The notes beneath the pieces are model-generated. The model saw only the letters and a list, made by a program, of their open reading frames with translations. It had not been told where the DNA came from and ran no database searches. A stretch of DNA of 64,000 nt, taken from Rhodobacteraceae bacterium HLUCCO18. GTDB lineage: Bacteria; Pseudomonadota; Alphaproteobacteria; Rhodobacterales; Rhodobacteraceae. Below are positions 1 through 64,000 of the stretch, piece by piece; position 1 is the first letter of the stretch, and each line of letters starts with the position of its first letter. Location of the stretch: the NCBI GenBank assembly GCA_001314805.1, contig LJSY01000002.1:1-64000 (forward strand), given 5' to 3'. A program made the translations under genes and the position numbers.

Positions 1-1
1 C

Positions 2-67
2 CTGCCGGAGGTCATCAGCGGGGTTGAGTTCCGCGACGGTGTCCGCCAACTTCAAGCTGCCGCCTGA
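2..67 (+). pseudogene. C-terminal end of an ORF entering from the left, possibly an IS transposase
   Basis: An open frame enters from the left edge and ends in TGA at 65-67; the 21 visible residues begin LPEVISGVEFRDG and end QLQAAA. This resembles my memory of the C-termini of some IS3-type transposases in Rhodobacterales, and the following bases (about 73-110) look like IS-end sequence. Both are impressions, not matches. A transposase next to a type I restriction operon would fit a mobile region. It could equally be the end of an unrelated chromosomal gene, and whether it is intact cannot be judged. Confidence 0.3.
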
Positions 68-347
68 TCATGCGTCACCAACTTCTGCGCATATCTCCCC
101 CCCGGTCAGACATACCTATAAGTCATACATGAGGTATGACGGCAGGTAGACAGGAGGTGGACCTTGGGTCTGACCTCAGGTTCCCCTTCAAGTACCACTG
201 AAACAAGGGATGGATATGAAATATCCCCCTTCCTATGGGTCTTCTGGAGGTCTGACAGAAAGAGTGCTGTCTGATTCCCTCCTGTCGCCCCATGGTCAGA
301 GACACACTGTCGGACTAGAAGGGCCAAGAGGGTCCGGGCAGAGCCGG
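68..347. other. 280-bp gap without a gene, with a short inverted repeat
   Basis: No convincing gene is present between the left-edge ORF and the hsdS stop. The base composition looks less GC-rich than the flanking genes. A perfect 7-bp inverted repeat, GTCATAC-N5-GTATGAC, lies at 122-140, and similar GTCAGAC or GTCTGAC words recur at about 104, 169, 250 and 265. These could be IS-end or regulatory sequence; no function is assigned. Confidence 0.4.
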
Positions 348-1553
348 TCAACCCGTCAGAGCCTCCCGCGCGTCGTGGTCCGTGCCACCGGTTCCAAGCA
401 ACTTGTCGAGGAGCGACTGCGACAAGTGGGAAGCAAGCCTATTTGCGTCGTCAGCTAACTTCATGCGGACCGCAGCTGCTTGAACAAGGCGCGAGTAATC
501 GTCTTGAAGTTCCCTCGGCGGACACATTGCTTCATAGGCAAAGAGCGCTTTCCTGTTGATCTTCGGCATTTGGGCGCGTGTTGAGGAGCCGACCGCATAA
601 TCGCTGAATGACTGGGAAAGAAGCAGGGCGTGAAGATACTCCGGTGTTGCGATTTGCGAGCAGCGTAGCGGATATACGTCCGCGCTGCAGTATCCAGACC
701 GATCAGCCAAGACGCACTTGCGAAGCGCAGGTCTGATCTTCGAGTAAAGAACATCGCCCTTCTCGAACCAGTATTTGCCACTGCGCGGAATAACCTCCGC
801 GACTGTGGTCCTGGCGATCCATACGCCTGTATCTTTAGCGAAGCTGTCAGGGCCAACGCAAAGAGCGTTGCCTTCGCTGGCGACGTCTGGCGTTCTCAAC
901 TCACTGTCTATCCCGCATAGATCGGCCAAGGGACGCACCGGCCAGCCCATCGGGTTCTCGATGGGGTCGCCGAACATCTTGAGGAAGAGGGCGGGAATGA
1001 AGTCGCGGAGGTGGGCGGAGGCGCGGGCCTTCAGCCGCTCGATGCTCGCCGCCCGGTTCAGGATGTCCACGATCCGCCGCTGCTCCTCGATGGGCGGGAG
1101 GGGGATCAGAGCCTCCTCCATGAAGCTCTTCGGCACTCGTTGCTGACCTGCAGTCCCGGTGAAGTTGCGCTTGGCCTGATCGCGGAAACGCTGCTGTCGG
1201 ACGAAGTGAAAGATGTACTCGCCAAGGATACGATCACTGGGCCGCAGAACGTAGAACTCGGTCGAGCCGCGTCCCATACCATTCGTGAGTTCCGTTGCCA
1301 TCGCCACCTTGCCGTTCTCCATGCACGGCGTGATCTTGGCGAACAGTACATCTCCCTCAGCGAAAGACGTGTAGCCGGTCTGGACTTCGGCGAGTGGCCT
1401 TATCTCTCGCTCGACAATCCTGCCCGTCGTTTCGTCCACTGCGCCCATAGGTACGAACGAAACCGGAGTCTCGGGCGCGGGTAGATCCTTTCGCGAAGTT
1501 CGGGGATTGATCGAACAGACCTCCCTCAATGGCACGATTGGGGCATGGGTCAT
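348..1553 (-). CDS. hsdS: Type I restriction-modification specificity subunit HsdS
   Basis: HsdS chooses the bipartite DNA target of a type I system and docks the methylase and motor subunits. The 401-residue product has the expected two-fold layout: a target-recognition domain over about residues 1-150, a helical conserved region (PLPPIEEQRRIVDILNRA, about 150-190), a second recognition domain (about 205-350) and a second helical region at the C-terminus. The ATG at 1553 shares one base with the hsdM stop (TGATG), which supports this start over the TTG one codon upstream. It is the last gene of the hsdR-hsdM-hsdS operon. The target site cannot be deduced, because recognition domains are hypervariable. 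Confidence 0.92.
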   Translation of the reverse strand: MTHAPIVPLREVCSINPRTSRKDLPAPETPVSFVPMGAVDETTGRIVEREIRPLAEVQTGYTSFAEGDVLFAKITPCMENGKVAMATELTNGMGRGSTEFYVLRPSDRILGEYIFHFVRQQRFRDQAKRNFTGTAGQQRVPKSFMEEALIPLPPIEEQRRIVDILNRAASIERLKARASAHLRDFIPALFLKMFGDPIENPMGWPVRPLADLCGIDSELRTPDVASEGNALCVGPDSFAKDTGVWIARTTVAEVIPRSGKYWFEKGDVLYSKIRPALRKCVLADRSGYCSADVYPLRCSQIATPEYLHALLLSQSFSDYAVGSSTRAQMPKINRKALFAYEAMCPPRELQDDYSRLVQAAAVRMKLADDANRLASHLSQSLLDKLLGTGGTDHDAREALTG

Positions 1554-3181
1554 CAATCGGTGACCTCCATGACCGCGCTCCGCAGCTCCTCCAGCTCCTC
1601 CATGATCTCCCGCTCGACGGCCATCAGCTCGTCGAGGATCTCCAGCGGATCACGATGCTCGACCTGGGCGCGGCTCTGCGGACGGTAGCGCCCAGCGCTG
1701 AGGTTGAAATCCGCCGCGCGGATGGTGTCGGTATCCGCGAACCACCACTTGGCGGTCCATTCGGCCCCCGCATCACGGCCCTGCCACTCCCTCAGCCGAT
1801 CCTCCCGATGCCCGAACGCCTCGATCAGGTCGGGCAGGTCGTCGGCCTCGATGGGCGTGTCGTGGTTTGCGTCGAGCTTGAAGCCATCCGCCTCGGCATG
1901 GAGGAACATCACGTTCCCGGTCGCACCACCCTTGCGGAAGATCAGGACCGAGGTCTTGACCCCGGAATAGGGGTTGAAGACGCCACCGGGCAGGGACAGC
2001 ACGGCCTCGACCCGGTTGTTCTCGACCAGTTGCCGCCGCAGCTCCTTGTGCGCGCCGGTCGAGCCGAACAGGACCCCCTCGGGGATGACGACGCCGCAGC
2101 GCCCACCCTCCTTCAGATGGTTCAGCATGTACTTGAGGAACAGGAGTTCAGTCTGCGTCGTGCTGCCGACGCGCACGTCATCGACGATGCGATCCTTGTC
2201 GAGACGACCCGAGAACGGCGGGTTGGCGAGGACGACATCGAAGCCCTCGATCGGGATGCCAAGCTCCTGCTTCTGGGCAGTCTCCAACGTCCGCGTGAGG
2301 GCGTCACGGCGCAGGATGCGGACCTTGTCGAGGCCACGCAGGAAGAGGTTCATGGTGGCGAGACGGACCATCTGAGGGTCCACATCATTCCCGAAGAATG
2401 TGCCCTCCGTCAGTTGGCGCTGGGCCTCGCGGCTGAGCCGGTCGCCAAGGCCGCGCTTGATCTGCTTGCCGTCCACCTCAGCGCTCTCAATGGCTGCGTC
2501 GGTCGAGTTGGCGAGGCGGATGTGTTCGTACGCCGCCACGAGAAACCCGGCGGTGCCAGCGGCCGGGTCGTAGATCGTTTCGCCCAGACGGGGATCGAGC
2601 ATCTCGACGATGGTGCGGATGACATGGCGCGGGGTGCGGAACTGGCCCAGCTCACCGGCTTGCTTGATCTGGCGAAGGACATGCTCGAACAGGTCGCCCT
2701 TCGTGTCGCTGTCCATCCGGTCGAGCTGCAGGTCCTCGATCCGCGTGAGGACCTGGGCGAGGACGGTCGGCTCGTCGATGACTAGGCGCGCGCCATCCAT
2801 GAAGTTGGTCACGCCATCCCGCGCGATGTCGCCGTAGAAGGCGAACACCTCGTCGCGGACCCATGAGACCAGCCGCTCGCCGTTCAACGCCTTGGCCCAG
2901 CTCGACCAGCGGAGACGCTCCTTCGGCACCTCCTCGATGCCGCGCTGGGGCGCGTTCAGCGGGTTGCGGAGCTTCCATGTCCCGTCGAAGGCGCTGGTAT
3001 AGGGATCGGACCCCGGACGTTTCGCGGCGCGGACGCGGGCGGCATCCATCGCCTCGAACATGAAGAAGAACATCAGAAAGCTGAGCTGTTCCGCATTTTG
3101 AGCGGGGTTTGGATACCCGCCGCCGTAGAGGTAATCGCGGATCTGGTCGATGCTGCGCCTGAGGTCGGGCGTGAGGGTCAT
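1553..3181 (-). CDS. hsdM: Type I restriction-modification DNA methyltransferase HsdM
   Basis: This N6-adenine methyltransferase modifies the host copies of the HsdS target and is part of the restriction complex. The 542 residues contain an N-terminal helical HsdM domain (about 5-150), the SAM-binding motif DPAAGTAGFL near residue 206 and the catalytic motif NPPF in VVLANPPFSG near residue 320. The C-terminus is helical and acidic (LDELMAVEREIMEELEEL), as in HsdM proteins that contact HsdS. It lies 18 bp downstream of hsdR and its stop overlaps the hsdS start by one base, so the three genes look like one transcript with coupled translation. Confidence 0.95.
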   Translation of the reverse strand: MTLTPDLRRSIDQIRDYLYGGGYPNPAQNAEQLSFLMFFFMFEAMDAARVRAAKRPGSDPYTSAFDGTWKLRNPLNAPQRGIEEVPKERLRWSSWAKALNGERLVSWVRDEVFAFYGDIARDGVTNFMDGARLVIDEPTVLAQVLTRIEDLQLDRMDSDTKGDLFEHVLRQIKQAGELGQFRTPRHVIRTIVEMLDPRLGETIYDPAAGTAGFLVAAYEHIRLANSTDAAIESAEVDGKQIKRGLGDRLSREAQRQLTEGTFFGNDVDPQMVRLATMNLFLRGLDKVRILRRDALTRTLETAQKQELGIPIEGFDVVLANPPFSGRLDKDRIVDDVRVGSTTQTELLFLKYMLNHLKEGGRCGVVIPEGVLFGSTGAHKELRRQLVENNRVEAVLSLPGGVFNPYSGVKTSVLIFRKGGATGNVMFLHAEADGFKLDANHDTPIEADDLPDLIEAFGHREDRLREWQGRDAGAEWTAKWWFADTDTIRAADFNLSAGRYRPQSRAQVEHRDPLEILDELMAVEREIMEELEELRSAVMEVTD

Positions 3182-3199
3182 GGCTGCTCTTTTCTTCTG

Positions 3200-5341
3200 T
3201 CAGGCCGTTGGCCGCACGGAGTCGTCATCGCTGGTACCTGCGCGGGGCGGCACGGGGAAGACATCGACGTTGAGAGAGGCCAGCATCTCCTCCAGCGCGG
3301 CCTCGCCCCCGAAGACTCGCACGGCTTCGTTGTAGCCGCCCCACTTGTCGAAGGGATGCTCGTCGAGGTCGTATTCCCAGAAGCCTTCGGCATTCATCGC
3401 CTCGGTCTTCAAGGAGCTTTCGATCAGCCCCAGCCAACGCTCTTGCCGGACATCCCAAGCCCGTTTGGACATCCACGCCTGAAACCGCATCCCGAGGGCG
3501 TTGGCGGCGGCGACATGTTCGTCCGTCCTGACGATGCGCCCGTTCTCGTCGAGCGTGACCCAATCGCGAGACGCAGGGTCGATGTGGTCGTGAACGTCCA
3601 GTTCCAGCAAGCGGCGCGGTTGGCTTGGTCCTGTGGTTGGCTTGCCTTGGATCACGATCCCGCCGGGGATGTTCTCCTCATCGTCCCCGTGGAAGTCAGT
3701 CACGCCCACGAAGTCGAACATGGTGAAGGCAGATTTGTGGATGTGCGGCGCTTGGCGCGTCCCGCGTCCGCGCATCTGCTGGTAGAGGATCGCACTCTGC
3801 GTGAAGCGGGCCATCACTAGGTTGACCACCTCGGGGCAGTCGAACCCCGTGTCGAGCATGTTCACGCTGACGAGGATCTTGGGGAACTCCTCTTTCTTGA
3901 ACCGCTTGATCTTGTCGCTTGCCCCCTCGGTCGGCCCGGACCCAACATCACTGACCACGAAGTCGGCATAACGCGTCGTAGAGTGCGGCTTGAGGTCGGC
4001 GAAATGAGTGTCGAACATCGTCGCCAGCGTCTCGGCATGTTTCTTGGTGACCGCGAAAACGATGGTCTTGCCGTGGCGAGGCGTTCGCTTGATGCCGTCC
4101 GTCCCCTTGAAGCCGTTCTCCAGGACCTCGCGGAACTCCCGCACGATGGCCCTGTTGCGCTCGGGGATCGTGAACTTGCGTTCGAGCGCGCGGGGATCGA
4201 CCTTGATCGTCTCGGACCCGTCGAAGAGTTCCTCAAACTCGGCCTTGGTCTCCTCGTCCATGGCCGTCCAGTCCAGCTCGTCCCGCTTCACCGGGAACCC
4301 ACCGTCGGCTGCCGTCTTCACGGTCATGGCCTTGTAGATCCGGTAAGGGACGAGGTGGCCGTCCTCGATGGCCTCAGGCAGGGTGTAGCGGAAGGTCGGC
4401 TCGGTTACCTCGAAGAATCGCAGCGTGTCGCGGACGAACTGTGCGTCTTCCTCGTCCGAAATGTCGTCGGGGTTCACGGTGCAGGGCGTGGCCGTCAGGC
4501 CCACCTTGATCCCGTCGAAGTGGCGCAGGACGCCGCTGAATTTGCCGTAGATGGACCGGTGGCACTCATCGACGATGATCAGGTCGAAGTATCCCGAGGA
4601 CAGCTGATCGTATTCGTTGACCATTGTCTGCAGGGTTGCGACCGTGATCCGCTTCGCATGATCGATCCCCCGCGCCCCCTTGAGGATGTAGGAGGGGTAG
4701 GAGGAAAGGTGATCGACCAGAGCCTCCTCGGCCTGTCGCGCAAGCTCGATCCGATCCACGAGGAAGAGAACGCGGGTGATCTGGCTCGCCTCGAAGAGCC
4801 GCTTGATGAATGCGGCAGCGGTGCGCGTCTTGCCGGTCCCGGTTGCCATCTCGACGAGGAGCTTTCGGCGTCCACGCTCTATCTCGGTGCAGAGGGTTTC
4901 AATGCACTCGAGTTGATATGGACGTCCTGCGATGGCCTTGTCCGTATCCACGTCACTGAGCTTGCGCCGGACGGATCGGACAGCGATACGGCGTTCGAGG
5001 TCGCTCTGAGAGAACACCGTCGCCACCTTGCGGGCATGGGCATCGACATGGCGGTCAAGGTGCCAGACCTCCTCACCATTGGCGAGGAAGACGAACGGCA
5101 CGTCCAGCAGGTCGGCGTAATATCTGCCTTGGTCTTGCGCAGCGATAGGATCGACCGAGGTACGCTTGGCCTCCAGCACCGCCATCGGACGCCCAGCGCG
5201 ATCACAGAGGACGTAATCAGCGCGAGTACCGTCCGCAAGCGTGTACTCGTAGAGAACGCTTGTCCCGTCATCGAGCGTCCATCCGGCATCGCGGAGAAGG
5301 GCATCGATCTTGACGCGGGAGAATGCTTCGCTCTTCGACAC
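3200..5341 (-). CDS. hsdR: Type I restriction endonuclease motor subunit HsdR
   Basis: HsdR cuts unmodified DNA after ATP-driven translocation. The 713 residues show a PD-(D/E)xK nuclease region (ADYVLCD followed by VLEAKR, residues about 38-60), Walker A EMATGTGKTRTA (about 165), the DEAD-type box VDECHRS (about 256) and the late helicase motif QMRGRGTRQ (about 545). It has a short EcoEI-like C-terminal domain. It is clearly shorter than EcoKI-type R subunits (over 1,000 residues), but all catalytic motifs are present, so it reads as a compact subtype and not a truncation. It is the first gene of the operon. Confidence 0.95.
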   Translation of the reverse strand: MSKSEAFSRVKIDALLRDAGWTLDDGTSVLYEYTLADGTRADYVLCDRAGRPMAVLEAKRTSVDPIAAQDQGRYYADLLDVPFVFLANGEEVWHLDRHVDAHARKVATVFSQSDLERRIAVRSVRRKLSDVDTDKAIAGRPYQLECIETLCTEIERGRRKLLVEMATGTGKTRTAAAFIKRLFEASQITRVLFLVDRIELARQAEEALVDHLSSYPSYILKGARGIDHAKRITVATLQTMVNEYDQLSSGYFDLIIVDECHRSIYGKFSGVLRHFDGIKVGLTATPCTVNPDDISDEEDAQFVRDTLRFFEVTEPTFRYTLPEAIEDGHLVPYRIYKAMTVKTAADGGFPVKRDELDWTAMDEETKAEFEELFDGSETIKVDPRALERKFTIPERNRAIVREFREVLENGFKGTDGIKRTPRHGKTIVFAVTKKHAETLATMFDTHFADLKPHSTTRYADFVVSDVGSGPTEGASDKIKRFKKEEFPKILVSVNMLDTGFDCPEVVNLVMARFTQSAILYQQMRGRGTRQAPHIHKSAFTMFDFVGVTDFHGDDEENIPGGIVIQGKPTTGPSQPRRLLELDVHDHIDPASRDWVTLDENGRIVRTDEHVAAANALGMRFQAWMSKRAWDVRQERWLGLIESSLKTEAMNAEGFWEYDLDEHPFDKWGGYNEAVRVFGGEAALEEMLASLNVDVFPVPPRAGTSDDDSVRPTA

Positions 5342-5735
5342 AGTGAAAAGGCTACCTACTCAAATCCCTTGGGTTTCAGGCATCTGACTATATTGCCCTG
5401 CGTTCATCAATGTGCGATCTGGAATGGTCGTTGGGGAATCACTACACCACCACTACACGCGACAGCAGTTGACCGCTTCGCAAGCCATTGATAATTAAGG
5501 GGCTGTGTGGTGCGGACGTGCCTCTCCTGGGCACCATTCTTCTCTGGCCTACCGCCCTTCGGGCTACTTGAGGCTGGGCTACTTCTACGGCCTACCGCCC
5601 TGCGGGCTACTTGAGGCCGGGCTTCTTCTCTGGCCTACCGCCCTGCGGGCTACTTGAGGCCGGGCTGCAGGTGCCAGGGTGATCCTCTGGCGGGCGCCAT
5701 CCCTCGCGTCGACGGGTCGGGAAAAGGGACGCATA
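5342..5735. other. 394-bp gap between hsdR and rnd, boundary of the restriction island
   Basis: No gene was found. The left part (5342-5500) is noticeably AT-richer than its surroundings and includes the near-palindrome AAATCCCTTGGGTTT at 5362-5376. It probably holds the hsdR promoter. The right part is filled by the 43-bp tandem repeats described separately. The gap separates the accessory restriction operon from the conserved rnd-lpt block. No integrase or tRNA attachment site is visible. Confidence 0.5.
5546..5666. repeat. Three tandem 43-bp palindromic repeats
   Basis: Units start at 5546, 5589 and 5632, exactly 43 bp apart; the third is cut after about 35 bp. Each unit carries a nested palindrome: GGCCT at its left pairs with AGGCC at its right (the first unit has AGGCT), and GCCC-TGC-GGGC sits inside (TTC loop in the first unit). 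Units two and three are almost identical over the shared part. The array ends about 70 bp before the rnd start and could form RNA or DNA hairpins like a REP element. Confidence 0.85.
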
Positions 5736-6347
5736 TTGGCCAATCATCTCCACCACCGTGATCTGCCCGACGACCTGGATCTTGGCGACGTCGTCGCCAT
5801 CGACTGCGAGACCATGGGGCTGAACCCGCATCGCGACCGGCTCTGCGTGGTGCAGCTGTCGGCGGGAGACGGCAACGCGCATCTGGTCAAGATCGAACGC
5901 GGCCAGCAGGAGGCGCCGAATCTCTCCCGCCTGCTGACCGACCCGAACGTCCTGAAACTTTTCCATTTCGGCCGTTTCGACATCGCGGTGCTGGATCACA
6001 CCTTCGGCGCGCTGGCAGCACCTGTCTATTGCACCAAGATCGCCTCGAAGCTCATCCGCACCTACACGGATCGCCACGGGCTGAAATACCTGCTGCAGGA
6101 GCTTCTGGAGGTCGACATCTCCAAGCAGCAGCAGAGCTCGGACTGGGGCGCGCCCAGCCTGAGCGAGGCGCAGCTGGCCTATGCCGCCTCCGACGTGCTT
6201 TACCTGCACCGACTGCGCGATGCACTGAACACGCGGCTGGAGCGTGAGGGACGCATGGATCTCGCGCAGGCCTGTTTCGACTTCCTGCCGACGCGGGCGA
6301 GGCTCGATATCGCGGGCTGGCCCGAGACCGACATCTTCGCGCACTGA
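5736..6347 (+). CDS. rnd: Short-form ribonuclease D (3'-5' exoribonuclease)
   Basis: A DEDD-family 3'-5' exoribonuclease of the short (about 200-residue) form common in Alphaproteobacteria, which lacks the C-terminal HRDC domain of E. coli RNase D. The catalytic residues are visible: DCETMGLNP (motif I, about residue 22), FHFGRFDIAVL (motif II, about 78) and the terminal SDVLYLHRL (motif III, DEDDy type). I chose TTG at 5736, preceded by a GAAAAGGGA ribosome site, giving 203 residues. An ATG at 5679 would add 19 residues running back toward the repeats. It precedes lptC by 12 bp. Confidence 0.88.
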   Translation: MANHLHHRDLPDDLDLGDVVAIDCETMGLNPHRDRLCVVQLSAGDGNAHLVKIERGQQEAPNLSRLLTDPNVLKLFHFGRFDIAVLDHTFGALAAPVYCTKIASKLIRTYTDRHGLKYLLQELLEVDISKQQQSSDWGAPSLSEAQLAYAASDVLYLHRLRDALNTRLEREGRMDLAQACFDFLPTRARLDIAGWPETDIFAH

Positions 6348-6359
6348 CCGGTCAGGGCA

Positions 6360-6956
6360 ATGGCGCGGCACAATCGTTATTCCAGATTTGTCAGCGGGTT
6401 GAAGGTGGTGCTGCCCCTCGCGGCGCTCGGGATTCTGTCCACGTTGTTCCTTTTCTCGGACCCGCCGGACCCCGACCGCGCGCTGCCCTATGCCGAGGTC
6501 GACGTCGCGCAGTTGGCGCGGGAATTGCGCCTGACCGAGCCGCGCCTGGCCGGCGTTCTGCCCGACGGGCGCGAGGTCACGCTGGTCGCCCGGGCCGCCG
6601 CGCCCGATTTCGAGGAAACCAACGTCATCGTCACGGACCGGATCGAGGGACGCATCGCCCTGTCGGAGGACGGCTTCGTCTTGCTCGACGCCGGCGAGGG
6701 GCGGATCGACGTCGCGGGACGGATCGCCAGCCTGTCGGGCGGCGTTGAGGCGGAAACCACCCAAGGCTACCGCGTCGTCTCCGACACGATGCGGTTGTCG
6801 CTGGCCGATCTCGGGATGACCACGCCCGAGGCGGTCCGCATCGACGGACCGGGCCTTCGGCTGGAAGCGGGCGCCATGGTTCTGGACGGTCCCGGCGGGG
6901 CGGCGGTTCTGAGTTTCACCGGTGGCGTCAGGGTGTTATACGAGCCTGTAGAGTAG
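6360..6956 (+). CDS. lptC: LPS export periplasmic anchor protein LptC
   Basis: LptC is the bitopic inner-membrane protein that passes lipopolysaccharide from the LptB2FG extractor to LptA. The 198 residues have a single N-terminal membrane segment (VVLPLAALGILSTLFLF, about 17-34) and a periplasmic beta-rich domain of the LptC/OstA type. The sequence itself is weakly conserved, so the call rests on topology, length and position directly upstream of lptA and lptB. An 8-bp gap leads to the lptA start. Confidence 0.85.
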   Translation: MARHNRYSRFVSGLKVVLPLAALGILSTLFLFSDPPDPDRALPYAEVDVAQLARELRLTEPRLAGVLPDGREVTLVARAAAPDFEETNVIVTDRIEGRIALSEDGFVLLDAGEGRIDVAGRIASLSGGVEAETTQGYRVVSDTMRLSLADLGMTTPEAVRIDGPGLRLEAGAMVLDGPGGAAVLSFTGGVRVLYEPVE

Positions 6957-6964
6957 GACTCTTG

Positions 6965-7468
6965 ATGCTTCGATATCTCCTGACCGGTCTTGCGGGGGCG
7001 ACCCTCGCGCTCGGCCTCGCCGTTTCCGCGGCGGCGCAGGTCGCGATCGGGTTTGGCGGCGTGGCCTATGACGCGCGCCAGCCGGTCGAAGTCACGGCGG
7101 ACAGCCTGACCATCGACCAGAGCACGGGCGAAGCGGTGTTTTCCGGCAACGTCATCGTGCATCAGGGCGACCTGCGGATGGCGGCGGGACAGGTCCGGGT
7201 GCTCTACAGCGAAACCGACGGGCGGCGGGCGGTCGACGAGGTCGTGGCCTCGGGCGGCGTGCTGGTGACACGCGGTGCCGATGCGGCGGAGGGGCGCGAT
7301 GCGCGCTTCGACGTGGCGAGCGCGCTTCTGACGATGGCGGGCGGTGTGCTGGTCACGCAGGGGCCGACGGCGGTCGCGGGCGACCGGATGGTCGTCAACA
7401 TGAGAACCGGAAGCGGGTCGGTCGAAGGGCGCGTGCGCACCGTCCTCGATACCGGCGACAACGAATGA
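6965..7468 (+). CDS. lptA: LPS transport periplasmic bridge protein LptA
   Basis: LptA oligomers form the periplasmic bridge that carries lipopolysaccharide to LptD in the outer membrane. The product starts with a Sec signal peptide ending about AVSAAAQ. It continues with an OstA-type beta-jellyroll domain recognisable from [24 protein letters not shown] and the second repeat around [15 protein letters not shown]. The ATG at 6965 is preferred to the TTG three bases earlier. The stop overlaps the lptB start by four bases (ATGA), implying coupled translation. Confidence 0.92.
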
Positions 7469-8226
7469 ACGCGGGCACAGCTTTCACCGTCACCGAGGGC
7501 AGCAGCGGTCTGCGCGTCGACAAACTCAGGAAAAGCTACAAGCGCCGTCCTGTCATCCGCGACGTGTCGATGAATCTCGACCGTGGGGAGGTCGTGGCGC
7601 TTCTGGGGCCGAACGGCTCGGGCAAGACGACGTCTTTCTACTGCATCGCCGGTCTGATCACCCCCGATGGGGGTACCGTCACCATCGATGGGACCGACGT
7701 CACGGTCTACCCGATGTACCGCCGGGCGCGTGCCGGGATCGGCTACCTTCCGCAGGAAATGTCGATCTTTCGCGGCCTGTCGGTCGAGGACAACATCATG
7801 GCGATTCTCGAGATCGCCGAGCCCAAGCGCGGGCGCCGCAAGGAACGGCTGGAGGAACTTCTGGCGGAGTTCTCGATCGAGCATCTGCGCCGGGCGCCCG
7901 CCCTGTCCCTGTCGGGCGGCGAACGGCGCCGCGCCGAAATCGCGCGCTGCCTTGCGTCCAACCCGCGTTACGTGCTGCTCGACGAGCCTTTCGCGGGTGT
8001 CGACCCGATCGCGGTGGGCGATATCCGGCATCTCGTGTCCGACCTCAAGACGCGGGGGATCGGCGTTCTGATCACCGATCACAATGTTCGCGAAACCCTC
8101 GAGATCGTCGACCGCGCCTATATCCTGCATGACGGAACGATCATCATGTCGGGAACGGCGGACGAGGTCGTTCGGGACGAAACGGTGCGGCGCGTCTATC
8201 TCGGCCAGGGTTTCCGCATCTCCTGA
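7465..8226 (+). CDS. lptB: LPS export ABC transporter ATPase LptB
   Basis: LptB hydrolyses ATP to drive extraction of lipopolysaccharide from the inner membrane with LptF and LptG, which are not in this window. All ABC motifs are present in the 253 residues: Walker [10 protein letters not shown] (about 51-59), Q-loop LPQEMSIFR, signature LSGGERRR (about 149), Walker [13 protein letters not shown] (about 170) and switch ITDHNVRE. The ATG at 7465 overlaps the lptA stop. It carries a short N-terminal extension before RVDKLRKSY, normal for the alphaproteobacterial form. Confidence 0.97.
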
Positions 8227-8492
8227 GACGCCATGTCCCTTGATGGTCCGCCCGGCATCGGGCGATAGAATGTCCGCAGACTTGGCTGTTGGCGTTGACA
8301 TCCCCCGCAAAAGCGTCGCCAAATAATTGTGATGTTCGCATTCGCCACATCATCGACCCGACCCTCAGGGCCCAGCGACCGGACAGGATTGCGGCGCTGG
8401 AGCCGGGGTTTTCAAGACACCATGGACCGGACCGAAGGCGTATTCGCGCCCTGACTGCACGTGCCCATGGCGCCATTCTTGTCGGAGGACAC

Positions 8493-9068
8493 ATGCGCTA
8501 TCAGATCAGCGGAAAACAAATCAACATCGGCGAGGCGCTGCAGACCCATGTGAAGGACAGCCTCGGCGCCGTCATGGAAAAATACGCCCAGCGCCCGACC
8601 GACGCGACGGTGATCTTTTCCCGCTCGGGCGCCGAGTACAATTGCGAGGCGACCGTGCACCTGTCCACCGGCCTCACCGCATCCGCGAAGGCCGGCGCCC
8701 ATGAGATCTACGCCGCGTTCGAGAAAACCGCCGACAAGATGGAAAAGCAGCTTCGCCGCTACAAGAGACGCCTGAAGGACCATCACCGAGACAGGACGCA
8801 GCCGGTTGATGTTTTTGGCGCGGCCACGTATATCCTCGCCTCGTCCGACGCGGAAAACGAAGACGCAGAGCCGGAAACCCTTCAACCAATCATCGTGGCC
8901 GAAATGGAGACGAAGGTCCCTTCGCTCTCGGTTGGTGAAGCCGTGATGCAGATGGAGCTTGCCGGTGCGCCGCTTCTGGTTTTCCGCAACGAGGGACATG
9001 ACGGGGTGAATGTTGTGTATCGGCGCGATGACGGCAATATCGGCTGGATCGACCCGCGTCGCAGCTAG
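8493..9068 (+). CDS. hpf: Long-form ribosome hibernation promoting factor
   Basis: Hpf binds the 30S decoding region in stationary phase; the long form also dimerises ribosomes into 100S particles. The 191 residues show the N-terminal S30AE fold (MRYQISGKQINIGEALQTHV to about residue 105) and the C-terminal dimerisation domain (PIIVAEMETKVPSLSVGEAV, then VVYRRDDGNIGWIDPR). The ATG at 8493 follows a strong GGAGGA site, so the longer upstream frame is rejected. The adjacent ptsN gene is a conserved partner. The 266-bp leader between lptB and hpf includes TTGACA at 8295-8300, but with no well-spaced -10 element. Confidence 0.94.
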   Translation: MRYQISGKQINIGEALQTHVKDSLGAVMEKYAQRPTDATVIFSRSGAEYNCEATVHLSTGLTASAKAGAHEIYAAFEKTADKMEKQLRRYKRRLKDHHRDRTQPVDVFGAATYILASSDAENEDAEPETLQPIIVAEMETKVPSLSVGEAVMQMELAGAPLLVFRNEGHDGVNVVYRRDDGNIGWIDPRRS

Positions 9069-9136
9069 GTGACTTCCGCAGAGGCGGGCCGGTTGGGGCG
9101 GCCCGTCTCCTGCGCGACCGAAACAGGGGAAGCGGC

Positions 9137-9601
9137 ATGGATCTCTCGTCATTGCTGAAGCCGGAGGCCGTGCGCGTGCTGTCCGATATCAGCAGCAAGA
9201 AGCGACTCCTGCAGTCGATCGCGGACATGGCCGAGGGCCTGATCGGCCTGCCGATGTCGCAGATCTTCGACGCGCTTCAGGAACGCGAAAGCCTGGGGCC
9301 GACGGGCGTGGGAAATGGCGTCGCCCTGCCCCATGCGCGGCTTTCGGCGCTGACCAAGGTGCATGGCGCGTTTATCCGGCTCGAGAAACCGGTGGACTTC
9401 GAGGCGGCGGACAAACAGCCCGTCGATCTGGTCTTTGCGCTTTTTGCGCCGACCGATACGGGCGTCGATCACCTCAAGGCGCTGGCGCTGGTATCCCGGA
9501 CGCTGAGGGATCAGACCCTGTGCAACAAGCTGCGTGCCAACGGCGATCCTGCGACGCTCTATACCATCCTGACCGAAGCGGCCGAGACCAAGGCGGCGTG
9601 A
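9137..9601 (+). CDS. ptsN: Nitrogen-regulatory PTS EIIA protein PtsN
   Basis: This is the EIIA-Ntr phosphocarrier of the regulatory nitrogen-related phosphotransferase chain, which controls K+ and nitrogen functions and does not transport sugar. In the 154 residues the phospho-accepting histidine is in GVALPHARL (about residue 73). The surrounding EIIA fold is complete, including the VDLVFALFAP strand. The start at 9137 has an AGGGGA site. Its stop meets the convergent sulfotransferase gene inside a shared hairpin. Confidence 0.95.
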   Translation: MDLSSLLKPEAVRVLSDISSKKRLLQSIADMAEGLIGLPMSQIFDALQERESLGPTGVGNGVALPHARLSALTKVHGAFIRLEKPVDFEAADKQPVDLVFALFAPTDTGVDHLKALALVSRTLRDQTLCNKLRANGDPATLYTILTEAAETKAA

Positions 9602-9619
9602 CGTATCCCTGTCACGCCG
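9594..9619. terminator. Hairpin shared by ptsN and the convergent sulfotransferase gene
   Basis: A perfect 9-bp inverted repeat (CGGCGTGAC at 9594-9602, GTCACGCCG at 9611-9619) with an 8-base loop spans the end of ptsN and the stop of the opposite gene. There is no clear T-run on either side, so it is either a weak bidirectional terminator or an mRNA 3'-end stabiliser. Confidence 0.5.
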
Positions 9620-11009
9620 TCTCGGACATCGAAAAACCGAACTGTATGAAATCCTTGCGGTAGGCGTCGAAGACGGCCTTGCGCAGATCATGGTTCGCCA
9701 GACAGGCGCGCCACGCCGCGTCGGTTTCAGCGTCGTCCGGCCAGCCGGGTGCCTGTAGCCCCATCGCGGCGGCCAGATGCGCAAGGCCTGTCGCCGCGTC
9801 CCTTTCCCGGATGATGCGTTGCGGCAGGACCACGAGGGCGGCGGCCTGCAGCAGTGCGGCCTGCGTCGTCCACTCGGCCTGCGCCTTCAGGCTGTCCCGA
9901 CCCGTCAGGCTGCCTTTCAAGGCTGCGACGAACGCCAGCATCGCTTCGGGCGCCGGGCGGGTGAAATCTACCTTGTGACGCTCCGACAGAATAGCGCGGA
10001 TTTCCGCGCCGCGCGCGTCCCCGGCCTGCTGCAGATCGCGATAGGCCCGCAAAACCCTGAGCAGGGGATGGCGCACGAGGGTGAAGCTTGCGAAGCCGGG
10101 ATGCGTCCGCATCCATTTGCGCAGATCCTTCTGGGTCATTCCGGTCAGAAGACCCTCGCGCCCCACGCCACCGATCTCCGCCATCCAGTCCAGCACCGGT
10201 TCGACCGGCGCGCCGGCGACCGGCAGGAACAGCAGTCCGGCGTCGGGATGGGCCACGAAACCGGGCACGCCGGGCGGGCGCGGTACCTCGCCATCGGTGA
10301 TCCGATCCAGTCCGAACCGGTCGATCCGGGCAAGCGCCGCCTCCATCTCGGCCGCGTTCTCGACCTTGTCCCAGATCGCGCCGGGATTCTGGCGTTTCAG
10401 ACGCTGAGAGGCCGCCTCCAGACGATGACCGGACCCCAGAAACCCGGCCAGCCCGTTAAGGATATCGACGTCGTTTATGTCGTCGTACCGGATGTGGAAC
10501 GCGGTTTGCCCCGTGACCTGCAGCCCGTGGCGAAGCCTGTCGCGAAAACCGGCCCAGTCGGCCAGCATCTGGCCGAATTCACCCGCGTCGAAGGTGATCC
10601 TGTCCGTTTTCGCGTGTTTTACGTCCGTCAGCCGCCATTGCCCCGTCGCCGTGGCGATCTTGCGGCTGACATAGCTGTCGAGCGGGTTGCGCGTGAGAAG
10701 CACCTTGGCGATGCGACGGTCGGTCAGGATGCGCTCCAAGACCCTCGGGTCATGGTCGTGGAAGAACCGGAACCCCGGCAGCGGGCCGTTTTCGGCGATC
10801 ATCGCGTCCACGAGACCCACCGGATCACGCTCCCGCCGGGCCATGTCGAAGCCCAGAAGCTCGAACTGGTTGTGCCGCCCGATGAAGACCGGGTTGAACA
10901 GCTCCCCGTGACAGCGGACGTCCGCAAGTCCATTGAGGCTTTCCTCGAGGTGGTTCGACCCTGTCCGCATCTCCGCGAAGATCACGAAGGCATCGTATCG
11001 CCGGTCCAT
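9612..11009 (-). CDS. Two-part PAPS-dependent sulfotransferase-like protein
   Basis: Sulfotransferases move sulfate from PAPS to sugars or lipids. The first half of the 465 residues looks like the Stf0 type: FAEMRTGSNHLEESL (residues 11-25) carries the 5'-phosphosulfate loop, and LLTRNPLDSYVS (about 105-116) the 3'-phosphate contact. The second half (about 245-465) contains FTLVRHPLLRVLRAY, which looks like another sulfotransferase core but lacks an obvious PAPS loop of its own. The protein may therefore be a fusion with one active half. It is the last gene of a glycosyltransferase run that begins with cysQ, so a glycan substrate is likely but unproven. Confidence 0.72.
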   Translation of the reverse strand: MDRRYDAFVIFAEMRTGSNHLEESLNGLADVRCHGELFNPVFIGRHNQFELLGFDMARRERDPVGLVDAMIAENGPLPGFRFFHDHDPRVLERILTDRRIAKVLLTRNPLDSYVSRKIATATGQWRLTDVKHAKTDRITFDAGEFGQMLADWAGFRDRLRHGLQVTGQTAFHIRYDDINDVDILNGLAGFLGSGHRLEAASQRLKRQNPGAIWDKVENAAEMEAALARIDRFGLDRITDGEVPRPPGVPGFVAHPDAGLLFLPVAGAPVEPVLDWMAEIGGVGREGLLTGMTQKDLRKWMRTHPGFASFTLVRHPLLRVLRAYRDLQQAGDARGAEIRAILSERHKVDFTRPAPEAMLAFVAALKGSLTGRDSLKAQAEWTTQAALLQAAALVVLPQRIIRERDAATGLAHLAAAMGLQAPGWPDDAETDAAWRACLANHDLRKAVFDAYRKDFIQFGFSMSETA

Positions 11010-11012
11010 GTC

Positions 11013-12716
11013 CTACCTCACCAGGTAAGGACGGTGGGTGTCGGCCGGGCGCGGATCGTCGCCGTATCCTTCCTGCGGGAAATCACCGACGAGGAACGGG
11101 TTCATGCCCTGGTTTCTGAGGCTTTGCAGGAATTGTGGGAAACCTTCGAGTTTGGCCATACGGGGCGCCTCGGTCAGCCGCTGGACGGGCGCGCCTTCCA
11201 TGGCGTCGAGAATGCCTTGCAGGTTTTCCATCGGTTCCTCGAGGAAATCGGCCAACGTCCAGATGCGGATATCGGCGCGGCGGCTGCGGTCACGCAGGGT
11301 TTCCACGAATTCCGCCTCGGTCCGCTGCAGGCGCGCGGCCTCGGTCCGGATATGCGAGAAATTGCGGTTCGACGCGAAAAGCCGCACCGCCCAGGCGCCC
11401 GTGATGACCGAGATCTGCGCATTGTGGTCATTGGCCATGAAGACGCAGGGGCGCTGGTTGTCCTGCGGGCCGAACATGAACACCTGCCGCTCGCCCCGCG
11501 TGTTCCAGATAAGGTTCGTCAGGAACGCCTCGGGGTTGTAATCCCGCAGCTTGGCCGACGCGCTCAGCCCGCCCGCATAGGTGTCTGCACCCCCGGCGAA
11601 CCGGGCGCGGCGCGGCGCGAAAAGGTTGGCATGCACCGTCGTGCCCAGCCGGCGCGACAACCACGCCTCGAAATCCTGGAACAGGTCGTTGAAGCCGTGA
11701 AACACTGAATAGGGTCCGGCGGTGACCCCGTTTTCCCAGCCGGGGTTGGGGAAACGGCTATGCATATAGAGCCCCGGACGCCCCCGCGTGCGCCGCTCCA
11801 GCGCCTTGGAGAACACGCGGTCGATCTTGCCGGGCGCCGGTTCCGCCATCCGGTCGCCGCTGTGTTCCGCGCTCAGGAAGGTGCGATAGAGCCGGTCGGC
11901 CCGGGGCCAGACCTTGCGCGCCACGAAACAGTCGGATCGGCGCAGCAGGTGAAGGTGATCGTCGTAGAAGACATGCGGTTTGCCCTGGAAATCGAATTTC
12001 GACAGGGTGAGCGACCGGCTTTCGATCCGGCGGCCGTAATTGCGCACCAGCGTCTGGTAATAGCTTTCGTCCGGGATCCAGACATACTTGAAATACCGGT
12101 CCAATTCCCTGCGGCGCGGGTCCTCGAGGATCGCCGACAGGGTCTGCCGGGTCAGGCACCACCACTGGCTACCCAGGTGCGGCGTGATCCCCTCCGGCAC
12201 CTCGCGGCGGCGACCGGTCTTGCGCTGAAACTCCACGTAGCGGTCGAAGAGAAAGCGCTGGCGCTTCCACGAGAACGGAAAGCGGAATTCGAAACGCTCC
12301 TCGTTGAGGCCGCCGACGGTCCAGTCGACCTCGCTGATGGTGACGCTCTCGATGAAATCCGTCATCGGGCGCGCGGCGAGGTAGGAGCGCAGTTCCTCCA
12401 CCGGGCGCAGCGGCAGACAGGAGCCCGAGGCAAGATAGACATGCCGGACCGAGGGAAACTCCGCCAGAAGCATCTCGCTTGCGGTCTGGCTGGCCTTCAC
12501 CAGGGACCAAGTCCCCCATTCGCAACGGTGGCGCTTGCAGAAGCGCACATTGTCCAGATCGCTCAGGGATTGCCGAAACTCGTTGAACGCGTCACGGGGA
12601 ACCGACCGATCCACATGGATCACGATGGGGCACTCGCGTTCCGCCCAGTGCCGCGCCACCTGTGCGGCGCGATGCAGGGCGGTGTGGCAGATCATGGCGA
12701 AGCCCAGCGTGCTCAT
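11013..12716 (-). CDS. GT14-type beta-1,6-N-acetylglucosaminyltransferase-like protein with long C-terminal domain
   Basis: The N-terminal 270 residues resemble core-2/I-branching glycosyltransferases (family GT14): FAMICHT start, IVIHVDRSV, the VYLASGSCLPLRPV segment and SQWWCLTR then PDESYYQTL, which are family landmarks. The remaining roughly 300 residues match no enzyme I know and correspond to what is usually labelled DUF5928. I place the start at ATG 12716, overlapping the stop of the upstream glycosyltransferase by four bases, because a longer frame would run inside that gene. The product is 567 residues and probably cytoplasmic. Confidence 0.78.
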   Translation of the reverse strand: MSTLGFAMICHTALHRAAQVARHWAERECPIVIHVDRSVPRDAFNEFRQSLSDLDNVRFCKRHRCEWGTWSLVKASQTASEMLLAEFPSVRHVYLASGSCLPLRPVEELRSYLAARPMTDFIESVTISEVDWTVGGLNEERFEFRFPFSWKRQRFLFDRYVEFQRKTGRRREVPEGITPHLGSQWWCLTRQTLSAILEDPRRRELDRYFKYVWIPDESYYQTLVRNYGRRIESRSLTLSKFDFQGKPHVFYDDHLHLLRRSDCFVARKVWPRADRLYRTFLSAEHSGDRMAEPAPGKIDRVFSKALERRTRGRPGLYMHSRFPNPGWENGVTAGPYSVFHGFNDLFQDFEAWLSRRLGTTVHANLFAPRRARFAGGADTYAGGLSASAKLRDYNPEAFLTNLIWNTRGERQVFMFGPQDNQRPCVFMANDHNAQISVITGAWAVRLFASNRNFSHIRTEAARLQRTEAEFVETLRDRSRRADIRIWTLADFLEEPMENLQGILDAMEGAPVQRLTEAPRMAKLEGFPQFLQSLRNQGMNPFLVGDFPQEGYGDDPRPADTHRPYLVR

Positions 12717-13723
12717 GCCCAGTTCCCCTTGGACATGAGGCCGAGGATCTCGAGCTGGCGCCAGTTGATGTAGCGTTCGGACCACCGGGTCCAGAGATCG
12801 GGGTTCTGCGACAGCCCGTCGTAATAGGCCTTGTATTCCGCGCTCGCCGCGTAGTGCTGGCCGCGCTCCATCTCTTCGGCGGCCTTTTCGGGGAAGGTCG
12901 ACAGGAACTTCGCGTGCAGCAGGACACCCGAGGTCTTTTCCCCGCCCCATTCGTCGAACACGAGGTTCAGGCCGCGCGGCAGAAGCATGTGGGTGGAGCT
13001 TGAATAAGCGAAACCCTTCTGCCAGCGCACCAGCGGGATCTTGTTGAGCGCCGGCGCGCGTTCGGGGGTTTCGGCGAAGAACTTGCGCGCGCGCGGACCG
13101 CCCTGGATCCAGAGGTTTCCGTAGGTCCAGTTCCGTTCGATCATGTAATTGCCCGCGTCGAACCAGCAGGCGATGTCGAACGGGTTCTGCCCGTCGGCGC
13201 AGGGCTGCGCGGTGATCGGACCCTTGGGATACATGTCGAGCACCATGGCGCCGAAGCTTTTCACCGAGGACGCATCGAGCCAGTCGCAGAGCGCGGGCAA
13301 GGGCCGCGTGTCCGAGAACGGATAGACGAGGAATTCATCGGGATCGACCGTCAGACACCAATGCCCGGTGCCATGCAGCCTGAGCAGGCGGTTCATCCAG
13401 TCGATGCCGAACCGGGCGCGCTTGTAGCTTTCGGGCGTGGTCCAGACGGAACAGTCGGGCTGTTCGGCGAGATATTCGCGCGATCCGTCGTCACTGTCGT
13501 TGTCGACGAAGAGGAAATGGGACACGCCCCGCTCGCGGTAGTAGCCGAGGAAGTATTTCAGGCGCGGCCACTCGTTGCGCAGGGTGGCGAAGCACAGGAT
13601 GTCATCGGGGCGGATCGCGTCGGTCCGGTCGGCGACATGCAACAGGGACTGCCCCTTCCGCCATGCGCGGACGAGGTACTTCTTGCGCTCGAGGCGCAGT
13701 GCATAGCGCTGCACCGCCTTCAT
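12713..13723 (-). CDS. Family 2 glycosyltransferase
   Basis: A 336-residue GT-A fold enzyme of the Glyco_tranf_2_4 type. Visible landmarks are CFATLRNEWPRLKYFLGYYRERGV (N-terminal nucleotide-sugar region, about 44-67), FVDNDSDDGS (about 72-81) and the metal-binding DPDEFLVYP (about 127-135). It starts one base before the previous gene's stop region and ends overlapping the next start by four bases. Position in the run argues for a role in a surface glycan; sugar donor and acceptor are unknown. Confidence 0.82.
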   Translation of the reverse strand: MKAVQRYALRLERKKYLVRAWRKGQSLLHVADRTDAIRPDDILCFATLRNEWPRLKYFLGYYRERGVSHFLFVDNDSDDGSREYLAEQPDCSVWTTPESYKRARFGIDWMNRLLRLHGTGHWCLTVDPDEFLVYPFSDTRPLPALCDWLDASSVKSFGAMVLDMYPKGPITAQPCADGQNPFDIACWFDAGNYMIERNWTYGNLWIQGGPRARKFFAETPERAPALNKIPLVRWQKGFAYSSSTHMLLPRGLNLVFDEWGGEKTSGVLLHAKFLSTFPEKAAEEMERGQHYAASAEYKAYYDGLSQNPDLWTRWSERYINWRQLEILGLMSKGNWA

Positions 13724-14968
13724 TCATGGCCTTTCTGCTCGATCCCGCGACTCAGCCAGGGCCGCGGCTACCGTTCCGAAGTGATCCTGCCATCCGGGCC
13801 GTCCGGCGGATCGTTCCCGCGATCCGTCCAGATTGCCCGACATCCGTTTTTTTATCGTTTCAACCCAAGAATAGACGTCGTTTGGCTCCACGTAAACGGC
13901 ATCCGCGCCCAATCCGGACCGCAGGACCGGCAGATCGGAACAAATCGGCAAGAGACCATGGGCCAGCGCCTCGTGAGGGGGCAGGCCGAAGCCTTCGGCG
14001 AGGGACGGATAGAGGAGCGTGTCTGCCAGCCGGTACGCCTCCGCAAGCGCATCGTCCCCGGCCGCGGTGTCAAGGAAAACGGTCTTTCCGAACTGCGCGT
14101 GCGCCCCGATCTCCTCAGCGATCTCGGCGCCGCGCCAGCCCGTCTGGCCGAGGATATCCAGCCTCGGCAGCTCTCCGGGGGGCAAGTCCTGCGCGAGGAT
14201 ACTCCACGCCTTCAGAAGCACCGCGTGGTTTTTCCGGGGCTCCAGGGTGCCGACCATCAGAAAGCGTCCCGCGCCCGATTTCATAGCCACGGGCATGGCT
14301 CGCACCGGCACCCCGATCTCGGCGCGGATGACCCGGGGGCCGCCGGACGGCCAATGGGCCGCGAGCGCGCGCTCCGTGTCCTCCGACACCGCGACGACCA
14401 ATGAGGCGTTCCCAGCCACCTGGGCGATCCGCCCGGCGAGCCGGGCGGGCTGTTTCGGGGGAACGAGCTCCGGGTGAGTGACGGGGATGAGGTCGTGGAT
14501 CACGACGACCACCTCGGCGCCGCTCCGACGCATCGCGCCCAGAACCCGCGCGGTGTGATTGCTGTGACCCGGATTGACGTAAATGCGCGCCCCGTGCCTC
14601 CGGGCCATCGCCGCAAGCCCCCAGGGCGGACAACGGTCGATCGCATGACCGCGCAGCATCGCCTCGGCCCTGTGCCTGGGTCGCGCGCCGCGTCCCGTCA
14701 GCCGCGACCACGTGTCGGCGCGGCCCAACCCGGCGCCGCCGTCGCGCATCCGGGCGACAAGCGCGCGCACGCCCTTTGGTGGCAACAGGAGAAACCCCCG
14801 CGTCGTGCGGCAGAGCCCGCGCATCTGCGGGTTCACGGTCAGCAGGTGATCCGCCCAGGCAAGTTCGACACGGTCGATGCCGGTGGGCGCGGCCTGCCCC
14901 ACCCGCGTCAGCGTCCGTGTCAGATCGAGCCAGACCGCGCCGTTCGAGAGGGCGTCACCCGCCGGCAC
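13724..14968 (-). CDS. Family 4 (GT1-type) glycosyltransferase
   Basis: A retaining GT-B fold glycosyltransferase of 414 residues. The C-terminal nucleotide-binding half is clear: GTLEPRKNHAVLLKAW (about 256-271), then EGFGLPPHEALAHGLLPIC (about 338-356) with the donor-binding EX7E pattern. The N-terminal half carries VVVIHDLIPVTHPELVPP, typical of mannosyl- or rhamnosyl-transferases. It begins 13 bp after galU and abuts the next glycosyltransferase gene, so it is part of the same operon. The sugar specificity cannot be read from sequence. Confidence 0.85.
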   Translation of the reverse strand: MPAGDALSNGAVWLDLTRTLTRVGQAAPTGIDRVELAWADHLLTVNPQMRGLCRTTRGFLLLPPKGVRALVARMRDGGAGLGRADTWSRLTGRGARPRHRAEAMLRGHAIDRCPPWGLAAMARRHGARIYVNPGHSNHTARVLGAMRRSGAEVVVVIHDLIPVTHPELVPPKQPARLAGRIAQVAGNASLVVAVSEDTERALAAHWPSGGPRVIRAEIGVPVRAMPVAMKSGAGRFLMVGTLEPRKNHAVLLKAWSILAQDLPPGELPRLDILGQTGWRGAEIAEEIGAHAQFGKTVFLDTAAGDDALAEAYRLADTLLYPSLAEGFGLPPHEALAHGLLPICSDLPVLRSGLGADAVYVEPNDVYSWVETIKKRMSGNLDGSRERSAGRPGWQDHFGTVAAALAESRDRAERP

Positions 14969-14981
14969 CCAGCCCTGCCCG

Positions 14982-15875
14982 TCATTGCGCGGCGTTGCGC
15001 ACCGACAGCATGTCGGTCAGGAAATCGGTGAACTCGTCCCGCAGATCTTCGCGCGCCATGGCGAAAGCCACGGTCGCCTGAAGGAAACCGGCCTTGGACC
15101 CGCAGTCGAACCGCTGGCCCCGGAACCGGAACCCGTAGACGTTTTCGGAATTCTCGATCTCCTGCGCGATGGCATCGGTCAGCTGGATTTCTCCGCCGGC
15201 GCCGGACTTGAGCTTGTTGAGGTTCGACATGACCTGCGGGCTGAGGATGTAGCGGCCGATCACCGCAAGGTTCGACGGCGCCTCGCCGATCTTGGGCTTC
15301 TCGACCATGCCCTTCACGGAAACGACCGAGCCCATGTCCTCCTTCACATCGAGCATGCCATAGGCGTTCGTCCGGTTGTCGGGCACTTCCATCGCGGCGA
15401 CCATGTTGCCGCCAAGCTCTGCATAGGCCTCGACCATCTGTTGCAGGCAGGGCGTTTCGGCGGCGATGACGTCATCGGGAAGTATGACCGCGAAGGGCTC
15501 GTTGGCCAGAAGACGGCGGGCGCACCAGACCGCGTGGCCGAGCCCCAGCGGCTTGTGCTGCCGGATATAGGCGATGGCGCCACTGTCCATGTTGGTCGAC
15601 TTGAGCGTTTCCAGAAGCTCGGTCTTGCCCTTCTTGCGAAGCTGATTCTCGAGTTCGGGAGAATGGTCGAAGTAATCCTCCAGCGCGGACTTGCCCCGGC
15701 TGGTCACGAAGATGAATTCCTTGATGCCCGCCGCCCTTGCCTCGTCGATCGCGTACTGGATCAAAGGTCGGTCGACGAGGGTCATGATCTCCTTGGGTAC
15801 CGATTTCGTCGCCGGCAGGAACCGCGTTCCCAGACCCGCGACCGGAAAAATCGCTTTCGTGACCCGTTTTTTCAT
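14982..15875 (-). CDS. galU: UTP-glucose-1-phosphate uridylyltransferase
   Basis: GalU makes UDP-glucose from UTP and glucose 1-phosphate, feeding surface polysaccharides and osmolytes. The 297 residues start KKRVTKAIFPVAGLGTRFLPATK, the nucleotide-binding signature, followed by SVPKEIMTLVDRP, the GLGHAVWCAR segment and VKGMVEKPK, all diagnostic. It is flanked by glycosyltransferases on both sides, so it probably supplies the donor for them. A 78-bp gap upstream (15876-15953) could hold its own promoter. Confidence 0.95.
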   Translation of the reverse strand: MKKRVTKAIFPVAGLGTRFLPATKSVPKEIMTLVDRPLIQYAIDEARAAGIKEFIFVTSRGKSALEDYFDHSPELENQLRKKGKTELLETLKSTNMDSGAIAYIRQHKPLGLGHAVWCARRLLANEPFAVILPDDVIAAETPCLQQMVEAYAELGGNMVAAMEVPDNRTNAYGMLDVKEDMGSVVSVKGMVEKPKIGEAPSNLAVIGRYILSPQVMSNLNKLKSGAGGEIQLTDAIAQEIENSENVYGFRFRGQRFDCGSKAGFLQATVAFAMAREDLRDEFTDFLTDMLSVRNAAQ

Positions 15876-15953
15876 CTTCGCCTCGTACTGGTGAGCGTGA
15901 CAAACGAACCCTGTGCCGTTTCCACGCGATAATTGGCCCTAGTTACCGAATCG

Positions 15954-17198
15954 TTAACGCATCCGGAACTCCACATGCGGATCATCCGCGAACCTTGTGG
16001 CAGCGATGCGGCGGAGTTCTTCGGAGAGCCGCGTTTTTGCGCTCCAAAGCTGAAATCTTGACGATTTCCTGTCGGACCGACCATAGAGGCCTCCCCTCTG
16101 CTCCCACCATCCGCCCTCGGTAAAACGCACCTTGTGCGCCCTTGGTGTGGGGTCGAACAGAAACACAGTGACACGACTGCCCGCCCTTGTCAGCCTCTCA
16201 GCCTCGGCGCGAAGGCGGGCGGCATGCACCCACCATCCGCCAAGCACCACGTCACCCTCGACCGGCATTTCGGTCACGGGAAGAAAATCCCCGGTTCGGT
16301 TCGGGATCGCCTGCGTCGAGTGCGCGCGTGTCCGCCCGTCCTCGATCCCCTCACCCAGGCTGTGCATGAGCGTTTCGACATCCCGCGCCCCGAGCTTGCG
16401 TTTGCGCACCAGCCGGAACAGTCGCGCGCGCTGATCCTCGGCCAGTTGCCGCAGTGCCGGATCCATCTCGTCCGGGGCATGTTTTCGCAGGAAGACGGTC
16501 GTCGACGCGCCGATATCATGGAGGCTCAACGGCACCCGGTCCGCCGTGCGCCGCGCGCTGGCCGCGAAGGCGTGATGCACCTGCGCCGAGGGTAGCCACG
16601 TGGCGGCGTGTCCGGCTTCGGCGAGACGCAGGGCGAGGTCGGTGTCGTCGAGAAAGAAGCGGAACGCGGGATCGAAGCCACCCAGCGCGTCGAGGACGTC
16701 GCGGCGAATGGCCATGTTCGTGCCGTGAAGCTTTAGGACCGTTCCATCCGGCATGGGACCGTCAGGATCGTCGAGCGGCGTATCGCGACCTTGCCGGTCC
16801 ACCGCCACCGGCCCCCATTGCAGGGAAATCCCGTTCCGACCCAGAACGGGGCCGGTCACCGCGGCACGGGCGGGCGAGGCATGAAAGGCGCGCGTGATCG
16901 CCTCGGCCCAGGTCGGTTCGGGCACCGCGTCGTCATCGATGAAGGCGACAATCTCGCCGGCGGCCTGCGCGATCCCGTCATTGCGGGCCTGCGCGAGATT
17001 GGCCTCAGCCTGCAGAACCGTCCTGATCCGTCCGGCATCGGGCAGACGCGCGACTGCCTCCAGACCTTCCTTGTCAGCGACGACGACCGCTTCCAGCCGG
17101 ACCCGCGCGCTCTGGCTGAGCGCCATCAGACACCGCCGCAGCGCGCCGGGCCGCCCATGGCTGGCCACGACCACGCTGAGCGACGGCGCATCGGTCAT
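15954..17198 (-). CDS. Family 2 glycosyltransferase with extra C-terminal domain
   Basis: The first 230 residues form a GT-A glycosyltransferase: SVVVASHGRPGALRRCL (about 7-23), AQARNDGIAQAAGEIVAFIDDDAVP with the DxD-like metal site (about 83-107) and FDPAFRFFLDDTDLALRLAEAGH (about 193-215). The last 180 residues are charged and unassigned, including VVLGGWWVHAARLRAEAERL. ATG at 17198 is chosen because it overlaps the kdsB stop by four bases; a longer frame lies inside kdsB. Length is 414 residues. Acceptor unknown. Confidence 0.8.
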   Translation of the reverse strand: MTDAPSLSVVVASHGRPGALRRCLMALSQSARVRLEAVVVADKEGLEAVARLPDAGRIRTVLQAEANLAQARNDGIAQAAGEIVAFIDDDAVPEPTWAEAITRAFHASPARAAVTGPVLGRNGISLQWGPVAVDRQGRDTPLDDPDGPMPDGTVLKLHGTNMAIRRDVLDALGGFDPAFRFFLDDTDLALRLAEAGHAATWLPSAQVHHAFAASARRTADRVPLSLHDIGASTTVFLRKHAPDEMDPALRQLAEDQRARLFRLVRKRKLGARDVETLMHSLGEGIEDGRTRAHSTQAIPNRTGDFLPVTEMPVEGDVVLGGWWVHAARLRAEAERLTRAGSRVTVFLFDPTPRAHKVRFTEGGWWEQRGGLYGRSDRKSSRFQLWSAKTRLSEELRRIAATRFADDPHVEFRMR

Positions 17199-17995
17199 TC
17201 CATGCCCATCTCGGCCATCATCGCCTCGATCCGGGGAATGTCCTCGGGGTTGTTCAGCTCCCAGAACTTGCGCCCGCGGGCCTCCACCTCGACGCAAAGG
17301 ACCTTGTGGCCCGCCTCGAGGAACCGCAGCTGTTCGAGGCCTTCGAGGTCTTCCAGCGGTCCGACTGTCCAGTCAGGATAGGCATGCAGCGCCCAAGGCC
17401 GGTAGGCATAGACCCCGACATGGTGAAAGACCGGAGTCTCTTCCGCGTCGGCGTAGTCCTGCGCGGTGAAGGGGATTACCTCCTTCGAGAAGTAAAGCGC
17501 GCGGCGTGCGCTGTCGCAGACCGCCGTGGTGCCGCCGACGCGACCCGCGGCCCGGTCGGCCTTGAGCGCGCGAAGCGTCGCCCCGTCGCAGCGCAGGATC
17601 GGCGTCGCCAGCGCGGCCTGGCTGTCGGCGCCGAGGCCCTCGATCAGCGCCTCGAGAAACCAGGCCGGGGTCAGCGGCGCGTCGCCCTGCAGGTTCACGA
17701 CCATCTCGACCCCGTCGCCCAGAAGGCCCAGCGCCTCGGCGCAGCGCTCGGTGCCGTTGCGGCAGGTCTCGGACGTCATCAGGACATCGGCGCCAAACCC
17801 GCGGGCGGCTTCGGCGATCCGGTCATCATCGGTGGCGACGTAGACGGCATCGAAGCGGTCGACTTCAAGGGCGGCACGCCATGTGCGATCGATCAGGCTC
17901 CGCGCTTCACCACCTGCGCCCCGCAGGAGCGCCAGCGGCTTTCCGGGGAACCGGACCGACGGATAGCGCGCGGGGATGACGCAGACGGTCGTCAC
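17195..17995 (-). CDS. kdsB: 3-deoxy-manno-octulosonate cytidylyltransferase
   Basis: KdsB activates Kdo as CMP-Kdo for LPS core or for capsular polysaccharides that carry Kdo. The 266 residues contain VIPARYPSVRFPGKPLAL (residues 5-22), VATDDDRIAEAARGFG and VVNLQGDAPL (about 108). The last reads DAPL where most KdsB proteins have DEPL, so a related cytidylyltransferase of the capsule-type clade is possible. GTG at 17995 overlaps the cysQ stop (GTGA). Its presence in this run suggests a Kdo-containing glycan or linker. Confidence 0.85.
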   Translation of the reverse strand: MTTVCVIPARYPSVRFPGKPLALLRGAGGEARSLIDRTWRAALEVDRFDAVYVATDDDRIAEAARGFGADVLMTSETCRNGTERCAEALGLLGDGVEMVVNLQGDAPLTPAWFLEALIEGLGADSQAALATPILRCDGATLRALKADRAAGRVGGTTAVCDSARRALYFSKEVIPFTAQDYADAEETPVFHHVGVYAYRPWALHAYPDWTVGPLEDLEGLEQLRFLEAGHKVLCVEVEARGRKFWELNNPEDIPRIEAMMAEMGME

Positions 17996-18789
17996 GGCGT
18001 CTTCAGCTCGACGCCGGGGGCGTGGGCGATGAAGAACCCGTTGGCGAAACCGGCCTTGCCATAGTCGAACGGTGCGTGGTCGTCGAAGCGGACGACGGTT
18101 CCCCCCGCGCCGCGCAGGACGGCGTCGCCCGCGGCCGTGTCCCATTCCATCGTGCGGCCAAGACGCGGATAGAGATCCGCCTCACCGGTGGCCACGAGAC
18201 AGAATTTCAGGGAGCTTCCGGCGCTTTTCAGGTCCGCGACCCCGTATTTCGCGATGTAGGCATCCGTCGCGGCATCGCGGTGCGACTTGGACGCGACGAC
18301 GAAAAGCGCGCCATTGTCAGGCGTGCGGACATGGATCGGCTTGGCATCGCCCGGGGTTTCGGCGTCGAACGGGCCGATTTCCTCGACGCTTTCACCATCG
18401 GCCGTCGTGTAGAAAAGCCGCCCCTTGGCCGGCGCATAGACGACGCCCCGCGTTGGTACGGCGTCCTCGACCAGCGCGATGTTCACGGTGAAATCGCCGC
18501 GCCGCTGCACGAATTCCTTGGTGCCGTCCAGCGGATCGACGATCAGGAAGGTGCGCGCCTCGATGGCATGGCTGCCGGCCTGTTCCTCGGTCACCAGCGC
18601 GATATCCGGGAACGCGGCCCGCAGGCGCTCCGATATCAGCGCATCGGCGGCTTCGTCGGCCACGGTCACGGGGCTGTCGTCGGACTTGGCGCGGACCTCG
18701 AAATCGTCGGCCTCGTAGACCTCCATGATACGGTCCCCGGCCAGAAGGGCCGAGCGCCGCAATTCAACCATTAATGCGTTGTAATCCAT
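17992..18789 (-). CDS. cysQ: 3'(2'),5'-bisphosphate nucleotidase CysQ
   Basis: CysQ hydrolyses PAP, the inhibitory product of PAPS-using enzymes, to AMP. The 265 residues belong to the inositol monophosphatase fold: metal-binding EEQAGSH, IVDPLDGTKEFVQR (about 85-98) and the terminal EWDTAAGDAVLRGAGG (about 210-225). ATG at 18789 (MDYNALMVEL) is preferred over a longer start seven codons up. It is the first gene of a polysaccharide run that ends with a sulfotransferase, a pairing that makes biochemical sense because sulfotransferases release PAP. It faces the divergent ABC permease gene. Confidence 0.93.
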   Translation of the reverse strand: MDYNALMVELRRSALLAGDRIMEVYEADDFEVRAKSDDSPVTVADEAADALISERLRAAFPDIALVTEEQAGSHAIEARTFLIVDPLDGTKEFVQRRGDFTVNIALVEDAVPTRGVVYAPAKGRLFYTTADGESVEEIGPFDAETPGDAKPIHVRTPDNGALFVVASKSHRDAATDAYIAKYGVADLKSAGSSLKFCLVATGEADLYPRLGRTMEWDTAAGDAVLRGAGGTVVRFDDHAPFDYGKAGFANGFFIAHAPGVELKTP

Positions 18790-18960
18790 TTCTCGCCTAT
18801 CTCCCGGCATGCCAATTGAACGCGCGTCGCCCCCGCGTTATCGTCTGGCATGGGCTTTCGGCAAGGGTGTAGGCACCCCGGGGGCCACGTGGCGCGCCAA
18901 ACCGCGCCGAAAAACACGGGGCAGGGCAACACCGCGCCGCAAGACCAAGAGCAGAGGCAG

Positions 18961-19782
18961 ATGTTCGAAACCGCCCGACGCACCAGCACAGGTTCGCTCC
19001 TGCTCAGCCTGCTTGGCGTGACTTACCACGCCTCGGTGCGAAAGGTGCGCAAGACCCATGGCAACGCGCTTGTCGCGATCGGGATGAGCGTCTTCCAGAG
19101 TGTCCTGTTCCTTGCTGCGTTCTACCTGATCTTCACCATCATGGGTGCCCGGACGATGGCGATCCGCGGCGACTTCATGCTCTACCTGCTGTCCGGCATC
19201 TTCCTTTACCTCGTGCATATCCAGGCCCTGACCTCGGTGATGAATTCCGAGAATTCGACCTCGCCCATGATGCAGCACGCGCCGATGAACACGCTGGTGG
19301 CGATCCTGTCCTCGGCGCTGTCGATACTCTACGTGAAGACCATCAGCATCCTGGTGATCCTCTTCGTGCTGCACACATTGTTCCAGCCGATCGAGATGGA
19401 CGACTGGTCCGGCGCGATGCTGATGTATCTGCTGGCCTGGGGTTCGGGCTGCGCGATCGGCCTGATCCTGATGGCGTTCAAACCCTGGGCGCCGGACGTC
19501 GTGTCCATCATCCAGCTGGTCTACGTGCGCGCCAACATGATCGCCTCGGGCAAGATGTTCGTCGCGAACACGCTGCCGGGGTTCATGCTGGCCATGTTCG
19601 ACTGGAACCCCCTGTTCCACATCATCGACCAGACGCGGGGCTTCGTCTTCGTCAACTATTTCCCGCATTATTCGAACTGGCAGTATCCGCTCTATGCAAC
19701 CTTCGCGCTGATCATGATCGGCATGATGGGCGAGTTTTTCACCCGCAAGCGCGCTTCGGCCAGCTGGGACGCGCGCCGCTGA
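18961..19782 (+). CDS. ABC-2 type polysaccharide export permease (KpsM/Wzm-like)
   Basis: A 273-residue inner-membrane protein with about six hydrophobic segments, e.g. NALVAIGMSVFQSVLFLAAFYLIFTIMG (about 33-60), FMLYLLSGIFLYLV and LYATFALIMIGMMGEFF near the C-terminus. Length and pattern fit the ABC-2 permeases that export capsule or O-antigen. The matching ATPase is not adjacent. ATG at 18961 is chosen because the upstream part of the frame is basic and unlike a protein start. It is transcribed away from the cysQ-glycosyltransferase operon and may export its product. Confidence 0.72.
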   Translation: MFETARRTSTGSLLLSLLGVTYHASVRKVRKTHGNALVAIGMSVFQSVLFLAAFYLIFTIMGARTMAIRGDFMLYLLSGIFLYLVHIQALTSVMNSENSTSPMMQHAPMNTLVAILSSALSILYVKTISILVILFVLHTLFQPIEMDDWSGAMLMYLLAWGSGCAIGLILMAFKPWAPDVVSIIQLVYVRANMIASGKMFVANTLPGFMLAMFDWNPLFHIIDQTRGFVFVNYFPHYSNWQYPLYATFALIMIGMMGEFFTRKRASASWDARR

Positions 19783-19790
19783 ACCTGCGG

Positions 19791-20405
19791 TCAGTCCACC
19801 ACGCGAAGCGTCAGGTTGATCCGCCCACCCCTGGGCAGAAGCGTGGAACTGCCCGGGCGGATGCGGTCGATGCCGTGATACGCAAGCCGCGCCTCGCCCG
19901 ACAGCACCGCCACGTCGCCCGAGCCTAGCCAGACCGATTTCGTCGCACCGCCACGCTCGGTGCCACCGATACGGAACAGGGCGTCGTCACCCAGCGAAAT
20001 GGACACCACGGGCATGGCGAAGTCGGCCTCGTCCCGATCCTGATGCAGCCCCATCTTCGCGCCCGCGTCGTAGAAATTCACCAGACAGCATTGCGGCGCC
20101 CGCTCCACGCCCGACACTGCGCGCCAGATCCCGAGCACCCGGTCCGGGATGGCGGGCCAGGCCATGCCCTCGGGGTGGCGCGTCTCGTATCGATAGCCGG
20201 ACCGGTCGGACACCCAGCCGTAGACTCCGGCCGACGTCATGCGCACCGACATGGGCCTGCCGCGCGCGGTGACGGGCCGGAACAGGGGTGCGGCGGCTAC
20301 GACACGACGGATGTCGTCGACAAGGGCCTCCTGCCCCTTCCGGTCGATGAACCCGTGCCAGACACGCGCGCCCGGCCTCAGCTCAATGGGATCCCGATCC
20401 ATCAT
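19791..20405 (-). CDS. alkB: AlkB-type 2-oxoglutarate/Fe(II)-dependent DNA demethylase
   Basis: AlkB enzymes reverse N-alkyl lesions in DNA or RNA by oxidative demethylation. The roughly 204-residue product carries the iron-binding HxD in LHQDRDE (about 132), the distal histidine in LAYHGIDRI (about 185) and the arginine-rich end GGRINLTLRVV that binds 2-oxoglutarate. Two consecutive ATGs at 20405 and 20402 are possible starts; the longer upstream frame has no protein-like content. It converges on the ABC permease gene with an 8-bp gap. No Ada-type regulator is visible. Confidence 0.9.
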   Translation of the reverse strand: MMDRDPIELRPGARVWHGFIDRKGQEALVDDIRRVVAAAPLFRPVTARGRPMSVRMTSAGVYGWVSDRSGYRYETRHPEGMAWPAIPDRVLGIWRAVSGVERAPQCCLVNFYDAGAKMGLHQDRDEADFAMPVVSISLGDDALFRIGGTERGGATKSVWLGSGDVAVLSGEARLAYHGIDRIRPGSSTLLPRGGRINLTLRVVD

Positions 20406-20502
20406 GCGCACCGCGCCTAAGACGCGAAACGGCGCGGGACAAGACCGCCCGGGCCGAGACCCGGGTTTTGCGGTTTCGCTAAATTCGTGGGCCTGCACGC
20501 GC

Positions 20503-20531
20503 TTGCAGCCGGTTTGACCCCTACTTATATA
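20503..20531 (+). promoter_or_regulatory. Candidate dnaK promoter
   Basis: TTGCAG (20503-20508) and TATATA (20526-20531) are separated by 17 bases about 120 bp before dnaK, and CTTGCAG overlaps the kind of -35 element used by alphaproteobacterial heat-shock sigma factors. No CIRCE operator (TTAGCACTC-N9-GAGTGCTAA) was found here, so control by sigma-32 rather than HrcA is more likely. Confidence 0.4.
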
Positions 20532-20652
20532 CCCTCCGAGCCGGTCGGAGCGTGCTTTCCGGCCAGATATCACATAGCCAAGACAGGGCGGCTCGGGGGC
20601 CTTAGCGGGACTCGCATCCGTCCGTTCGCTTTAAGAAAGGGACCGTAGCATC

Positions 20653-22569
<1,917 letters not shown>

Positions 22570-22647
22570 TCGTCCCTGACACCAATGCCCTGGCCGGCCG
22601 GGACTTCCTTGGCCGGCCAGCGCGTTTCCGGAGGCTGATGCACGCAG

Positions 22648-23805
22648 ATGGCCAAACGTGACTACTATGAGGTTCTGGGAATCGCGCGGGGCGCATCCGG
22701 CGACGAGATCAAGAAAGCCTATCGCATCAAGGCGAAAGAGCTTCACCCCGATCGCAATTCCGACAATCCCGAGGCAGAGGCCCAGTTCAAGGAAGCGAAC
22801 GAGGCCTATGACGTCCTGAAGGACCCCGACAAGAAGGCGGCCTATGACCGGTTCGGACATGCCGCCTTCGACGGTGGCATGGCAGGCGGCGCGCGCGCCG
22901 GCGGCTTCGGCGGCCCGCAAGGGCAGGGCGACTTCGCCTCTGCCTTCTCGGACGTGTTCGAGGATCTCTTCGGCGACTTCATGGGCGGCCAGCGCGGTGG
23001 TCGGCGCAGCCGGGCAAGCCGCGGCGCGGACCTGCGCTACAAACTCGGAATCAGTCTCGAAAATGCCTATTCGGGTCTGCAGAAACAGATCAACGTGCCG
23101 ACCGCGGTTGCCTGCGGGTCCTGCAGCGGAACGGGGTCGGAGGGCGGGTCGGAGCCCGTCACCTGTCCGACCTGTTCAGGCATGGGCAAGGTGCGTGCGC
23201 AACAGGGCTTTTTCACCGTGGAGCGGATCTGCCCGACCTGTTCGGGCGTCGGCCAGATCGTCAAGAACCCCTGCAAGGCCTGCGGCGGCGCGGGGCGCGT
23301 GCAGAAGGACCGCGCGCTGAGCGTGAACATCCCCGCGGGCGTTGAAACCGGCACGCGTATCCGCCTGTCGGGTGAGGGCGAGGCGGGACTGCGCGGCGGG
23401 CCGTCCGGCGATCTCTACATCTTCATCGATGTGGAGGATCACCCCCTGTTTCAGCGCGACGGCATGGACCTCTACTGCCGCGTGCCCGTCTCGATGACCC
23501 GTGCGGCCCTTGGCGGAGAGGTCGAGGTTCCCAGCATCGATGGCGGCCGGTCGCGCGTGAAGGTGCCGGAAGGCTCGCAATCCGGTCGCCAGATGCGCCT
23601 GCGCGGCAAGGGCATGCCGGCGCTTCGCGGGACCGGCATGGGCGACATGTATATCGAGCTTGCGGTGGAAACCCCGGTCAAGCTGACGCCCGAGCAGAAG
23701 GACCTGCTGCGCCAGTTCGAGGAAAGCTGCGCCAAGTCGAACAATCCCGACGCCAGCGGGTTCTTCGACAAGGTGCGCAAGTTCTGGGACGACCTGGCGA
23801 ACTGA
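22648..23805 (+). CDS. dnaJ: Co-chaperone DnaJ (Hsp40)
   Basis: DnaJ delivers substrates to DnaK and stimulates its ATPase. The 385 residues show the J domain with its HPD tripeptide ([10 protein letters not shown], about 31-40), a glycine-rich linker (about 70-115), four CXXCXGXG zinc repeats ([32 protein letters not shown]; about 150-215) and the C-terminal substrate domain. It is thus a class I DnaJ. It is co-directional with dnaK and probably in the same operon. Confidence 0.98.
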
Positions 23806-23820
23806 GCCGTCAGGTCCGTC
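23787..23820. terminator. Possible bidirectional hairpin between dnaJ and maeB
   Basis: GGACGACCTG (23787-23796) pairs with CAGGTCCGTCC (23811-23821) with one bulged base, spanning the stops of the convergent dnaJ and maeB genes. No T-run follows, so termination is uncertain. Confidence 0.35.
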
Positions 23821-26074
23821 CGATCTCGCAGGCCGCCATCACCGCCATGTTCAGGATGTCGTTCGCCGTGGACACCGTCGACGCGATCTGAACCGGCCGG
23901 TCGAGACCGGTCAGGATCGGACCGATCACGGTGGCCCCCGCCATCTCCTGCATCAGTTTAACGCTGATGGACGCTGAATGGCGCGCGGGGACGACCAGAA
24001 CATTGGCGGGCCCGGTCAAACGGCAGAACGGGTAATGCTCCATCACCGCCGGGTTGATGGCCACGTCCACGGTCATCTCGCCATCGTATTCGAAATCAAC
24101 GCCTTTTTCGTCCAGCACCTGCGGCGCGCGGCCCATCTTCTCGGCCCGTTCGGAAACGGGGTAACCGAAGGTCGAGAAACTGACGAAAGCCACGCGTGGC
24201 TCCAGCCCCAGTTCGCGGGCCACATGGGCGCCGCGTTCCGCGATAAGCGCGAGGTCATCGGCATCGGGCCATTCATTGACCAGCGTATCACCGATCAGGA
24301 CGATCCGCCCCTTGTGCAACAGCGCGGTGATCCCGACCGCCCCGTCCTGCGCGGTAACGTCGAAGACCTTGCCCATCAGCTCAAGCACATGCGCCGATTT
24401 CCGCGTCGCCCCGGTGACAAGCGCGTCGCCATGGCCATGGGCCAGCATCAGCGCCGAAAACACGTGCCGGTCGCGCGCGGCGAGGCGATGGACATCATGC
24501 CAGTCAAAGCCCTTCCGCTGCAGACGCTGGTAGAGAAAGCTCTTGTAGCTTTCAAGATGCGTGGTGTTGGCGGCGTTGACCACCTGCAACTCCCGCACCG
24601 CGTCGCCGAGGCCAGCGGCCTCCAGCTTTTCCTTCACGTCCGCCTCGCGCCCGACCACCAGCGCCTTGCCCAGTCCGTTGCGCTGATAGGCGACGGCGGC
24701 GCGCAACACGCGGACATCGTCGCCCTCGGCAAAGATCATGCGGGCCTGCGCATTGCGCGCGCGCGCGTAGATGCCCTGCAGGATCGAACTAGTCGGGTCC
24801 ATACGGGCGCGCAGGGTCTTGGCATAGGCGTCGAGATCGACGATGGGCCGCCGCGCCACGCCGGTGTCCATGCCCGCGCGCGCCACGGCGGGCGGAACGG
24901 TGTAGATCAGCCGCGGATCGAAGGGCGTGGGGATGATGTAGTCGCGCCCGAAGCTCAGCTTGCGGCCATAGGCCATGGCGACCTCGTCGGGCACATCCTC
25001 CCGCGCCAACGCGGCCAGCGCCTCGGCACAGGCGATCTTCATCTCGTCATTGATGGCGCGAGCGTGGATATCTAGTGCACCACGAAACAGATACGGAAAA
25101 CCAAGGACATTGTTGACCTGATTGGGATAATCCGACCGGCCCGTCGCCACGATGGCGTCGACGCGCACTTCATGCGCCTCTTCCGGCGTGATTTCGGGGT
25201 CCGGGTTGGCCATGGCGAAGATCACCGGGTTGTCGGCCATGGATTGCACCATCTCCTGCGTCACCGCGCCCTTCACGCTGACGCCGAGGAAGACGTCCGC
25301 GCCCTCCATCGCCTCTTCCAGCGTGCGCAGGTCGGTCTTGACGGCATGGGCCGATTTCCACTGGTTCATGCCCTCGGTTCGGCCCTGCCAGATCACGCCC
25401 TTGGTGTCGCAGACGATGCAGTTCTGCGGCTGTGCCCCCATGGATTTCAGAAGCTCGATACAGGCGATGCCAGCCGCCCCGGCCCCGTTCAGGACGATGC
25501 GGCACTCCTCGATCTTCTTGCCCGACAGGTGCAGCGCGTTGATGAGACCGGCGGCGCAGATCACCGCGGTGCCGTGTTGGTCGTCATGGAAGACGGGGAT
25601 GTCCATGATCTCCTTGAGTTGCTGCTCGATCATGAAACACTCGGGCGCCTTGATATCCTCGAGGTTGATGCCGCCGAAGGTGGGGCCCATGAGGCGCACG
25701 GCGTTGACGAATTCGTCCACGTCCTCGGTGTCGAGCTCGATATCGATCGAATTGATGTCGGCGAAGCGCTTGAAGAGCACGGCCTTGCCCTCCATCACCG
25801 GCTTGGAGGCCAGCGCACCCAGATTGCCGAGGCCCAGCACCGCCGTGCCGTTCGAGATCACGGCGACCATGTTGCCCTTGGTCGTGTAGTCATAGGCGGT
25901 TTCGGGGCTTTCCGCGATCATCTCGCAAGGGACGGCCACGCCGGGCGAATAGGCGAGGCTCAGGTCGCGCTGCGTGGCCATCGGCGTCGAGGCGGAAATG
26001 TCGATCTTGCCCGGGCTCGGCTCCAGATGATAGGCGAGCGCCTCGTCCCGCGTGATGCGCGTCTTGTCGACCAT
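23810..26074 (-). CDS. maeB: NADP-dependent malic enzyme with phosphotransacetylase-like domain
   Basis: This bifunctional-type malic enzyme oxidatively decarboxylates malate to pyruvate. Of 754 residues, about 1-430 form the malic enzyme part: SLAYSPGVAVPCE, GNLGALASKPVMEGKAVLFK, FHDDQHGTA and the NAD(P) fold VLNGAGAAGIACIELL. Residues about 440-754 resemble phosphate acetyltransferase (ARMIFAEGDDVRVLRAA, then RLTGPANVLVVPARHSASIS). In such fusions the second domain is usually regulatory, binding acetyl-CoA, rather than catalytic. It is transcribed toward dnaJ and divergently from mutS. Confidence 0.95.
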   Translation of the reverse strand: MVDKTRITRDEALAYHLEPSPGKIDISASTPMATQRDLSLAYSPGVAVPCEMIAESPETAYDYTTKGNMVAVISNGTAVLGLGNLGALASKPVMEGKAVLFKRFADINSIDIELDTEDVDEFVNAVRLMGPTFGGINLEDIKAPECFMIEQQLKEIMDIPVFHDDQHGTAVICAAGLINALHLSGKKIEECRIVLNGAGAAGIACIELLKSMGAQPQNCIVCDTKGVIWQGRTEGMNQWKSAHAVKTDLRTLEEAMEGADVFLGVSVKGAVTQEMVQSMADNPVIFAMANPDPEITPEEAHEVRVDAIVATGRSDYPNQVNNVLGFPYLFRGALDIHARAINDEMKIACAEALAALAREDVPDEVAMAYGRKLSFGRDYIIPTPFDPRLIYTVPPAVARAGMDTGVARRPIVDLDAYAKTLRARMDPTSSILQGIYARARNAQARMIFAEGDDVRVLRAAVAYQRNGLGKALVVGREADVKEKLEAAGLGDAVRELQVVNAANTTHLESYKSFLYQRLQRKGFDWHDVHRLAARDRHVFSALMLAHGHGDALVTGATRKSAHVLELMGKVFDVTAQDGAVGITALLHKGRIVLIGDTLVNEWPDADDLALIAERGAHVARELGLEPRVAFVSFSTFGYPVSERAEKMGRAPQVLDEKGVDFEYDGEMTVDVAINPAVMEHYPFCRLTGPANVLVVPARHSASISVKLMQEMAGATVIGPILTGLDRPVQIASTVSTANDILNMAVMAACEIGRT

Positions 26075-26201
26075 GTCTCCCCCCTTCGCATGTGCCGGAC
26101 AGGATTATCCCGGCAATGCCGCCGCCCGCAACCGACGGAATTGCCGCTTCAATCCCGGCGGCGCGCTTTGTAGGCTGGCCCGGGCGCATCAGGGGGATGG
26201 C

Positions 26202-28847
26202 ATGAACGCGCATGTGACGCCGATGATGGCGCAATATCTGGAGATAAAGGCGCAGTACCGGGATGCGCTTCTGTTCTACCGGATGGGCGATTTCTACGAG
26301 ATGTTCTTCGACGACGCGGTCGCGGCGGCCGAAGCGCTGGATATTGCCCTGACCAGGCGCGGCAAGCATGGCGGTGAAGATATCCCGATGTGCGGTGTGC
26401 CCGTGCATGCCGCCGAGGGTTACCTCCTGACGCTGATCCGAAAGGGGTTCCGCGTGGCCGTCTGCGAACAGATGGAGGACCCGGCCGAGGCGAAGAAACG
26501 CGGCGGGTCCAAGGCCGTGGTCCGGCGCGACGTGGTCCGGCTGGTGACGCCCGGAACGCTGACAGAGGATGCGTTGCTCGACGCGCGCACGCATAACTAC
26601 CTCGCCGCATGGGCCGAGGTCCGGGGCGAGGGCGCGCTGGCCTGGACGGATATCTCCACCGGCGATCTGAACGTGATGCCCTGCCCCGCCGTGCGGCTCG
26701 GCCCGGAGCTTTATCGCCTCTCGGTGCGCGAGGTTCTGGTGCGTGCGGACATGGATGTCGCCCGGCAGGACGCCCTGATCGAGGCGGGCGCCGCCGTGAC
26801 ACCGCTGGGGCCGGGAAGCTTCGATTCCGCCTCCTCCGAAAAGCGTTTGGCGCAACTGTTCGGGGTGGCATCGCTCGACGCGTTCGGGAGCTTTGGCCGG
26901 GCCGAAATTTCTGCGCTTGGGGCGCTCTCCGATTATCTCGAGCTCACGCAAAAGGGATCATTGCCGCTTCTGCGCCCGCCGCGCCGGGCCAGTGCCTCGC
27001 GGCTGATGCAGATCGACATGGCCACGCGGCGCAACCTCGAACTGACGCGCAGCCTTTCGGGCGGCGGCCGGCAGGGGAGCCTGCTGGACGTTCTCGACCG
27101 GACGGTGACGGCAGGCGGCGCGCGTCTGCTGGAACGGCGCGTGTCAGGCCCCGCGACCGATGCCGAGGAGATCGCCCGGCGCCATGATGCAGTGGCCCAT
27201 TTCGTTTCTGACAGGCGGGTTAGAGACGATATTCGGGCCGCCCTGCGGCAATGCCCCGACATCGAACGCGCGCTGTCGCGGCTTGCGCTGGACCGGGGCG
27301 GGCCGCGCGATCTGGCAGCCCTTCGCGACGGTCTGGCGCAGGCTGGCGCGATTGCCGAGCGCCTGCTGGACAGCGACCTGCCCGGGATCGTCGCCGAGGC
27401 GCGCGCCGACTGCCTCGGGCACGAAACCCTGCGCGACATGCTTGACGCCGCCCTCGTGGCGGAACCACCCGTTCAGGCCCGAGACGGGGGTTTCATAGCG
27501 CCGGGCCATGACGACGATCTCGACGCCGCACGCAAACTGCGCGACGAGGGGCGCGGCGTCATCGCGACCCTGCAGGCCGATTACATCACCGACACCGGCG
27601 TTCAGTCCCTGAAGATCAAGCACAACAACGTGCTGGGCTATTTCATCGAGACCACCGCGACCCATGCCCAGAAGATGCTGTCCCCACCCCTGTCCGAGCG
27701 GTTCATTCACCGCCAGACCACGGCCAATGCCGTCCGCTTCACGACGCTGGACCTTTCCGATCTCGAGACGCGGATCCTGAACGCAGGCACACGCGCGCTG
27801 GAGATCGAGATGGCCCTGTTCCGCCGTTTGCGCGAGGCAGTGCTGGAAGAAAACGACCGCATCGGTCAGGCGGCGCGCGCGCTGGCGGAGCTTGACGTGC
27901 AGAGCGCGCTTGCCACGCGCGCCAGCGAAGGCGACTGGTGCCGCCCCACGATCCACGACGACCGCCGGTTCAACATCGTGGCCGGACGTCATCCGGTGGT
28001 GGAGTCAGCACTTTCCCGGACCGGTGCGCCCTTCGTCGCCAATGACTGCGCCCTTGATCCCGAGGGCGACGGCGCTGCCATCACGCTGCTGACCGGGCCG
28101 AACATGGCCGGCAAATCCACATGGCTCAGGCAGAACGCGCTGATCGCGATCCTTGCCCAGACCGGCAGTTACGTTCCCGCCGAAACAGCCGAGATCGGGC
28201 TGGTGAGCCAGGTCTTTTCCCGCGTGGGCGCGTCGGACGATCTGGCGCGTGGGCGGTCGACCTTCATGGTGGAAATGGTCGAGACCGCCGCGATCCTGAA
28301 CCAGGCCGACGACAGGGCGCTTGTCATCCTCGACGAGATCGGGCGGGGGACGGCCACCTATGACGGGCTATCCATCGCATGGGCCACGGTGGAACATCTG
28401 CACGAGGCGAACCGCTGCCGCGCGCTTTTCGCCACCCATTACCACGAGTTGACGGCGCTGGCGGAGAAACTGACCGGTCTGACCAACGCCACGATGACCG
28501 TGCGCGAATGGGAGGGTGAGGTGATCTTCCTCCACGAGGTGCGCGCAGGTGCCGCCGACCGGTCCTATGGCGTACAGGTGGCGAAGCTGGCCGGTTTGCC
28601 GCAATCGGTGGTGGAGCGTGCGCAATCCGTGCTGGAAGCGCTGGAAAAGGGAGAGCGGGAGGGCCCCGAACGCAGTACGCTGATCGACGATCTGCCGCTC
28701 TTTTCGGTCAAGCCGCAGGCCGCGCCGACACCGAAGAAGGGTCTGCACCCGGTCGAGGCACGGCTGGCCGATATCCATCCCGACACGTTGAGCCCGCGCG
28801 AGGCGCTCGACCTTGTCTATACGCTCAAGACCCTGATCGAGGAGTGA
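26202..28847 (+). CDS. mutS: DNA mismatch repair ATPase MutS
   Basis: MutS recognises mismatches and recruits MutL. The 881 residues include the mismatch-binding Phe-x-Glu in MGDFYEMFFDDA (about 25-36), connector, lever and clamp domains, and the ATPase: Walker A TGPNMAGKSTWLRQ (about 632), RGRSTFMVEMVETA, Walker B VILDEIGRGT (about 709) and ATHYHELTAL (about 744). ATG at 26202 (MNAHVTPMMAQYLEIK) follows AGGGGGATG and is the natural start; a longer upstream frame overlaps the divergent maeB. Its stop adjoins the grpE stop. Confidence 0.98.
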   Translation: MNAHVTPMMAQYLEIKAQYRDALLFYRMGDFYEMFFDDAVAAAEALDIALTRRGKHGGEDIPMCGVPVHAAEGYLLTLIRKGFRVAVCEQMEDPAEAKKRGGSKAVVRRDVVRLVTPGTLTEDALLDARTHNYLAAWAEVRGEGALAWTDISTGDLNVMPCPAVRLGPELYRLSVREVLVRADMDVARQDALIEAGAAVTPLGPGSFDSASSEKRLAQLFGVASLDAFGSFGRAEISALGALSDYLELTQKGSLPLLRPPRRASASRLMQIDMATRRNLELTRSLSGGGRQGSLLDVLDRTVTAGGARLLERRVSGPATDAEEIARRHDAVAHFVSDRRVRDDIRAALRQCPDIERALSRLALDRGGPRDLAALRDGLAQAGAIAERLLDSDLPGIVAEARADCLGHETLRDMLDAALVAEPPVQARDGGFIAPGHDDDLDAARKLRDEGRGVIATLQADYITDTGVQSLKIKHNNVLGYFIETTATHAQKMLSPPLSERFIHRQTTANAVRFTTLDLSDLETRILNAGTRALEIEMALFRRLREAVLEENDRIGQAARALAELDVQSALATRASEGDWCRPTIHDDRRFNIVAGRHPVVESALSRTGAPFVANDCALDPEGDGAAITLLTGPNMAGKSTWLRQNALIAILAQTGSYVPAETAEIGLVSQVFSRVGASDDLARGRSTFMVEMVETAAILNQADDRALVILDEIGRGTATYDGLSIAWATVEHLHEANRCRALFATHYHELTALAEKLTGLTNATMTVREWEGEVIFLHEVRAGAADRSYGVQVAKLAGLPQSVVERAQSVLEALEKGEREGPERSTLIDDLPLFSVKPQAAPTPKKGLHPVEARLADIHPDTLSPREALDLVYTLKTLIEE

Positions 28848-29399
28848 TCAGGACGCGGTGTTGGAGGACACGCCGACCTGCGCCGGCCGCAACAGGCGGT
28901 CATGCAGCATGAAACCCTCGGCCATCACCTGGATGATCTCGCCCGCCTTGGTGCCCGGCACCGGCGCTTCGAACATGGCCTGATGCAGCTGCGGGTCGAA
29001 GGTATCCCCGACCTCCGGGGCAACGGGCGTCATGCCATGCTTGCCGAAGACGGAAACCAGTTCGCGAAGCGTCAGCTCGACCCCTTCGATCACGCCACTG
29101 GCGGCGGCGCGCTGTTCCTCACCGGCGGCGTCGAGCGCGCGGCGCAGGTTGTCGTAGACGGGCAGAAGATCCCGCGCGAGCCGCGAGCCGCCGTATTGCT
29201 CGGCCTCGCGGCGGTCACGCTCGGCACGTTTGCGGCTGTTCTCGGCGTCGGCCAGCGCGCGCAGCATCCTGTCACGCAGCTCGTCACGTTCTGCGCGCAG
29301 AAGATCGAGCTCGACGGTGGACTCCGGCGTCTCGTCTCCGGCCAGCTCTTCGGTGGCGTCCTGTTCGTCCACGATCTCTTCTTTCTTCGGCTCTGCCAT
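28848..29399 (-). CDS. grpE: Nucleotide exchange factor GrpE
   Basis: GrpE releases ADP from DnaK. The 183 residues have an acidic N-terminus, a long coiled-coil helix (about 30-75, with LRAERDELRDRMLRALADAENSRKR) and the beta domain with GVELTLRELVSVFGKHGMTPV and PGEIIQVMAEGF-like text (AGEIIQVMAEGFMLHDRLLRPAQV). It lies 9 bp downstream of hrcA, in the same direction, as in many Alphaproteobacteria. Confidence 0.96.
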   Translation of the reverse strand: MAEPKKEEIVDEQDATEELAGDETPESTVELDLLRAERDELRDRMLRALADAENSRKRAERDRREAEQYGGSRLARDLLPVYDNLRRALDAAGEEQRAAASGVIEGVELTLRELVSVFGKHGMTPVAPEVGDTFDPQLHQAMFEAPVPGTKAGEIIQVMAEGFMLHDRLLRPAQVGVSSNTAS

Positions 29400-29408
29400 C
29401 TTTTCCTC

Positions 29409-30473
29409 TTACGATCGGTCGGAAATCATGCGTCCGACCAACTGCGCAGTGTAATCCACGATCGGAACGATACGTCCATAGTTGAGACGAGTCGGTCCGA
29501 TGACGCCGACGGCGCCCACGATCTTTCGGTCAGCGTTCATATATGGCGAGACGACCAGACTGGAACCCGAAAGTGAGAATAACTTGTTCTCCGATCCGAT
29601 GAAAATCCGCACGCCATCTCCGGCTTCGGTCAGTTCGAGGAACTCCGCGATGTCTCGCTTGCGCTCGAGGTCGTCGAACAGCATCCGGATGCGGTCAAGC
29701 TCCTCCGCCTCGGCGCTATCGCTCAGAAGGTGGGATCGCCCCCGAACGATCAGGCGCTCTGTCTGCTGACCGGCGTTATCCCAGACGGCGAGGCCGTTCT
29801 CGATCAGCGAATTGGCCAGCGCATCGATTTCGCGGCGCCGCGTCTCGATCTCCTGCGCCATCGCGTGCCGCAGGGACGACACCGTCTGACCCGCCAGCCG
29901 GGCATTCAGGAAATTCGCCGCCTCGCGCATCGCGCTGGGCGTGGTGCCTTCCGGTGGGTTGAAGATCCGATTTTCGACATGGCCGTCGGAAAACACCAGC
30001 ACGACAAGCGCCTGATCGGCCGAAAGCGGGACGAAGTCGATATGCTGGATCGGTGCCTCGTGCTTGGGCGCGAGAACAAGGCTCGCCCCTTGCGTGGCCG
30101 CAGACAGGGCCAATCCCACGCGGTCCAGCACACCCTGAATATCGGCGGAGTTCGAGTCGAGCGACTGGTCGAGGGACTGGCGGTCGTCCTGATCCAGATC
30201 TCCCACCTCGAGAAACCCGTCGACGAAAAGGCGCAGGCCCAGCTGCGTCGGCACCCTGCCGGCGGAGGCATGCGGACTGCCCAGAAGGCCCAGGAATTCA
30301 AGGTCCTGCATGACGTTGCGCACGGTCGCCGCCGATACCTGTTCCGTCAGAGACCGCGTCAGTGTGCGCGACCCCACCGGTGTCCCGGTATTCAGATAGC
30401 CCTCGACCACCCGGCGAAAGACCTCGCGGGAGCGGTCGTTGAGTTCCTCGAGTATGCGGCCTTGTTCTGTCAT
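29409..30473 (-). CDS. hrcA: Heat-inducible transcription repressor HrcA
   Basis: HrcA represses heat-shock genes by binding CIRCE operators, usually before groESL. The product (354 residues from ATG 30473, [21 protein letters not shown]) has an N-terminal winged helix (about 20-90, with [19 protein letters not shown]) and the HrcA core ending [30 protein letters not shown] start five codons upstream is possible. No CIRCE copy was seen in the window, so its targets are elsewhere. It is divergent from rph with a 108-bp gap. Confidence 0.95.
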
Positions 30474-30581
30474 TGCAGTGCACTTCATGTCGGGTCAAAT
30501 GCGCTGTCTTGCAAGGTCTTTCACCCTTGCGACCGCTGCAAGATGCGGACTATGCCTCGCCCAGGCAATCAGGAGAGAGTT

Positions 30582-31295
30582 ATGCGTCCTTCGGGCCGGA
30601 ACCTAGACGAAATCCGCGACGTATCCATCGAGATCGGCGCGACGAAGCACGCCGAGGGATCGTGTCTGATCAAATGCGGCGCAACCCATGTCCTGTGCAC
30701 CGCGAGCCTCGAGCAACGAGTGCCTCCGTTTCTGAAGAATACCGGGCTGGGCTGGGTCACGGCGGAATACGGGATGCTGCCGCGCGCCACCCATACGCGC
30801 ATGCGCCGTGAGGCGGCGGCGGGCAAGCAATCCGGCAGGACGCAGGAAATTCAGAGGCTTATCGGTCGATCCTTGCGCGCGGCCATCGACCGTTCGGCAC
30901 TGGGCGAGCGGCAGATCACCATCGATTGCGACGTGATACAGGCCGATGGCGGAACCCGCTGCGCCGCGATCACCGGCGGTTGGGTCGCGCTGCGCCTTGC
31001 GGTCAACAAGCTCCTGAAGGCGGGCGACATCGTCTCGGACCCTATCACCGACCACGTCGCCGCCGTATCTTGCGGCATTTACGCGGGCCAGCCGGTGCTC
31101 GACCTCGATTACGCCGAGGACAGCGAGGCCGGCACCGATAGCAATTTCGTGATGACGGGACAGGGCGCGCTGATCGAGGTTCAGGCCAGCGCCGAAGGTG
31201 CGGCGTTCAGCCGGGTCGAGTTCGACGCGATGTACGATCTGGCAACCCAGGGCGTCACCGCGCTGGTTGCCGCGCAGAAGATCGCCGTCGCCTGA
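30582..31295 (+). CDS. rph: Ribonuclease PH
   Basis: RNase PH is a phosphorolytic 3'-5' exoribonuclease that trims tRNA precursors. The 237 residues start [19 protein letters not shown], with [17 protein letters not shown] (about 61-77) and the phosphate-binding region [18 protein letters not shown] (about 120-137). A clear AGGAGAG site precedes ATG 30582. The frame extends far upstream but that part lies opposite hrcA and is not protein-like. rdgB starts one base after the stop. Confidence 0.97.
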
Positions 31296-31296
31296 C

Positions 31297-31908
31297 ATGC
31301 GCCGTTTCACGGGAAACACGCTTCTGGTCGCGACGCACAACCAGGGCAAGCTGGAGGAAATCGCGCATCTGCTGGAGCCTTTCGGCATCGCGGTAACCTC
31401 CGCGAAGGAGCACGACCTGCCGGAGCCCGAGGAGACGGGAACCAGTTTCGTCGAGAATGCGCGGATCAAGGCCCACGCGGCGGCGAAGGCCACCGGCCTG
31501 CCCGCCCTGTCGGACGACAGCGGGATCGAGATCGACGCGCTGGACGGCGCGCCCGGCGTCTGCACGGCCGACTGGGCCGAGACACCGGACGGGCGCGACT
31601 TCGTGATGGCGATGACCCGCGCCCATGACGCGCTGGAGGCCGCGAACGCCCCGGAACCCCGCACCGCGCGGTTCTGTTGCACCTTGGTGCTGGCGTGGCC
31701 CGATGGGCATGACGAGGTCTTTCCCGGCACCGTCGAGGGGCGGATCGTCTGGCCGATGCGGGGCGCGCAGGGGCACGGTTATGATCCGGTCTTTCAGCCC
31801 GATGGCCATGACATCACCTTCGGCGAAATGGACCGCTGGGAAAAGAACAGGATCAGCCACCGCGCCGACGCCTTCGCCAAGCTGGTGAAGATCTTTGGTC
31901 CTGCCTGA
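31297..31908 (+). CDS. rdgB: Non-canonical purine NTP pyrophosphatase (RdgB/HAM1)
   Basis: RdgB removes ITP, dITP and XTP from the nucleotide pool. In the 203 residues the nucleotide-binding [12 protein letters not shown] (about 10-21), the catalytic region [19 protein letters not shown] (about 69-87) and the ITFGEM...SHRADA end are all family landmarks. It follows rph with a one-base gap and its end overlaps hemW by 14 bp. Confidence 0.96.
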
Positions 31909-33058
31909 CGCGACACGCCCTCGGGATTTCGGGCTTTATGTCCACTGGCCGTTCTGTCAGGCGAAATGCCCCTATTGCGACTTCAACTCCCATGTCGCGG
32001 CGCGGATCGACCACGACCGGTGGCTTTCGGCTTATGTTTCTGAAATAAAACGTGTTTCGAAGGAAACGGGCCCGCGCCTCCTGCGCAGCATCTTCTTCGG
32101 TGGGGGAACGCCCTCCCTGATGCAGCCCGAGGTCGTCTCGGCCATCCTCGACGCCGCGCGGCAGGGCTGGTCCTTTGCCAACGATATCGAGATCACGTTG
32201 GAGGCCAACCCCACCTCCATCGAGGCCGGCAGGTTCAGGGAATTCCGCGACGCCGGCGTCAACCGCGTTTCCGTGGGTATCCAGGCGCTGAACGACGCCG
32301 ATCTGCGCCGCCTTGGTCGGCTTCATTCGGTCGCGGAGGCCCGCAACGCCTTCGATATCGCACGCGAGACGTTCCCGCGCGCGAGCTTCGACCTGATCTA
32401 TGCGCGTCAGGACCAGACACCGGACCAATGGCGCGCGGAACTGGCCGAGGCGCTGGCAATGGCCGCCGATCACCTGTCGCTCTACCAGCTGACGATCGAG
32501 CCCGGTACGGCCTTCGGCGACCGCTTTGCCAAGGGGTCGCTCCGGGGCCTGCCGGATGAAAACGCCGCCGCCGATATGTATGAAATTACGCAAGGCATGT
32601 GCGAGGAAGCAGGGCTGAGCGCCTACGAGGTCTCGAACCACGCGCAGCCTGGCGCGGAATCCCGGCACAACCTGATCTATTGGCGCGGCGGCGACTGGGC
32701 GGGCGTGGGGCCGGGCGCCCATGGGCGCCTGACGCTGCACGGGCAACGCTGGGGCACCGAGACGGAACTGGCGCCGACCGGATGGCTGGACCGCGTGGAG
32801 ACCAGTGGCTCCGGTGAAACCGACCGCTTTGCGGTGTCTGCGGAGGAGCAGGCCGAGGAATACGTGATGATGGGGCTTCGCCTGTCCGAGGGCATCGACC
32901 TCGACCGTCTGCGCGAGATGGGTGTCGAGGTGCTTCGGGCCGATCGTATCGCGTCACTGGCGGAGCTTGGCCTGATCGACTGCGACGGCGAGACGCTCAA
33001 GACCACGCAAGCGGGGCGTCCCGTGCTGAACGCGATCCTGCGGGAGCTGTTGGTTTAG
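31895..33058 (+). CDS. hemW: Radical SAM haem chaperone HemW
   Basis: HemW-type proteins resemble oxygen-independent coproporphyrinogen oxidase but act in haem delivery. The 387 residues carry the radical SAM cluster motif CxxxCxxC in [14 protein letters not shown] (about 19-32), FFGGGTPSL (about 68) and [23 protein letters not shown] (about 254-276). HemW lacks the N-terminal extension and extra cysteine of true HemN, as seen here. The start is TTG at 31895, inside the end of rdgB, so translation is probably coupled. Confidence 0.9.
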
Positions 33059-33065
33059 GCCTTCG

Positions 33066-33962
33066 TCAGCCGGCGTTCAGGCGGCGGATCAGATCGTCCA
33101 GACCCTCTAAATCTTTGTATTTAATAATTAATTTTCCACCACCCGTCTTCTGGTCGTGGCTGATCGCAACCGGCATTCCCAGCGCTGCGGACAGATCGCC
33201 CTCCAGCGCGCGGGTATCGGCATCTTTCTCCGGTACGGAACGGGCGCCGCCGGACGAACCACTGTCCTGACCCGGCTTGGCAAGCTTTTCGACCTCGCGC
33301 ACGGACAGACCGCGCGCCACCGCCTGTCTGGCCAGCGCCGAGGGATCGCTCGTGGTCACGAGGGCGCGCGCATGACCCGCGGTCAGCCGGCCATCGCGCA
33401 GCATCTCCAGCACATCCTCGGGCAGTCCCAGAAGGCGCATGAGGTTGGCGATGTGGCTCCGGCTCTTGCCCATGGCGGTGGCAAGCTGTTCCTGCGTGTG
33501 GCCGAAGCGGTCCATCAACTGACGATAACCCTGCGCCTCTTCGATCGGATTAAGGTCCGAGCGCTGGATATTCTCGATGATCGCGACTTCGAGAACTTCG
33601 GTATCATCGAAATCCCGCACGATGACCGGAACCTCGTGGACCTGCGCCCGTTGGGCGGCCCGCCAACGGCGTTCGCCGGCGACGATCTGATAGCCGTCGC
33701 CCCTCGGGTTGGGGCGGACAATGAGAGGCTGGATCACGCCCTTTTCACGGATCGACGCCGCGAGTTCCTCGAGCGCGTCCTCGGAAAAGGAGCGGCGGGG
33801 CTGATCAGGGTTCGGGAAAAGCTGCTCGACCGGGGCGTTCCGGTCCGCGAACCCTTGCGGGGCGGCCTCGGCGGGTGTGGCGCCCTCGGACGGCTGGATA
33901 TCCGCCATCAGCGCCGACAGGCCACGGCCCAACCCCTTGCGATCCTTCTTCACGACCATCAC
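33066..33962 (-). CDS. parB: Chromosome partitioning protein ParB
   Basis: ParB loads on parS sites, spreads as a CTP-dependent clamp and organises the origin region. The 298 residues show KGLGRGLSALM at the start, the CTP-binding GERRWRAAQRA (about 96-106) and ENIQRSDLNPIEEAQGY (about 129-145). The helix-turn-helix TQEQLATAMGKSRSHIANLMRLL follows (about 155-177), with a C-terminal dimerisation segment GGGKLIIKYKDLEGLDDLIRRL. Two perfect parS copies lie 1.4 and 3.3 kb upstream. Its start overlaps the parA stop by four bases. Confidence 0.98.
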   Translation of the reverse strand: MMVVKKDRKGLGRGLSALMADIQPSEGATPAEAAPQGFADRNAPVEQLFPNPDQPRRSFSEDALEELAASIREKGVIQPLIVRPNPRGDGYQIVAGERRWRAAQRAQVHEVPVIVRDFDDTEVLEVAIIENIQRSDLNPIEEAQGYRQLMDRFGHTQEQLATAMGKSRSHIANLMRLLGLPEDVLEMLRDGRLTAGHARALVTTSDPSALARQAVARGLSVREVEKLAKPGQDSGSSGGARSVPEKDADTRALEGDLSAALGMPVAISHDQKTGGGKLIIKYKDLEGLDDLIRRLNAG

Positions 33963-34753
33963 ACACCCTCCCTCGCGAGGTTTCGTTCAAGGAACTCCTG
34001 CGCAAGTTCCAGGTAGGCTTCGCTTCCCCTGGAGGCAGGGTCATAGTCGATCACCGGGAGCGCGTAGGACGGTGCCTCTGACACGCGCACGTTGCGGGGA
34101 ATCCGGGTGCGATAGACCAGTTCGCCCAGCGTCTCGCGCGCGTCCTCCTCGACCTGGCGGCAGAGGTTGTTGCGCTGATCGAACATGGTCAGCACCACGC
34201 CATCCACGCGCAGGTCCGGATTGGCCGATTCCCGCACTTGCCGCACGGTCAGGAGAAGCTGTGATAATCCTTCGAGTGCGAAGAACTCCGTCTGCAAGGG
34301 TACAAGCGCCGCATCCGCCGCCACCAGAGCATTCACCGTCAGGAGACTGAGCGAGGGCGGGCAATCGATGAGGATGATATCGAACTTCAGGTCCGTCGCA
34401 TTGCGCAGCGCGTCGCGCAACAAACGCACACGGTTTTCGTGATCGACGAGGTCGACATCGGTGGAACTCAGATCAGTCGTGGCCGGCGCGATGAATAGCC
34501 CTTCGAACTGCGTCGGAAGCACCACATTTCGAAGGGAGGCATCATCGACCAGAAGGTCATATGTGGTGAGCATTCGGTCGGAGGGCACAATACCCAGCCC
34601 GGTCGAGGCGTTCCCTTGCGGATCGAGGTCGACGATCAGCACACGTTTGTCCAACCGTGCCAGCGCCGCCCCGAGGTTGATCGCCGTGGTCGTCTTGCCC
34701 ACCCCGCCTTTCTGGTTCGTGACGGCAAGGATGCGGGCGCGATGATCATGCAT
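33959..34753 (-). CDS. parA: Chromosome partitioning ATPase ParA
   Basis: ParA is the Walker-type ATPase that moves ParB-parS complexes over the nucleoid. The 264 residues contain the deviant Walker A NQKGGVGKTTTAINLG (about 13-28), Walker A' VLIVDLDPQGNASTGLG (about 37-53) and the B motif ILIDCPPSLSLLTVNAL (about 126-142). It overlaps rsmG upstream by eight bases and parB downstream by four, so the rsmG-parA-parB trio is probably translated in a coupled way. Confidence 0.98.
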   Translation of the reverse strand: MHDHRARILAVTNQKGGVGKTTTAINLGAALARLDKRVLIVDLDPQGNASTGLGIVPSDRMLTTYDLLVDDASLRNVVLPTQFEGLFIAPATTDLSSTDVDLVDHENRVRLLRDALRNATDLKFDIILIDCPPSLSLLTVNALVAADAALVPLQTEFFALEGLSQLLLTVRQVRESANPDLRVDGVVLTMFDQRNNLCRQVEEDARETLGELVYRTRIPRNVRVSEAPSYALPVIDYDPASRGSEAYLELAQEFLERNLAREGV

Positions 34754-35372
34754 GGGTCAGGTTCCAAATGCGGAGGATGACGGAATCCGGTGCCGTCACG
34801 GACGGGTGGATCTCGACATCCATCTGCCAGTCGGCGCGCGCGGTTTCAAGCTCCAAGCCATGGCCGGCACCCTTTTGCAGAAGGCAGGTGCCATCGGGTC
34901 GCATATGGCGGTGCACCCAATTCAGAAGCCGCGGCAACGGTGCCAGGGCGCGGGCGGTGACGATCCCGGCGGCCGCGGGGACAAGCGTTTCGATTCGCGA
35001 ATTATGGACGGTCACATCGGCTTCGGTCTGGCGTGCGACCTCTCGGAGGAAGGCGCATTTACGCGTGTCGCTTTCGACAAGCTGGAACTGCCCGTCAATG
35101 CCGTAGTCTTCTGCACAGATCGCACAAACGAGGCCCGGAAAACCACCTCCCGACCCCAGATCGAGCCAGAGTTCGGCCTCCTTCGGCGCATGTTGGAGAA
35201 GCTGAATGGAATCGAGGAAATGTCGGGACCAAAGCTCTGGAAGCGTGCCGTTGGACACCAGGTTCACTCTGGCTTGCCATTTCCTGAGCAGCTGCTCGTA
35301 GGTTTCGAGCCGCGCCAGTGTTTCACGTGAAACACTGGCCACGATCCTGTTCTTCGACTCGCTCTCCGTCAC
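34746..35372 (-). CDS. rsmG: 16S rRNA m7G527 methyltransferase RsmG (GidB)
   Basis: RsmG methylates G527 of 16S rRNA using SAM. In the 208 residues, [17 protein letters not shown] (about 69-85) is the SAM-binding loop and [15 protein letters not shown] (about 138-152) the GidB signature. The start is GTG at 35372, overlapping the mnmG stop (GTGA). Residues 13-18, SVSRET in the segment [10 protein letters not shown], are encoded by a perfect parS site, so this part of the protein is shaped by DNA-level constraint. Codon use there is dictated by the palindrome. Confidence 0.96.
35320..35335. other. parS centromere site inside rsmG
   Basis: TGTTTCACGTGAAACA, the perfect 16-bp palindrome known as the ParB binding site, lies in the 5' coding region of rsmG. 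It is further flanked by GCCAG and CTGGC, extending the dyad to 26 bp (35315-35340). Confidence 0.95.
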
Positions 35373-37243
35373 GCGGATTTCCGTCCGTCCCGCCGAAGTC
35401 GCGTGAGGATCAACGCCAGTGCCGTTGGGGTCATCCCGTCGATACGACCCGCCTGCGCCAGGGTCCGCGGCCGGATACGTGCGAGTTTACCGCGCAACTC
35501 GGCGGACAGGCCGGTCAATTGGCTGTAATCCAGCGTGTCGGGAATTTCCTGCGCTTCGTCCCGCGACAAAGCTTCCGCATCACGTTGCTGCCGCGCGACA
35601 TAGGTCGCATAAAGCGCCTCGTTCTCCAGCTGTGTCAGCGCCTCGCCCGATATGCCATCCAGGCCGGGACAGAGCGGCAGTAGATCGTCGATCCCGATGT
35701 TCGGAAACGCCAGAAGCTGCAGGCCGTTGCGGCGCTGCCCATCCTGGCTGACGGGAAGCCCGTGAGCCACGGCCTCCGACGGTGAAAGGCTGATGGACAT
35801 CAGGGCATTTCGGCCACGCTCCAGCATTGCCATCTTCAGGTCGAACAACGCGCTCCGTTCGTCGTCGAGGATACCCAGCGCTTTCGCTATCGGCATGAGT
35901 CGCTGATCCGCATTATCCGCACGCAGCGTCAGACGATACTCCGCCCGGGAGGTGAACATGCGATAGGGCTCGGACACGCCGCGGGTGACCAGATCGTCGA
36001 TGAGGACACCGATATAGGCCTGATTGCGCGCGAAATGCACGGGTGCTTGTCCCTGCACCCTGCGTGCCGCGTTGAGGCCCGCGACCAGTCCCTGCGCCGC
36101 CGCCTCCTCGTAGCCCGTCGTTCCGTTGATCTGGCCTGCGAGATAAAGCCCCTCCTGCGCCTTCAACTGAAGTCCGTCATCGAGGCTTCGCGGATCGACA
36201 TAGTCATATTCAATGGCATATCCGGGCTGCAGGATCCGTGCGTTTTCCAGGCCACGGATGGACCGGACATAAGCCTCCTGCACATCGGCGGGCAAAGAGG
36301 TGGAAATTCCGTTGGGATAGACCACGCCGCTGTCGAGACCTTCGGGCTCGAGGAAGATCTGGTGCGACTCCTTGTCGGCAAACCGCACGATCTTGTCCTC
36401 GATGGACGGGCAGTACCGCGGACCGACGCCCTCAATATGCCCTCCATACATGGCCGATTTCGAGAGGTTCGCGGAAATGATCTCATGTGTTCGTTCATTC
36501 GTGTGCGCGATGCCGCACGCGATCTGTCGAACATAGGGCCGTTGGGACAGGAATGAGAACATCGCGGGATCTTCATCGGCCGGCTGCATCTCCAACCGAT
36601 CCCATGCGATACTGTCTGATGCGAGCCGCGGCGGGGTGCCCGTCTTGAGACGCCCAAGCGGGAGGCCCATCGCATCGAGGCGCTCGGCAAGTTTCACCGA
36701 AGGTTTGTCGCCCATGCGCCCACCCGGCCGGGACACATCTCCGATATGGATGACACCGCGCAGAAAGGTGCCTGTCGTCAGCACCACCGCCGAGCCTCTT
36801 AGTTCAGCGCCATCTGCGAGCGTAACGCCGTCGATCCGGCCGTCAGCGATGAGAAGATCGGCGACCTCGCCTTCGACAACCTTCAGGTTCTCCTGCGCGT
36901 CGATCGCTTCGTGTATCGCCATTTGATAAAGCTTCCGGTCCGATTGCGTGCGCGGACCACGCACTGCGGGACCCTTGCGACGGTTCAGCAGACGGAACTG
37001 TATGCCCGACTTGTCCGCGGCCAGACCCATGACACCGCCAAGCGCATCGATCTCACGCACGAGATGCCCCTTGCCGAGGCCGCCGATCGCGGGATTGCAG
37101 GACATCACGCCGATGCCATCTCGCGACAAGGTCACGAGCGCCGTGGACGCACCAACCCGCGCAGCGGCGCATGCGGCCTCCACCCCGGCGTGGCCACCGC
37201 CGATCACGATCACGTCGAAGCGCGCATGTTTCACGTGAAACAC
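35369..37243 (-). CDS. mnmG: tRNA uridine-5-carboxymethylaminomethyl modification protein MnmG (GidA)
   Basis: MnmG, with MnmE, modifies U34 of several tRNAs. It is an FAD enzyme. The 624 residues have the dinucleotide fold [19 protein letters not shown] (about 10-28), the GidA signatures [15 protein letters not shown] (about 272-286) and [17 protein letters not shown] (about 368-384), and the C-terminal helical domain. The start is GTG at 37243; the first six codons (reading MFHVKH) coincide with a perfect parS site. mnmE ends two bases upstream, and the stop overlaps rsmG. Confidence 0.98.
37227..37242. other. parS centromere site over the mnmG start
   Basis: A second perfect TGTTTCACGTGAAACA. 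It covers the mnmG start region, sharing two bases of the GTG start codon and specifying the following codons through position six. It is about 1.9 kb from the first parS and about 2.7 kb from the proposed origin. Confidence 0.95.
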
Positions 37244-37245
37244 TC

Positions 37246-38529
37246 CTACTTTCCGATACAGAAGGACGAGAAGATTTCGCCCAGCACGGCCTCTACATCG
37301 ATGCGACCCGTCAGCGAGTCAAGCGATCGCGCCGCGCTCCGGATCTCCTCCGCCGCCAATTCCGGCGTTTCCCCCAGCGTTTCGATCACCTCTTTCGCCG
37401 CCTCGAGCGACTGAACCGCCGACATCATGGCCAGGCGGTGCCTCTGGTGGGTCGCAGTTCCCACCCGCGCCATGCGGTCCGACAAAACGACCTTGATACG
37501 CGCGAGCAGTGCGTCGACCCCCGCCCCGGTGCGCCCTGACACGCCGCCTTCCACAAGGCTGTCCTGCTTTCCCAGAACCACGATATCATCCGCCGAAAGA
37601 AGATCGCAGCCCTCCACGTCACCGTCCGACCTGATCCAGACGCGGAGGTCGGCGCCCTCGGCCCGTTGCCGCGTCCGGTCCACGCCAATGCGTTCGACCG
37701 TATCCTCCGTCTGCCGCAGACCGGCCGTATCGAGGAGCGTGACGGGCAAGCCATCGAGATCGAGCCGCACTTCGATCACATCCCTCGTCGTTCCCGCTAC
37801 ATGGGACGTGATCGCCACATCGCGCCCGGCAATCCAGTTGAGAAGCGTGGACTTTCCTGCATTCGGTGCACCCAGAATCGCAACCTCGAACCCATCGCGC
37901 ACGCGTTCGGCAACGTGAGAGCCCCTGATCTCCGCTTGCAGATCCTGAACAACTTTAGAAATCTTTTCAATTACTTGAGACGCAACATCCGTCGGAACTT
38001 CCTCATCGGCGAAGTCGATCGTCACCTCGACCAGCGCCAGCGCCGTCAGCAGGTCGGCGCGCCAGTCCGCCGCGCGATCTCCCAACCGCCCCTGCAGCAG
38101 CCGCGTTGCCTGAAGCCGTTGCGCCTCGGTTTCCGCCGACAGCAGATCGCCAAGGCCTTCGACCTGTGCGATATCCAGCTTTTCATTCTGCAAGGCGCGC
38201 CGGGTGAATTCCCCGGCCTCGGCGGGCCGGACCAACCCGGTCTCTGACAAAAGACGCTCGCAAGCGGCGATCACCGCGACGCTGCCATGCAGGTGGAGCT
38301 CGACCACATCCTCACCGGTGAAACTGCGCGGGCCCTTGAACGTCAGCACCAGCGCGTCATCGACAACATCGCCCGACATATCCCGGAGTTTGCGTAGCCT
38401 TGCCCGTCCTGGCAACGGCAGATCGCCGGCAAGCCGCGACGCCGCGTCGAAGGCGCGGGGCCCGGAAATCCGGATGACGGCCACGCCCGCTCTGCCCCGG
38501 GCCGTCGCCAAGGCAAAGATCGTGTCCAT
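37246..38529 (-). CDS. mnmE: tRNA modification GTPase MnmE (TrmE)
   Basis: MnmE is the GTPase partner of MnmG in tRNA wobble-uridine modification. The 427 residues show the N-terminal tetrahydrofolate-binding domain ([21 protein letters not shown] at the start), the G domain with [16 protein letters not shown] (about 222-237) and [16 protein letters not shown] (about 268-283). The C-terminal catalytic cysteine motif is FCIGK at the very end. It lies 22 bp downstream of rho on the minus strand. Confidence 0.98.
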
Positions 38530-38551
38530 TCCCGGCGTCTCCGTGGCTGTG

Positions 38552-39823
38552 TCAGGTGTTCATCGAGTCGAAGAACTCGGAATTCGTCTTGGTCTGTTTC
38601 AACTTGGAAATCAGGAACTCGATAGCGTCCGTCGTGCCCATCGGGTTCAGGATCCGGCGCAGGACGAAGGTTTTCTGCAGGTCGCCCTTGTCGACAAGCA
38701 GTTCCTCCTTCCGTGTTCCGGACTTGAGGATGTCCATCGCCGGAAAGACGCGTTTGTCGGCAACCTTGCGGTCCAGGACGATTTCCGAATTACCGGTGCC
38801 CTTGAACTCTTCGAAGATCACTTCGTCCATACGGCTGCCAGTGTCGATGAGCGCCGTGGCGATGATCGTGAGGCTTCCGCCCTCCTCGATGTTCCGCGCG
38901 GCACCGAAGAAACGCTTCGGCCTCTGGAGCGCGTTGGCGTCCACACCGCCGGTCAGAACCTTGCCCGACGACGGCACCACCGTGTTGAAGGCACGACCCA
39001 GACGCGTGATCGAGTCGAGCAGGATCACAACGTCGCGCTTGTGTTCTACAAGGCGCTTCGCTTTCTCGATGACCATCTCGGACACGGCCACGTGCCGCGT
39101 CGCGGGTTCGTCGAAGGTGGAGGATATGACCTCTCCCTTCACGGACCGCTGCATGTCGGTGACTTCCTCCGGCCGTTCGTCGATCAGAAGAACGATCAGG
39201 TAACATTCCGGATGGTTGGTCTCGATGGAATGGGCGATGTTCTGCAACAGAACCGTCTTGCCGGTTCGGGGCGGAGCAACGATCAGCGCGCGTTGTCCCT
39301 TTCCGATTGGAGACACCAGGTCGATGATCCGGGCCGAGCGATCCTTGATCGTCGGATCCTCGATCTCCATCGTCAGACGCTCATCGGGGTAAAGCGGGGT
39401 GAGGTTGTCGAAGGCCACCTTGTGGCGTGCACGCGCGGGGTCCTCGAAGTTGATCTTGGTGACATTCGTGAGCGCGAAATACCGTTCGCTTTCACGCGGC
39501 GCCATGATCACACCTTCGACGGTGTCTCCGGTTCTCAGGCTGTGCTGGCGGATCATGTCCGGCGACACGTAGATATCGTCGGGACCGGGCAGGTAGTTCG
39601 CCTCCGGGCTCCGCAGGAAGCCGAACCCGTCCTGAAGCACCTCCAGAACGCCATCGCCCGAGATTTCCCAGCCCTCGTCGGCGCGTTCCCTGAGGATCTC
39701 GAACATCATGTCGCCTTTGCGCATGGTCGAGGCGTTCTCGATCTCGAGCTCCTCTGCCATGGCAAGCAGGTCTTTGGGGGACTGTGCCTTCAGGTCGGCA
39801 AGGCGCAAGCTGTTCTCTGTCAT
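38552..39823 (-). CDS. rho: Transcription termination factor Rho
   Basis: Rho is the hexameric RNA helicase that ends transcription. From ATG 39823 ([20 protein letters not shown]) it has 423 residues: an N-terminal helical bundle, RNA-binding domain (about 50-120, with [19 protein letters not shown]), Walker [14 protein letters not shown] (about 178) and [18 protein letters not shown] (about 208-225). A longer frame upstream is not protein-like. It is the gene next to the putative origin and is transcribed away from it. Confidence 0.98.
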
Positions 39824-39899
39824 GGAAATCACCCGTCTCGAGCAGTGACCTAGTCTGTCCTGCGAGGTCGTTCTCTGTATCTGAGTATTTATCTGAGCT

Positions 39900-40374
39900 T
39901 TCACACCGGACGGTGCGACGTGTGGCAGCTAAGCAGGGGCCGTCCAATTGTCAAGCGAGCCGTCTGTCCCCCGTCCTGCTCTTCAATAGGAAAGAGAGAA
40001 AAAGAGTTGTTGAATCTTGTAGTGCACTGAAGAACTCGGGAAGCTGCGTTTTGTGCAAATGGAACACACTGATATCCACCTGTGGACGAATCCTGTCGAT
40101 GTGCTGTCAGTAACCGGAGAATAATGATTTATTTATATCTATCAGAACCTTATTGGTCTGGCGTTCAATGATGAACCTGTGCGCAGTTTCCTGAAAACCT
40201 CTACAACACGACTTGCCGACAGGGCAGAGATCAGATTGCATGCCCGGGGGGAACTCGGGGGGGAACTCGGAGTAACCGCATCATCCTTTGCCGCCTCGCT
40301 CGAAGGCGCGGCTGACGGGTGGCTTTTCAGTCATCCCTTCACGACCTATCAACAGAAGAACCCAGAACGTAGTG
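39900..40374. other. Putative chromosomal replication origin (oriC)
   Basis: The 551 bp between rho (start 39823, leftward) and maf (start 40375, rightward) hold no credible gene. Visible elements are an AT-rich run at 40120-40155, back-to-back DnaA-box-like nonamers at 40072-40080 (ATATCCACC) and 40081-40089 (TGTGGACGA), each two mismatches from consensus, and GANTC methylation sites at 40012-40016 and 40088-40092. A 12-bp-period repeat (GAACTC at 40251 and 40263, each in a G-run) follows. parAB, two parS sites and mnmEG-rsmG lie within 7 kb, and genes diverge from this gap. The exact limits are a guess. Confidence 0.55.
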
Positions 40375-40977
40375 ATGGTTTTGCCCCGACTTGTCCTCGC
40401 CTCCAGATCGGAATCCCGCTCCCGGATGCTCGTTGGCGCGGGCGTTGCCTTCGATCGGGAGCCGGTTCGAATCGACGAGGCCGCGATTCGTGCCTCTCTG
40501 GAGGCCGACGGCGCCTCGCCTCGGGACATCGCGGACGCCTTGGGCGAGTTCAAGGCGCGCAAGGGTCATGACAGGCACCCGGACGCGGCGGTCCTGGGAT
40601 CCGACCAGGTCCTTGCGCTCAAGGGCCGCGTCTTCGGTAAAGCGGCCGACCGTGAGGCCGCGGCGCATCAGCTCTCCGAGCTTCAAGGCCAGACTCACAT
40701 GCTTCTGTCGAGTGCCGTGATCTATCACGACGGCGCGCCTATCTGGCGCGGCATCGGCCAGGCCCGCATGACGATGCACACACTCACACCGGCCCAGATC
40801 GACGCCTATCTCGATATCGCCTGGCCGGAGGTGTCGTCCTCGGCCGGCGCGTACCATGCCGAGGCCTACGGCGCGCGCCTGTTCAGCAGGATCGACGGGG
40901 ACTGGTTCACCGTTCTTGGCCTGCCGCTTCTGGATGTGCTTTCTTTCCTGCGATTGCGAGGCTGGCTCACGCCATGA
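40375..40977 (+). CDS. maf: Maf family nucleotide pyrophosphatase
   Basis: Maf proteins hydrolyse canonical or modified nucleoside triphosphates and act in nucleotide-pool cleaning and division control. The 200 residues start MVLPRLVLASRSESRSRML, the substrate-loop signature, with AVLGSDQVLALKGRVFGKA (about 68-86) and the conserved SSAGAYHAEAYGARLF (about 154-169). A longer frame to 40288 adds 29 residues that run into the putative origin and look non-coding. The stop overlaps aroE by four bases. Confidence 0.92.
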   Translation: MVLPRLVLASRSESRSRMLVGAGVAFDREPVRIDEAAIRASLEADGASPRDIADALGEFKARKGHDRHPDAAVLGSDQVLALKGRVFGKAADREAAAHQLSELQGQTHMLLSSAVIYHDGAPIWRGIGQARMTMHTLTPAQIDAYLDIAWPEVSSSAGAYHAEAYGARLFSRIDGDWFTVLGLPLLDVLSFLRLRGWLTP

Positions 40978-41804
40978 AAAAAGACATTCCATTGGCCGGT
41001 GTCATCGGCGACCCGGTAGCCCACAGCCTGTCGCCAAAGCTCCATGGCCATTGGCTTGCGCGGTACGGACTGCGGGGACATTACATCCCGATGCGGGTCG
41101 CCCAGTCGGATCTTGTGCAAGTGCTTCGCACCCTGCCGCTGATGGGATTCAAGGGCGTGAACGTCACGATCCCGCACAAGGAACATGTGTTGTCTCTGGC
41201 CGACACGGTCACGGATCGCGCCGCGCTGATCGGGGCGGCCAATACGCTGACCTTCACTGGGCAGGGCAGGGTACAAGCCGACAACACCGATGGCAGCGGC
41301 TTTCTGTCCAATATCCGCCAGTCGATCCCGGGATGGAACGCAACGCAGGGGCCGGCCCTCGTTCTCGGCAGCGGGGGTGCGGCCAAAGCCATCGTCTGGG
41401 CGCTTCTCAACGATGGTGCGCCGGTCGTGCATGTCGCCAACCGCACACGCGCCCGCGCGGACGGTCTGAAGGAACAATTCGGCGCCAAGGTCGTGCCGCA
41501 GGACTGGACGGCGATCCCGGCGCTTGTCCGCGACGCGGCGCTGATCGTGAACACGACTTCTCTGGGGATGCAGGGGCAACCACCTCTTGCCGTGAGCCTT
41601 TCCGGCGTGAAACCCGTGACGGTGGTCACGGACATCGTCTACACGCCCCTGCGCACCCAATTGCTTGAAGAGGCGGAAAAGCACGGATGCCAGACCGTCG
41701 ACGGCCTCGGCATGCTGCTGCACCAGGCCGTGCCCGGCTTCGAACGCTGGTTCAGCTATACGCCGACCGTGGACGACGAGTTGCGCGCGGCGGTGCTGGC
41801 GTGA
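40974..41804 (+). CDS. aroE: Shikimate dehydrogenase
   Basis: AroE reduces 3-dehydroshikimate with NADPH in aromatic amino-acid synthesis. The 276 residues show the substrate-binding GVIGDPVAHSLSPKLHG (about 9-25), catalytic lysine region GVNVTIPHKEHVL (about 61-73), NADP fold VLGSGGAAKAIVWALL (about 128-143) and the C-terminal GLGMLLHQA. Its ends overlap maf and coaE (ATGA, GTGA), placing it in a tight maf-aroE-coaE-dnaQ operon. Confidence 0.97.
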   Translation: MKKDIPLAGVIGDPVAHSLSPKLHGHWLARYGLRGHYIPMRVAQSDLVQVLRTLPLMGFKGVNVTIPHKEHVLSLADTVTDRAALIGAANTLTFTGQGRVQADNTDGSGFLSNIRQSIPGWNATQGPALVLGSGGAAKAIVWALLNDGAPVVHVANRTRARADGLKEQFGAKVVPQDWTAIPALVRDAALIVNTTSLGMQGQPPLAVSLSGVKPVTVVTDIVYTPLRTQLLEEAEKHGCQTVDGLGMLLHQAVPGFERWFSYTPTVDDELRAAVLA

Positions 41805-42403
41805 CCCGGACGATCCTTGGTCTGACAGGTTCGATCGGGATGGGAAAGACTACCACGGCGCGCATGTTCGCGGAGCTGGGCGTGCCGGTCTGGGATGCAG
41901 ACGCGGCGGTGCACCGTATCTATGCCGCCGGCGGTGACGGGGCCCGCGCCCTGTCGGATATCGCGCCCGACGCGATTGAGGAGGATGGCGGCGTCAGCCG
42001 TGCGGCGCTCAGGACCGCGATCGCGGATAACCCCGATCTCCTGTACCGGATCGAGGCGCGCATTCATCCGCTCGTGGCGGAAGACAGGGCCGCGTTCCTG
42101 GCCGAACACGAAGGCGAAGATATCGTCGTTCTGGACATTCCCCTTCTGTTCGAGACGGGCGGCACGGGTCTGGTGGACAAGGTTGCCGTGGTCTCGACCT
42201 CGGCCGAGGAACAACGGCGCCGGGTTCTGGAACGACCGGGGATGGATGCCGAGACGTTCGAGCGTTTGCTGGCCCGACAGGTCCCCGACGCGGAAAAACG
42301 CGCGCGCGCGGACTTCATTATCCGGACGGATGACCTTGCGACGGCGCGTTCGGACGTGGAACACTTGTTGAGAGAAATTCGGGCAGGGAAAGACCATGCG
42401 TGA
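41801..42403 (+). CDS. coaE: Dephospho-CoA kinase
   Basis: CoaE carries out the last step of coenzyme A synthesis. From GTG 41801 the 200 residues begin TRTILGLTGSIGMGKTTTARMF with the P-loop. They continue with VWDADAAVHRIYA (about 32-44), VVLDIPLLFETG (about 108-119) and RQVPDAEKRARADFIIRT (about 160-177). The GTG overlaps the aroE stop, and its own end overlaps dnaQ by eight bases. A longer frame from 41687 would lie within aroE and is rejected. Confidence 0.96.
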   Translation: MTRTILGLTGSIGMGKTTTARMFAELGVPVWDADAAVHRIYAAGGDGARALSDIAPDAIEEDGGVSRAALRTAIADNPDLLYRIEARIHPLVAEDRAAFLAEHEGEDIVVLDIPLLFETGGTGLVDKVAVVSTSAEEQRRRVLERPGMDAETFERLLARQVPDAEKRARADFIIRTDDLATARSDVEHLLREIRAGKDHA

Positions 42404-43094
42404 GATCGTACTCGACACCGAGACCACGGGCCTAAACCCGTTCGACGGCCATCGCATCGTCGAGATCGGGGCGGTGGAACTGTGGCATCAGGTGCCCACC
42501 GGGCGCACCTATCACCAATATATCAACCCCGAACGCCCCATGCCGGAAGAGGCTTTCGCCGTCCACGGTATCGGTGACGCGTTCCTTGCCGACAAACCCG
42601 TCTTCACGGCCATCGCGCAGGCTTTCATCGACTTCATCGAGGAGTCGAAGCTCGTTATTCACAACGCATCCTTCGACATGCGTTTCCTGAACGCCGAGCT
42701 TGAATGGGCGGGGCTGCGCCCCATCCCGGGCGATCAGGCCATCGACACGCTGGAGATCGCCCGCCGGCGGTTTCCCGGATCGCCGGCGTCGCTCGATGCG
42801 CTCTGCCGGCGGTTCGGGATCGACAATTCCATGCGCGACAAGCACGGCGCGTTGCTTGACTCCGAAATCCTAGCTGACGTCTATCTGGAACTGATCGGCG
42901 GCCGGCAGTCTGGGTTCGAACTGGACCAGGGCTCACGCGGCTCCACCACGACGGCGCAGCCCAACTGGCGCCCCGCCCCACGTCCCGCGAAGCTTCCCGC
43001 GCGGGTGACCGAGGCCGAGACCGCCGCCCACGCGGCGTTCATCGAGGAACTCGGACCGGACGCGATCTGGACGCGGTCCCGGTCCGGGTCCTGA
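42396..43094 (+). CDS. dnaQ: DNA polymerase III epsilon subunit (proofreading exonuclease)
   Basis: DnaQ edits mistakes made by the replicative polymerase. The 232 residues contain DEDDh exonuclease motifs: Exo I VLDTETTGLNPFDGHRIVEIG (the 20 residues after V are about 6-25), Exo II HNASFDMRFLNAEL (about 88-101) and Exo III HGALLDSEILADVYLEL (about 149-165). The variable tail after residue 180 probably contacts the alpha subunit. It ends 6 bp from the convergent secB stop. Confidence 0.96.
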   Translation: MREIVLDTETTGLNPFDGHRIVEIGAVELWHQVPTGRTYHQYINPERPMPEEAFAVHGIGDAFLADKPVFTAIAQAFIDFIEESKLVIHNASFDMRFLNAELEWAGLRPIPGDQAIDTLEIARRRFPGSPASLDALCRRFGIDNSMRDKHGALLDSEILADVYLELIGGRQSGFELDQGSRGSTTTAQPNWRPAPRPAKLPARVTEAETAAHAAFIEELGPDAIWTRSRSGS

Positions 43095-43100
43095 TCCGCC

Positions 43101-43634
43101 TCAGGCGTTCGTCGGCTGCTGCTGCTGCGCCGCGCGCTGCGCCAACTGCTGACGATAGAGCGCGACGAAATCGATCTGGTCGAGGTTCAGCGGCGGGAAG
43201 CCACCGTCCCGTGTCACATCGGCCACGATGCGGCGCACGAAGGGAAACAGCATGCGTGGGCATTCGATCAGCAGATAAGGGTGCAACTGCTGCTCCGGCA
43301 CGTTCTCGATCTTGAAGATGCCGCCATACTCGAGTTCCAGCAGGAAGACCGGCTCGGGGGTGTCCCCCTTCGTCTTGCTTTCGATCTTCAGCTTCATGAC
43401 GATATCGTACTGACCCTCGGCCTCGCGCTTGCGCGCATCGAGAGCGACCTGAACCTGAATATCGGGTTGGGTCTGGCCCTGTAGGGATTTCTGTGCCGCG
43501 ATGTTCTCGAAAGACATGTCACGGATGAACTGTCCCAGGACCTGCATGCGCGGAAGCTCGACCTGCGCCTGTTGCGCCGGCGCTGCGCCGTTTCCGGAAG
43601 TCGCGCCGTTTTCGCCGCCGTTCGTGTCGGACAT
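43101..43634 (-). CDS. secB: Protein-export chaperone SecB
   Basis: SecB keeps precursors unfolded and passes them to SecA. The product (177 residues from ATG 43634) has a low-complexity N-terminus rich in G, N and A, then the SecB core: VLGQFIRDMSFENIAA (about 32-47), VFLLELEYGGIFKIENVP, and ECPRMLFPFVRRIVADVTRDGGFPPLNLDQIDF-type end. The last segment carries the SecA-binding surface. GGAGA lies before the chosen ATG. The tail is Q-rich (QQQQ). It is convergent with dnaQ. Confidence 0.95.
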   Translation of the reverse strand: MSDTNGGENGATSGNGAAPAQQAQVELPRMQVLGQFIRDMSFENIAAQKSLQGQTQPDIQVQVALDARKREAEGQYDIVMKLKIESKTKGDTPEPVFLLELEYGGIFKIENVPEQQLHPYLLIECPRMLFPFVRRIVADVTRDGGFPPLNLDQIDFVALYRQQLAQRAAQQQQPTNA

Positions 43635-43687
43635 CTTGGTCTCCATCTGATCTGTCGGCGGACCTCTAGCAGCAGGCGCGGCCGGTC

Positions 43688-44164
43688 TCAATGCCGTGTC
43701 CAGCCCGAAGGCCCGTTACGTGGCGACGTGTCCTTGACCTCATACTCGCCTTCAATGATGTCGCTGTCCATCGGATTGGAGGGCCGCCAATGCGGATTTC
43801 CGCCCGACACGGTGTGGATCTCCACGCGTTGCTTGAGCCACCGCAAAAGGAAATTCCGAACCCCGGGCACGAGCAGCGCGAAGCCCACGGCGTCCGTGAA
43901 GAAGCCCGGCGTAAGCAGAAGCGCACCCGAAAACAGGATCATCGCGCCATGGGCAAGCGTGTCCGTCGGGTCCCGCAATTCGTCGAAACTCCGCCGCAGA
44001 CGCTGCAGCGCCTGACTTCCCTGCGACCGGACCAGCACCGTTCCCGCCACCGCGGTCGCAACCACGATGCCCAGCGTCGGCCAGAGGCCGATCCAGCCAC
44101 CGACCTGGATGAACAGGGCGATCTCGATCAACGGAACGAGCAGGAACAGAAAAAACAGCCACAT
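43688..44164 (-). CDS. fxsA: FxsA family membrane protein
   Basis: FxsA is a small inner-membrane protein of unknown mechanism, first known from phage-exclusion suppression in E. coli. The 158 residues start MWLFFLFLLVPLIEIALFI, the family signature, with further hydrophobic stretches at about 25-43 (GLWPTLGIVVATAVAGTVL) and 70-100 (GAMILFSGALLLTPGFFTD). A soluble tail follows. It sits 53 bp upstream of secB on the same strand, a common arrangement, and diverges from the Tim44-like gene. Confidence 0.92.
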   Translation of the reverse strand: MWLFFLFLLVPLIEIALFIQVGGWIGLWPTLGIVVATAVAGTVLVRSQGSQALQRLRRSFDELRDPTDTLAHGAMILFSGALLLTPGFFTDAVGFALLVPGVRNFLLRWLKQRVEIHTVSGGNPHWRPSNPMDSDIIEGEYEVKDTSPRNGPSGWTRH

Positions 44165-44315
44165 GTTTCGGCTCTCCGGCGTTTGGGACAAAAACGACCG
44201 CCTTGCCTCGCGATTCCCCGCGACCAAGGGGCAATGGACTTGATGATCACCCTCACCTACATATGTGGCCTGTAGCTCACGTTCAAAGCCCCTTCCGCCC
44301 GTCGAGGTCCCCAAG

Positions 44316-44975
44316 ATGAATTCATCCTTGCTGTCGCTCCTTGTGCTGGCCGGCATTGCGATCTTCCTGATCCTGCGTTTGCGCAGCGTGCTCGGCACCC
44401 GCGACGGGTTCGAGAAACCGCAGGCGCGCACGACGCCGGAACGCTCCGGTCCCCGCCGCGATTTCGAGGTGATCGAAGGCGGACCCGATGACGACATCAT
44501 CGACCACGTCGAAACCGACAGCGACGCCGCCAAGGCGCTTGCGGCCATGAAGATGGCGGAGCCCGGCTTCAATGTCCGCGAGTTCCTGCAAGGCGCGCGC
44601 GGCGCCTACGAGATGATCCTGATGGCGTTCGAAAACGGAGACGTGAACACGCTGCGCGACTTTCTCGCGCCCGACGTGCTGGAAACATTCGAGACCGTCA
44701 TCGACCAGCGCGCCGACCAGGGCCTGCGGATCGAGGCGGAATTCGTCGGCATCCGTGAGCTTGCCCTGCAAAACGCGAGTTTCGACAGGGAAACCGGCGA
44801 GGCGGAGATCACCGTGCGTTTCGTTGGTGAGCTGACCTCGGTCGTGCGCAACAGCGATGACGAGATCATCGAGGGCAGTGCCAGCGAGATCAAGCGCCAG
44901 CGCGATATCTGGACTTTCGCGAGGACCATGGGACAGGACAATCCCAACTGGCTCCTGGTGGCGACCGACGTATGA
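44316..44975 (+). CDS. Tim44-like (TimA family) protein
   Basis: A membrane-anchored protein with a Tim44-type domain, related to the mitochondrial import factor. The 219 residues have one N-terminal hydrophobic helix (LLSLLVLAGIAIFLILRL, about 5-22), an acidic linker and a Tim44/NTF2-like domain from about 75 (FLQGARGAYEMILMAFENGD, then FLAPDVLETFETVI) to the end (WTFARTMGQDNPNWLLVATD). Its bacterial function is not settled; the neighbouring secB and fxsA genes and mltA suggest envelope or export work. Confidence 0.85.
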   Translation: MNSSLLSLLVLAGIAIFLILRLRSVLGTRDGFEKPQARTTPERSGPRRDFEVIEGGPDDDIIDHVETDSDAAKALAAMKMAEPGFNVREFLQGARGAYEMILMAFENGDVNTLRDFLAPDVLETFETVIDQRADQGLRIEAEFVGIRELALQNASFDRETGEAEITVRFVGELTSVVRNSDDEIIEGSASEIKRQRDIWTFARTMGQDNPNWLLVATDV

Positions 44976-44978
44976 GCC

Positions 44979-46013
44979 ATGCCGCGCGCGCGAAGCATTC
45001 TCGCGATGCTGGCACTCGGGGCCGCCTTCCAGGCCACGTCCGGTGTGGCTGAGACGCCTGCGCGACTGATCGATTTCGCCGAGTTGGACGGCTGGGCATC
45101 CGACGACCATGCCGAAGCGCTCGCCGTATTCCGCAACACCTGCATGGATTTCGACGAACCTGACTGGCAGGGGCTGTGCGCCATCGCGGCCACGGCCCCC
45201 GACGCCCGGACCTTCTTCGAGCTCTTCTTTCGCCCGGTCCTGATCGGCGGGGACCGGACCGCGCTGTTCACCGGTTATTTCGAGCCGGAGCTTGACGGCT
45301 CACGCACCAGAACCGCCCGTTTCCGCCATCCCGTCTATCGCGTGCCACCCGAACTTGGCGAGGGCCCATGGCTCAGCCGGGCCGAGATCGAGACGACTGG
45401 CGTTCTTGAGGGTCGTGGCCTCGAAATCGCTTGGGTCGATGACGCGGTGGAGCTGTTCTTTCTCCAGATCCAGGGATCGGGACGCATCCGCCTGACGGAT
45501 GGAACGATCATCCGCGTGGGCTACGGCGCGCGCAACGGCCATGAATACCGGTCAATCGGGCGGGAGATGGTGCGCCGGGGGATTTACCAGCCCCATCAGG
45601 TTTCGGCCCCGGTGATCGCGAACTGGGTGCGGCGCAACCCCGATGCCGGGCAGCAATTGCTGCACCACAACCCCTCCTACATCTTCTTCCGCGAGGTCGA
45701 CCTTCCCGACCCGGATATCGGGCCGTTGGGCGCGATGAACCGGTCGATCACGCCGCTCAGGACGATCGCGATCGATCCGACCTACACGCCGTTGGGCGCC
45801 CCGGTGTGGATCGAGAAAGCGGGCGCCGCGCCGATGCACCGGCTGATGATCGCGCAGGACACGGGCGGTGCGATCCGGGGACCGCAGCGGGCGGATATCT
45901 TCTACGGGTTCGGGGATGACGCCGGCAGCGCCGCCGGAACGATCCGGGACCCCGGGCGCATGGTCGTGCTGCTGCCGATCGAACGCGCGCACCAGGCCGT
46001 TCCGGACGCGTGA
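44979..46013 (+). CDS. mltA: Membrane-bound lytic murein transglycosylase A
   Basis: MltA cleaves peptidoglycan between MurNAc and GlcNAc, forming 1,6-anhydro ends. The 344 residues begin with a signal peptide (about 1-24) without a lipoprotein cysteine, so this form may be periplasmic, not lipid-anchored. The MltA barrel region spans TALFTGYFEPELDGSRTR to QIQGSGRIRLTDG (about 80-175). The C-terminal 3D domain holds AIDPTYTPLGAPVWI and IAQDTGGAIRGPQRADIFYGFG, with the catalytic aspartates. It follows the Tim44-like gene by 3 bp. Confidence 0.94.
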   Translation: MPRARSILAMLALGAAFQATSGVAETPARLIDFAELDGWASDDHAEALAVFRNTCMDFDEPDWQGLCAIAATAPDARTFFELFFRPVLIGGDRTALFTGYFEPELDGSRTRTARFRHPVYRVPPELGEGPWLSRAEIETTGVLEGRGLEIAWVDDAVELFFLQIQGSGRIRLTDGTIIRVGYGARNGHEYRSIGREMVRRGIYQPHQVSAPVIANWVRRNPDAGQQLLHHNPSYIFFREVDLPDPDIGPLGAMNRSITPLRTIAIDPTYTPLGAPVWIEKAGAAPMHRLMIAQDTGGAIRGPQRADIFYGFGDDAGSAAGTIRDPGRMVVLLPIERAHQAVPDA

Positions 46014-46017
46014 GATC

Positions 46018-46632
46018 ATGGCGCGTCGGAAAAAAGGCCTGTCGAGCGAGGACCGGGACCTTTGGGACCGCGTTAAACGGACGGCCAAGCCACTTGCGCC
46101 GCCCAAGCTGCACACGCCGTCCAGCGAGGCGCGCTCGCCACCGCAAGCTCGCCCTGAGCGGACGCCCCCGGACGCCCCCGCATCGATCGATCCGTTTCGC
46201 ATCGGGCAGGCCGCGACCGCGCCGTCATCGCCGCAACCGCGGCACGATCTGTCGGACCGTCTGGCGCAGGCGCCGATCCGCATGAAGCAGACCGCACATC
46301 GCAGGATGATCCGCGGCAAGCTGAAGCCCGAGGCTCGCATCGACCTCCACGGCATGACCCTGTCCGAGGCACATCCCGCGCTGGTGGATTTCGTGATCGG
46401 CGCCCATGCCCGTGGCCAACGCCTGTTGCTGGTGATCACCGGCAAGGGCCGGAGTGCCGCCGCGCAGGAGGATTACGGCCCGATCCCGATCCGGCGCGGG
46501 GTTCTGAAACAGCAGGTTCCCGGCTGGCTGACGGCGCCGCCGCTCGGGCCGCTGGTCCTCGAAATCCGCGAGGCGCATCAGCGCCATGGCGGCGGCGGCG
46601 CCTATTACGTCTATCTCAGGCGACCGCGTTAG
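46018..46632 (+). CDS. Smr/MutS2-domain protein
   Basis: The 204-residue product has a basic, proline-rich N-terminal half (about 1-95) and a C-terminal Smr domain marked by IDLHGMTLSEAHPALVDFV (about 105-123), LLLVITGKGRS (about 138-148) and a GALRQ-like end region. Smr domains are nicking endonucleases or RNA/ribosome-associated nucleases; which one applies here is unknown. It follows mltA by 4 bp and converges on hslU. I place the start at ATG 46018 since the earlier frame overlaps mltA. Confidence 0.88.
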   Translation: MARRKKGLSSEDRDLWDRVKRTAKPLAPPKLHTPSSEARSPPQARPERTPPDAPASIDPFRIGQAATAPSSPQPRHDLSDRLAQAPIRMKQTAHRRMIRGKLKPEARIDLHGMTLSEAHPALVDFVIGAHARGQRLLLVITGKGRSAAAQEDYGPIPIRRGVLKQQVPGWLTAPPLGPLVLEIREAHQRHGGGGAYYVYLRRPR

Positions 46633-46634
46633 CG

Positions 46635-47945
46635 TCAGAGAACGTAACGGCTGAGATCAGCACTCCGCGTCAGCTCGCCCAGGTTCGTCTCGACGAAATC
46701 CGCGTCAACGGTGACACCATCGCCGGCGCGATCCGGCGCGTTGAAGCTGAGGTCCTCGAACACGCGTTCCATCACGGTATAAAGACGCCGGGCGCCGATA
46801 TTCTCGATCGACTGGTTCACGTCCGCCGCGATCTTGGCCAGCGCCGCGATCCCGTCCTCGGTGAATGTCACCGTGACCTCCTCCGTCGCCATCAGGGCAG
46901 TGTATTGCCGGGTCAGCGCGTTGTCGGTCTCGGTCAGGATGCGCACGAAATCCTCTTCGGTCAGCGCGCGCAGGTTCACGCGGATCGGCAGACGCCCCTG
47001 CAGTTCCGGCAGCAGGTCCGAGGGTTTGGCGATGTGAAACGCGCCGCTTGCGATGAACAGGATATGGTCCGTCTTGACCGGACCGTGCTTGGTGGAAACC
47101 GTTGTCCCCTCGATCAGCGGCAGCAGGTCGCGCTGCACGCCCTCCCGGCTGACGTCGCCGCCGCGCACGTCCTGCCGCGTGGCGACCTTGTCGATCTCGT
47201 CGATGAAGACGATGCCGTTCTGTTCCACGGCGCGCACTGCTTCCTTGGTGACCATCTCGGGGTCGAGCAGCTTGTCGGCCTCCTCCTGCAGAAGCACCTC
47301 GTAGCTGGCCGCGACGCTCATCCGGCGGCGCACGGTGCGCTGCCCGAAGGCCTTTCCGAAGATGTCGCCCAGGTTCATCATCCCCCCGCCCATTCCGGGC
47401 GGCTGGCCGGGGATCTCCATGCCCTGAAGCGGGTTCGAGGTGTCGGCCACCTCCAGCTCGATGATGGTGTCGTCAAGCTCACCCGAGCGGAGTTTCTTGC
47501 GGAACATCTCGCGCGTCTGGTCGCGGGCGCCGTCACCGGCCAGCGCCTCGATCACGCGTTCCTCGGCGGCTTCGTGCGCCTTGGTCTTTACCTCCTCGCG
47601 GAGGTTTTCGCGCACCATGGCCTGCGCGGCATCCACGAGGTCACGGATGATCTGTTCCACGTCCCGGCCGACATAGCCGACCTCGGTGTATTTCGTGGCC
47701 TCCACCTTGATGAACGGCGCGCGGGCGAGCTTGGCCAGCCGCCGCGAGATCTCGGTCTTGCCGACGCCGGTGGGGCCGATCATCAGGATGTTCTTCGGAT
47801 AGACCTCCTCGCGCAGGTCGTCGCCCAGCTGCTTGCGCCGCCAGCGGTTCCTGAGCGCCACGGCCACGGCGCGCTTGGCGTCCTTCTGGCCGATGATGAA
47901 CCGGTCGAGTTCCGAGACGATCTCGCGGGGGGTCAGGTCGGTCAA
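46635..47945 (-). CDS. hslU: ATP-dependent protease ATPase subunit HslU
   Basis: HslU unfolds substrates and feeds them into the HslV peptidase. The 436 residues, from TTG 47945, include [21 protein letters not shown] (the 20 residues after S are about 11-30), Walker [15 protein letters not shown] (about 58-71), Walker [11 protein letters not shown] (about 250-259), sensor residues and the C-terminal tail ending DLSRYVL, which docks into HslV. The TTG overlaps the upstream membrane-protein gene stop (TTGA), and no ATG fits better. It is the last gene of the hslV-membrane protein-hslU operon. Confidence 0.97.
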
Positions 47946-49021
47946 GCTGGCGTTTCCTTTTGCAGCAAATCGTAGGGGGGAAGCCGGGTCTTGCCCGGGA
48001 AGGTCGGCAGGGCGCGCATGATGGCGCGGCGCAGCAACTCCCATTGAGCACCCAGCAGGACGAGGCCCGCGCCCAGCGTGAGGATCACGAAGAATGCCTG
48101 CCCCTCGGCCACTGCGACGGCAAGCGCCACCACGTAGCCCACGCCCGAGACGAGAAAGGACCGCCGGTCGATCACCACCGCCACGACGGCCATAAGCGCA
48201 ACGAAGGCCGCCAGCATGATCTGCGCGGGGATGGTGCCCGCATCGAACAGCGTCAGCGCGATGGTGTTCACGATGGCCGGCGCCGCGATCACGTGCAGCC
48301 AGAAGCCCGAGGCCGCGCGCCGGGTCACGCGGTGCGGGTCGGACATGTCGAAGGACATGGCGACGATCAGGCCGATCAGCCCAAGCGCCATGGTGACGAT
48401 GGCAAAGGGTCCATCCGCGCTGAGCAGGAAGATGTCGCGCGGCGTTTCGGGGAAGGACCCGCCAAGCGTGGTGATGCCGAACACGGTCGCATAGACGGCG
48501 GCCGCGATCAGAGCGACCGTGAAGGGCACCCGGAACAGCGCGTAATAGCCGCTCAGTGCCACGCAGGCGATGGCCGCCGCGCAGGTCAGCGTCTGCGGTG
48601 TGTTGAGGTCCAGCATAGCCGAAAACGCCATGCCGAACTGTCCCGCCAGCAGCCCGAACATCACCGACAGCGCGATGGAGGGCGCCACCATGCGCCGCGT
48701 CAGCGTGAAATACCGTGCCAGCAGGATCACCGCCCCCATGCCGAGCACCGCGTAGACCATCCCGAGGATATAGCCGCTGGTGGTGCCCAGAATGGTCATC
48801 CCGGTGACGCCGGCGAACCCCATGTAGAGGATGACAAGACCCACCACGATGAAGATCTCGTTGAACCCCTTGAAGAGCTCGAAGGGCTCATCACGGCCAT
48901 CAAGATGCGCCCGCACGCCCGAACGCTGCTCGGAAAGGACCACGAGCGAGGCCGCCTGCGCCTCGCTCAAGGTCCCGGAGGCGACGGCGGCCCTCAGATC
49001 GTCGCGGGAAATCCCGGTCAT
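47942..49021 (-). CDS. Multi-pass membrane protein (DUF2157-like) between hslV and hslU
   Basis: I recognise no enzyme motif. The 359 residues have a soluble N-terminus (about 1-50, [22 protein letters not shown]) resembling a DUF2157 domain, then about ten hydrophobic segments (for example [20 protein letters not shown], about 56-75; [15 protein letters not shown]-like text near 200). The gene overlaps hslV by four bases and hslU by four bases, so it is translated with the protease subunits. A role in membrane linkage or stress control is possible but not shown. Confidence 0.85.
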
Positions 49022-49575
49022 CCGCCGATGCGCTCCACGGTCAGGTTTCCGTTGGTGTAGACGCAGATATCGGCCGCGATCGCCATGGCGTCGCGCGCGA
49101 TGGTCTCGGCGTCCTTGTCCGTCTCCATCATCGCCCGCGCGGCGGCCAAAGCGTAATTGCCGCCCGACCCGATGGCGGCGATCCCGTGTTCGGGCTCCAG
49201 CACGTCGCCCGCCCCCGTGATGATGTATAGCTCGGCCCCATCGGTCACGATCAGCATCGCCTCGAGCTTCTGGAGGTACTTGTCGGTGCGCCAGTCCTTG
49301 GCCAGCTCGACGCAGCCGCGCTGAAGCTGTCCGGGCGTCGCCTCGAGTTTCGCCTCAAGCCGCTCCAGCAGCGTGAAGGCATCCGCCGTGGACCCGGCGA
49401 AGCCCGCGACCACGTCATGGCCGCCGGGCGACAGGCGCCGGACCTTCCGTGCGCTGCCCTTGATGACGGTCTGGCCAAGGCTCACCTGGCCGTCGCCGGC
49501 GACGACCACTTCGCCGTTTTTCCTGACGCCGATGATCGTCGTGCCGTGCCAGCCGGGGAAATCGCTGTCTGCCAT
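49018..49575 (-). CDS. hslV: ATP-dependent protease peptidase subunit HslV
   Basis: HslV is the N-terminal-threonine peptidase of the HslUV complex. The 185 residues have an 11-residue propeptide ([11 protein letters not shown]) before the catalytic Thr12 in [21 protein letters not shown], longer than in E. coli where only Met is removed. The rest includes [21 protein letters not shown] and [14 protein letters not shown], standard for the family. It is the first gene of the operon and lies 95 bp from the end of crtC, marking the boundary of the photosynthesis cluster. Confidence 0.97.
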
Positions 49576-49670
49576 GGGGCCTCCATCTTTGGCCCTATAT
49601 GGAATGCCCCGTCCCGTGCCGCAAGCGTAGGGCGGGGCTTGACCCGCCGCCCCTTGTCCTCAGCGGCCCC

Positions 49671-50642
49671 TCAGAACCACCCCGGCCACCCCGGCCTGCG
49701 GGGCACACGGACGGCCAGCATCGGCATCAGCCACGGGCCCCGGAACCGGTTGAGGTCGAGCGCCTCGTGCACGCCCACGGTTTCCTCGCCGTTGATCTTC
49801 GTGCGCACGGCGGAGCGGTTGTAGAACGGCGCGTCCAGCATCGCCTTGACCTGTTTCGGGCGATAACCGGTGTCAGCGCGGGTTTCCCGCTTCACCATCC
49901 AGCCGGGTCGGCTCAAACGGGCCTTCGGCGGCTCCTCCAGGGGCCTGATCGACCCGTCCTCGGCAAATCCGACCGCCACCGACAGCTCCGTGCCGTCCCG
50001 CCGCGTGGCGTCGTAGAAACAGGCCGCGCCGTCCCGCAGGGGGAACCGCCCCCAGGTCCAGTAGTTGAAATCCGCCTCCAGCGCGCGCGTGCCGAAATTC
50101 GCGTCGAAATAGCCATGTCCGTGCCATGTCCAGCCGGGGCGGTTCAGCTCCACGCGAATATCGGCCTTGGGCGCGAAGGGCCGCCAGATATGCGCGCCGT
50201 CCTCGGTCAGGGGCAGCTCGACGCTCGTCAGGGCCGAGGGCGTCACGATCACGCGGCCCTTGATCTTCTGCGCATGGGGTGTCGACATCTCGTCGATCTC
50301 GATGATCAGCCGGTCGCCGTCCCAGACCATGGCCGACGGCCCGATCTGGATGCGGTCCCGCGACAGGCCCAGCGCGTCGGCGCCCCGGTCGGTCATCGTC
50401 CAGCGGCCGCCGCGCCCGTAGGTCACCACGTTCAGACAACAGTGATTGGCCGGGTTCCTGCGCCCGCTCCAGCGGTACCAGGGCGAAAAGACGGACCCTA
50501 TGAAACCGATGATCGAGATGGCGCGTTCGCCATCGTCGGAGATGCCGTCGACATACCACCACGCGTAGCCGTCCGGCGGGACGTCGATGTCGAAGCAAGG
50601 TCGGTCACGATCGCCGCGGCCGCGTGCTTGCCGGAGAGGCAG
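49671..50642 (-). CDS. crtC: Hydroxyneurosporene synthase (carotenoid 1,2-hydratase) CrtC, start unclear
   Basis: CrtC hydrates the end of neurosporene or lycopene in the spheroidene pathway. Family text begins CFDIDVPPDGYAWWYVDG near 50600, then IGFIGSVFSPWYRW, WTWHGHGYFDANFG and ADFNYWTWGRFPL. The frame stays open, but there is no ATG, GTG or TTG between the conserved start and an ATG at 50888, deep inside crtD. The listed 5' end is a CTG and is only a guess; a GTG at 50600-50606 is in the wrong frame. It overlaps crtD by about 100 bp or more. The product length from about 50612 would be roughly 313 residues. Confidence 0.82.
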   Translation of the reverse strand: MPLRQARGRGDRDRPCFDIDVPPDGYAWWYVDGISDDGERAISIIGFIGSVFSPWYRWSGRRNPANHCCLNVVTYGRGGRWTMTDRGADALGLSRDRIQIGPSAMVWDGDRLIIEIDEMSTPHAQKIKGRVIVTPSALTSVELPLTEDGAHIWRPFAPKADIRVELNRPGWTWHGHGYFDANFGTRALEADFNYWTWGRFPLRDGAACFYDATRRDGTELSVAVGFAEDGSIRPLEEPPKARLSRPGWMVKRETRADTGYRPKQVKAMLDAPFYNRSAVRTKINGEETVGVHEALDLNRFRGPWLMPMLAVRVPRRPGWPGWF

Positions 50643-52078
50643 GCCATGGGGATCCCCGCCCCCGGATGGGTCCCGCCCCCGCAGAGGTAGAGCCCCGCGA
50701 TCGTCGTCCGCGCCCCCGGCCGGTGAAACGTCGCCATCATCCCATGCGGGCTCCGCCCGTAGAGGGAACCGTCCGACGCGGGAAAGTCCCGGTCGAAATC
50801 CGCGGGCGTGGTCAGGTGCCTGTCGTCCGGAACCGGCGAAAACCTCAGCCCCATCTTCTCCAGGCTGGCGAAAGTGCGTGTCCGGCATGTTTCCCGTTCC
50901 TCGTCCGTGGCCTTGTGCCCCGGGGGGCCGTTCATGATGATCTCGAAGCGCTCGGGGCCTTCGGGGCGGGCCGTGCCGCCCCGGTCCTGCGCGCAGACAT
51001 AGAGCGTCGCGTCACGCGGCATGCGGCCCTTGGCGATATCGCCGAATTCCACCTTGGGATCGACGCAGAAGAAGACGTTGTGATGGGCCAGATCGACGCC
51101 CACGGCTTCGGCGGCAAAGCCCCAGACGAAGGCCGACAGGCTCCGCTCCGCCACGGCGCGCTTGGGCACGGCCGCACGCGGTCCGGACCCGAGCAGCCCG
51201 TCATGGAGTGCCTTGGGGTCGCCGTTGAACAGCACGGTATCGGCCCGCAGCCGAGTACCGTCCGCCAGATGGACCGACGTGCAGCGTCCACCCTGCAGCT
51301 CGATCCGGTCGGCTCTTGCGTCGAAACGGAACCTGACGCCCCGTTCTACCGCAAGACCGTGGAGCGCTTCGGCCAGCCGGTGCATGCCGCCTTCGATGGC
51401 CCAGACGCCGCGCGCCTCGGAATGCCAGATCAGCCCGAGGATCGCGGGGCTGAGGTAGGGCGACCCGCCGACATAAGTCGCGTACCGTCCGAAAAGCTGC
51501 TGCAATCTTGGATCGGAGAATTGCAACCGCAATTTCTGCGCCAGCGTCAGGCCCGGCGCCATTGCCGGGATCAGAGCGGGCGTCTTCATGACATGGGCGG
51601 TGAGCGCGCCGAGTTTCGGCGCGGGTTCCTGCATGACGGGGGCGTCGAAGGCCTCGAACAGGCGGCGGGCCTTGTCGGAAAAACGGCGGAATTCGCGTTC
51701 CGCCTTCGGCCCGGCGAAATCGCGGATCGCCGTCGCGCTCAGTCCGGGGTCGGCATGGAGGTCGAGGCTGGAGCCATCCGGCCACCAGTGCCGCGCGAGG
51801 ATCGTGTCGGCATGAAGCGTGACGTGATCCTCCAGCCGCGTTCCCGCGTCCGCGAAAAGCTCCTCGAACACATGCCGCATGGTCATGACCGTGGGGCCGA
51901 TATCGACCGGTCCGGCGACGGAGGAGCGGGTGCGCATCTTGCCGCCCGGACCGCCGGCCATATCGACGACATCCACCGACAGACCGCGTTGGGCCAGCCG
52001 CAGAGCGGCGGACAAACCGCCGATCCCGGCGCCGATGACGACGACATGTCTGGTCTGAGGGTCTTCGCGGTCTGACAC
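50498..52078 (-). CDS. crtD: Methoxyneurosporene / 1-hydroxycarotenoid 3,4-desaturase CrtD
   Basis: CrtD adds a double bond at C-3,4 in the synthesis of spheroidene-type carotenoids. The 526 residues show the FAD fold VVVIGAGIGGLSAALRLAQRG (the 20 residues after V are about 13-32), GGKMRTRSSVAGPVDIGPTV (about 45-64) and the carotenoid-desaturase C-terminus GLYLCGGGTHPGAGIPMACL. The final roughly 40 residues (rich in S, T and R) are read through crtC sequence in another frame. It is first in the leftward crtD-crtC unit, below two PpsR boxes. Confidence 0.95.
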   Translation of the reverse strand: MSDREDPQTRHVVVIGAGIGGLSAALRLAQRGLSVDVVDMAGGPGGKMRTRSSVAGPVDIGPTVMTMRHVFEELFADAGTRLEDHVTLHADTILARHWWPDGSSLDLHADPGLSATAIRDFAGPKAEREFRRFSDKARRLFEAFDAPVMQEPAPKLGALTAHVMKTPALIPAMAPGLTLAQKLRLQFSDPRLQQLFGRYATYVGGSPYLSPAILGLIWHSEARGVWAIEGGMHRLAEALHGLAVERGVRFRFDARADRIELQGGRCTSVHLADGTRLRADTVLFNGDPKALHDGLLGSGPRAAVPKRAVAERSLSAFVWGFAAEAVGVDLAHHNVFFCVDPKVEFGDIAKGRMPRDATLYVCAQDRGGTARPEGPERFEIIMNGPPGHKATDEERETCRTRTFASLEKMGLRFSPVPDDRHLTTPADFDRDFPASDGSLYGRSPHGMMATFHRPGARTTIAGLYLCGGGTHPGAGIPMACLSGKHAAAAIVTDLASTSTSRRTATRGGMSTASPTMANAPSRSSVS

Positions 52079-52096
52079 GAGATTGGTCCCTGTAGG

Positions 52097-52114
52097 TGTC
52101 AGTTATAGTTGACA
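52097..52114. promoter_or_regulatory. PpsR/CrtJ box 1 between crtD and crtE
   Basis: TGTCAGTTATAGTTGACA matches TGT-N12-ACA, the known site of the oxygen- and light-responsive repressor PpsR/CrtJ. It lies 19 bp upstream of the crtD start, in the gap shared with crtE. Confidence 0.85.
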
Positions 52115-52127
52115 GATTGGCCAGACA

Positions 52128-52145
52128 TGTCCAGTCTAATTTACA
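52128..52145. promoter_or_regulatory. PpsR/CrtJ box 2 between crtD and crtE
   Basis: TGTCCAGTCTAATTTACA also matches TGT-N12-ACA, with less internal symmetry than box 1. The two boxes are separated by 13 bp, so a PpsR tetramer could control both crtD-crtC and crtE-crtF. Confidence 0.8.
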
Positions 52146-52202
52146 CGCCACCTGTCAATCTTGAGTCGTGGCGACCAGATTCCTTTTGCGACCGGGGGCC
52201 TC

Positions 52203-53072
52203 ATGGCTTTGAAAACAAGGATCGAAACCGCGATCGCCGCCGCCATTGCTTCGGCGCAGGGCGGGGCCGCTCCGCCCCGGCTCGCCTCGGCGCTCGATTA
52301 CGCGGTCAATCCCGGCGGCGCCCGGATTCGCCCCACGATCTGCATGTCCGTGGCCATGGCCTGTGGCGACACGAACCCCGCCATGTCCGACGCGGCGGCC
52401 ACGGCGATCGAGTTGATCCATTGCGCCAGCCTCGTCCATGACGACATGCCCTGCTTCGACAATGCCGACATCAGGCGCGGCAAGCCCACCGTGCACCGCG
52501 CCTATGGCGAACCCCTGGCGCTTCTGACCGGGGATACGCTGATCGTGGCCGCCTTCGAGGTTCTCGCCCGCGCGGCCGGAAGCGACCCGGACCGCGCCGT
52601 GAGCCTGATCCGAATCCTCGGCGAGTCGACCGGCATGCCCGGCGGGATCTGCGCCGGCCAAGGCTGGGAAAGCGAAAGCAAGATCGACCTCTCCGCCTAT
52701 CATCGGGCCAAGACCGGTGCGCTCTTCACCGCGGCCACCCGCATGGGCGCCGCCGCCGCCGGCGAGGAGCCCGACGCCTGGACCGAGCTTGGCGCGCGGA
52801 TCGGGGAGGCCTTCCAGGTCGCGGACGACCTGCGCGACGCACTTTATGACGAGGTGGCGCTGGGCAAGCCCGCCCATCAGGACGAGATCAACGGCCGACC
52901 CAACGCGGTGGCGCAACTGGGCGTGAAGGGCGCGATCCGCCGGCTTGAGGATATCCTGTCCGGCGCCATCGCCTCGATCCCCTCCTGTCCCGGCGAGGCC
53001 GCGCTTTGCGACATGGTGCGCAAGACGGCGGAGCGGCTGACCCCCGTGGTTCCCGCCCAGCAGACGGCCTGA
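52203..53072 (+). CDS. crtE: Geranylgeranyl diphosphate synthase CrtE
   Basis: CrtE extends farnesyl diphosphate to GGPP, the precursor of carotenoids and the bacteriochlorophyll tail. The 289 residues from ATG 52203 contain the first aspartate-rich motif LVHDDMPCFDNADIRRGKPT (the D-D-x-x-x-x-D core, about 80-100) and the second, QVADDLRDALYDEVALGKPA (about 205-224). GGICAGQGWE lies between. A start at 52161 would add 14 residues across the promoter region. It starts the rightward unit and crtF follows after 3 bp. Confidence 0.95.
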   Translation: MALKTRIETAIAAAIASAQGGAAPPRLASALDYAVNPGGARIRPTICMSVAMACGDTNPAMSDAAATAIELIHCASLVHDDMPCFDNADIRRGKPTVHRAYGEPLALLTGDTLIVAAFEVLARAAGSDPDRAVSLIRILGESTGMPGGICAGQGWESESKIDLSAYHRAKTGALFTAATRMGAAAAGEEPDAWTELGARIGEAFQVADDLRDALYDEVALGKPAHQDEINGRPNAVAQLGVKGAIRRLEDILSGAIASIPSCPGEAALCDMVRKTAERLTPVVPAQQTA

Positions 53073-53075
53073 CCC

Positions 53076-54215
53076 TTGGCGATCAGCGACGACACGCAAG
53101 CCCCGCGTCCGAGCCTCTCGGACCGGGTCTATGCCTGGCGCACCGCGCTTCTGGGATCGCGCGCGTTCCAGAGGGCCGCCGCCCGCGCGCCCTTCGCCGC
53201 ACGCGTGGCGCGCAAGGACGGGGAGGCGTTGTTCGACCTCGTCGCGGGCTTCGTCCATTCGCAGGTGCTGCGCGCCTTCGTCGACCTCGACCTCGCCGCG
53301 CGCCTTGCGCACCGGCCGAAGCGGGCCGAGGAACTGGCGCTCGAGGCCGGTCTCCCGCCCGAGCGGATGCGCGTTCTCTGCCAGGCCGCCGCGTCGCTGA
53401 ACCTGATGCAGCGCCGCCGCGACGGCCGCTTCGCGCTGGGCCGGCTGGGCGCGGCGTTGCCGGGCATCCCGGGTCTCGCGCAGATGATCGCCCATCATGA
53501 CGTGCTCTATCGCGACCTCTCCGATGCGCGGGATTTCTTCACCGATGGCTCGAAAACCGAGCTTGCCGAATTCTGGCCCTATGTCTTCGGGGCCACCGGC
53601 GCGGTGTCCGCCGACACGGCCGAGACCTATTCCGAGCTGATGGCGCAAAGCCAGACACTCGTCGCCGAGGAGGCGCTGCGCGTCGTCGACCTGCGCGGGG
53701 TGAAGACGCTCCTCGACGTCGGTGGCGGGACCGGGGCGTTCCTCACGGCCGCGGGGCTCGCCCATCCCGATCTGCAACTGCATCTCTTCGATCTTCCGGT
53801 CGTGGCCGACGGCGCGGCCGCGCGGTTCGCCCGCAGCGGCCTGACCGAACGGGCGACCATCACGGGCGGAAATTTCCGGACCGACGCGATTCCCGCGGGC
53901 GCGGACGCGATCAGCCTCGTCCGGGTGCTTTACGATCATTCCGACGACACAGTGCGCATGCTTCTGGCCAAGGCGCATGCGGCGCTTGCCGATGGCGGAC
54001 GCCTGATCGTGGCCGAGCCGATGTCGGGCGGCGCCCGTCCGGTGCGCAGCACCGACGCCTATTTCGCGGTCTACTGCATGGCCATGCGCACGGGCCGCGT
54101 CCGCAGCGCCGAAGAGATCGCCAAGCTTCTGACAGAGGTGGGTTTTTCCGGTGCAGCGCAGGTCAGGACCTCGCGTCCGTTCATCACCTCCGTGGTGACC
54201 GCGCGAAAGTCCTGA
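53076..54215 (+). CDS. crtF: Demethylspheroidene O-methyltransferase CrtF
   Basis: CrtF methylates the 1-hydroxy group of carotenoid intermediates using SAM, finishing spheroidene. The 379 residues have an N-terminal dimerisation domain (about 40-150, with GFVHSQVLRAFVDLDLAARL) and the Rossmann methyltransferase domain with TLLDVGGGTGAFLTAAG (about 210-226), ISLVRVLYDHSDD (about 282-294) and IVAEPMSGG. The start is TTG at 53076, 3 bp after crtE. A 126-bp gap with two PpsR boxes follows before bchC. Confidence 0.93.
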   Translation: MAISDDTQAPRPSLSDRVYAWRTALLGSRAFQRAAARAPFAARVARKDGEALFDLVAGFVHSQVLRAFVDLDLAARLAHRPKRAEELALEAGLPPERMRVLCQAAASLNLMQRRRDGRFALGRLGAALPGIPGLAQMIAHHDVLYRDLSDARDFFTDGSKTELAEFWPYVFGATGAVSADTAETYSELMAQSQTLVAEEALRVVDLRGVKTLLDVGGGTGAFLTAAGLAHPDLQLHLFDLPVVADGAAARFARSGLTERATITGGNFRTDAIPAGADAISLVRVLYDHSDDTVRMLLAKAHAALADGGRLIVAEPMSGGARPVRSTDAYFAVYCMAMRTGRVRSAEEIAKLLTEVGFSGAAQVRTSRPFITSVVTARKS

Positions 54216-54231
54216 AAGATGACACCGGACA

Positions 54232-54249
54232 TGTCCATTCATGTTGACA
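54232..54249. promoter_or_regulatory. PpsR/CrtJ box 1 upstream of bchC
   Basis: TGTCCATTCATGTTGACA matches TGT-N12-ACA in the crtF-bchC gap. It is followed after 8 bp by a second box, the tandem arrangement described for bchC promoters of Rhodobacter. Confidence 0.88.
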
Positions 54250-54257
54250 TCCCAAAG

Positions 54258-54275
54258 TGTCAGGTTAAACTGACA
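54258..54275. promoter_or_regulatory. PpsR/CrtJ box 2 upstream of bchC
   Basis: TGTCAGGTTAAACTGACA, a perfect dyad matching TGT-N12-ACA, ends 66 bp before the bchC GTG. The near-perfect symmetry makes it the strongest of the four boxes in the window. Confidence 0.92.
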
Positions 54276-54341
54276 CTCAAGATGGACGATACACGGGATT
54301 CTGTTCGCCCCATCCCACCGACGACCGATTGGATCTGAACC

Positions 54342-55319
54342 GTGAACTGCACTTCCGTCATTCTAGAGGCTCCGAAGACCATCAGTCTGGGTGAGCTGAA
54401 CCTCCCCGATCCGGGGCCGGATGAAATGGTGGTCGACATCCGGTATTCCGGCATCTCCACCGGCACCGAAAAACTCTTCTGGTCCGGCCAGATGCCGCCG
54501 TTTCCCGGCATGGGCTATCCGCTCGTGCCCGGCTACGAGGCGGCCGGAGAGGTCGTCGAGGCCGGCAGCGCCACGGGCTTTCGTCCCGGCGACATCGTCT
54601 TCGTGCCCGGCGCCAATTGCTACGGAGACGTCAAGGGCCTGTTCGGCGGGGCGACCAACCGCCTGGTCACGGCCGCCGACCGTGCCGTGCGCATCGATTC
54701 GTCCATGGGCGAGGCGGGCGCGCTCCTGGCGCTGGCCGCGACGGCACGCCATGCCATCGCCGGCATCAACACGACGCTGCCCGACCTGATCGTGGGCCAC
54801 GGCGTTTTCGGCCGCCTTCTGGCGCGTCTTACCATCGCCGCGGGCGGAACCGCCCCCACGGTGTGGGAAATCGACCCCGACCGGCAGACCGGTGCAGAAG
54901 GCTACCAGGTCGTCCATCCCGACGATGACGAGCGCCGCGATTACCGCTCGATCTACGACGCCTCGGGCGTGTCGGGCCTGCTCGATACGCTCATCGGCCG
55001 TCTCGCCAAGGGCGGGGAGGTCGTGCTGGCCGGGTTCTACCCAGAGCCTCTGTCCTTCGCCTTTCCACCCGCCTTCATGCGCGAAGCCCGCTTCCGCATC
55101 GCGGCGGAATGGACCCGCGACGACCTGGTCGCCACCCGCGACCTGATCGACCACGGGGCGCTCAGCCTCGACAACCTCATCTCGCACCGGGTTCCCGCGG
55201 CCGATGCCGCGCAGGCCTACCAGACGGCCTTCGAGGATTCCGCGTGCCTGAAGATGATCCTGAACTGGGGGCCCTCAAGCAGCGATGCGTCAGGGCCGAA
55301 AAGGGAGAACGCCGCATGA
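54342..55319 (+). CDS. bchC: Bacteriochlorophyllide a dehydrogenase BchC
   Basis: BchC oxidises the 3-hydroxyethyl group of the bacteriochlorophyllide intermediate to acetyl. The 325 residues belong to the zinc-type alcohol dehydrogenase superfamily in fold: [22 protein letters not shown] (the 20 residues after Y-S are about 39-58), [19 protein letters not shown] (about 63-81) and a cofactor-binding region around [14 protein letters not shown] (about 150-163). The start is GTG at 54342. It overlaps bchX by four bases (ATGA). Confidence 0.95.
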
Positions 55320-56317
55320 GCCTCGATGTGCCCAACCTCAAGGACTACGACAACAAGCTTCGCGAGGAGGCCAACGAGCCCACGCTGGAAGTTCCCCAGG
55401 GCGAGCCCACCAAAAAGACGCAGATCATCGCGATCTACGGCAAGGGCGGCATCGGCAAGTCCTTCACGCTCGCCAATCTCAGCCACATGATGGCCGAACA
55501 GGGCAAGCGCGTGCTGCTGATCGGCTGCGACCCGAAATCCGACACCACCTCGCTGCTCTTCGGCGGCAAGGCCTGCCCGACGATCATCGAGACCTCGACC
55601 CAGAAGAAACTGGCCGGCGAGGAAGTGAAGATCGGCGACGTCTGCTTCAAGCGCGGCGGCGTCTTCGCGATGGAACTTGGCGGTCCCGAAGTGGGCCGCG
55701 GCTGTGGCGGCCGGGGCATCATCCACGGCTTCGAGCTGCTGGAGAAGCTCGGCTTCCACGACTGGGACTTCGACTACGTTCTGCTCGATTTCCTCGGCGA
55801 CGTGGTCTGCGGCGGCTTCGGCCTGCCGATCGCCCGCGACATGGCGCAGAAGGTGATCCTCGTCGCGTCGAACGATCTGCAATCGCTCTATGTCGCCAAC
55901 AACGTCTGCTCGGCGGTGGAATATTTCCGCAAGCTGGGCGGCAATGTCGGCGTCGCGGGCCTCGTGGTGAACAAGGATGACGGCTCGGGCGAGGCGCAGG
56001 CTTTCGCCAAGGCGGTCGACATCCCGATCCTCGCCTCGATCCCGCAGAACGACGACCTGCGCAAGAAATCGGCGAATTACCAGATCGTCGGCACCGCCGA
56101 GAGCGAATGGGGCCAATTGTTCGCCGGGCTGGGCGACAACGTGGCCGAGGCGCCGCCGATGCGGCCGACCGCGCTGAACCAGGATGAGCTTCTGGCGCTG
56201 TTCGACGGGTCGGAAACGGGCGCCGGATACGAGCTTGTGCCCGCCACCGACGCCGACATGCGCGGCAAGGACGCGAAGCCCAAGCAATCCCTCGAAGTGA
56301 TTTACGACGAGGCGTGA
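55316..56317 (+). CDS. bchX: Chlorophyllide a reductase iron protein BchX
   Basis: BchX is the NifH-like ATPase that donates electrons to the BchY-BchZ component when ring B of chlorophyllide a is reduced. The 333 residues show the P-loop [20 protein letters not shown] (about 38-57), the cluster-ligand regions [12 protein letters not shown] (about 122-133) and [15 protein letters not shown] (about 158-172), and the C-terminal NifH-type tail. Starting at ATG 55316, it overlaps bchC by four bases and bchY by four bases. Confidence 0.97.
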
Positions 56318-57927
56318 GAGAAATGACCCCAATCGACGACCAACCCAGAGAAATCCGCTACGACGACGCAGCCGATGTCGAGGTGATCCGCGGCGAGGCG
56401 CGTGTGGATACCGCCCCCGAAGGCGCACCGGCACAGGGCGGCGACGGAATGGGCTGTCACGCAGGCGCGGCCGAGATGGAAAAGGCCGCCCGCATGGCGG
56501 GCAAGTCCGAGATCCTCGACCAGTACGCCAAGGACTATCCGCAAGGCCCCCACGACAAGCCGCAGAGCATGTGCCCCGCCTTCGGCTCGCTCCGCGTGGG
56601 CCTGCGCATGCGCCGGGTGGCCACGGTCCTGTCGGGTTCGGCCTGCTGCGTCTATGGCCTGACCTTTGTCAGCCATTTCTACGGGGCCCGCCGGTCGGTG
56701 GGCTACGTGCCGTTCAATTCAGAGACCCTGGTGACGGGGAAACTCTTCGAAGACATCCGCGACGCCGTGCACGAAATGGCCGACCCAGGGCGTTACGACG
56801 CCATCGTGGTCACCAATCTCTGCGTTCCCACCGCGTCCGGTGTGCCTCTCCGGTTGTTGCCGGATGAGATCAATGGGGTCCGGATCGTCGGCATCGACGT
56901 CCCGGGCTTCGGAGTGCCGACCCATGCCGAGGCCAAGGATGTCCTCGCCGGGGCGATGCTCAACTATGCCCGACAGGAGGTGGAGGCCGGTCCAGTTCAG
57001 GCCCCTGTCTCGGGTAAATCAGACCGTCCGACAGTCACGCTGTTGGGCGAAATGTTCCCTGCGGATCCTCTTGGAATCGGAGGGATGCTCGCGCCACTCG
57101 GTCTGGCGGCAGGTCCGGTCGTTCCCTGCCGTGAGTGGCGTGAGCTTTATTCCGCGCTGGATAGTCAGGTGGTGGCCGCGATCCACCCCTTCTACACCGC
57201 CGCCGTTCGTGAATTCGAGGCCGCGGGCCGCACGATCGTCGGGTCAGCGCCCGTCGGACATGACGGAACCGCCGCATGGCTCGCCGCCATCGGGGACGCC
57301 TATGGCGTGGATCCCGAAAAGGTGGCCGCCGCGCAGAACGCCTTCCTGCCCGCAATCAAGGCCGCGCTGCAGGCGACGCCGATCAAGGGCAGCATCACGC
57401 TTTCGGGCTACGAGGGCTCGGAGCTTCTGGTCGCGCGCCTGCTGATCGAGAGCGGGGCGGACGTGCCTTATGTCGGTTCCGCCTGTCCCAAGACGAAATG
57501 GTCGGCGCCGGATGTCGAATGGCTCGAGGCGCGCGGCGTCAAGGTCAAGTTCCGCGCCAGCCTCGAGGACGACTGCGCCGCGATGGAGGCGATCCGCCCC
57601 GATCTCGCCATCGGCACGACGCCCGTCGTCCAGAAGGGCAAGGAACTGGGTATCCCCAGTCTCTACTTTACCAACCTCATCTCGGCCCGCCCGCTGATGG
57701 GTCCGATGGGCGCCGGTTCGCTCCAGCAGGTGGTCAACGCGGCCATGGGCAACAAGGACCGCATGGATCACATGAAAGCCTTCTTCGCCGGCGTCGGCGA
57801 AGGCGACACGGCCGGCATCTGGGAAGGCGCGCCGAACCTGCGTCCCGACTTCCGGGCGACGAACCTCAAGAAGCTGGAAAAGGCCGAAAAGGCCCGCATC
57901 GCAGCCAACGGGGGTGTCAAATGCTGA
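56314..57927 (+). CDS. bchY: Chlorophyllide a reductase subunit BchY
   Basis: BchY forms the catalytic BchYZ component, related to the nitrogenase MoFe protein. The 537 residues carry conserved cysteines in [16 protein letters not shown] (about 87-102) and [20 protein letters not shown] (about 109-128), then [17 protein letters not shown] and [20 protein letters not shown] (about 432-451). Two starts are possible: GTG at 56314 (overlapping bchX, GTGA) and ATG at 56323. The end overlaps bchZ by seven bases. Confidence 0.96.
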
Positions 57928-59393
57928 TCCAGGATCATGACCGCGCCGGCGGCTACTGGGGGTCGGTTTACGCCTTCACCGCCGTGAAGGGCCTTCAGGT
58001 CATCATCGACGGTCCCGTGGGTTGCGAGAACCTGCCCGTCACCTCCGTCCTGCATTACACCGACGGGCTGCCTCCCCATGAGTTGCCCATCGTCGTCACC
58101 GGCCTCGCCGAAGAGGAACTGGGCCGCGACGGCACCGAAGGCGCGATGAAACAGGCCTGGGACACGCTCGACCCCGCGCTGCCCTCGGTCGTCGTCACCG
58201 GCTCCATCGCCGAGATGATCGGCGGCGGTGTCACGCCGCAAGGCACGTCCATCCAGCGCTTCCTGCCGCGCACCATCGACGAGGACCAATGGGAAAGCGC
58301 CGACCGCGCCATGACCTGGATCTTCACCGAGTTCGGCATGACCAAGGGCCGGATGCCGCCCGAGAAGAAGCGCGAGGAGGGTGCCGCCCCGCGCGTCAAC
58401 ATCCTCGGCCCCATGTATGGCACGTTCAACATGCCCTCGGATCTCCACGAGATCCGCCGTCTGGTGGAAGGCATCGGCTGCGAGGTCAACATGGTGATGC
58501 CGCTGGGCTCCCACCTGGCCGAGATGCGCAACCTCGTGAACGCCGACGTCAATATCTGCATGTATCGCGAGTTCGGCCGCGGTCTCTGCGAGGTACTGGG
58601 CAAGCCGTATCTTCAGGCGCCCATCGGTGTGGAAAGCACCACGAAGTTCCTGCGCATGCTGGGCGAGATGACGGGCCTCGACCCCGAGCCGTTCATCGAG
58701 AAGGAAAAGCATTCGACCATCAAGCCGGTGTGGGATCTCTGGCGGTCCGTCACGCAGGACTTTTTCGCCACCGCCTCCTTCGGGATCGTCGCGAACGAAA
58801 CCTACGCGCGCGGCGTGCGCAATTTCCTCGAGACCGACCTCGGCCTGCCTTGCGCCTTCGCCGTGGCCCGCGTTGCCGGTCGCAAGACCGACAACGACAA
58901 GGTCCGCGCCATGGTCAGCGAAAAGCGTCCGCTGATCCTGATGGGGTCGATCAACGAAAAGATGTACCTGGCCGAGATGGCCGCGGGCCACGGCCCGAGA
59001 CCGGCCTTCATTCCCGCCAGTTTCCCGGGTGCCGCGATCCGGCGGGCCACGGGCACGCCCTTCATGGGCTATGCCGGGGCGACCTACATCCTTCAGGAGG
59101 TCTGCAACGGTCTCTTCGACGCGCTCTTCCACATCCTGCCGCTGGGTAGCGAGATGGACAGCGCCGAAGCCACGCCCACGACCCTGCGCCGCGATTTCCC
59201 ATGGGACGACGACGCGCAGACGCTGCTCGACCGCATCGTGGCCGAGCACCCCATTCTGACCCGAATTTCCGCAGCCAAGACCCTGCGCGACGCCGCCGAG
59301 AAAGCCGCGCTCGCAAGCGGTGCGGAACGGGTCGTCAAGGATACCGTCAAGGCGCTTGCGCCGGCCGGTTTCGAAATCACCGAGGGAGAGTGA
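57921..59393 (+). CDS. bchZ: Chlorophyllide a reductase subunit BchZ
   Basis: BchZ is the partner of BchY. The 490 residues start [19 protein letters not shown], with [20 protein letters not shown] (about 32-51), [20 protein letters not shown] (about 57-76) and [20 protein letters not shown] (about 381-400). ATG 57921 overlaps the bchY stop; the frame extends far upstream but that part lies in bchY. The stop is one base from pufQ. In Rhodobacter the puf promoter lies within this region, so puf may have its own start site here too. Confidence 0.97.
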
Positions 59394-59394
59394 C

Positions 59395-59613
59395 ATGACG
59401 GACTACACCTCAAACGCCCCCGTCACGCGGCACAAGCCACCGAAGACGGAGTTCATGATCTACTTCGCGATCGTGTTCCTTGCGACGCTGCCATTGGCGA
59501 CCCTGACCTGGGCGCTGGCGGCGATCCGCGCGGGCAACCTGACCGAGAAGGGCCCGATCAAGCGGGCCTGGAGCCAGGCCCGGATCATCACGCCGATGAT
59601 CTTCTCGGCCTGA
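59395..59613 (+). CDS. pufQ: PufQ protein, bacteriochlorophyll-related membrane protein
   Basis: PufQ is a small protein needed for normal bacteriochlorophyll levels and light-harvesting formation, with an unclear mechanism. The 72 residues have a polar N-terminus, one hydrophobic segment (FMIYFAIVFLATLPLATLTWALAA, about 20-43) and a basic end KGPIKRAWSQARIITPMIFSA. It begins one base after the bchZ stop and precedes pufB by 211 bp. Confidence 0.88.
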   Translation: MTDYTSNAPVTRHKPPKTEFMIYFAIVFLATLPLATLTWALAAIRAGNLTEKGPIKRAWSQARIITPMIFSA

Positions 59614-59824
59614 GGCCTGCCCGCCCCCGCGACACGCGTCGCTTCAGACCCGGCGCGCGGGGGACGGACCACGCGACATACTCGGCGTGACGACCGGAGC
59701 CGAGACTGAATTCAGCCTGAGGGGCCACGGCCTCGATGGGTGAAAAGCCGGCAGGGCAATGAGGCCTTGTCGGGGCCCGGCCGCGGGGAACGCGGCATCG
59801 GTCTAACGTTCCGGAGGAAAGTTA
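59614..59824 (+). other. pufQ-pufB intercistronic region
   Basis: No gene is seen. A hairpin with an 8-bp stem (CCCCCGCG 59624-59631, CGCGGGGG 59656-59663; 24-base loop) lies near its left end. The right end carries the strong pufB ribosome site GGAGGAAAG. Such leaders in Rhodobacter influence mRNA processing, but no specific cleavage site can be named. Confidence 0.5.
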
Positions 59825-59974
59825 ATGGCTGATAATTCCGACCTGTCCTTCACAGGTCTTACCGACGAGCAGGCGCAAGAGCTGCACGCGGTGTACATGA
59901 GCGGGCTCTGGCTGTTCTCGGCCGTCGCCTTGGTTGCTCATCTCGCCACGTACATCTGGGCGCCCTGGTTCTGA
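59825..59974 (+). CDS. pufB: Light-harvesting 1 beta polypeptide
   Basis: The beta chain of the LH1 antenna ring, which binds bacteriochlorophyll around the reaction centre. The 49 residues read from [17 protein letters not shown], with His21 and the pigment ligand His39 in [13 protein letters not shown], followed by APWF at the end. One membrane helix spans about 26-45. The start is preceded by a GGAGG site 8 bases upstream. pufA follows after 15 bp. It was too short for a general ORF scan but is certain by pattern. Confidence 0.97.
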
Positions 59975-59989
59975 GGAAGGAGCTAAAAC

Positions 59990-60154
59990 ATGGCTAAGTT
60001 CTACAAGATCTGGCTCATTTTCGACCCCCGCCGCGTATTCGTGGCGCAGGGCGTCTTTCTGTTCCTTCTCGCGGCAATGATCCACCTGGTGGTTCTGTCG
60101 TCCGGTCTGAACTGGTTCGAGTCCGCCGCAATGACTGCAGGCTTCGGCAACTAA
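59990..60154 (+). CDS. pufA: Light-harvesting 1 alpha polypeptide
   Basis: The alpha chain of the LH1 ring. The 54 residues start [19 protein letters not shown], with one membrane helix (about 16-38) that carries the bacteriochlorophyll ligand His32 in [12 protein letters not shown]. The C-terminal end is short ([14 protein letters not shown]). It is transcribed with pufB, ahead of a stabilising hairpin and pufL. GGAAGGAG provides a strong ribosome site. Confidence 0.97.
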
Positions 60155-60186
60155 AGCCGAGACCCGTCCTTGACGGCAAGAACATC

Positions 60187-60218
60187 GCTGCGGGCGGTAC
60201 GCCCGTTCCGCCCGCAGC
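60187..60218 (+). other. pufA-pufL intercistronic hairpin
   Basis: A perfect 11-bp stem, GCTGCGGGCGG (60187-60197) with CCGCCCGCAGC (60208-60218), closes a 10-base loop 33 bp after pufA. In Rhodobacter a hairpin at this position protects the pufBA segment of the mRNA from 3' decay, giving more LH1 than reaction centre. No T-run follows, so it is not a simple terminator. Confidence 0.88.
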
Positions 60219-60283
60219 CAATCGACGATTTCACTGACGGCTGACCGCACAGGGGATATGCCGCCACACGCGGAGACAGACGC

Positions 60284-61183
60284 ATGGCTTTGCTAAGCTT
60301 CGAGAAAAAGTACCGCGTCCGCGGAGGGACGCTGATCGGCGGCGATCTGTTCGACTTCTGGGTAGGGCCCTTCTTCGTGGGTTTCTTCGGGGTCACGACA
60401 GCCTTTTTCGCCTTGTTGGGAACAATCCTTATCTTCTGGGGAGCTGCCATGGATGGCAACTTCAACCCCTGGACGATCAACATCGCGCCACCTGACCTTA
60501 GCTACGGGCTCGGGTTTGCGCCGCTCATGGAAGGCGGTCTTTGGCAGATCATCACGTTCTGCGCGATCGGGGCCTTCGTGTCCTGGGCCCTGCGCGAGGT
60601 CGAGATCTGCCGCAAGCTCGGCATCGGCTATCACGTGCCCTTCGCCTTCGGCGTGGCGATCTTCGCCTACGTGACGCTCGTGGTGTTCCGGCCGCTCCTG
60701 ATGGGCGCCTGGGGCCATGGTTTCCCCTATGGCATCTTCAGTCACCTCGACTGGGTGTCGAACGTCGGCTACGCTTACCTGCACTTCCATTACAACCCGG
60801 CCCACATGATCGCGGTGACGTTCTTCTTCACCACGACCTTCGCGCTGGCGCTCCATGGCGGCCTGATCCTGTCGGCCGCCAACCCCGAGAAGGGGGAGGA
60901 GATGAAGACGCCCGATCACGAGGACACCTTCTTCCGTGACTTCATCGGCTATTCGATCGGAACGCTGGGCATTCACCGTGTCGGGCTCCTGCTGGCGCTG
61001 AACGCCGGCTTCTGGAGCGCGATCTGCATCATCATTTCCGGCCCCGTCTGGACGGCAGGTTGGCCCGAATGGTGGAACTGGTGGCTGACGCTGCCGATCT
61101 GGCCCGAGCCCGAGCTGCTCTACGACAGCACCGGCCTCGCCACCTACGGCACCAACGCGCCCGCGACCGTGGGAGGTAACTGA
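60284..61183 (+). CDS. pufL: Photosynthetic reaction centre L subunit
   Basis: PufL is one of the two core pigment-binding subunits. The 299 residues keep the key ligands in expected positions: His154 (IFSHLDW), His174 (NPAHM, special pair), His191 (LALHGG) and His231 (GIHRVG), the last two for the non-haem iron. Five helices are evident. The C-terminus, [26 protein letters not shown], is about 17 residues longer than in Rhodobacter sphaeroides. It lies 3 bp upstream of pufM. Confidence 0.98.
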
Positions 61184-61186
61184 GCC

Positions 61187-62194
61187 ATGGCTTACTTCGA
61201 ATATCAGAACATCTTCACCCAGGTTCAGGTTCAGGGCGAACCTGAAATGGGGATGGAGCAGACCGGGGAGAACATCCTCGGCGGCGAACGCACCAGGAAG
61301 GCGGGGTTCTCGACCCTGCTGGGCTGGTTCGGCAACGCGCAGCTCGGGCCGATCTACCTGGGCTGGGCGGGTATCGTGAGCCTCGCCACGGGCCTGTTGT
61401 GGTTCAACATCGTCGGCTTCAACATGCTCAGCCAGGTGGACTGGTCGATTCCGGAATTCATCCGACAGCTGTTCTGGCTGGCGCTGGAACCGCCGGGTCC
61501 GGAGCACGGGCTCAGCATGCCGCCCCTGAATGACGGCGGATGGTACATCATCTCCAGCTTCTTCCTGCTGGTGTCGGTGATGGCGTGGTGGCTCAGGACC
61601 TATCTGCTCGCCGCGCAGCACAAGATGGGCAAGCACATCGCCTGGGCGTTCCTTGCCGCGATCTGGCTGTTCCTCGTCCTCGGCCTGTTCCGTCCCATCC
61701 TGATGGGCAGCTGGTCCGAGGCGGTGCCTTACGGGATCTTCCCGCACCTCGACTGGACGACGGCCTTCTCGATCCGCTACGGGAACCTCTACTATAACCC
61801 GTTCCACGCGCTTTCGATCGTGTTCCTCTACGGCTCCGTGCTGCTTTTCGCGATGCACGCGGCCACGATCCTCGCGGTTTCCCGCTACGGCGGCGACCGG
61901 GAGCTGGAGCAGATCGCCGACCGGGGAACGGCGTCCGAACGGGCGGGTCTCTTCTGGCGCTGGACCATGGGGTTCAACGCCACGATGGAGGGCATTCACC
62001 GCTGGGCCTGGTGGTTCGCCGTCCTGACGCCCATCACCGGCGGGATCGGCATCCTTCTCACCGGCACAGTCGTGGACAACTGGTTCATCTGGGCCATCGA
62101 ACACAACTTCGCACCGGACTACCTTGGGGCCTATGGCTACGAAGCCTACGGAACCTACGGCGACTTCGGCGGCGTCCAGGGCGCGGGGGAGTAA
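61187..62194 (+). CDS. pufM: Photosynthetic reaction centre M subunit
   Basis: PufM pairs with PufL. The 335 residues show special-pair ligand His207 (NPFHAL), the electron-transfer tyrosine Tyr203 (LYYNPF), the iron ligands His224 (FAMHAAT), Glu239 (DREL) and His271 (GIHRWA), all five positions above Rhodobacter numbering. The C-terminal extension (about 305-335, rich in Y and [19 protein letters not shown]) is of the kind seen in reaction centres that bind a cytochrome subunit. pufC follows after 3 bp. Confidence 0.98.
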
Positions 62195-62197
62195 CCG

Positions 62198-63301
62198 ATG
62201 TTTCCCAAGTGGTTTGACAAATGGAACTCGGACAACCCGACCAACATCTTCGGGCCGGCCATCGCGGTCGGGGTCGCTGGATCGGCGGTGTTCGTGGCGG
62301 CGATGATCGTCGGGTGGGGGCAACCCTTCCCCACGGACAGCCAGCAGACGGGTCCGCGCGGTACCGGCATGAGCGTGCCGGAGTTCGTGTCCGATCTCGA
62401 AGCGGGCGATCCGGCGATCGAGGACTTCGTCACCTCGGAGCCGATCGTTCCCACGGCAGGGTCCGCCCTGGCGATCGACACCCTCGAAGGGGTTCCGGAC
62501 TCGCTGGCGAATGTCACGGTCGAGAACTACGAGCGCCTGCTCGAGGCCATGCGGTCCTGGACCGGGATCGAGGATCTGCTGGAGCCCGGCAACGACGGCT
62601 ACCAGACCGAGGTCGCCTGGTCGATGATCGAGATGACCCAGAACATAAACCAGAACTGGGCGGCCCATGTTCAGGCCAACGCGGAGGTGGGAGTGACCTG
62701 TTACACCTGCCACCGCGGAGAGCCGGTGCCGAACAACATCTGGTTCCGGGTCGGGCCGGTCAACAACAACGCCGCCGGGTGGCCCGCCATCCAGAACCGG
62801 GTGACCATGACGTCCAACTTCACGTCGCTGCCCTCGACCTACCTGGAGCATTTCCTGCTGCAGGACGAGGACGGCTTCTACGGCGTCGCGCAGGTCCACG
62901 ACCTCGCAAGCCGGGTTGAGAACCTCGAAGGCGATCCTCTCATCCAGCAGGCCGAAATGACCTATGCCTGGATGAACTACTTCTCCAATTCGCTGGGTGT
63001 GAACTGCGTGTTCTGCCACAACAGCCGCGCGTTCTACGACCCGACGCAGGTCACGCCGCAATGGTCGACCGCAAGCCTCGGCATCATCATGGTGCAGGAG
63101 CAGCTGGAACAATACATCCTGCCGCTCGAAGACGTTCTTCCGGCCGAACGCCTCGGCCCGATCTACGCCGATGTGCCGAAGCTCGCCTGCCGCACCTGTC
63201 ACCAGGGCGAGCAGCAGCCTCTCAACGGTCTGAACGTCATCGCCAACTGGCCGGAGCTGGCCGTCCTCGACGACGTGCCCGACTACTCGGCCTTCGAGTG
63301 A
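62198..63301 (+). CDS. pufC: Reaction centre cytochrome c subunit PufC, three-haem form
   Basis: PufC donates electrons to the oxidised special pair. The 367 residues have an N-terminal membrane anchor (about 17-38; no lipoprotein cysteine) and three CXXCH haem sites: C168-YT-CH172, C270-VF-CH274 and C331-RT-CH335. These align with haems 2, 3 and 4 of tetrahaem PufC. The place of haem 1, around SWTGIEDLLEPGNDGY (about 120-135), has no cysteine or histidine. Methionines in EVAWSMIEMTQNINQNW and AEMTYAWMNYFSNSLGVNC remain as likely axial ligands. It looks intact and expressed. Confidence 0.96.
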   Translation: MFPKWFDKWNSDNPTNIFGPAIAVGVAGSAVFVAAMIVGWGQPFPTDSQQTGPRGTGMSVPEFVSDLEAGDPAIEDFVTSEPIVPTAGSALAIDTLEGVPDSLANVTVENYERLLEAMRSWTGIEDLLEPGNDGYQTEVAWSMIEMTQNINQNWAAHVQANAEVGVTCYTCHRGEPVPNNIWFRVGPVNNNAAGWPAIQNRVTMTSNFTSLPSTYLEHFLLQDEDGFYGVAQVHDLASRVENLEGDPLIQQAEMTYAWMNYFSNSLGVNCVFCHNSRAFYDPTQVTPQWSTASLGIIMVQEQLEQYILPLEDVLPAERLGPIYADVPKLACRTCHQGEQQPLNGLNVIANWPELAVLDDVPDYSAFE

Positions 63302-63305
63302 GGCG

Positions 63306-63389
63306 ATGGGGGCCTTGAGCCATAGCGAATACGGTCGCGGGCGGGTCATCCTGCCCTGGGCCATCCAGGAACCTTACGTCCCTTCGTAG
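63306..63389 (+). CDS. Possible 27-residue ORF after pufC
   Basis: ATG at 63306, four bases after the pufC stop, opens a frame of 27 codons ending in TAG at 63387. The peptide starts [17 protein letters not shown] and ends EPYVPS, with no membrane segment. It lies before the puf terminator. The ribosome site (GTGAGG) is too close to be good. It may be noise, or a very small reaction-centre-associated peptide; no family resemblance is claimed. Confidence 0.2.
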
Positions 63390-63399
63390 GTCAACTGGA

Positions 63400-63440
63400 A
63401 CCGCGGACAGGTGTCAGACCCTGCCCGCGGTTTTTCTTTT
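63400..63440 (+). terminator. Rho-independent terminator of the puf operon
   Basis: ACCGCGGACAGG (63400-63411) pairs with CCTGCCCGCGGT (63420-63431) around an 8-base loop with one internal mismatch, and a T-rich run (TTTTCTTTTTC) follows. It ends the crtE-to-pufC transcript before dxs. Confidence 0.88.
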
Positions 63441-63468
63441 TCAAGACCCGGTTCGGGAGGGCCGACAC

Positions 63469-64000
63469 ATGAACGACCAGATCCACACCCCCATTCTCGA
63501 TCGCGTGCGCTACCCTTCGGACCTGCGCCGCCTGAGCGACGCCGAACTGGCCCAATGCGCCGACGAACTGCGCGCCGAGACGATCAGCGCCGTTTCCGTG
63601 ACCGGCGGTCATCTGGGCTCTTCGCTGGGTGTGGTGGAGCTGACGGTCGCCATCCACGCGGTCTTCAACACGCCCTATGACAAGCTCGTCTGGGACGTGG
63701 GCCACCAATGCTACCCCCACAAGATCGTCACCGGCCGCCGCGACCGCATCCGCACCTTGCGCCAGAAGGGCGGCCTGAGCGGGTTCACCAAGCGTTCCGA
63801 AAGCGATTACGACCCGTTCGGCGCGGCGCATTCCTCGACCTCGATCTCCGCCGCGCTGGGCTTTGCGATGGCGAGCGACATGGGCGAGGCCACGGGCGAC
63901 GCCATCGCGGTCATCGGCGACGGGTCGATCAGCGCGGGCATGGCCTACGAGGCGCTGAACAACGCGGGCGATCTGGGCCGTCGGCTGTTCGTGATCCTCA
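63469..64000 (+). CDS. dxs: 1-deoxy-D-xylulose-5-phosphate synthase (partial, 5' end)
   Basis: DXS makes the first intermediate of the non-mevalonate isoprenoid pathway, which supplies the GGPP used for carotenoids and bacteriochlorophyll here. About 177 codons are visible before the window edge: [20 protein letters not shown], then [21 protein letters not shown] (about 47-66), [18 protein letters not shown] (about 74-91) and the thiamine-diphosphate site [19 protein letters not shown] (about 149-167). GGGAGGG precedes the ATG. The gene is separate from puf, after the terminator. Confidence 0.96.

Follow-up and report, generated by a model that had tools for sequence, protein, structure and literature searches.

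The window analysed here is a stretch of 64,000 nucleotides from Rhodobacteraceae bacterium HLUCCO18 (contig LJSY01000002.1, positions 1 to 64,000). It carries a head-to-tail run of eight minus-strand genes which comprises cysQ, kdsB, a GT2 glycosyltransferase gene, galU, a GT4 glycosyltransferase gene and the genes for a PF13704 (GT2_4) protein, a two-domain GT14-DUF5927 protein and a sulfotransferase (Table 1). With the chosen start codons, the seven junctions from cysQ to the sulfotransferase gene are two overlaps of 4 bp, gaps of 78 and 13 bp, an abutting pair, an overlap of 4 bp and a gap of 3 bp, which agrees with the original prediction of a one-strand run with overlaps or gaps under 80 bp. 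The four glycosyltransferases that it had counted are likewise present, namely the GT2, GT4, PF13704 and GT14-DUF5927 proteins. Curated models are exceeded by cysQ (ORF scanned 17992-18810; TIGR01331 261.9 bits, cut-off 228.8), kdsB (ORF scanned 17195-18145; NF003950 326.8 bits, cut-off 234, with TIGR00466 at 131.8 bits below its cut-off of 155.2) and galU (TIGR01099 338.6 bits, cut-off 326.8). A promoter scan of positions 9400-19100 returned no sigma-70-like sites, and a terminator scan five terminator-like sites, compared with 7.1 in shuffles; both are uninformative.

Table 1. Features of the gene run and its divergent neighbour, in window coordinates
Feature	Position	Strand	Evidence and conservation
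cysQ, 3'(2'),5'-bisphosphate nucleotidase (PAP removal)	17992..18789 (alternative start 18810)	-	TIGR01331 above cut-off; 63/63 complete loci
kdsB, CMP-Kdo synthetase	17195..17995 (start chosen)	-	NF003950 above cut-off; 55/63 complete loci
GT2 family glycosyltransferase (exchangeable centre)	15954..17198	-	PF13641/PF00535; 47/63 complete loci, median identity 45%
galU, UTP-glucose-1-phosphate uridylyltransferase	14982..15875	-	TIGR01099 above cut-off; 62/63 complete loci
GT4 family glycosyltransferase (exchangeable centre)	13724..14968	-	PF00534/PF13692; 47/63 complete loci, median identity 38%
Glyco_tranf_2_4 (PF13704) protein	12713..13723	-	63/63 complete loci
Two-domain protein, GT14 core-2/xylosyltransferase-like domain (residues ~1-290) and DUF5927 (~312-566)	11013..12716	-	PF02485, PF19349; 63/63 complete loci (fetched by this gene)
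Tandem sulfotransferase, N-domain (4-244) with conserved PAPS-type motifs and degenerate Sulfotransfer_2-like C-domain	9612..11009	-	Motifs, profile, fold
KpsM/VexB-like ABC-2 permease, divergent	18961..19782 (ORF scanned 18850-19782; start 18961 likely)	+	Divergent in 63/63 complete loci (set defined by having the permease)
cysQ-kpsM intergenic region, presumed site of divergent promoters	18790..18960	.	Coordinates from gene starts

The run is a family-wide, positionally conserved block and not a local oddity. All 63 complete named Rhodobacteraceae loci, a set retrieved with the GT14-DUF5927 gene and required to have the permease, keep the gene order, and the run is therefore more than chance; only the central GT2/GT4 pair is often exchanged, in 16 of the loci. 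Among 198 genomes that sample the family with one member of each genus (related genomes being counted as independent), 162 carry DUF5927 and 163 the sulfotransferase; 160 have both, two DUF5927 alone, three the sulfotransferase alone and 33 neither. The co-occurrence check that had been suggested thus bears out the linkage, since 157 of the 162 DUF5927-positive genomes have the two genes side by side on the same strand (146 from listed places; G529, G500 and nine lower-scoring genomes from fetched loci). The contrary case, a sulfotransferase unlinked from an otherwise preserved run, does occur and is rare. In five of the 162 genomes it is absent from beside DUF5927, lying on another contig in G467 and having no copy next door in G440, G457, G553 and G560, of which G560 (locus L100) keeps the rest of the run intact. 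Two of the 160 genomes with both genes, G457 and G560, have weak sulfotransferase matches (3.9e-20 and 9.9e-23), neither beside DUF5927, and in the named loci L076 and L071 (a short contig) other genes occupy the sulfotransferase place. DUF5927 was found in five of 385 genomes of the class, all from the family itself, whose share of that sample is not shown. In a mirror-tree comparison with dnaK (19-29 of 29 loci per gene) the operon genes covary at 0.28-0.42 (GT2 and GT4 at 0.21-0.22), roughly as much as the flanking genes at 0.32-0.56, which is compatible with vertical descent of the operon but not a strong sign of it.

The sulfotransferase label is supported by motifs, profile and fold despite a single-sequence score below the Pfam cut-off (PF13469, 23.5 bits for the whole protein against 27; 24.9 bits for the N-terminal half). 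MRTGSN, GE..NP, HD, R107 and S115 of the N-domain are invariant in 59 of 59 aligned sequences, the window protein and 58 of the 76 extracted. We take MRTGSN to be the 5'-phosphosulfate loop and R107...S115 the 3'-phosphate (Arg/Ser) motif. The nearest solved sequence relative is PDB 9vki, annotated 'LPS sulfotransferase NodH' (profile match, E 7.9e-13). VIA-align superimposes residues 3-244 onto heparan sulfate 3-O-sulfotransferase (6xkg; Z 12.5, 205 residues, rmsd 3.8) and Stf0 (1tex; Z 12.2, 197 residues, rmsd 4.4), and the best Foldseek match is a sulfotransferase (E 3.4e-4), kinases ranking lower. The N-domain is thus a predicted, conserved PAPS domain of the NodH/Stf0 type, which it resembles in both motifs and fold. 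Unlike these enzymes, the operon protein has an additional C-terminal sulfotransferase-like domain, predicted to be degenerate, and a constant neighbour, the GT14-DUF5927 protein. Among nine C-terminal halves, Sulfotransfer_2 was matched in eight at E up to 1 and over the cut-off in three, with no match in L022. Profile comparison of the C-domain with the N-domain gave HH 8-12%, one run being hardly above the best shuffle (27.6 versus 26.4), and the same comparison with DUF5927 gave no signal.

The GT14 domain of the neighbouring protein is well defined (PF02485, 80.6 bits, cut-off 23.4; VIA-align Z 24.4 to C2GnT-L and 21.8 to XylT1), and it fills the fold comparison lists of the whole protein. 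DUF5927 was compared with 20 profiles in both directions, with column shuffles as control. With a shallow alignment the sulfotransferase signal is weak (HH 2.0% against 0.1-0.8% for 12 column shuffles); with a deeper one, sulfotransferase is the best of the 20 profiles both ways at an HH probability of 24-52%. Profile similarity of this kind is no more than suggestive of a degenerate sulfotransferase origin for DUF5927. Assignment as an outright Pfam sulfotransferase was rejected, as not one of 20 members, 12 of them lower-scoring and eight with typical or near-typical scores, hit a sulfotransferase model at an E value of 1 or less, and by inspection no MRTGSN-like motif or Arg/Ser equivalent is found among its conserved columns. 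The same profile test gave no signal for the expected superfamily pairs kdsB/galU, GT2/GT2_4 and GT2/GT14, so that absence of signal in it means little. No mention of DUF5927 was found in open-licence PMC papers.

The divergent ABC-2 permease of the original prediction is KpsM/VexB-like and indeed divergent, while its scores lie below every cut-off (PF01061 18.4 against 26.9; VexB 39.1 bits, ahead of KpsM with 35 bits; NF050053 and NF011723). It shares 22.7% identity over 87% with a Thioclava permease that adjoins a KpsT-like ATPase, and the sole ABC ATPase gene seen near it, lptB, lies beyond the opposite end of the operon. The KpsT/Wzt-type ATPase to be sought elsewhere was located on contig C28, in an orphan KpsT-KpsE-KdsA operon with no KpsM beside it. 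This KpsT (PF00005, 46.1 bits, cut-off 25) has 36% identity to the Thioclava ATPase, its best NCBIfam model being VexC at 99.2 bits, below the curated cut-off. KpsE matches TIGR01010 (BexC/CtrB/KpsE) with E 4.3e-60 and 203.7 bits, below the cut-off of 437.5, and no Pfam model at 1e-3; KdsA exceeds its cut-off (TIGR01362, 376.7 bits against 314). Strong matches to the C28 KpsE occur in 160 of the 162 DUF5927-positive genomes as against 8 of 36 DUF5927-negative ones, and in 15 stretches fetched around KpsE, KpsT is adjacent in 15, KdsA in 10 and KpsM in none. We infer that the window permease pairs with the C28 KpsT-KpsE. A second, complete KpsE-KpsT-KpsM set on contig C10 is a less likely source of the partner, its KpsT having its own KpsE and KpsM adjacent and the set preferring other models (permease KpsM 76.7 over VexB 42.1; ATPase best on Wzt, 122.6; all below curated cut-offs). 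Contig C1 encodes two ORFs over the PF05159 cut-off, one of 437 residues that is KpsS-like (NF050054, E 2.1e-59, below cut-off) and one of 699 residues that is KpsC-like and matched no NCBIfam model, with an SLBB protein between them (Poly_export and SLBB over cut-off; VexA 108.5 bits, below cut-off). A single APS kinase match was found in the genome, in an ATP sulfurylase-APS kinase protein encoded on contig C29, outside the run.

The block is probably the biosynthetic half of an ABC-exported (Kps/Vex-type), likely Kdo-primed sulfated surface polysaccharide which is old in the Rhodobacteraceae and whose machinery is dispersed over the genome. KdsA and KdsB would supply CMP-Kdo, with which the KpsS/KpsC-like proteins would prime the lipid, and the four glycosyltransferases would then build the chain, drawing UDP-glucose from GalU. 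PAPS from the C29 protein would serve the tandem sulfotransferase in sulfating the chain or the part added by GT14, the inhibitory PAP would be destroyed by CysQ, and the product would leave through the window permease, the C28 KpsT-KpsE and the VexA/KpsD-like SLBB protein. Several observations count against this scheme: KpsC and KpsS could belong to the complete C10 system, kdsB is missing from eight complete loci, the permease, KpsT, KpsE and KpsS calls lie below curated cut-offs, and the neighbouring lptC-lptA-lptB genes mean that the product could be LPS-linked.

That last point leads to an unlikely alternative in which the operon makes a sulfated LPS extension (core or O-chain), instead of a separate capsule, and the permease is Wzm-like. 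The lptC-lptA-lptB genes lie just beyond ptsN/raiA, with lptB found in 56 of the 63 complete loci, and the name of the nearest solved relative of the sulfotransferase points the same way, as does the lack of any other strong kdsB match in the genome besides the one in the operon (the next match scores 39.5 bits). It is for this reason that kdsB probably serves LPS too, and by itself it is no proof of Kdo in the operon glycan. This qualifies the original prediction, whose surface-polysaccharide operon with a PAPS-type sulfotransferase and with cysQ constantly at its head is otherwise supported. The lpt genes are on the opposite strand, however, VexB/KpsM, VexC and KpsE are the models on which the permease and the partners that co-occur with it score, and KpsC/KpsS-like genes are present, all of which counts against the LPS alternative.

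It is quite improbable that cysQ and kdsB are housekeeping genes merely lying upstream of a glycan operon whose true start is further on and whose product may carry no sulfate. In favour of this reading, CysQ has a general role in sulfate assimilation as well, and kdsB has no second copy. Against it, cysQ heads every one of the 63 complete loci, whereas eight of them lack kdsB, with 21-274 bp between cysQ and the next gene found, and this constancy is consistent with cysQ being linked to the sulfotransferase. The genome also has three other genes of the inositol-phosphatase family, which might include a second CysQ. Very improbable is a sulfotransferase that acts on another substrate (a glycolipid, a Nod-factor-like signal or a small molecule) and is simply carried by an ordinary polysaccharide operon. 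Its faster evolution (median identity to the window protein 44%, compared with 66% for GT14-DUF5927) and the five genomes in which it is missing beside GT14-DUF5927 would suit such a role, but the adjacency in all the others, including nine of the 11 lower-scoring genomes with loci long enough, and the covariation of pairwise identities between the two proteins (Spearman 0.57, 29 loci) weigh against it.

Under the preferred reading of a sulfated, ABC-exported polysaccharide, a more specific arrangement is conceivable, if doubtful. The glycan would be family-defining, with a GT14 fused to a sulfotransferase-derived DUF5927 working together with the adjacent active-plus-degenerate tandem sulfotransferase. 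The two degenerate domains would bind and position the chain end and so couple GT14 addition to sulfation, and the sulfate would mark the chain as finished or for export, a signal recognised by the split transporter of permease and KpsT-KpsE. The Rhodobacteraceae, a family that takes in the roseobacters, Rhodobacter and their relatives, are abundant marine bacteria found living on algae and particles. If true, an old and near-universal sulfated coat in this family would bear on adhesion, on the reception of phages and gene transfer agents, and on marine organic sulfur, and the analysis yields a hypothesis for DUF5927 and a predicted pairing of orphan ABC subunits.

No paper on this locus was seen among the matches listed (titles and abstract starts, open-licence PMC), and among open-licence PMC papers none was found on a sulfotransferase with capsule polysaccharide in Rhodobacterales, on sulfated exopolysaccharide with sulfotransferases in Rhodobacteraceae or on the structure of 'LPS sulfotransferase NodH'. 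The capsule of Rhodobacter capsulatus which acts as GTA receptor (rcc01081-rcc01086) is likewise a surface polysaccharide of the family, but it is described with wza/wzb/wzc export genes and is absent from one strain, and on that description it was set aside as the same locus (PMC10218006). The Vi antigen (Vex) exporter was compared by NCBIfam models only, the window permease, C28 ATPase and C1 SLBB protein scoring on VexB, VexC and VexA, all below cut-offs. Secretion by KpsMT-KpsE-KpsD with a KpsS/KpsC Kdo primer, as outlined in PMC11041684, uses the same kinds of components, whereas here these are dispersed, most assignments fall short of the curated cut-offs, and a sulfotransferase is an almost constant part of the system. 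The sulfated capsule cluster of Vibrio sp. KMM 8419 shares kps transporter genes in several regions and sulfotransferases, and carries second copies of cysC/N/D; 'cysQ' is absent from the paper's main text, and its authors report no public genome similarly organised, in contrast to the family-wide block described here (PMC11641403). A close parallel in gene content is the gammaproteobacterium Cobetia marina KMM 1449, whose sulfated capsule structure is determined and whose single cluster of ~70 genes unites ABC-dependent kpsETMD, kpsSC, a sulfotransferase and PAPS genes in one capsule system, with cysN/C, cysD and cysQ between the kps operons (PMC11766843). The gene set, for which the original prediction named no exactly matching pathway, is hence a Rhodobacteraceae variant of published capsule clusters with cysQ and sulfotransferases; its genes for PAPS synthesis, KpsT/E and KpsS/C are spread over different parts of the genome, its glycosyltransferase operon begins with cysQ, and it includes GT14-DUF5927.

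The polysaccharide block lies in the window, a piece of contig C56 of the 3.68 Mb genome, and its neighbouring genes overlap by 4 bp, abut in one case or are separated by gaps of 3-78 bp, a spacing which makes it likely that they share one transcript. The simplest account of the block is that it makes an ABC-exported, probably Kdo-primed, sulfated surface polysaccharide whose genes are scattered over the genome, yet evolutionarily held together. No published description of this block in Rhodobacteraceae was found in the open-licence PMC literature, and the closest named relatives of its GT14-DUF5927 protein among the matches listed are from Roseibacterium/Roseicyclus (≤84%). Published sulfated capsule systems include that of Cobetia marina, in which cysQ and sulfotransferases accompany kps and PAPS genes (PMC11766843), and that of Vibrio sp. 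KMM 8419, with kps, PAPS and sulfotransferase genes but no mention of cysQ in the main text (PMC11641403); the Kps pathway follows the description in PMC11041684.

Features of the block, of the remaining genome and of one related stretch (C, contigs of the source genome; L, fetched stretches)
Location	Coordinates	Strand	Feature
Window		-	Block, in order: cysQ, kdsB, GT2, galU, GT4, PF13704 protein, GT14+DUF5927, sulfotransferase-like gene
Window		opposite to block	KpsM/VexB-like permease
Window	1553-5341	-	N-6 DNA methylase and HsdR-like helicase with EcoEI_R_C, a pair resembling a type I restriction-modification system
Window	56314-57927 and 62198-63301		Nitrogenase-component-1-type oxidoreductase and reaction-centre cytochrome subunit
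C10 (L138)	3080-12661		KpsE-KpsT and own divergent KpsM; large RTX-repeat protein and GT2 protein alongside
C28			KpsT, KpsE-like protein, KdsA (TIGR01362 above cut-off)
C1			KpsS-like, Poly_export/SLBB and KpsC-like genes
C29			Fused ATP sulfurylase-APS kinase, the genome's only APS kinase match
C29 (L096)	8093-10162 and 12996-15065		TPR-sulfotransferase gene, with the ATP sulfurylase-APS kinase fusion ~3 kb away
C73 (L097)	7645-8676		Sulfotransferase gene among glycosyltransferase-like genes (30-33% matches to window GT2/GT4)
L145 (genome G522)	5507-6472		GT14-like gene, 35% to window GT14-DUF5927, ~1 kb from kpsT-kpsE

Across an unselected sample of 198 Rhodobacteraceae genomes, one per genus, DUF5927 is found in 162 and the sulfotransferase profile (threshold E ≤1e-10) matches 163, the two occurring together in 160 and neither in 33. 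DUF5927 occurs without a sulfotransferase match in genomes G440 and G553, and the reverse is seen in G515, G530 and G558, the last with a match at 9e-11. When adjacency is read from the best 150 places per profile, with 147 genomes common to both, the sulfotransferase gene lies behind GT14-DUF5927 on the same strand in 146 of these. The remaining 16 DUF5927-positive genomes were judged individually: the genes adjoin, with an internal gap, in G529 and are adjacent in nine of 12 lower-scoring genomes, a set which also includes G440, G457 and G500, the last with the sulfotransferase following a DUF5927 fragment, and overall the two adjoin in 157 of the 162. G467 carries them on different contigs, no sulfotransferase lies beside GT14-DUF5927 in the loci fetched from G440, G457 and G553 (L111, L113 and L099), and in G560 none does either, ptsN being directly behind GT14-DUF5927 and the remainder of the block kept. 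Among 385 genomes of the class DUF5927 occurs in five, all of them Rhodobacteraceae.

With GT14-DUF5927 as query, at least 576 relatives in at least 595 stretches were obtained from named genomes, and the best 80 hold the PF13704 protein in 80 cases, a sulfotransferase with more than 30% coverage in 77, galU in 74, cysQ in 70 and KpsM in 69, with kdsB (60), GT4 (57) and GT2 (54) being rarer; contig ends account for some of the absences. Among the three without a sulfotransferase match, L037 encodes a truncated protein of 183 aa, and in L071 and L076 other genes occupy the position. The gene order is unchanged in all 63 complete loci (kpsM through ptsN present), each of which contains cysQ and the PF13704, GT14-DUF5927 and sulfotransferase genes, with galU present in 62, kdsB in 55 and GT2 and GT4 in 47 each. 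The 16 complete loci without GT2 and GT4 have an interval of 1.2-2.4 kb between galU and the PF13704 gene, which is therefore probably occupied by different genes, and in those without kdsB the space is too small to hold it. As the 63 loci were fetched by GT14-DUF5927 and needed ptsN within 13 kb, they may exclude loci from which both the sulfotransferase and the flank have disappeared, and the unselected sample consequently weighs more.

Residues 4-244 of the sulfotransferase-like protein are predicted to adopt a sulfotransferase fold (whole-model mean pLDDT 89.7, pTM 0.58), which VIA-align superimposes on heparan sulfate 3-O-sulfotransferase 3 (6xkg; Z 12.5, 205 aligned, rmsd 3.8) and mycobacterial Stf0 (1tex; Z 12.2, 197 aligned, rmsd 4.4). 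The profile also matches PDB 9vki, named LPS sulfotransferase NodH, at E 7.9e-13. All 59 sequences aligned (the window protein and 58 of 76 extracted) share MRTGSN, GE..NP, HD, R107 and S115 without change, and in a 16-member set including diverged sulfotransferases variation at these positions is confined to the T in MRTGSN and the D in HD; we take the motifs to represent the 5'-phosphosulfate loop, a base like Glu36 of Stf0 and the 3'-phosphate site. The C-terminal half is without the first motif and matches Sulfotransfer_2 from profile position ~59 onward, above cut-off in three of nine halves, and is read from its sequence as a putative degenerate second domain.

The first domain of the GT14-DUF5927 protein is clearly a GT14, with Z scores of 24.4 to C2GnT-L and 21.8 to human xylosyltransferase 1. 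Compared with 20 profiles, DUF5927 itself scores highest against the N-domain of the sulfotransferase (36.8, with 20.6 for the runner-up), which in the reverse comparison with 20 profiles ranks DUF5927 first (31.7, next 26.2); controls for this pair reach at most 22.6 when shuffled (10 shuffles) and 18.5 when segment-shuffled with secondary structure (20 shuffles). The alignment covers sulfotransferase residues 21-99, and in a small unfiltered search part 21-98 of the sulfotransferase profile gives a marginal hit (E 0.01) to the DUF5927 protein from L113. These profile similarities are suggestive of a sulfotransferase-derived domain. DUF5927 is not classed as a sulfotransferase because HH probabilities are only 24-52%, none of 20 DUF5927 proteins matches the sulfotransferase Pfam models and the PAPS motifs are absent.

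The original prediction advised looking for the ATPase of the transporter elsewhere in the genome, and KpsT is indeed encoded there, on C28, which has no KpsM, and on C10. The preferred models, all below cut-offs, are VexB for the window permease and VexC for the C28 ATPase as opposed to KpsM for the C10 permease and Wzt for the C10 ATPase, which favours pairing of the window permease with C28. Strong matches to the C28 KpsE (E ≤1e-70, the remaining ten lying at ≥3e-34) occur in 160 of the 162 DUF5927-positive genomes (exceptions G480 and G513) versus eight of 36 negative ones, with a Fisher p of 1e-24 that ignores the relatedness of the genomes. KpsT adjoins the C28-type KpsE in 15 of 15 fetched stretches, with 69-89% identity to the C28 KpsT, and KdsA is present in ten and KpsM in none of them; three come from the DUF5927-negative genomes G452, G515 and G530, and another of the 15, L145 from G522, is the stretch with the GT14-like gene nearby. 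We infer that the window permease partners the C28 KpsT and that KpsC/S act for the product of the block and not solely for the C10 system. The sulfate would go onto the polysaccharide made by the block, and this product would be a capsule and not part of the LPS.

Sulfotransferase genes also occur in other settings. The one on C29 marks a putative second sulfation site, and C73 is a possible further sulfated polysaccharide cluster. On plasmid p2 of Thioclava sp. GXIMD4215 (L122) a capsule protein, an ATPase and a permease are encoded as a set, behind which come genes for a tyrosine autokinase, a family 2 sulfotransferase, a flippase and an O-antigen polymerase, giving the look of a mixed Kps/Wzx-Wzy cluster. 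Towards the far end of the window, the oxidoreductase, presumably bch-like, and the reaction-centre cytochrome gene probably belong to a photosynthesis gene cluster, and the host may therefore be an anoxygenic phototroph.
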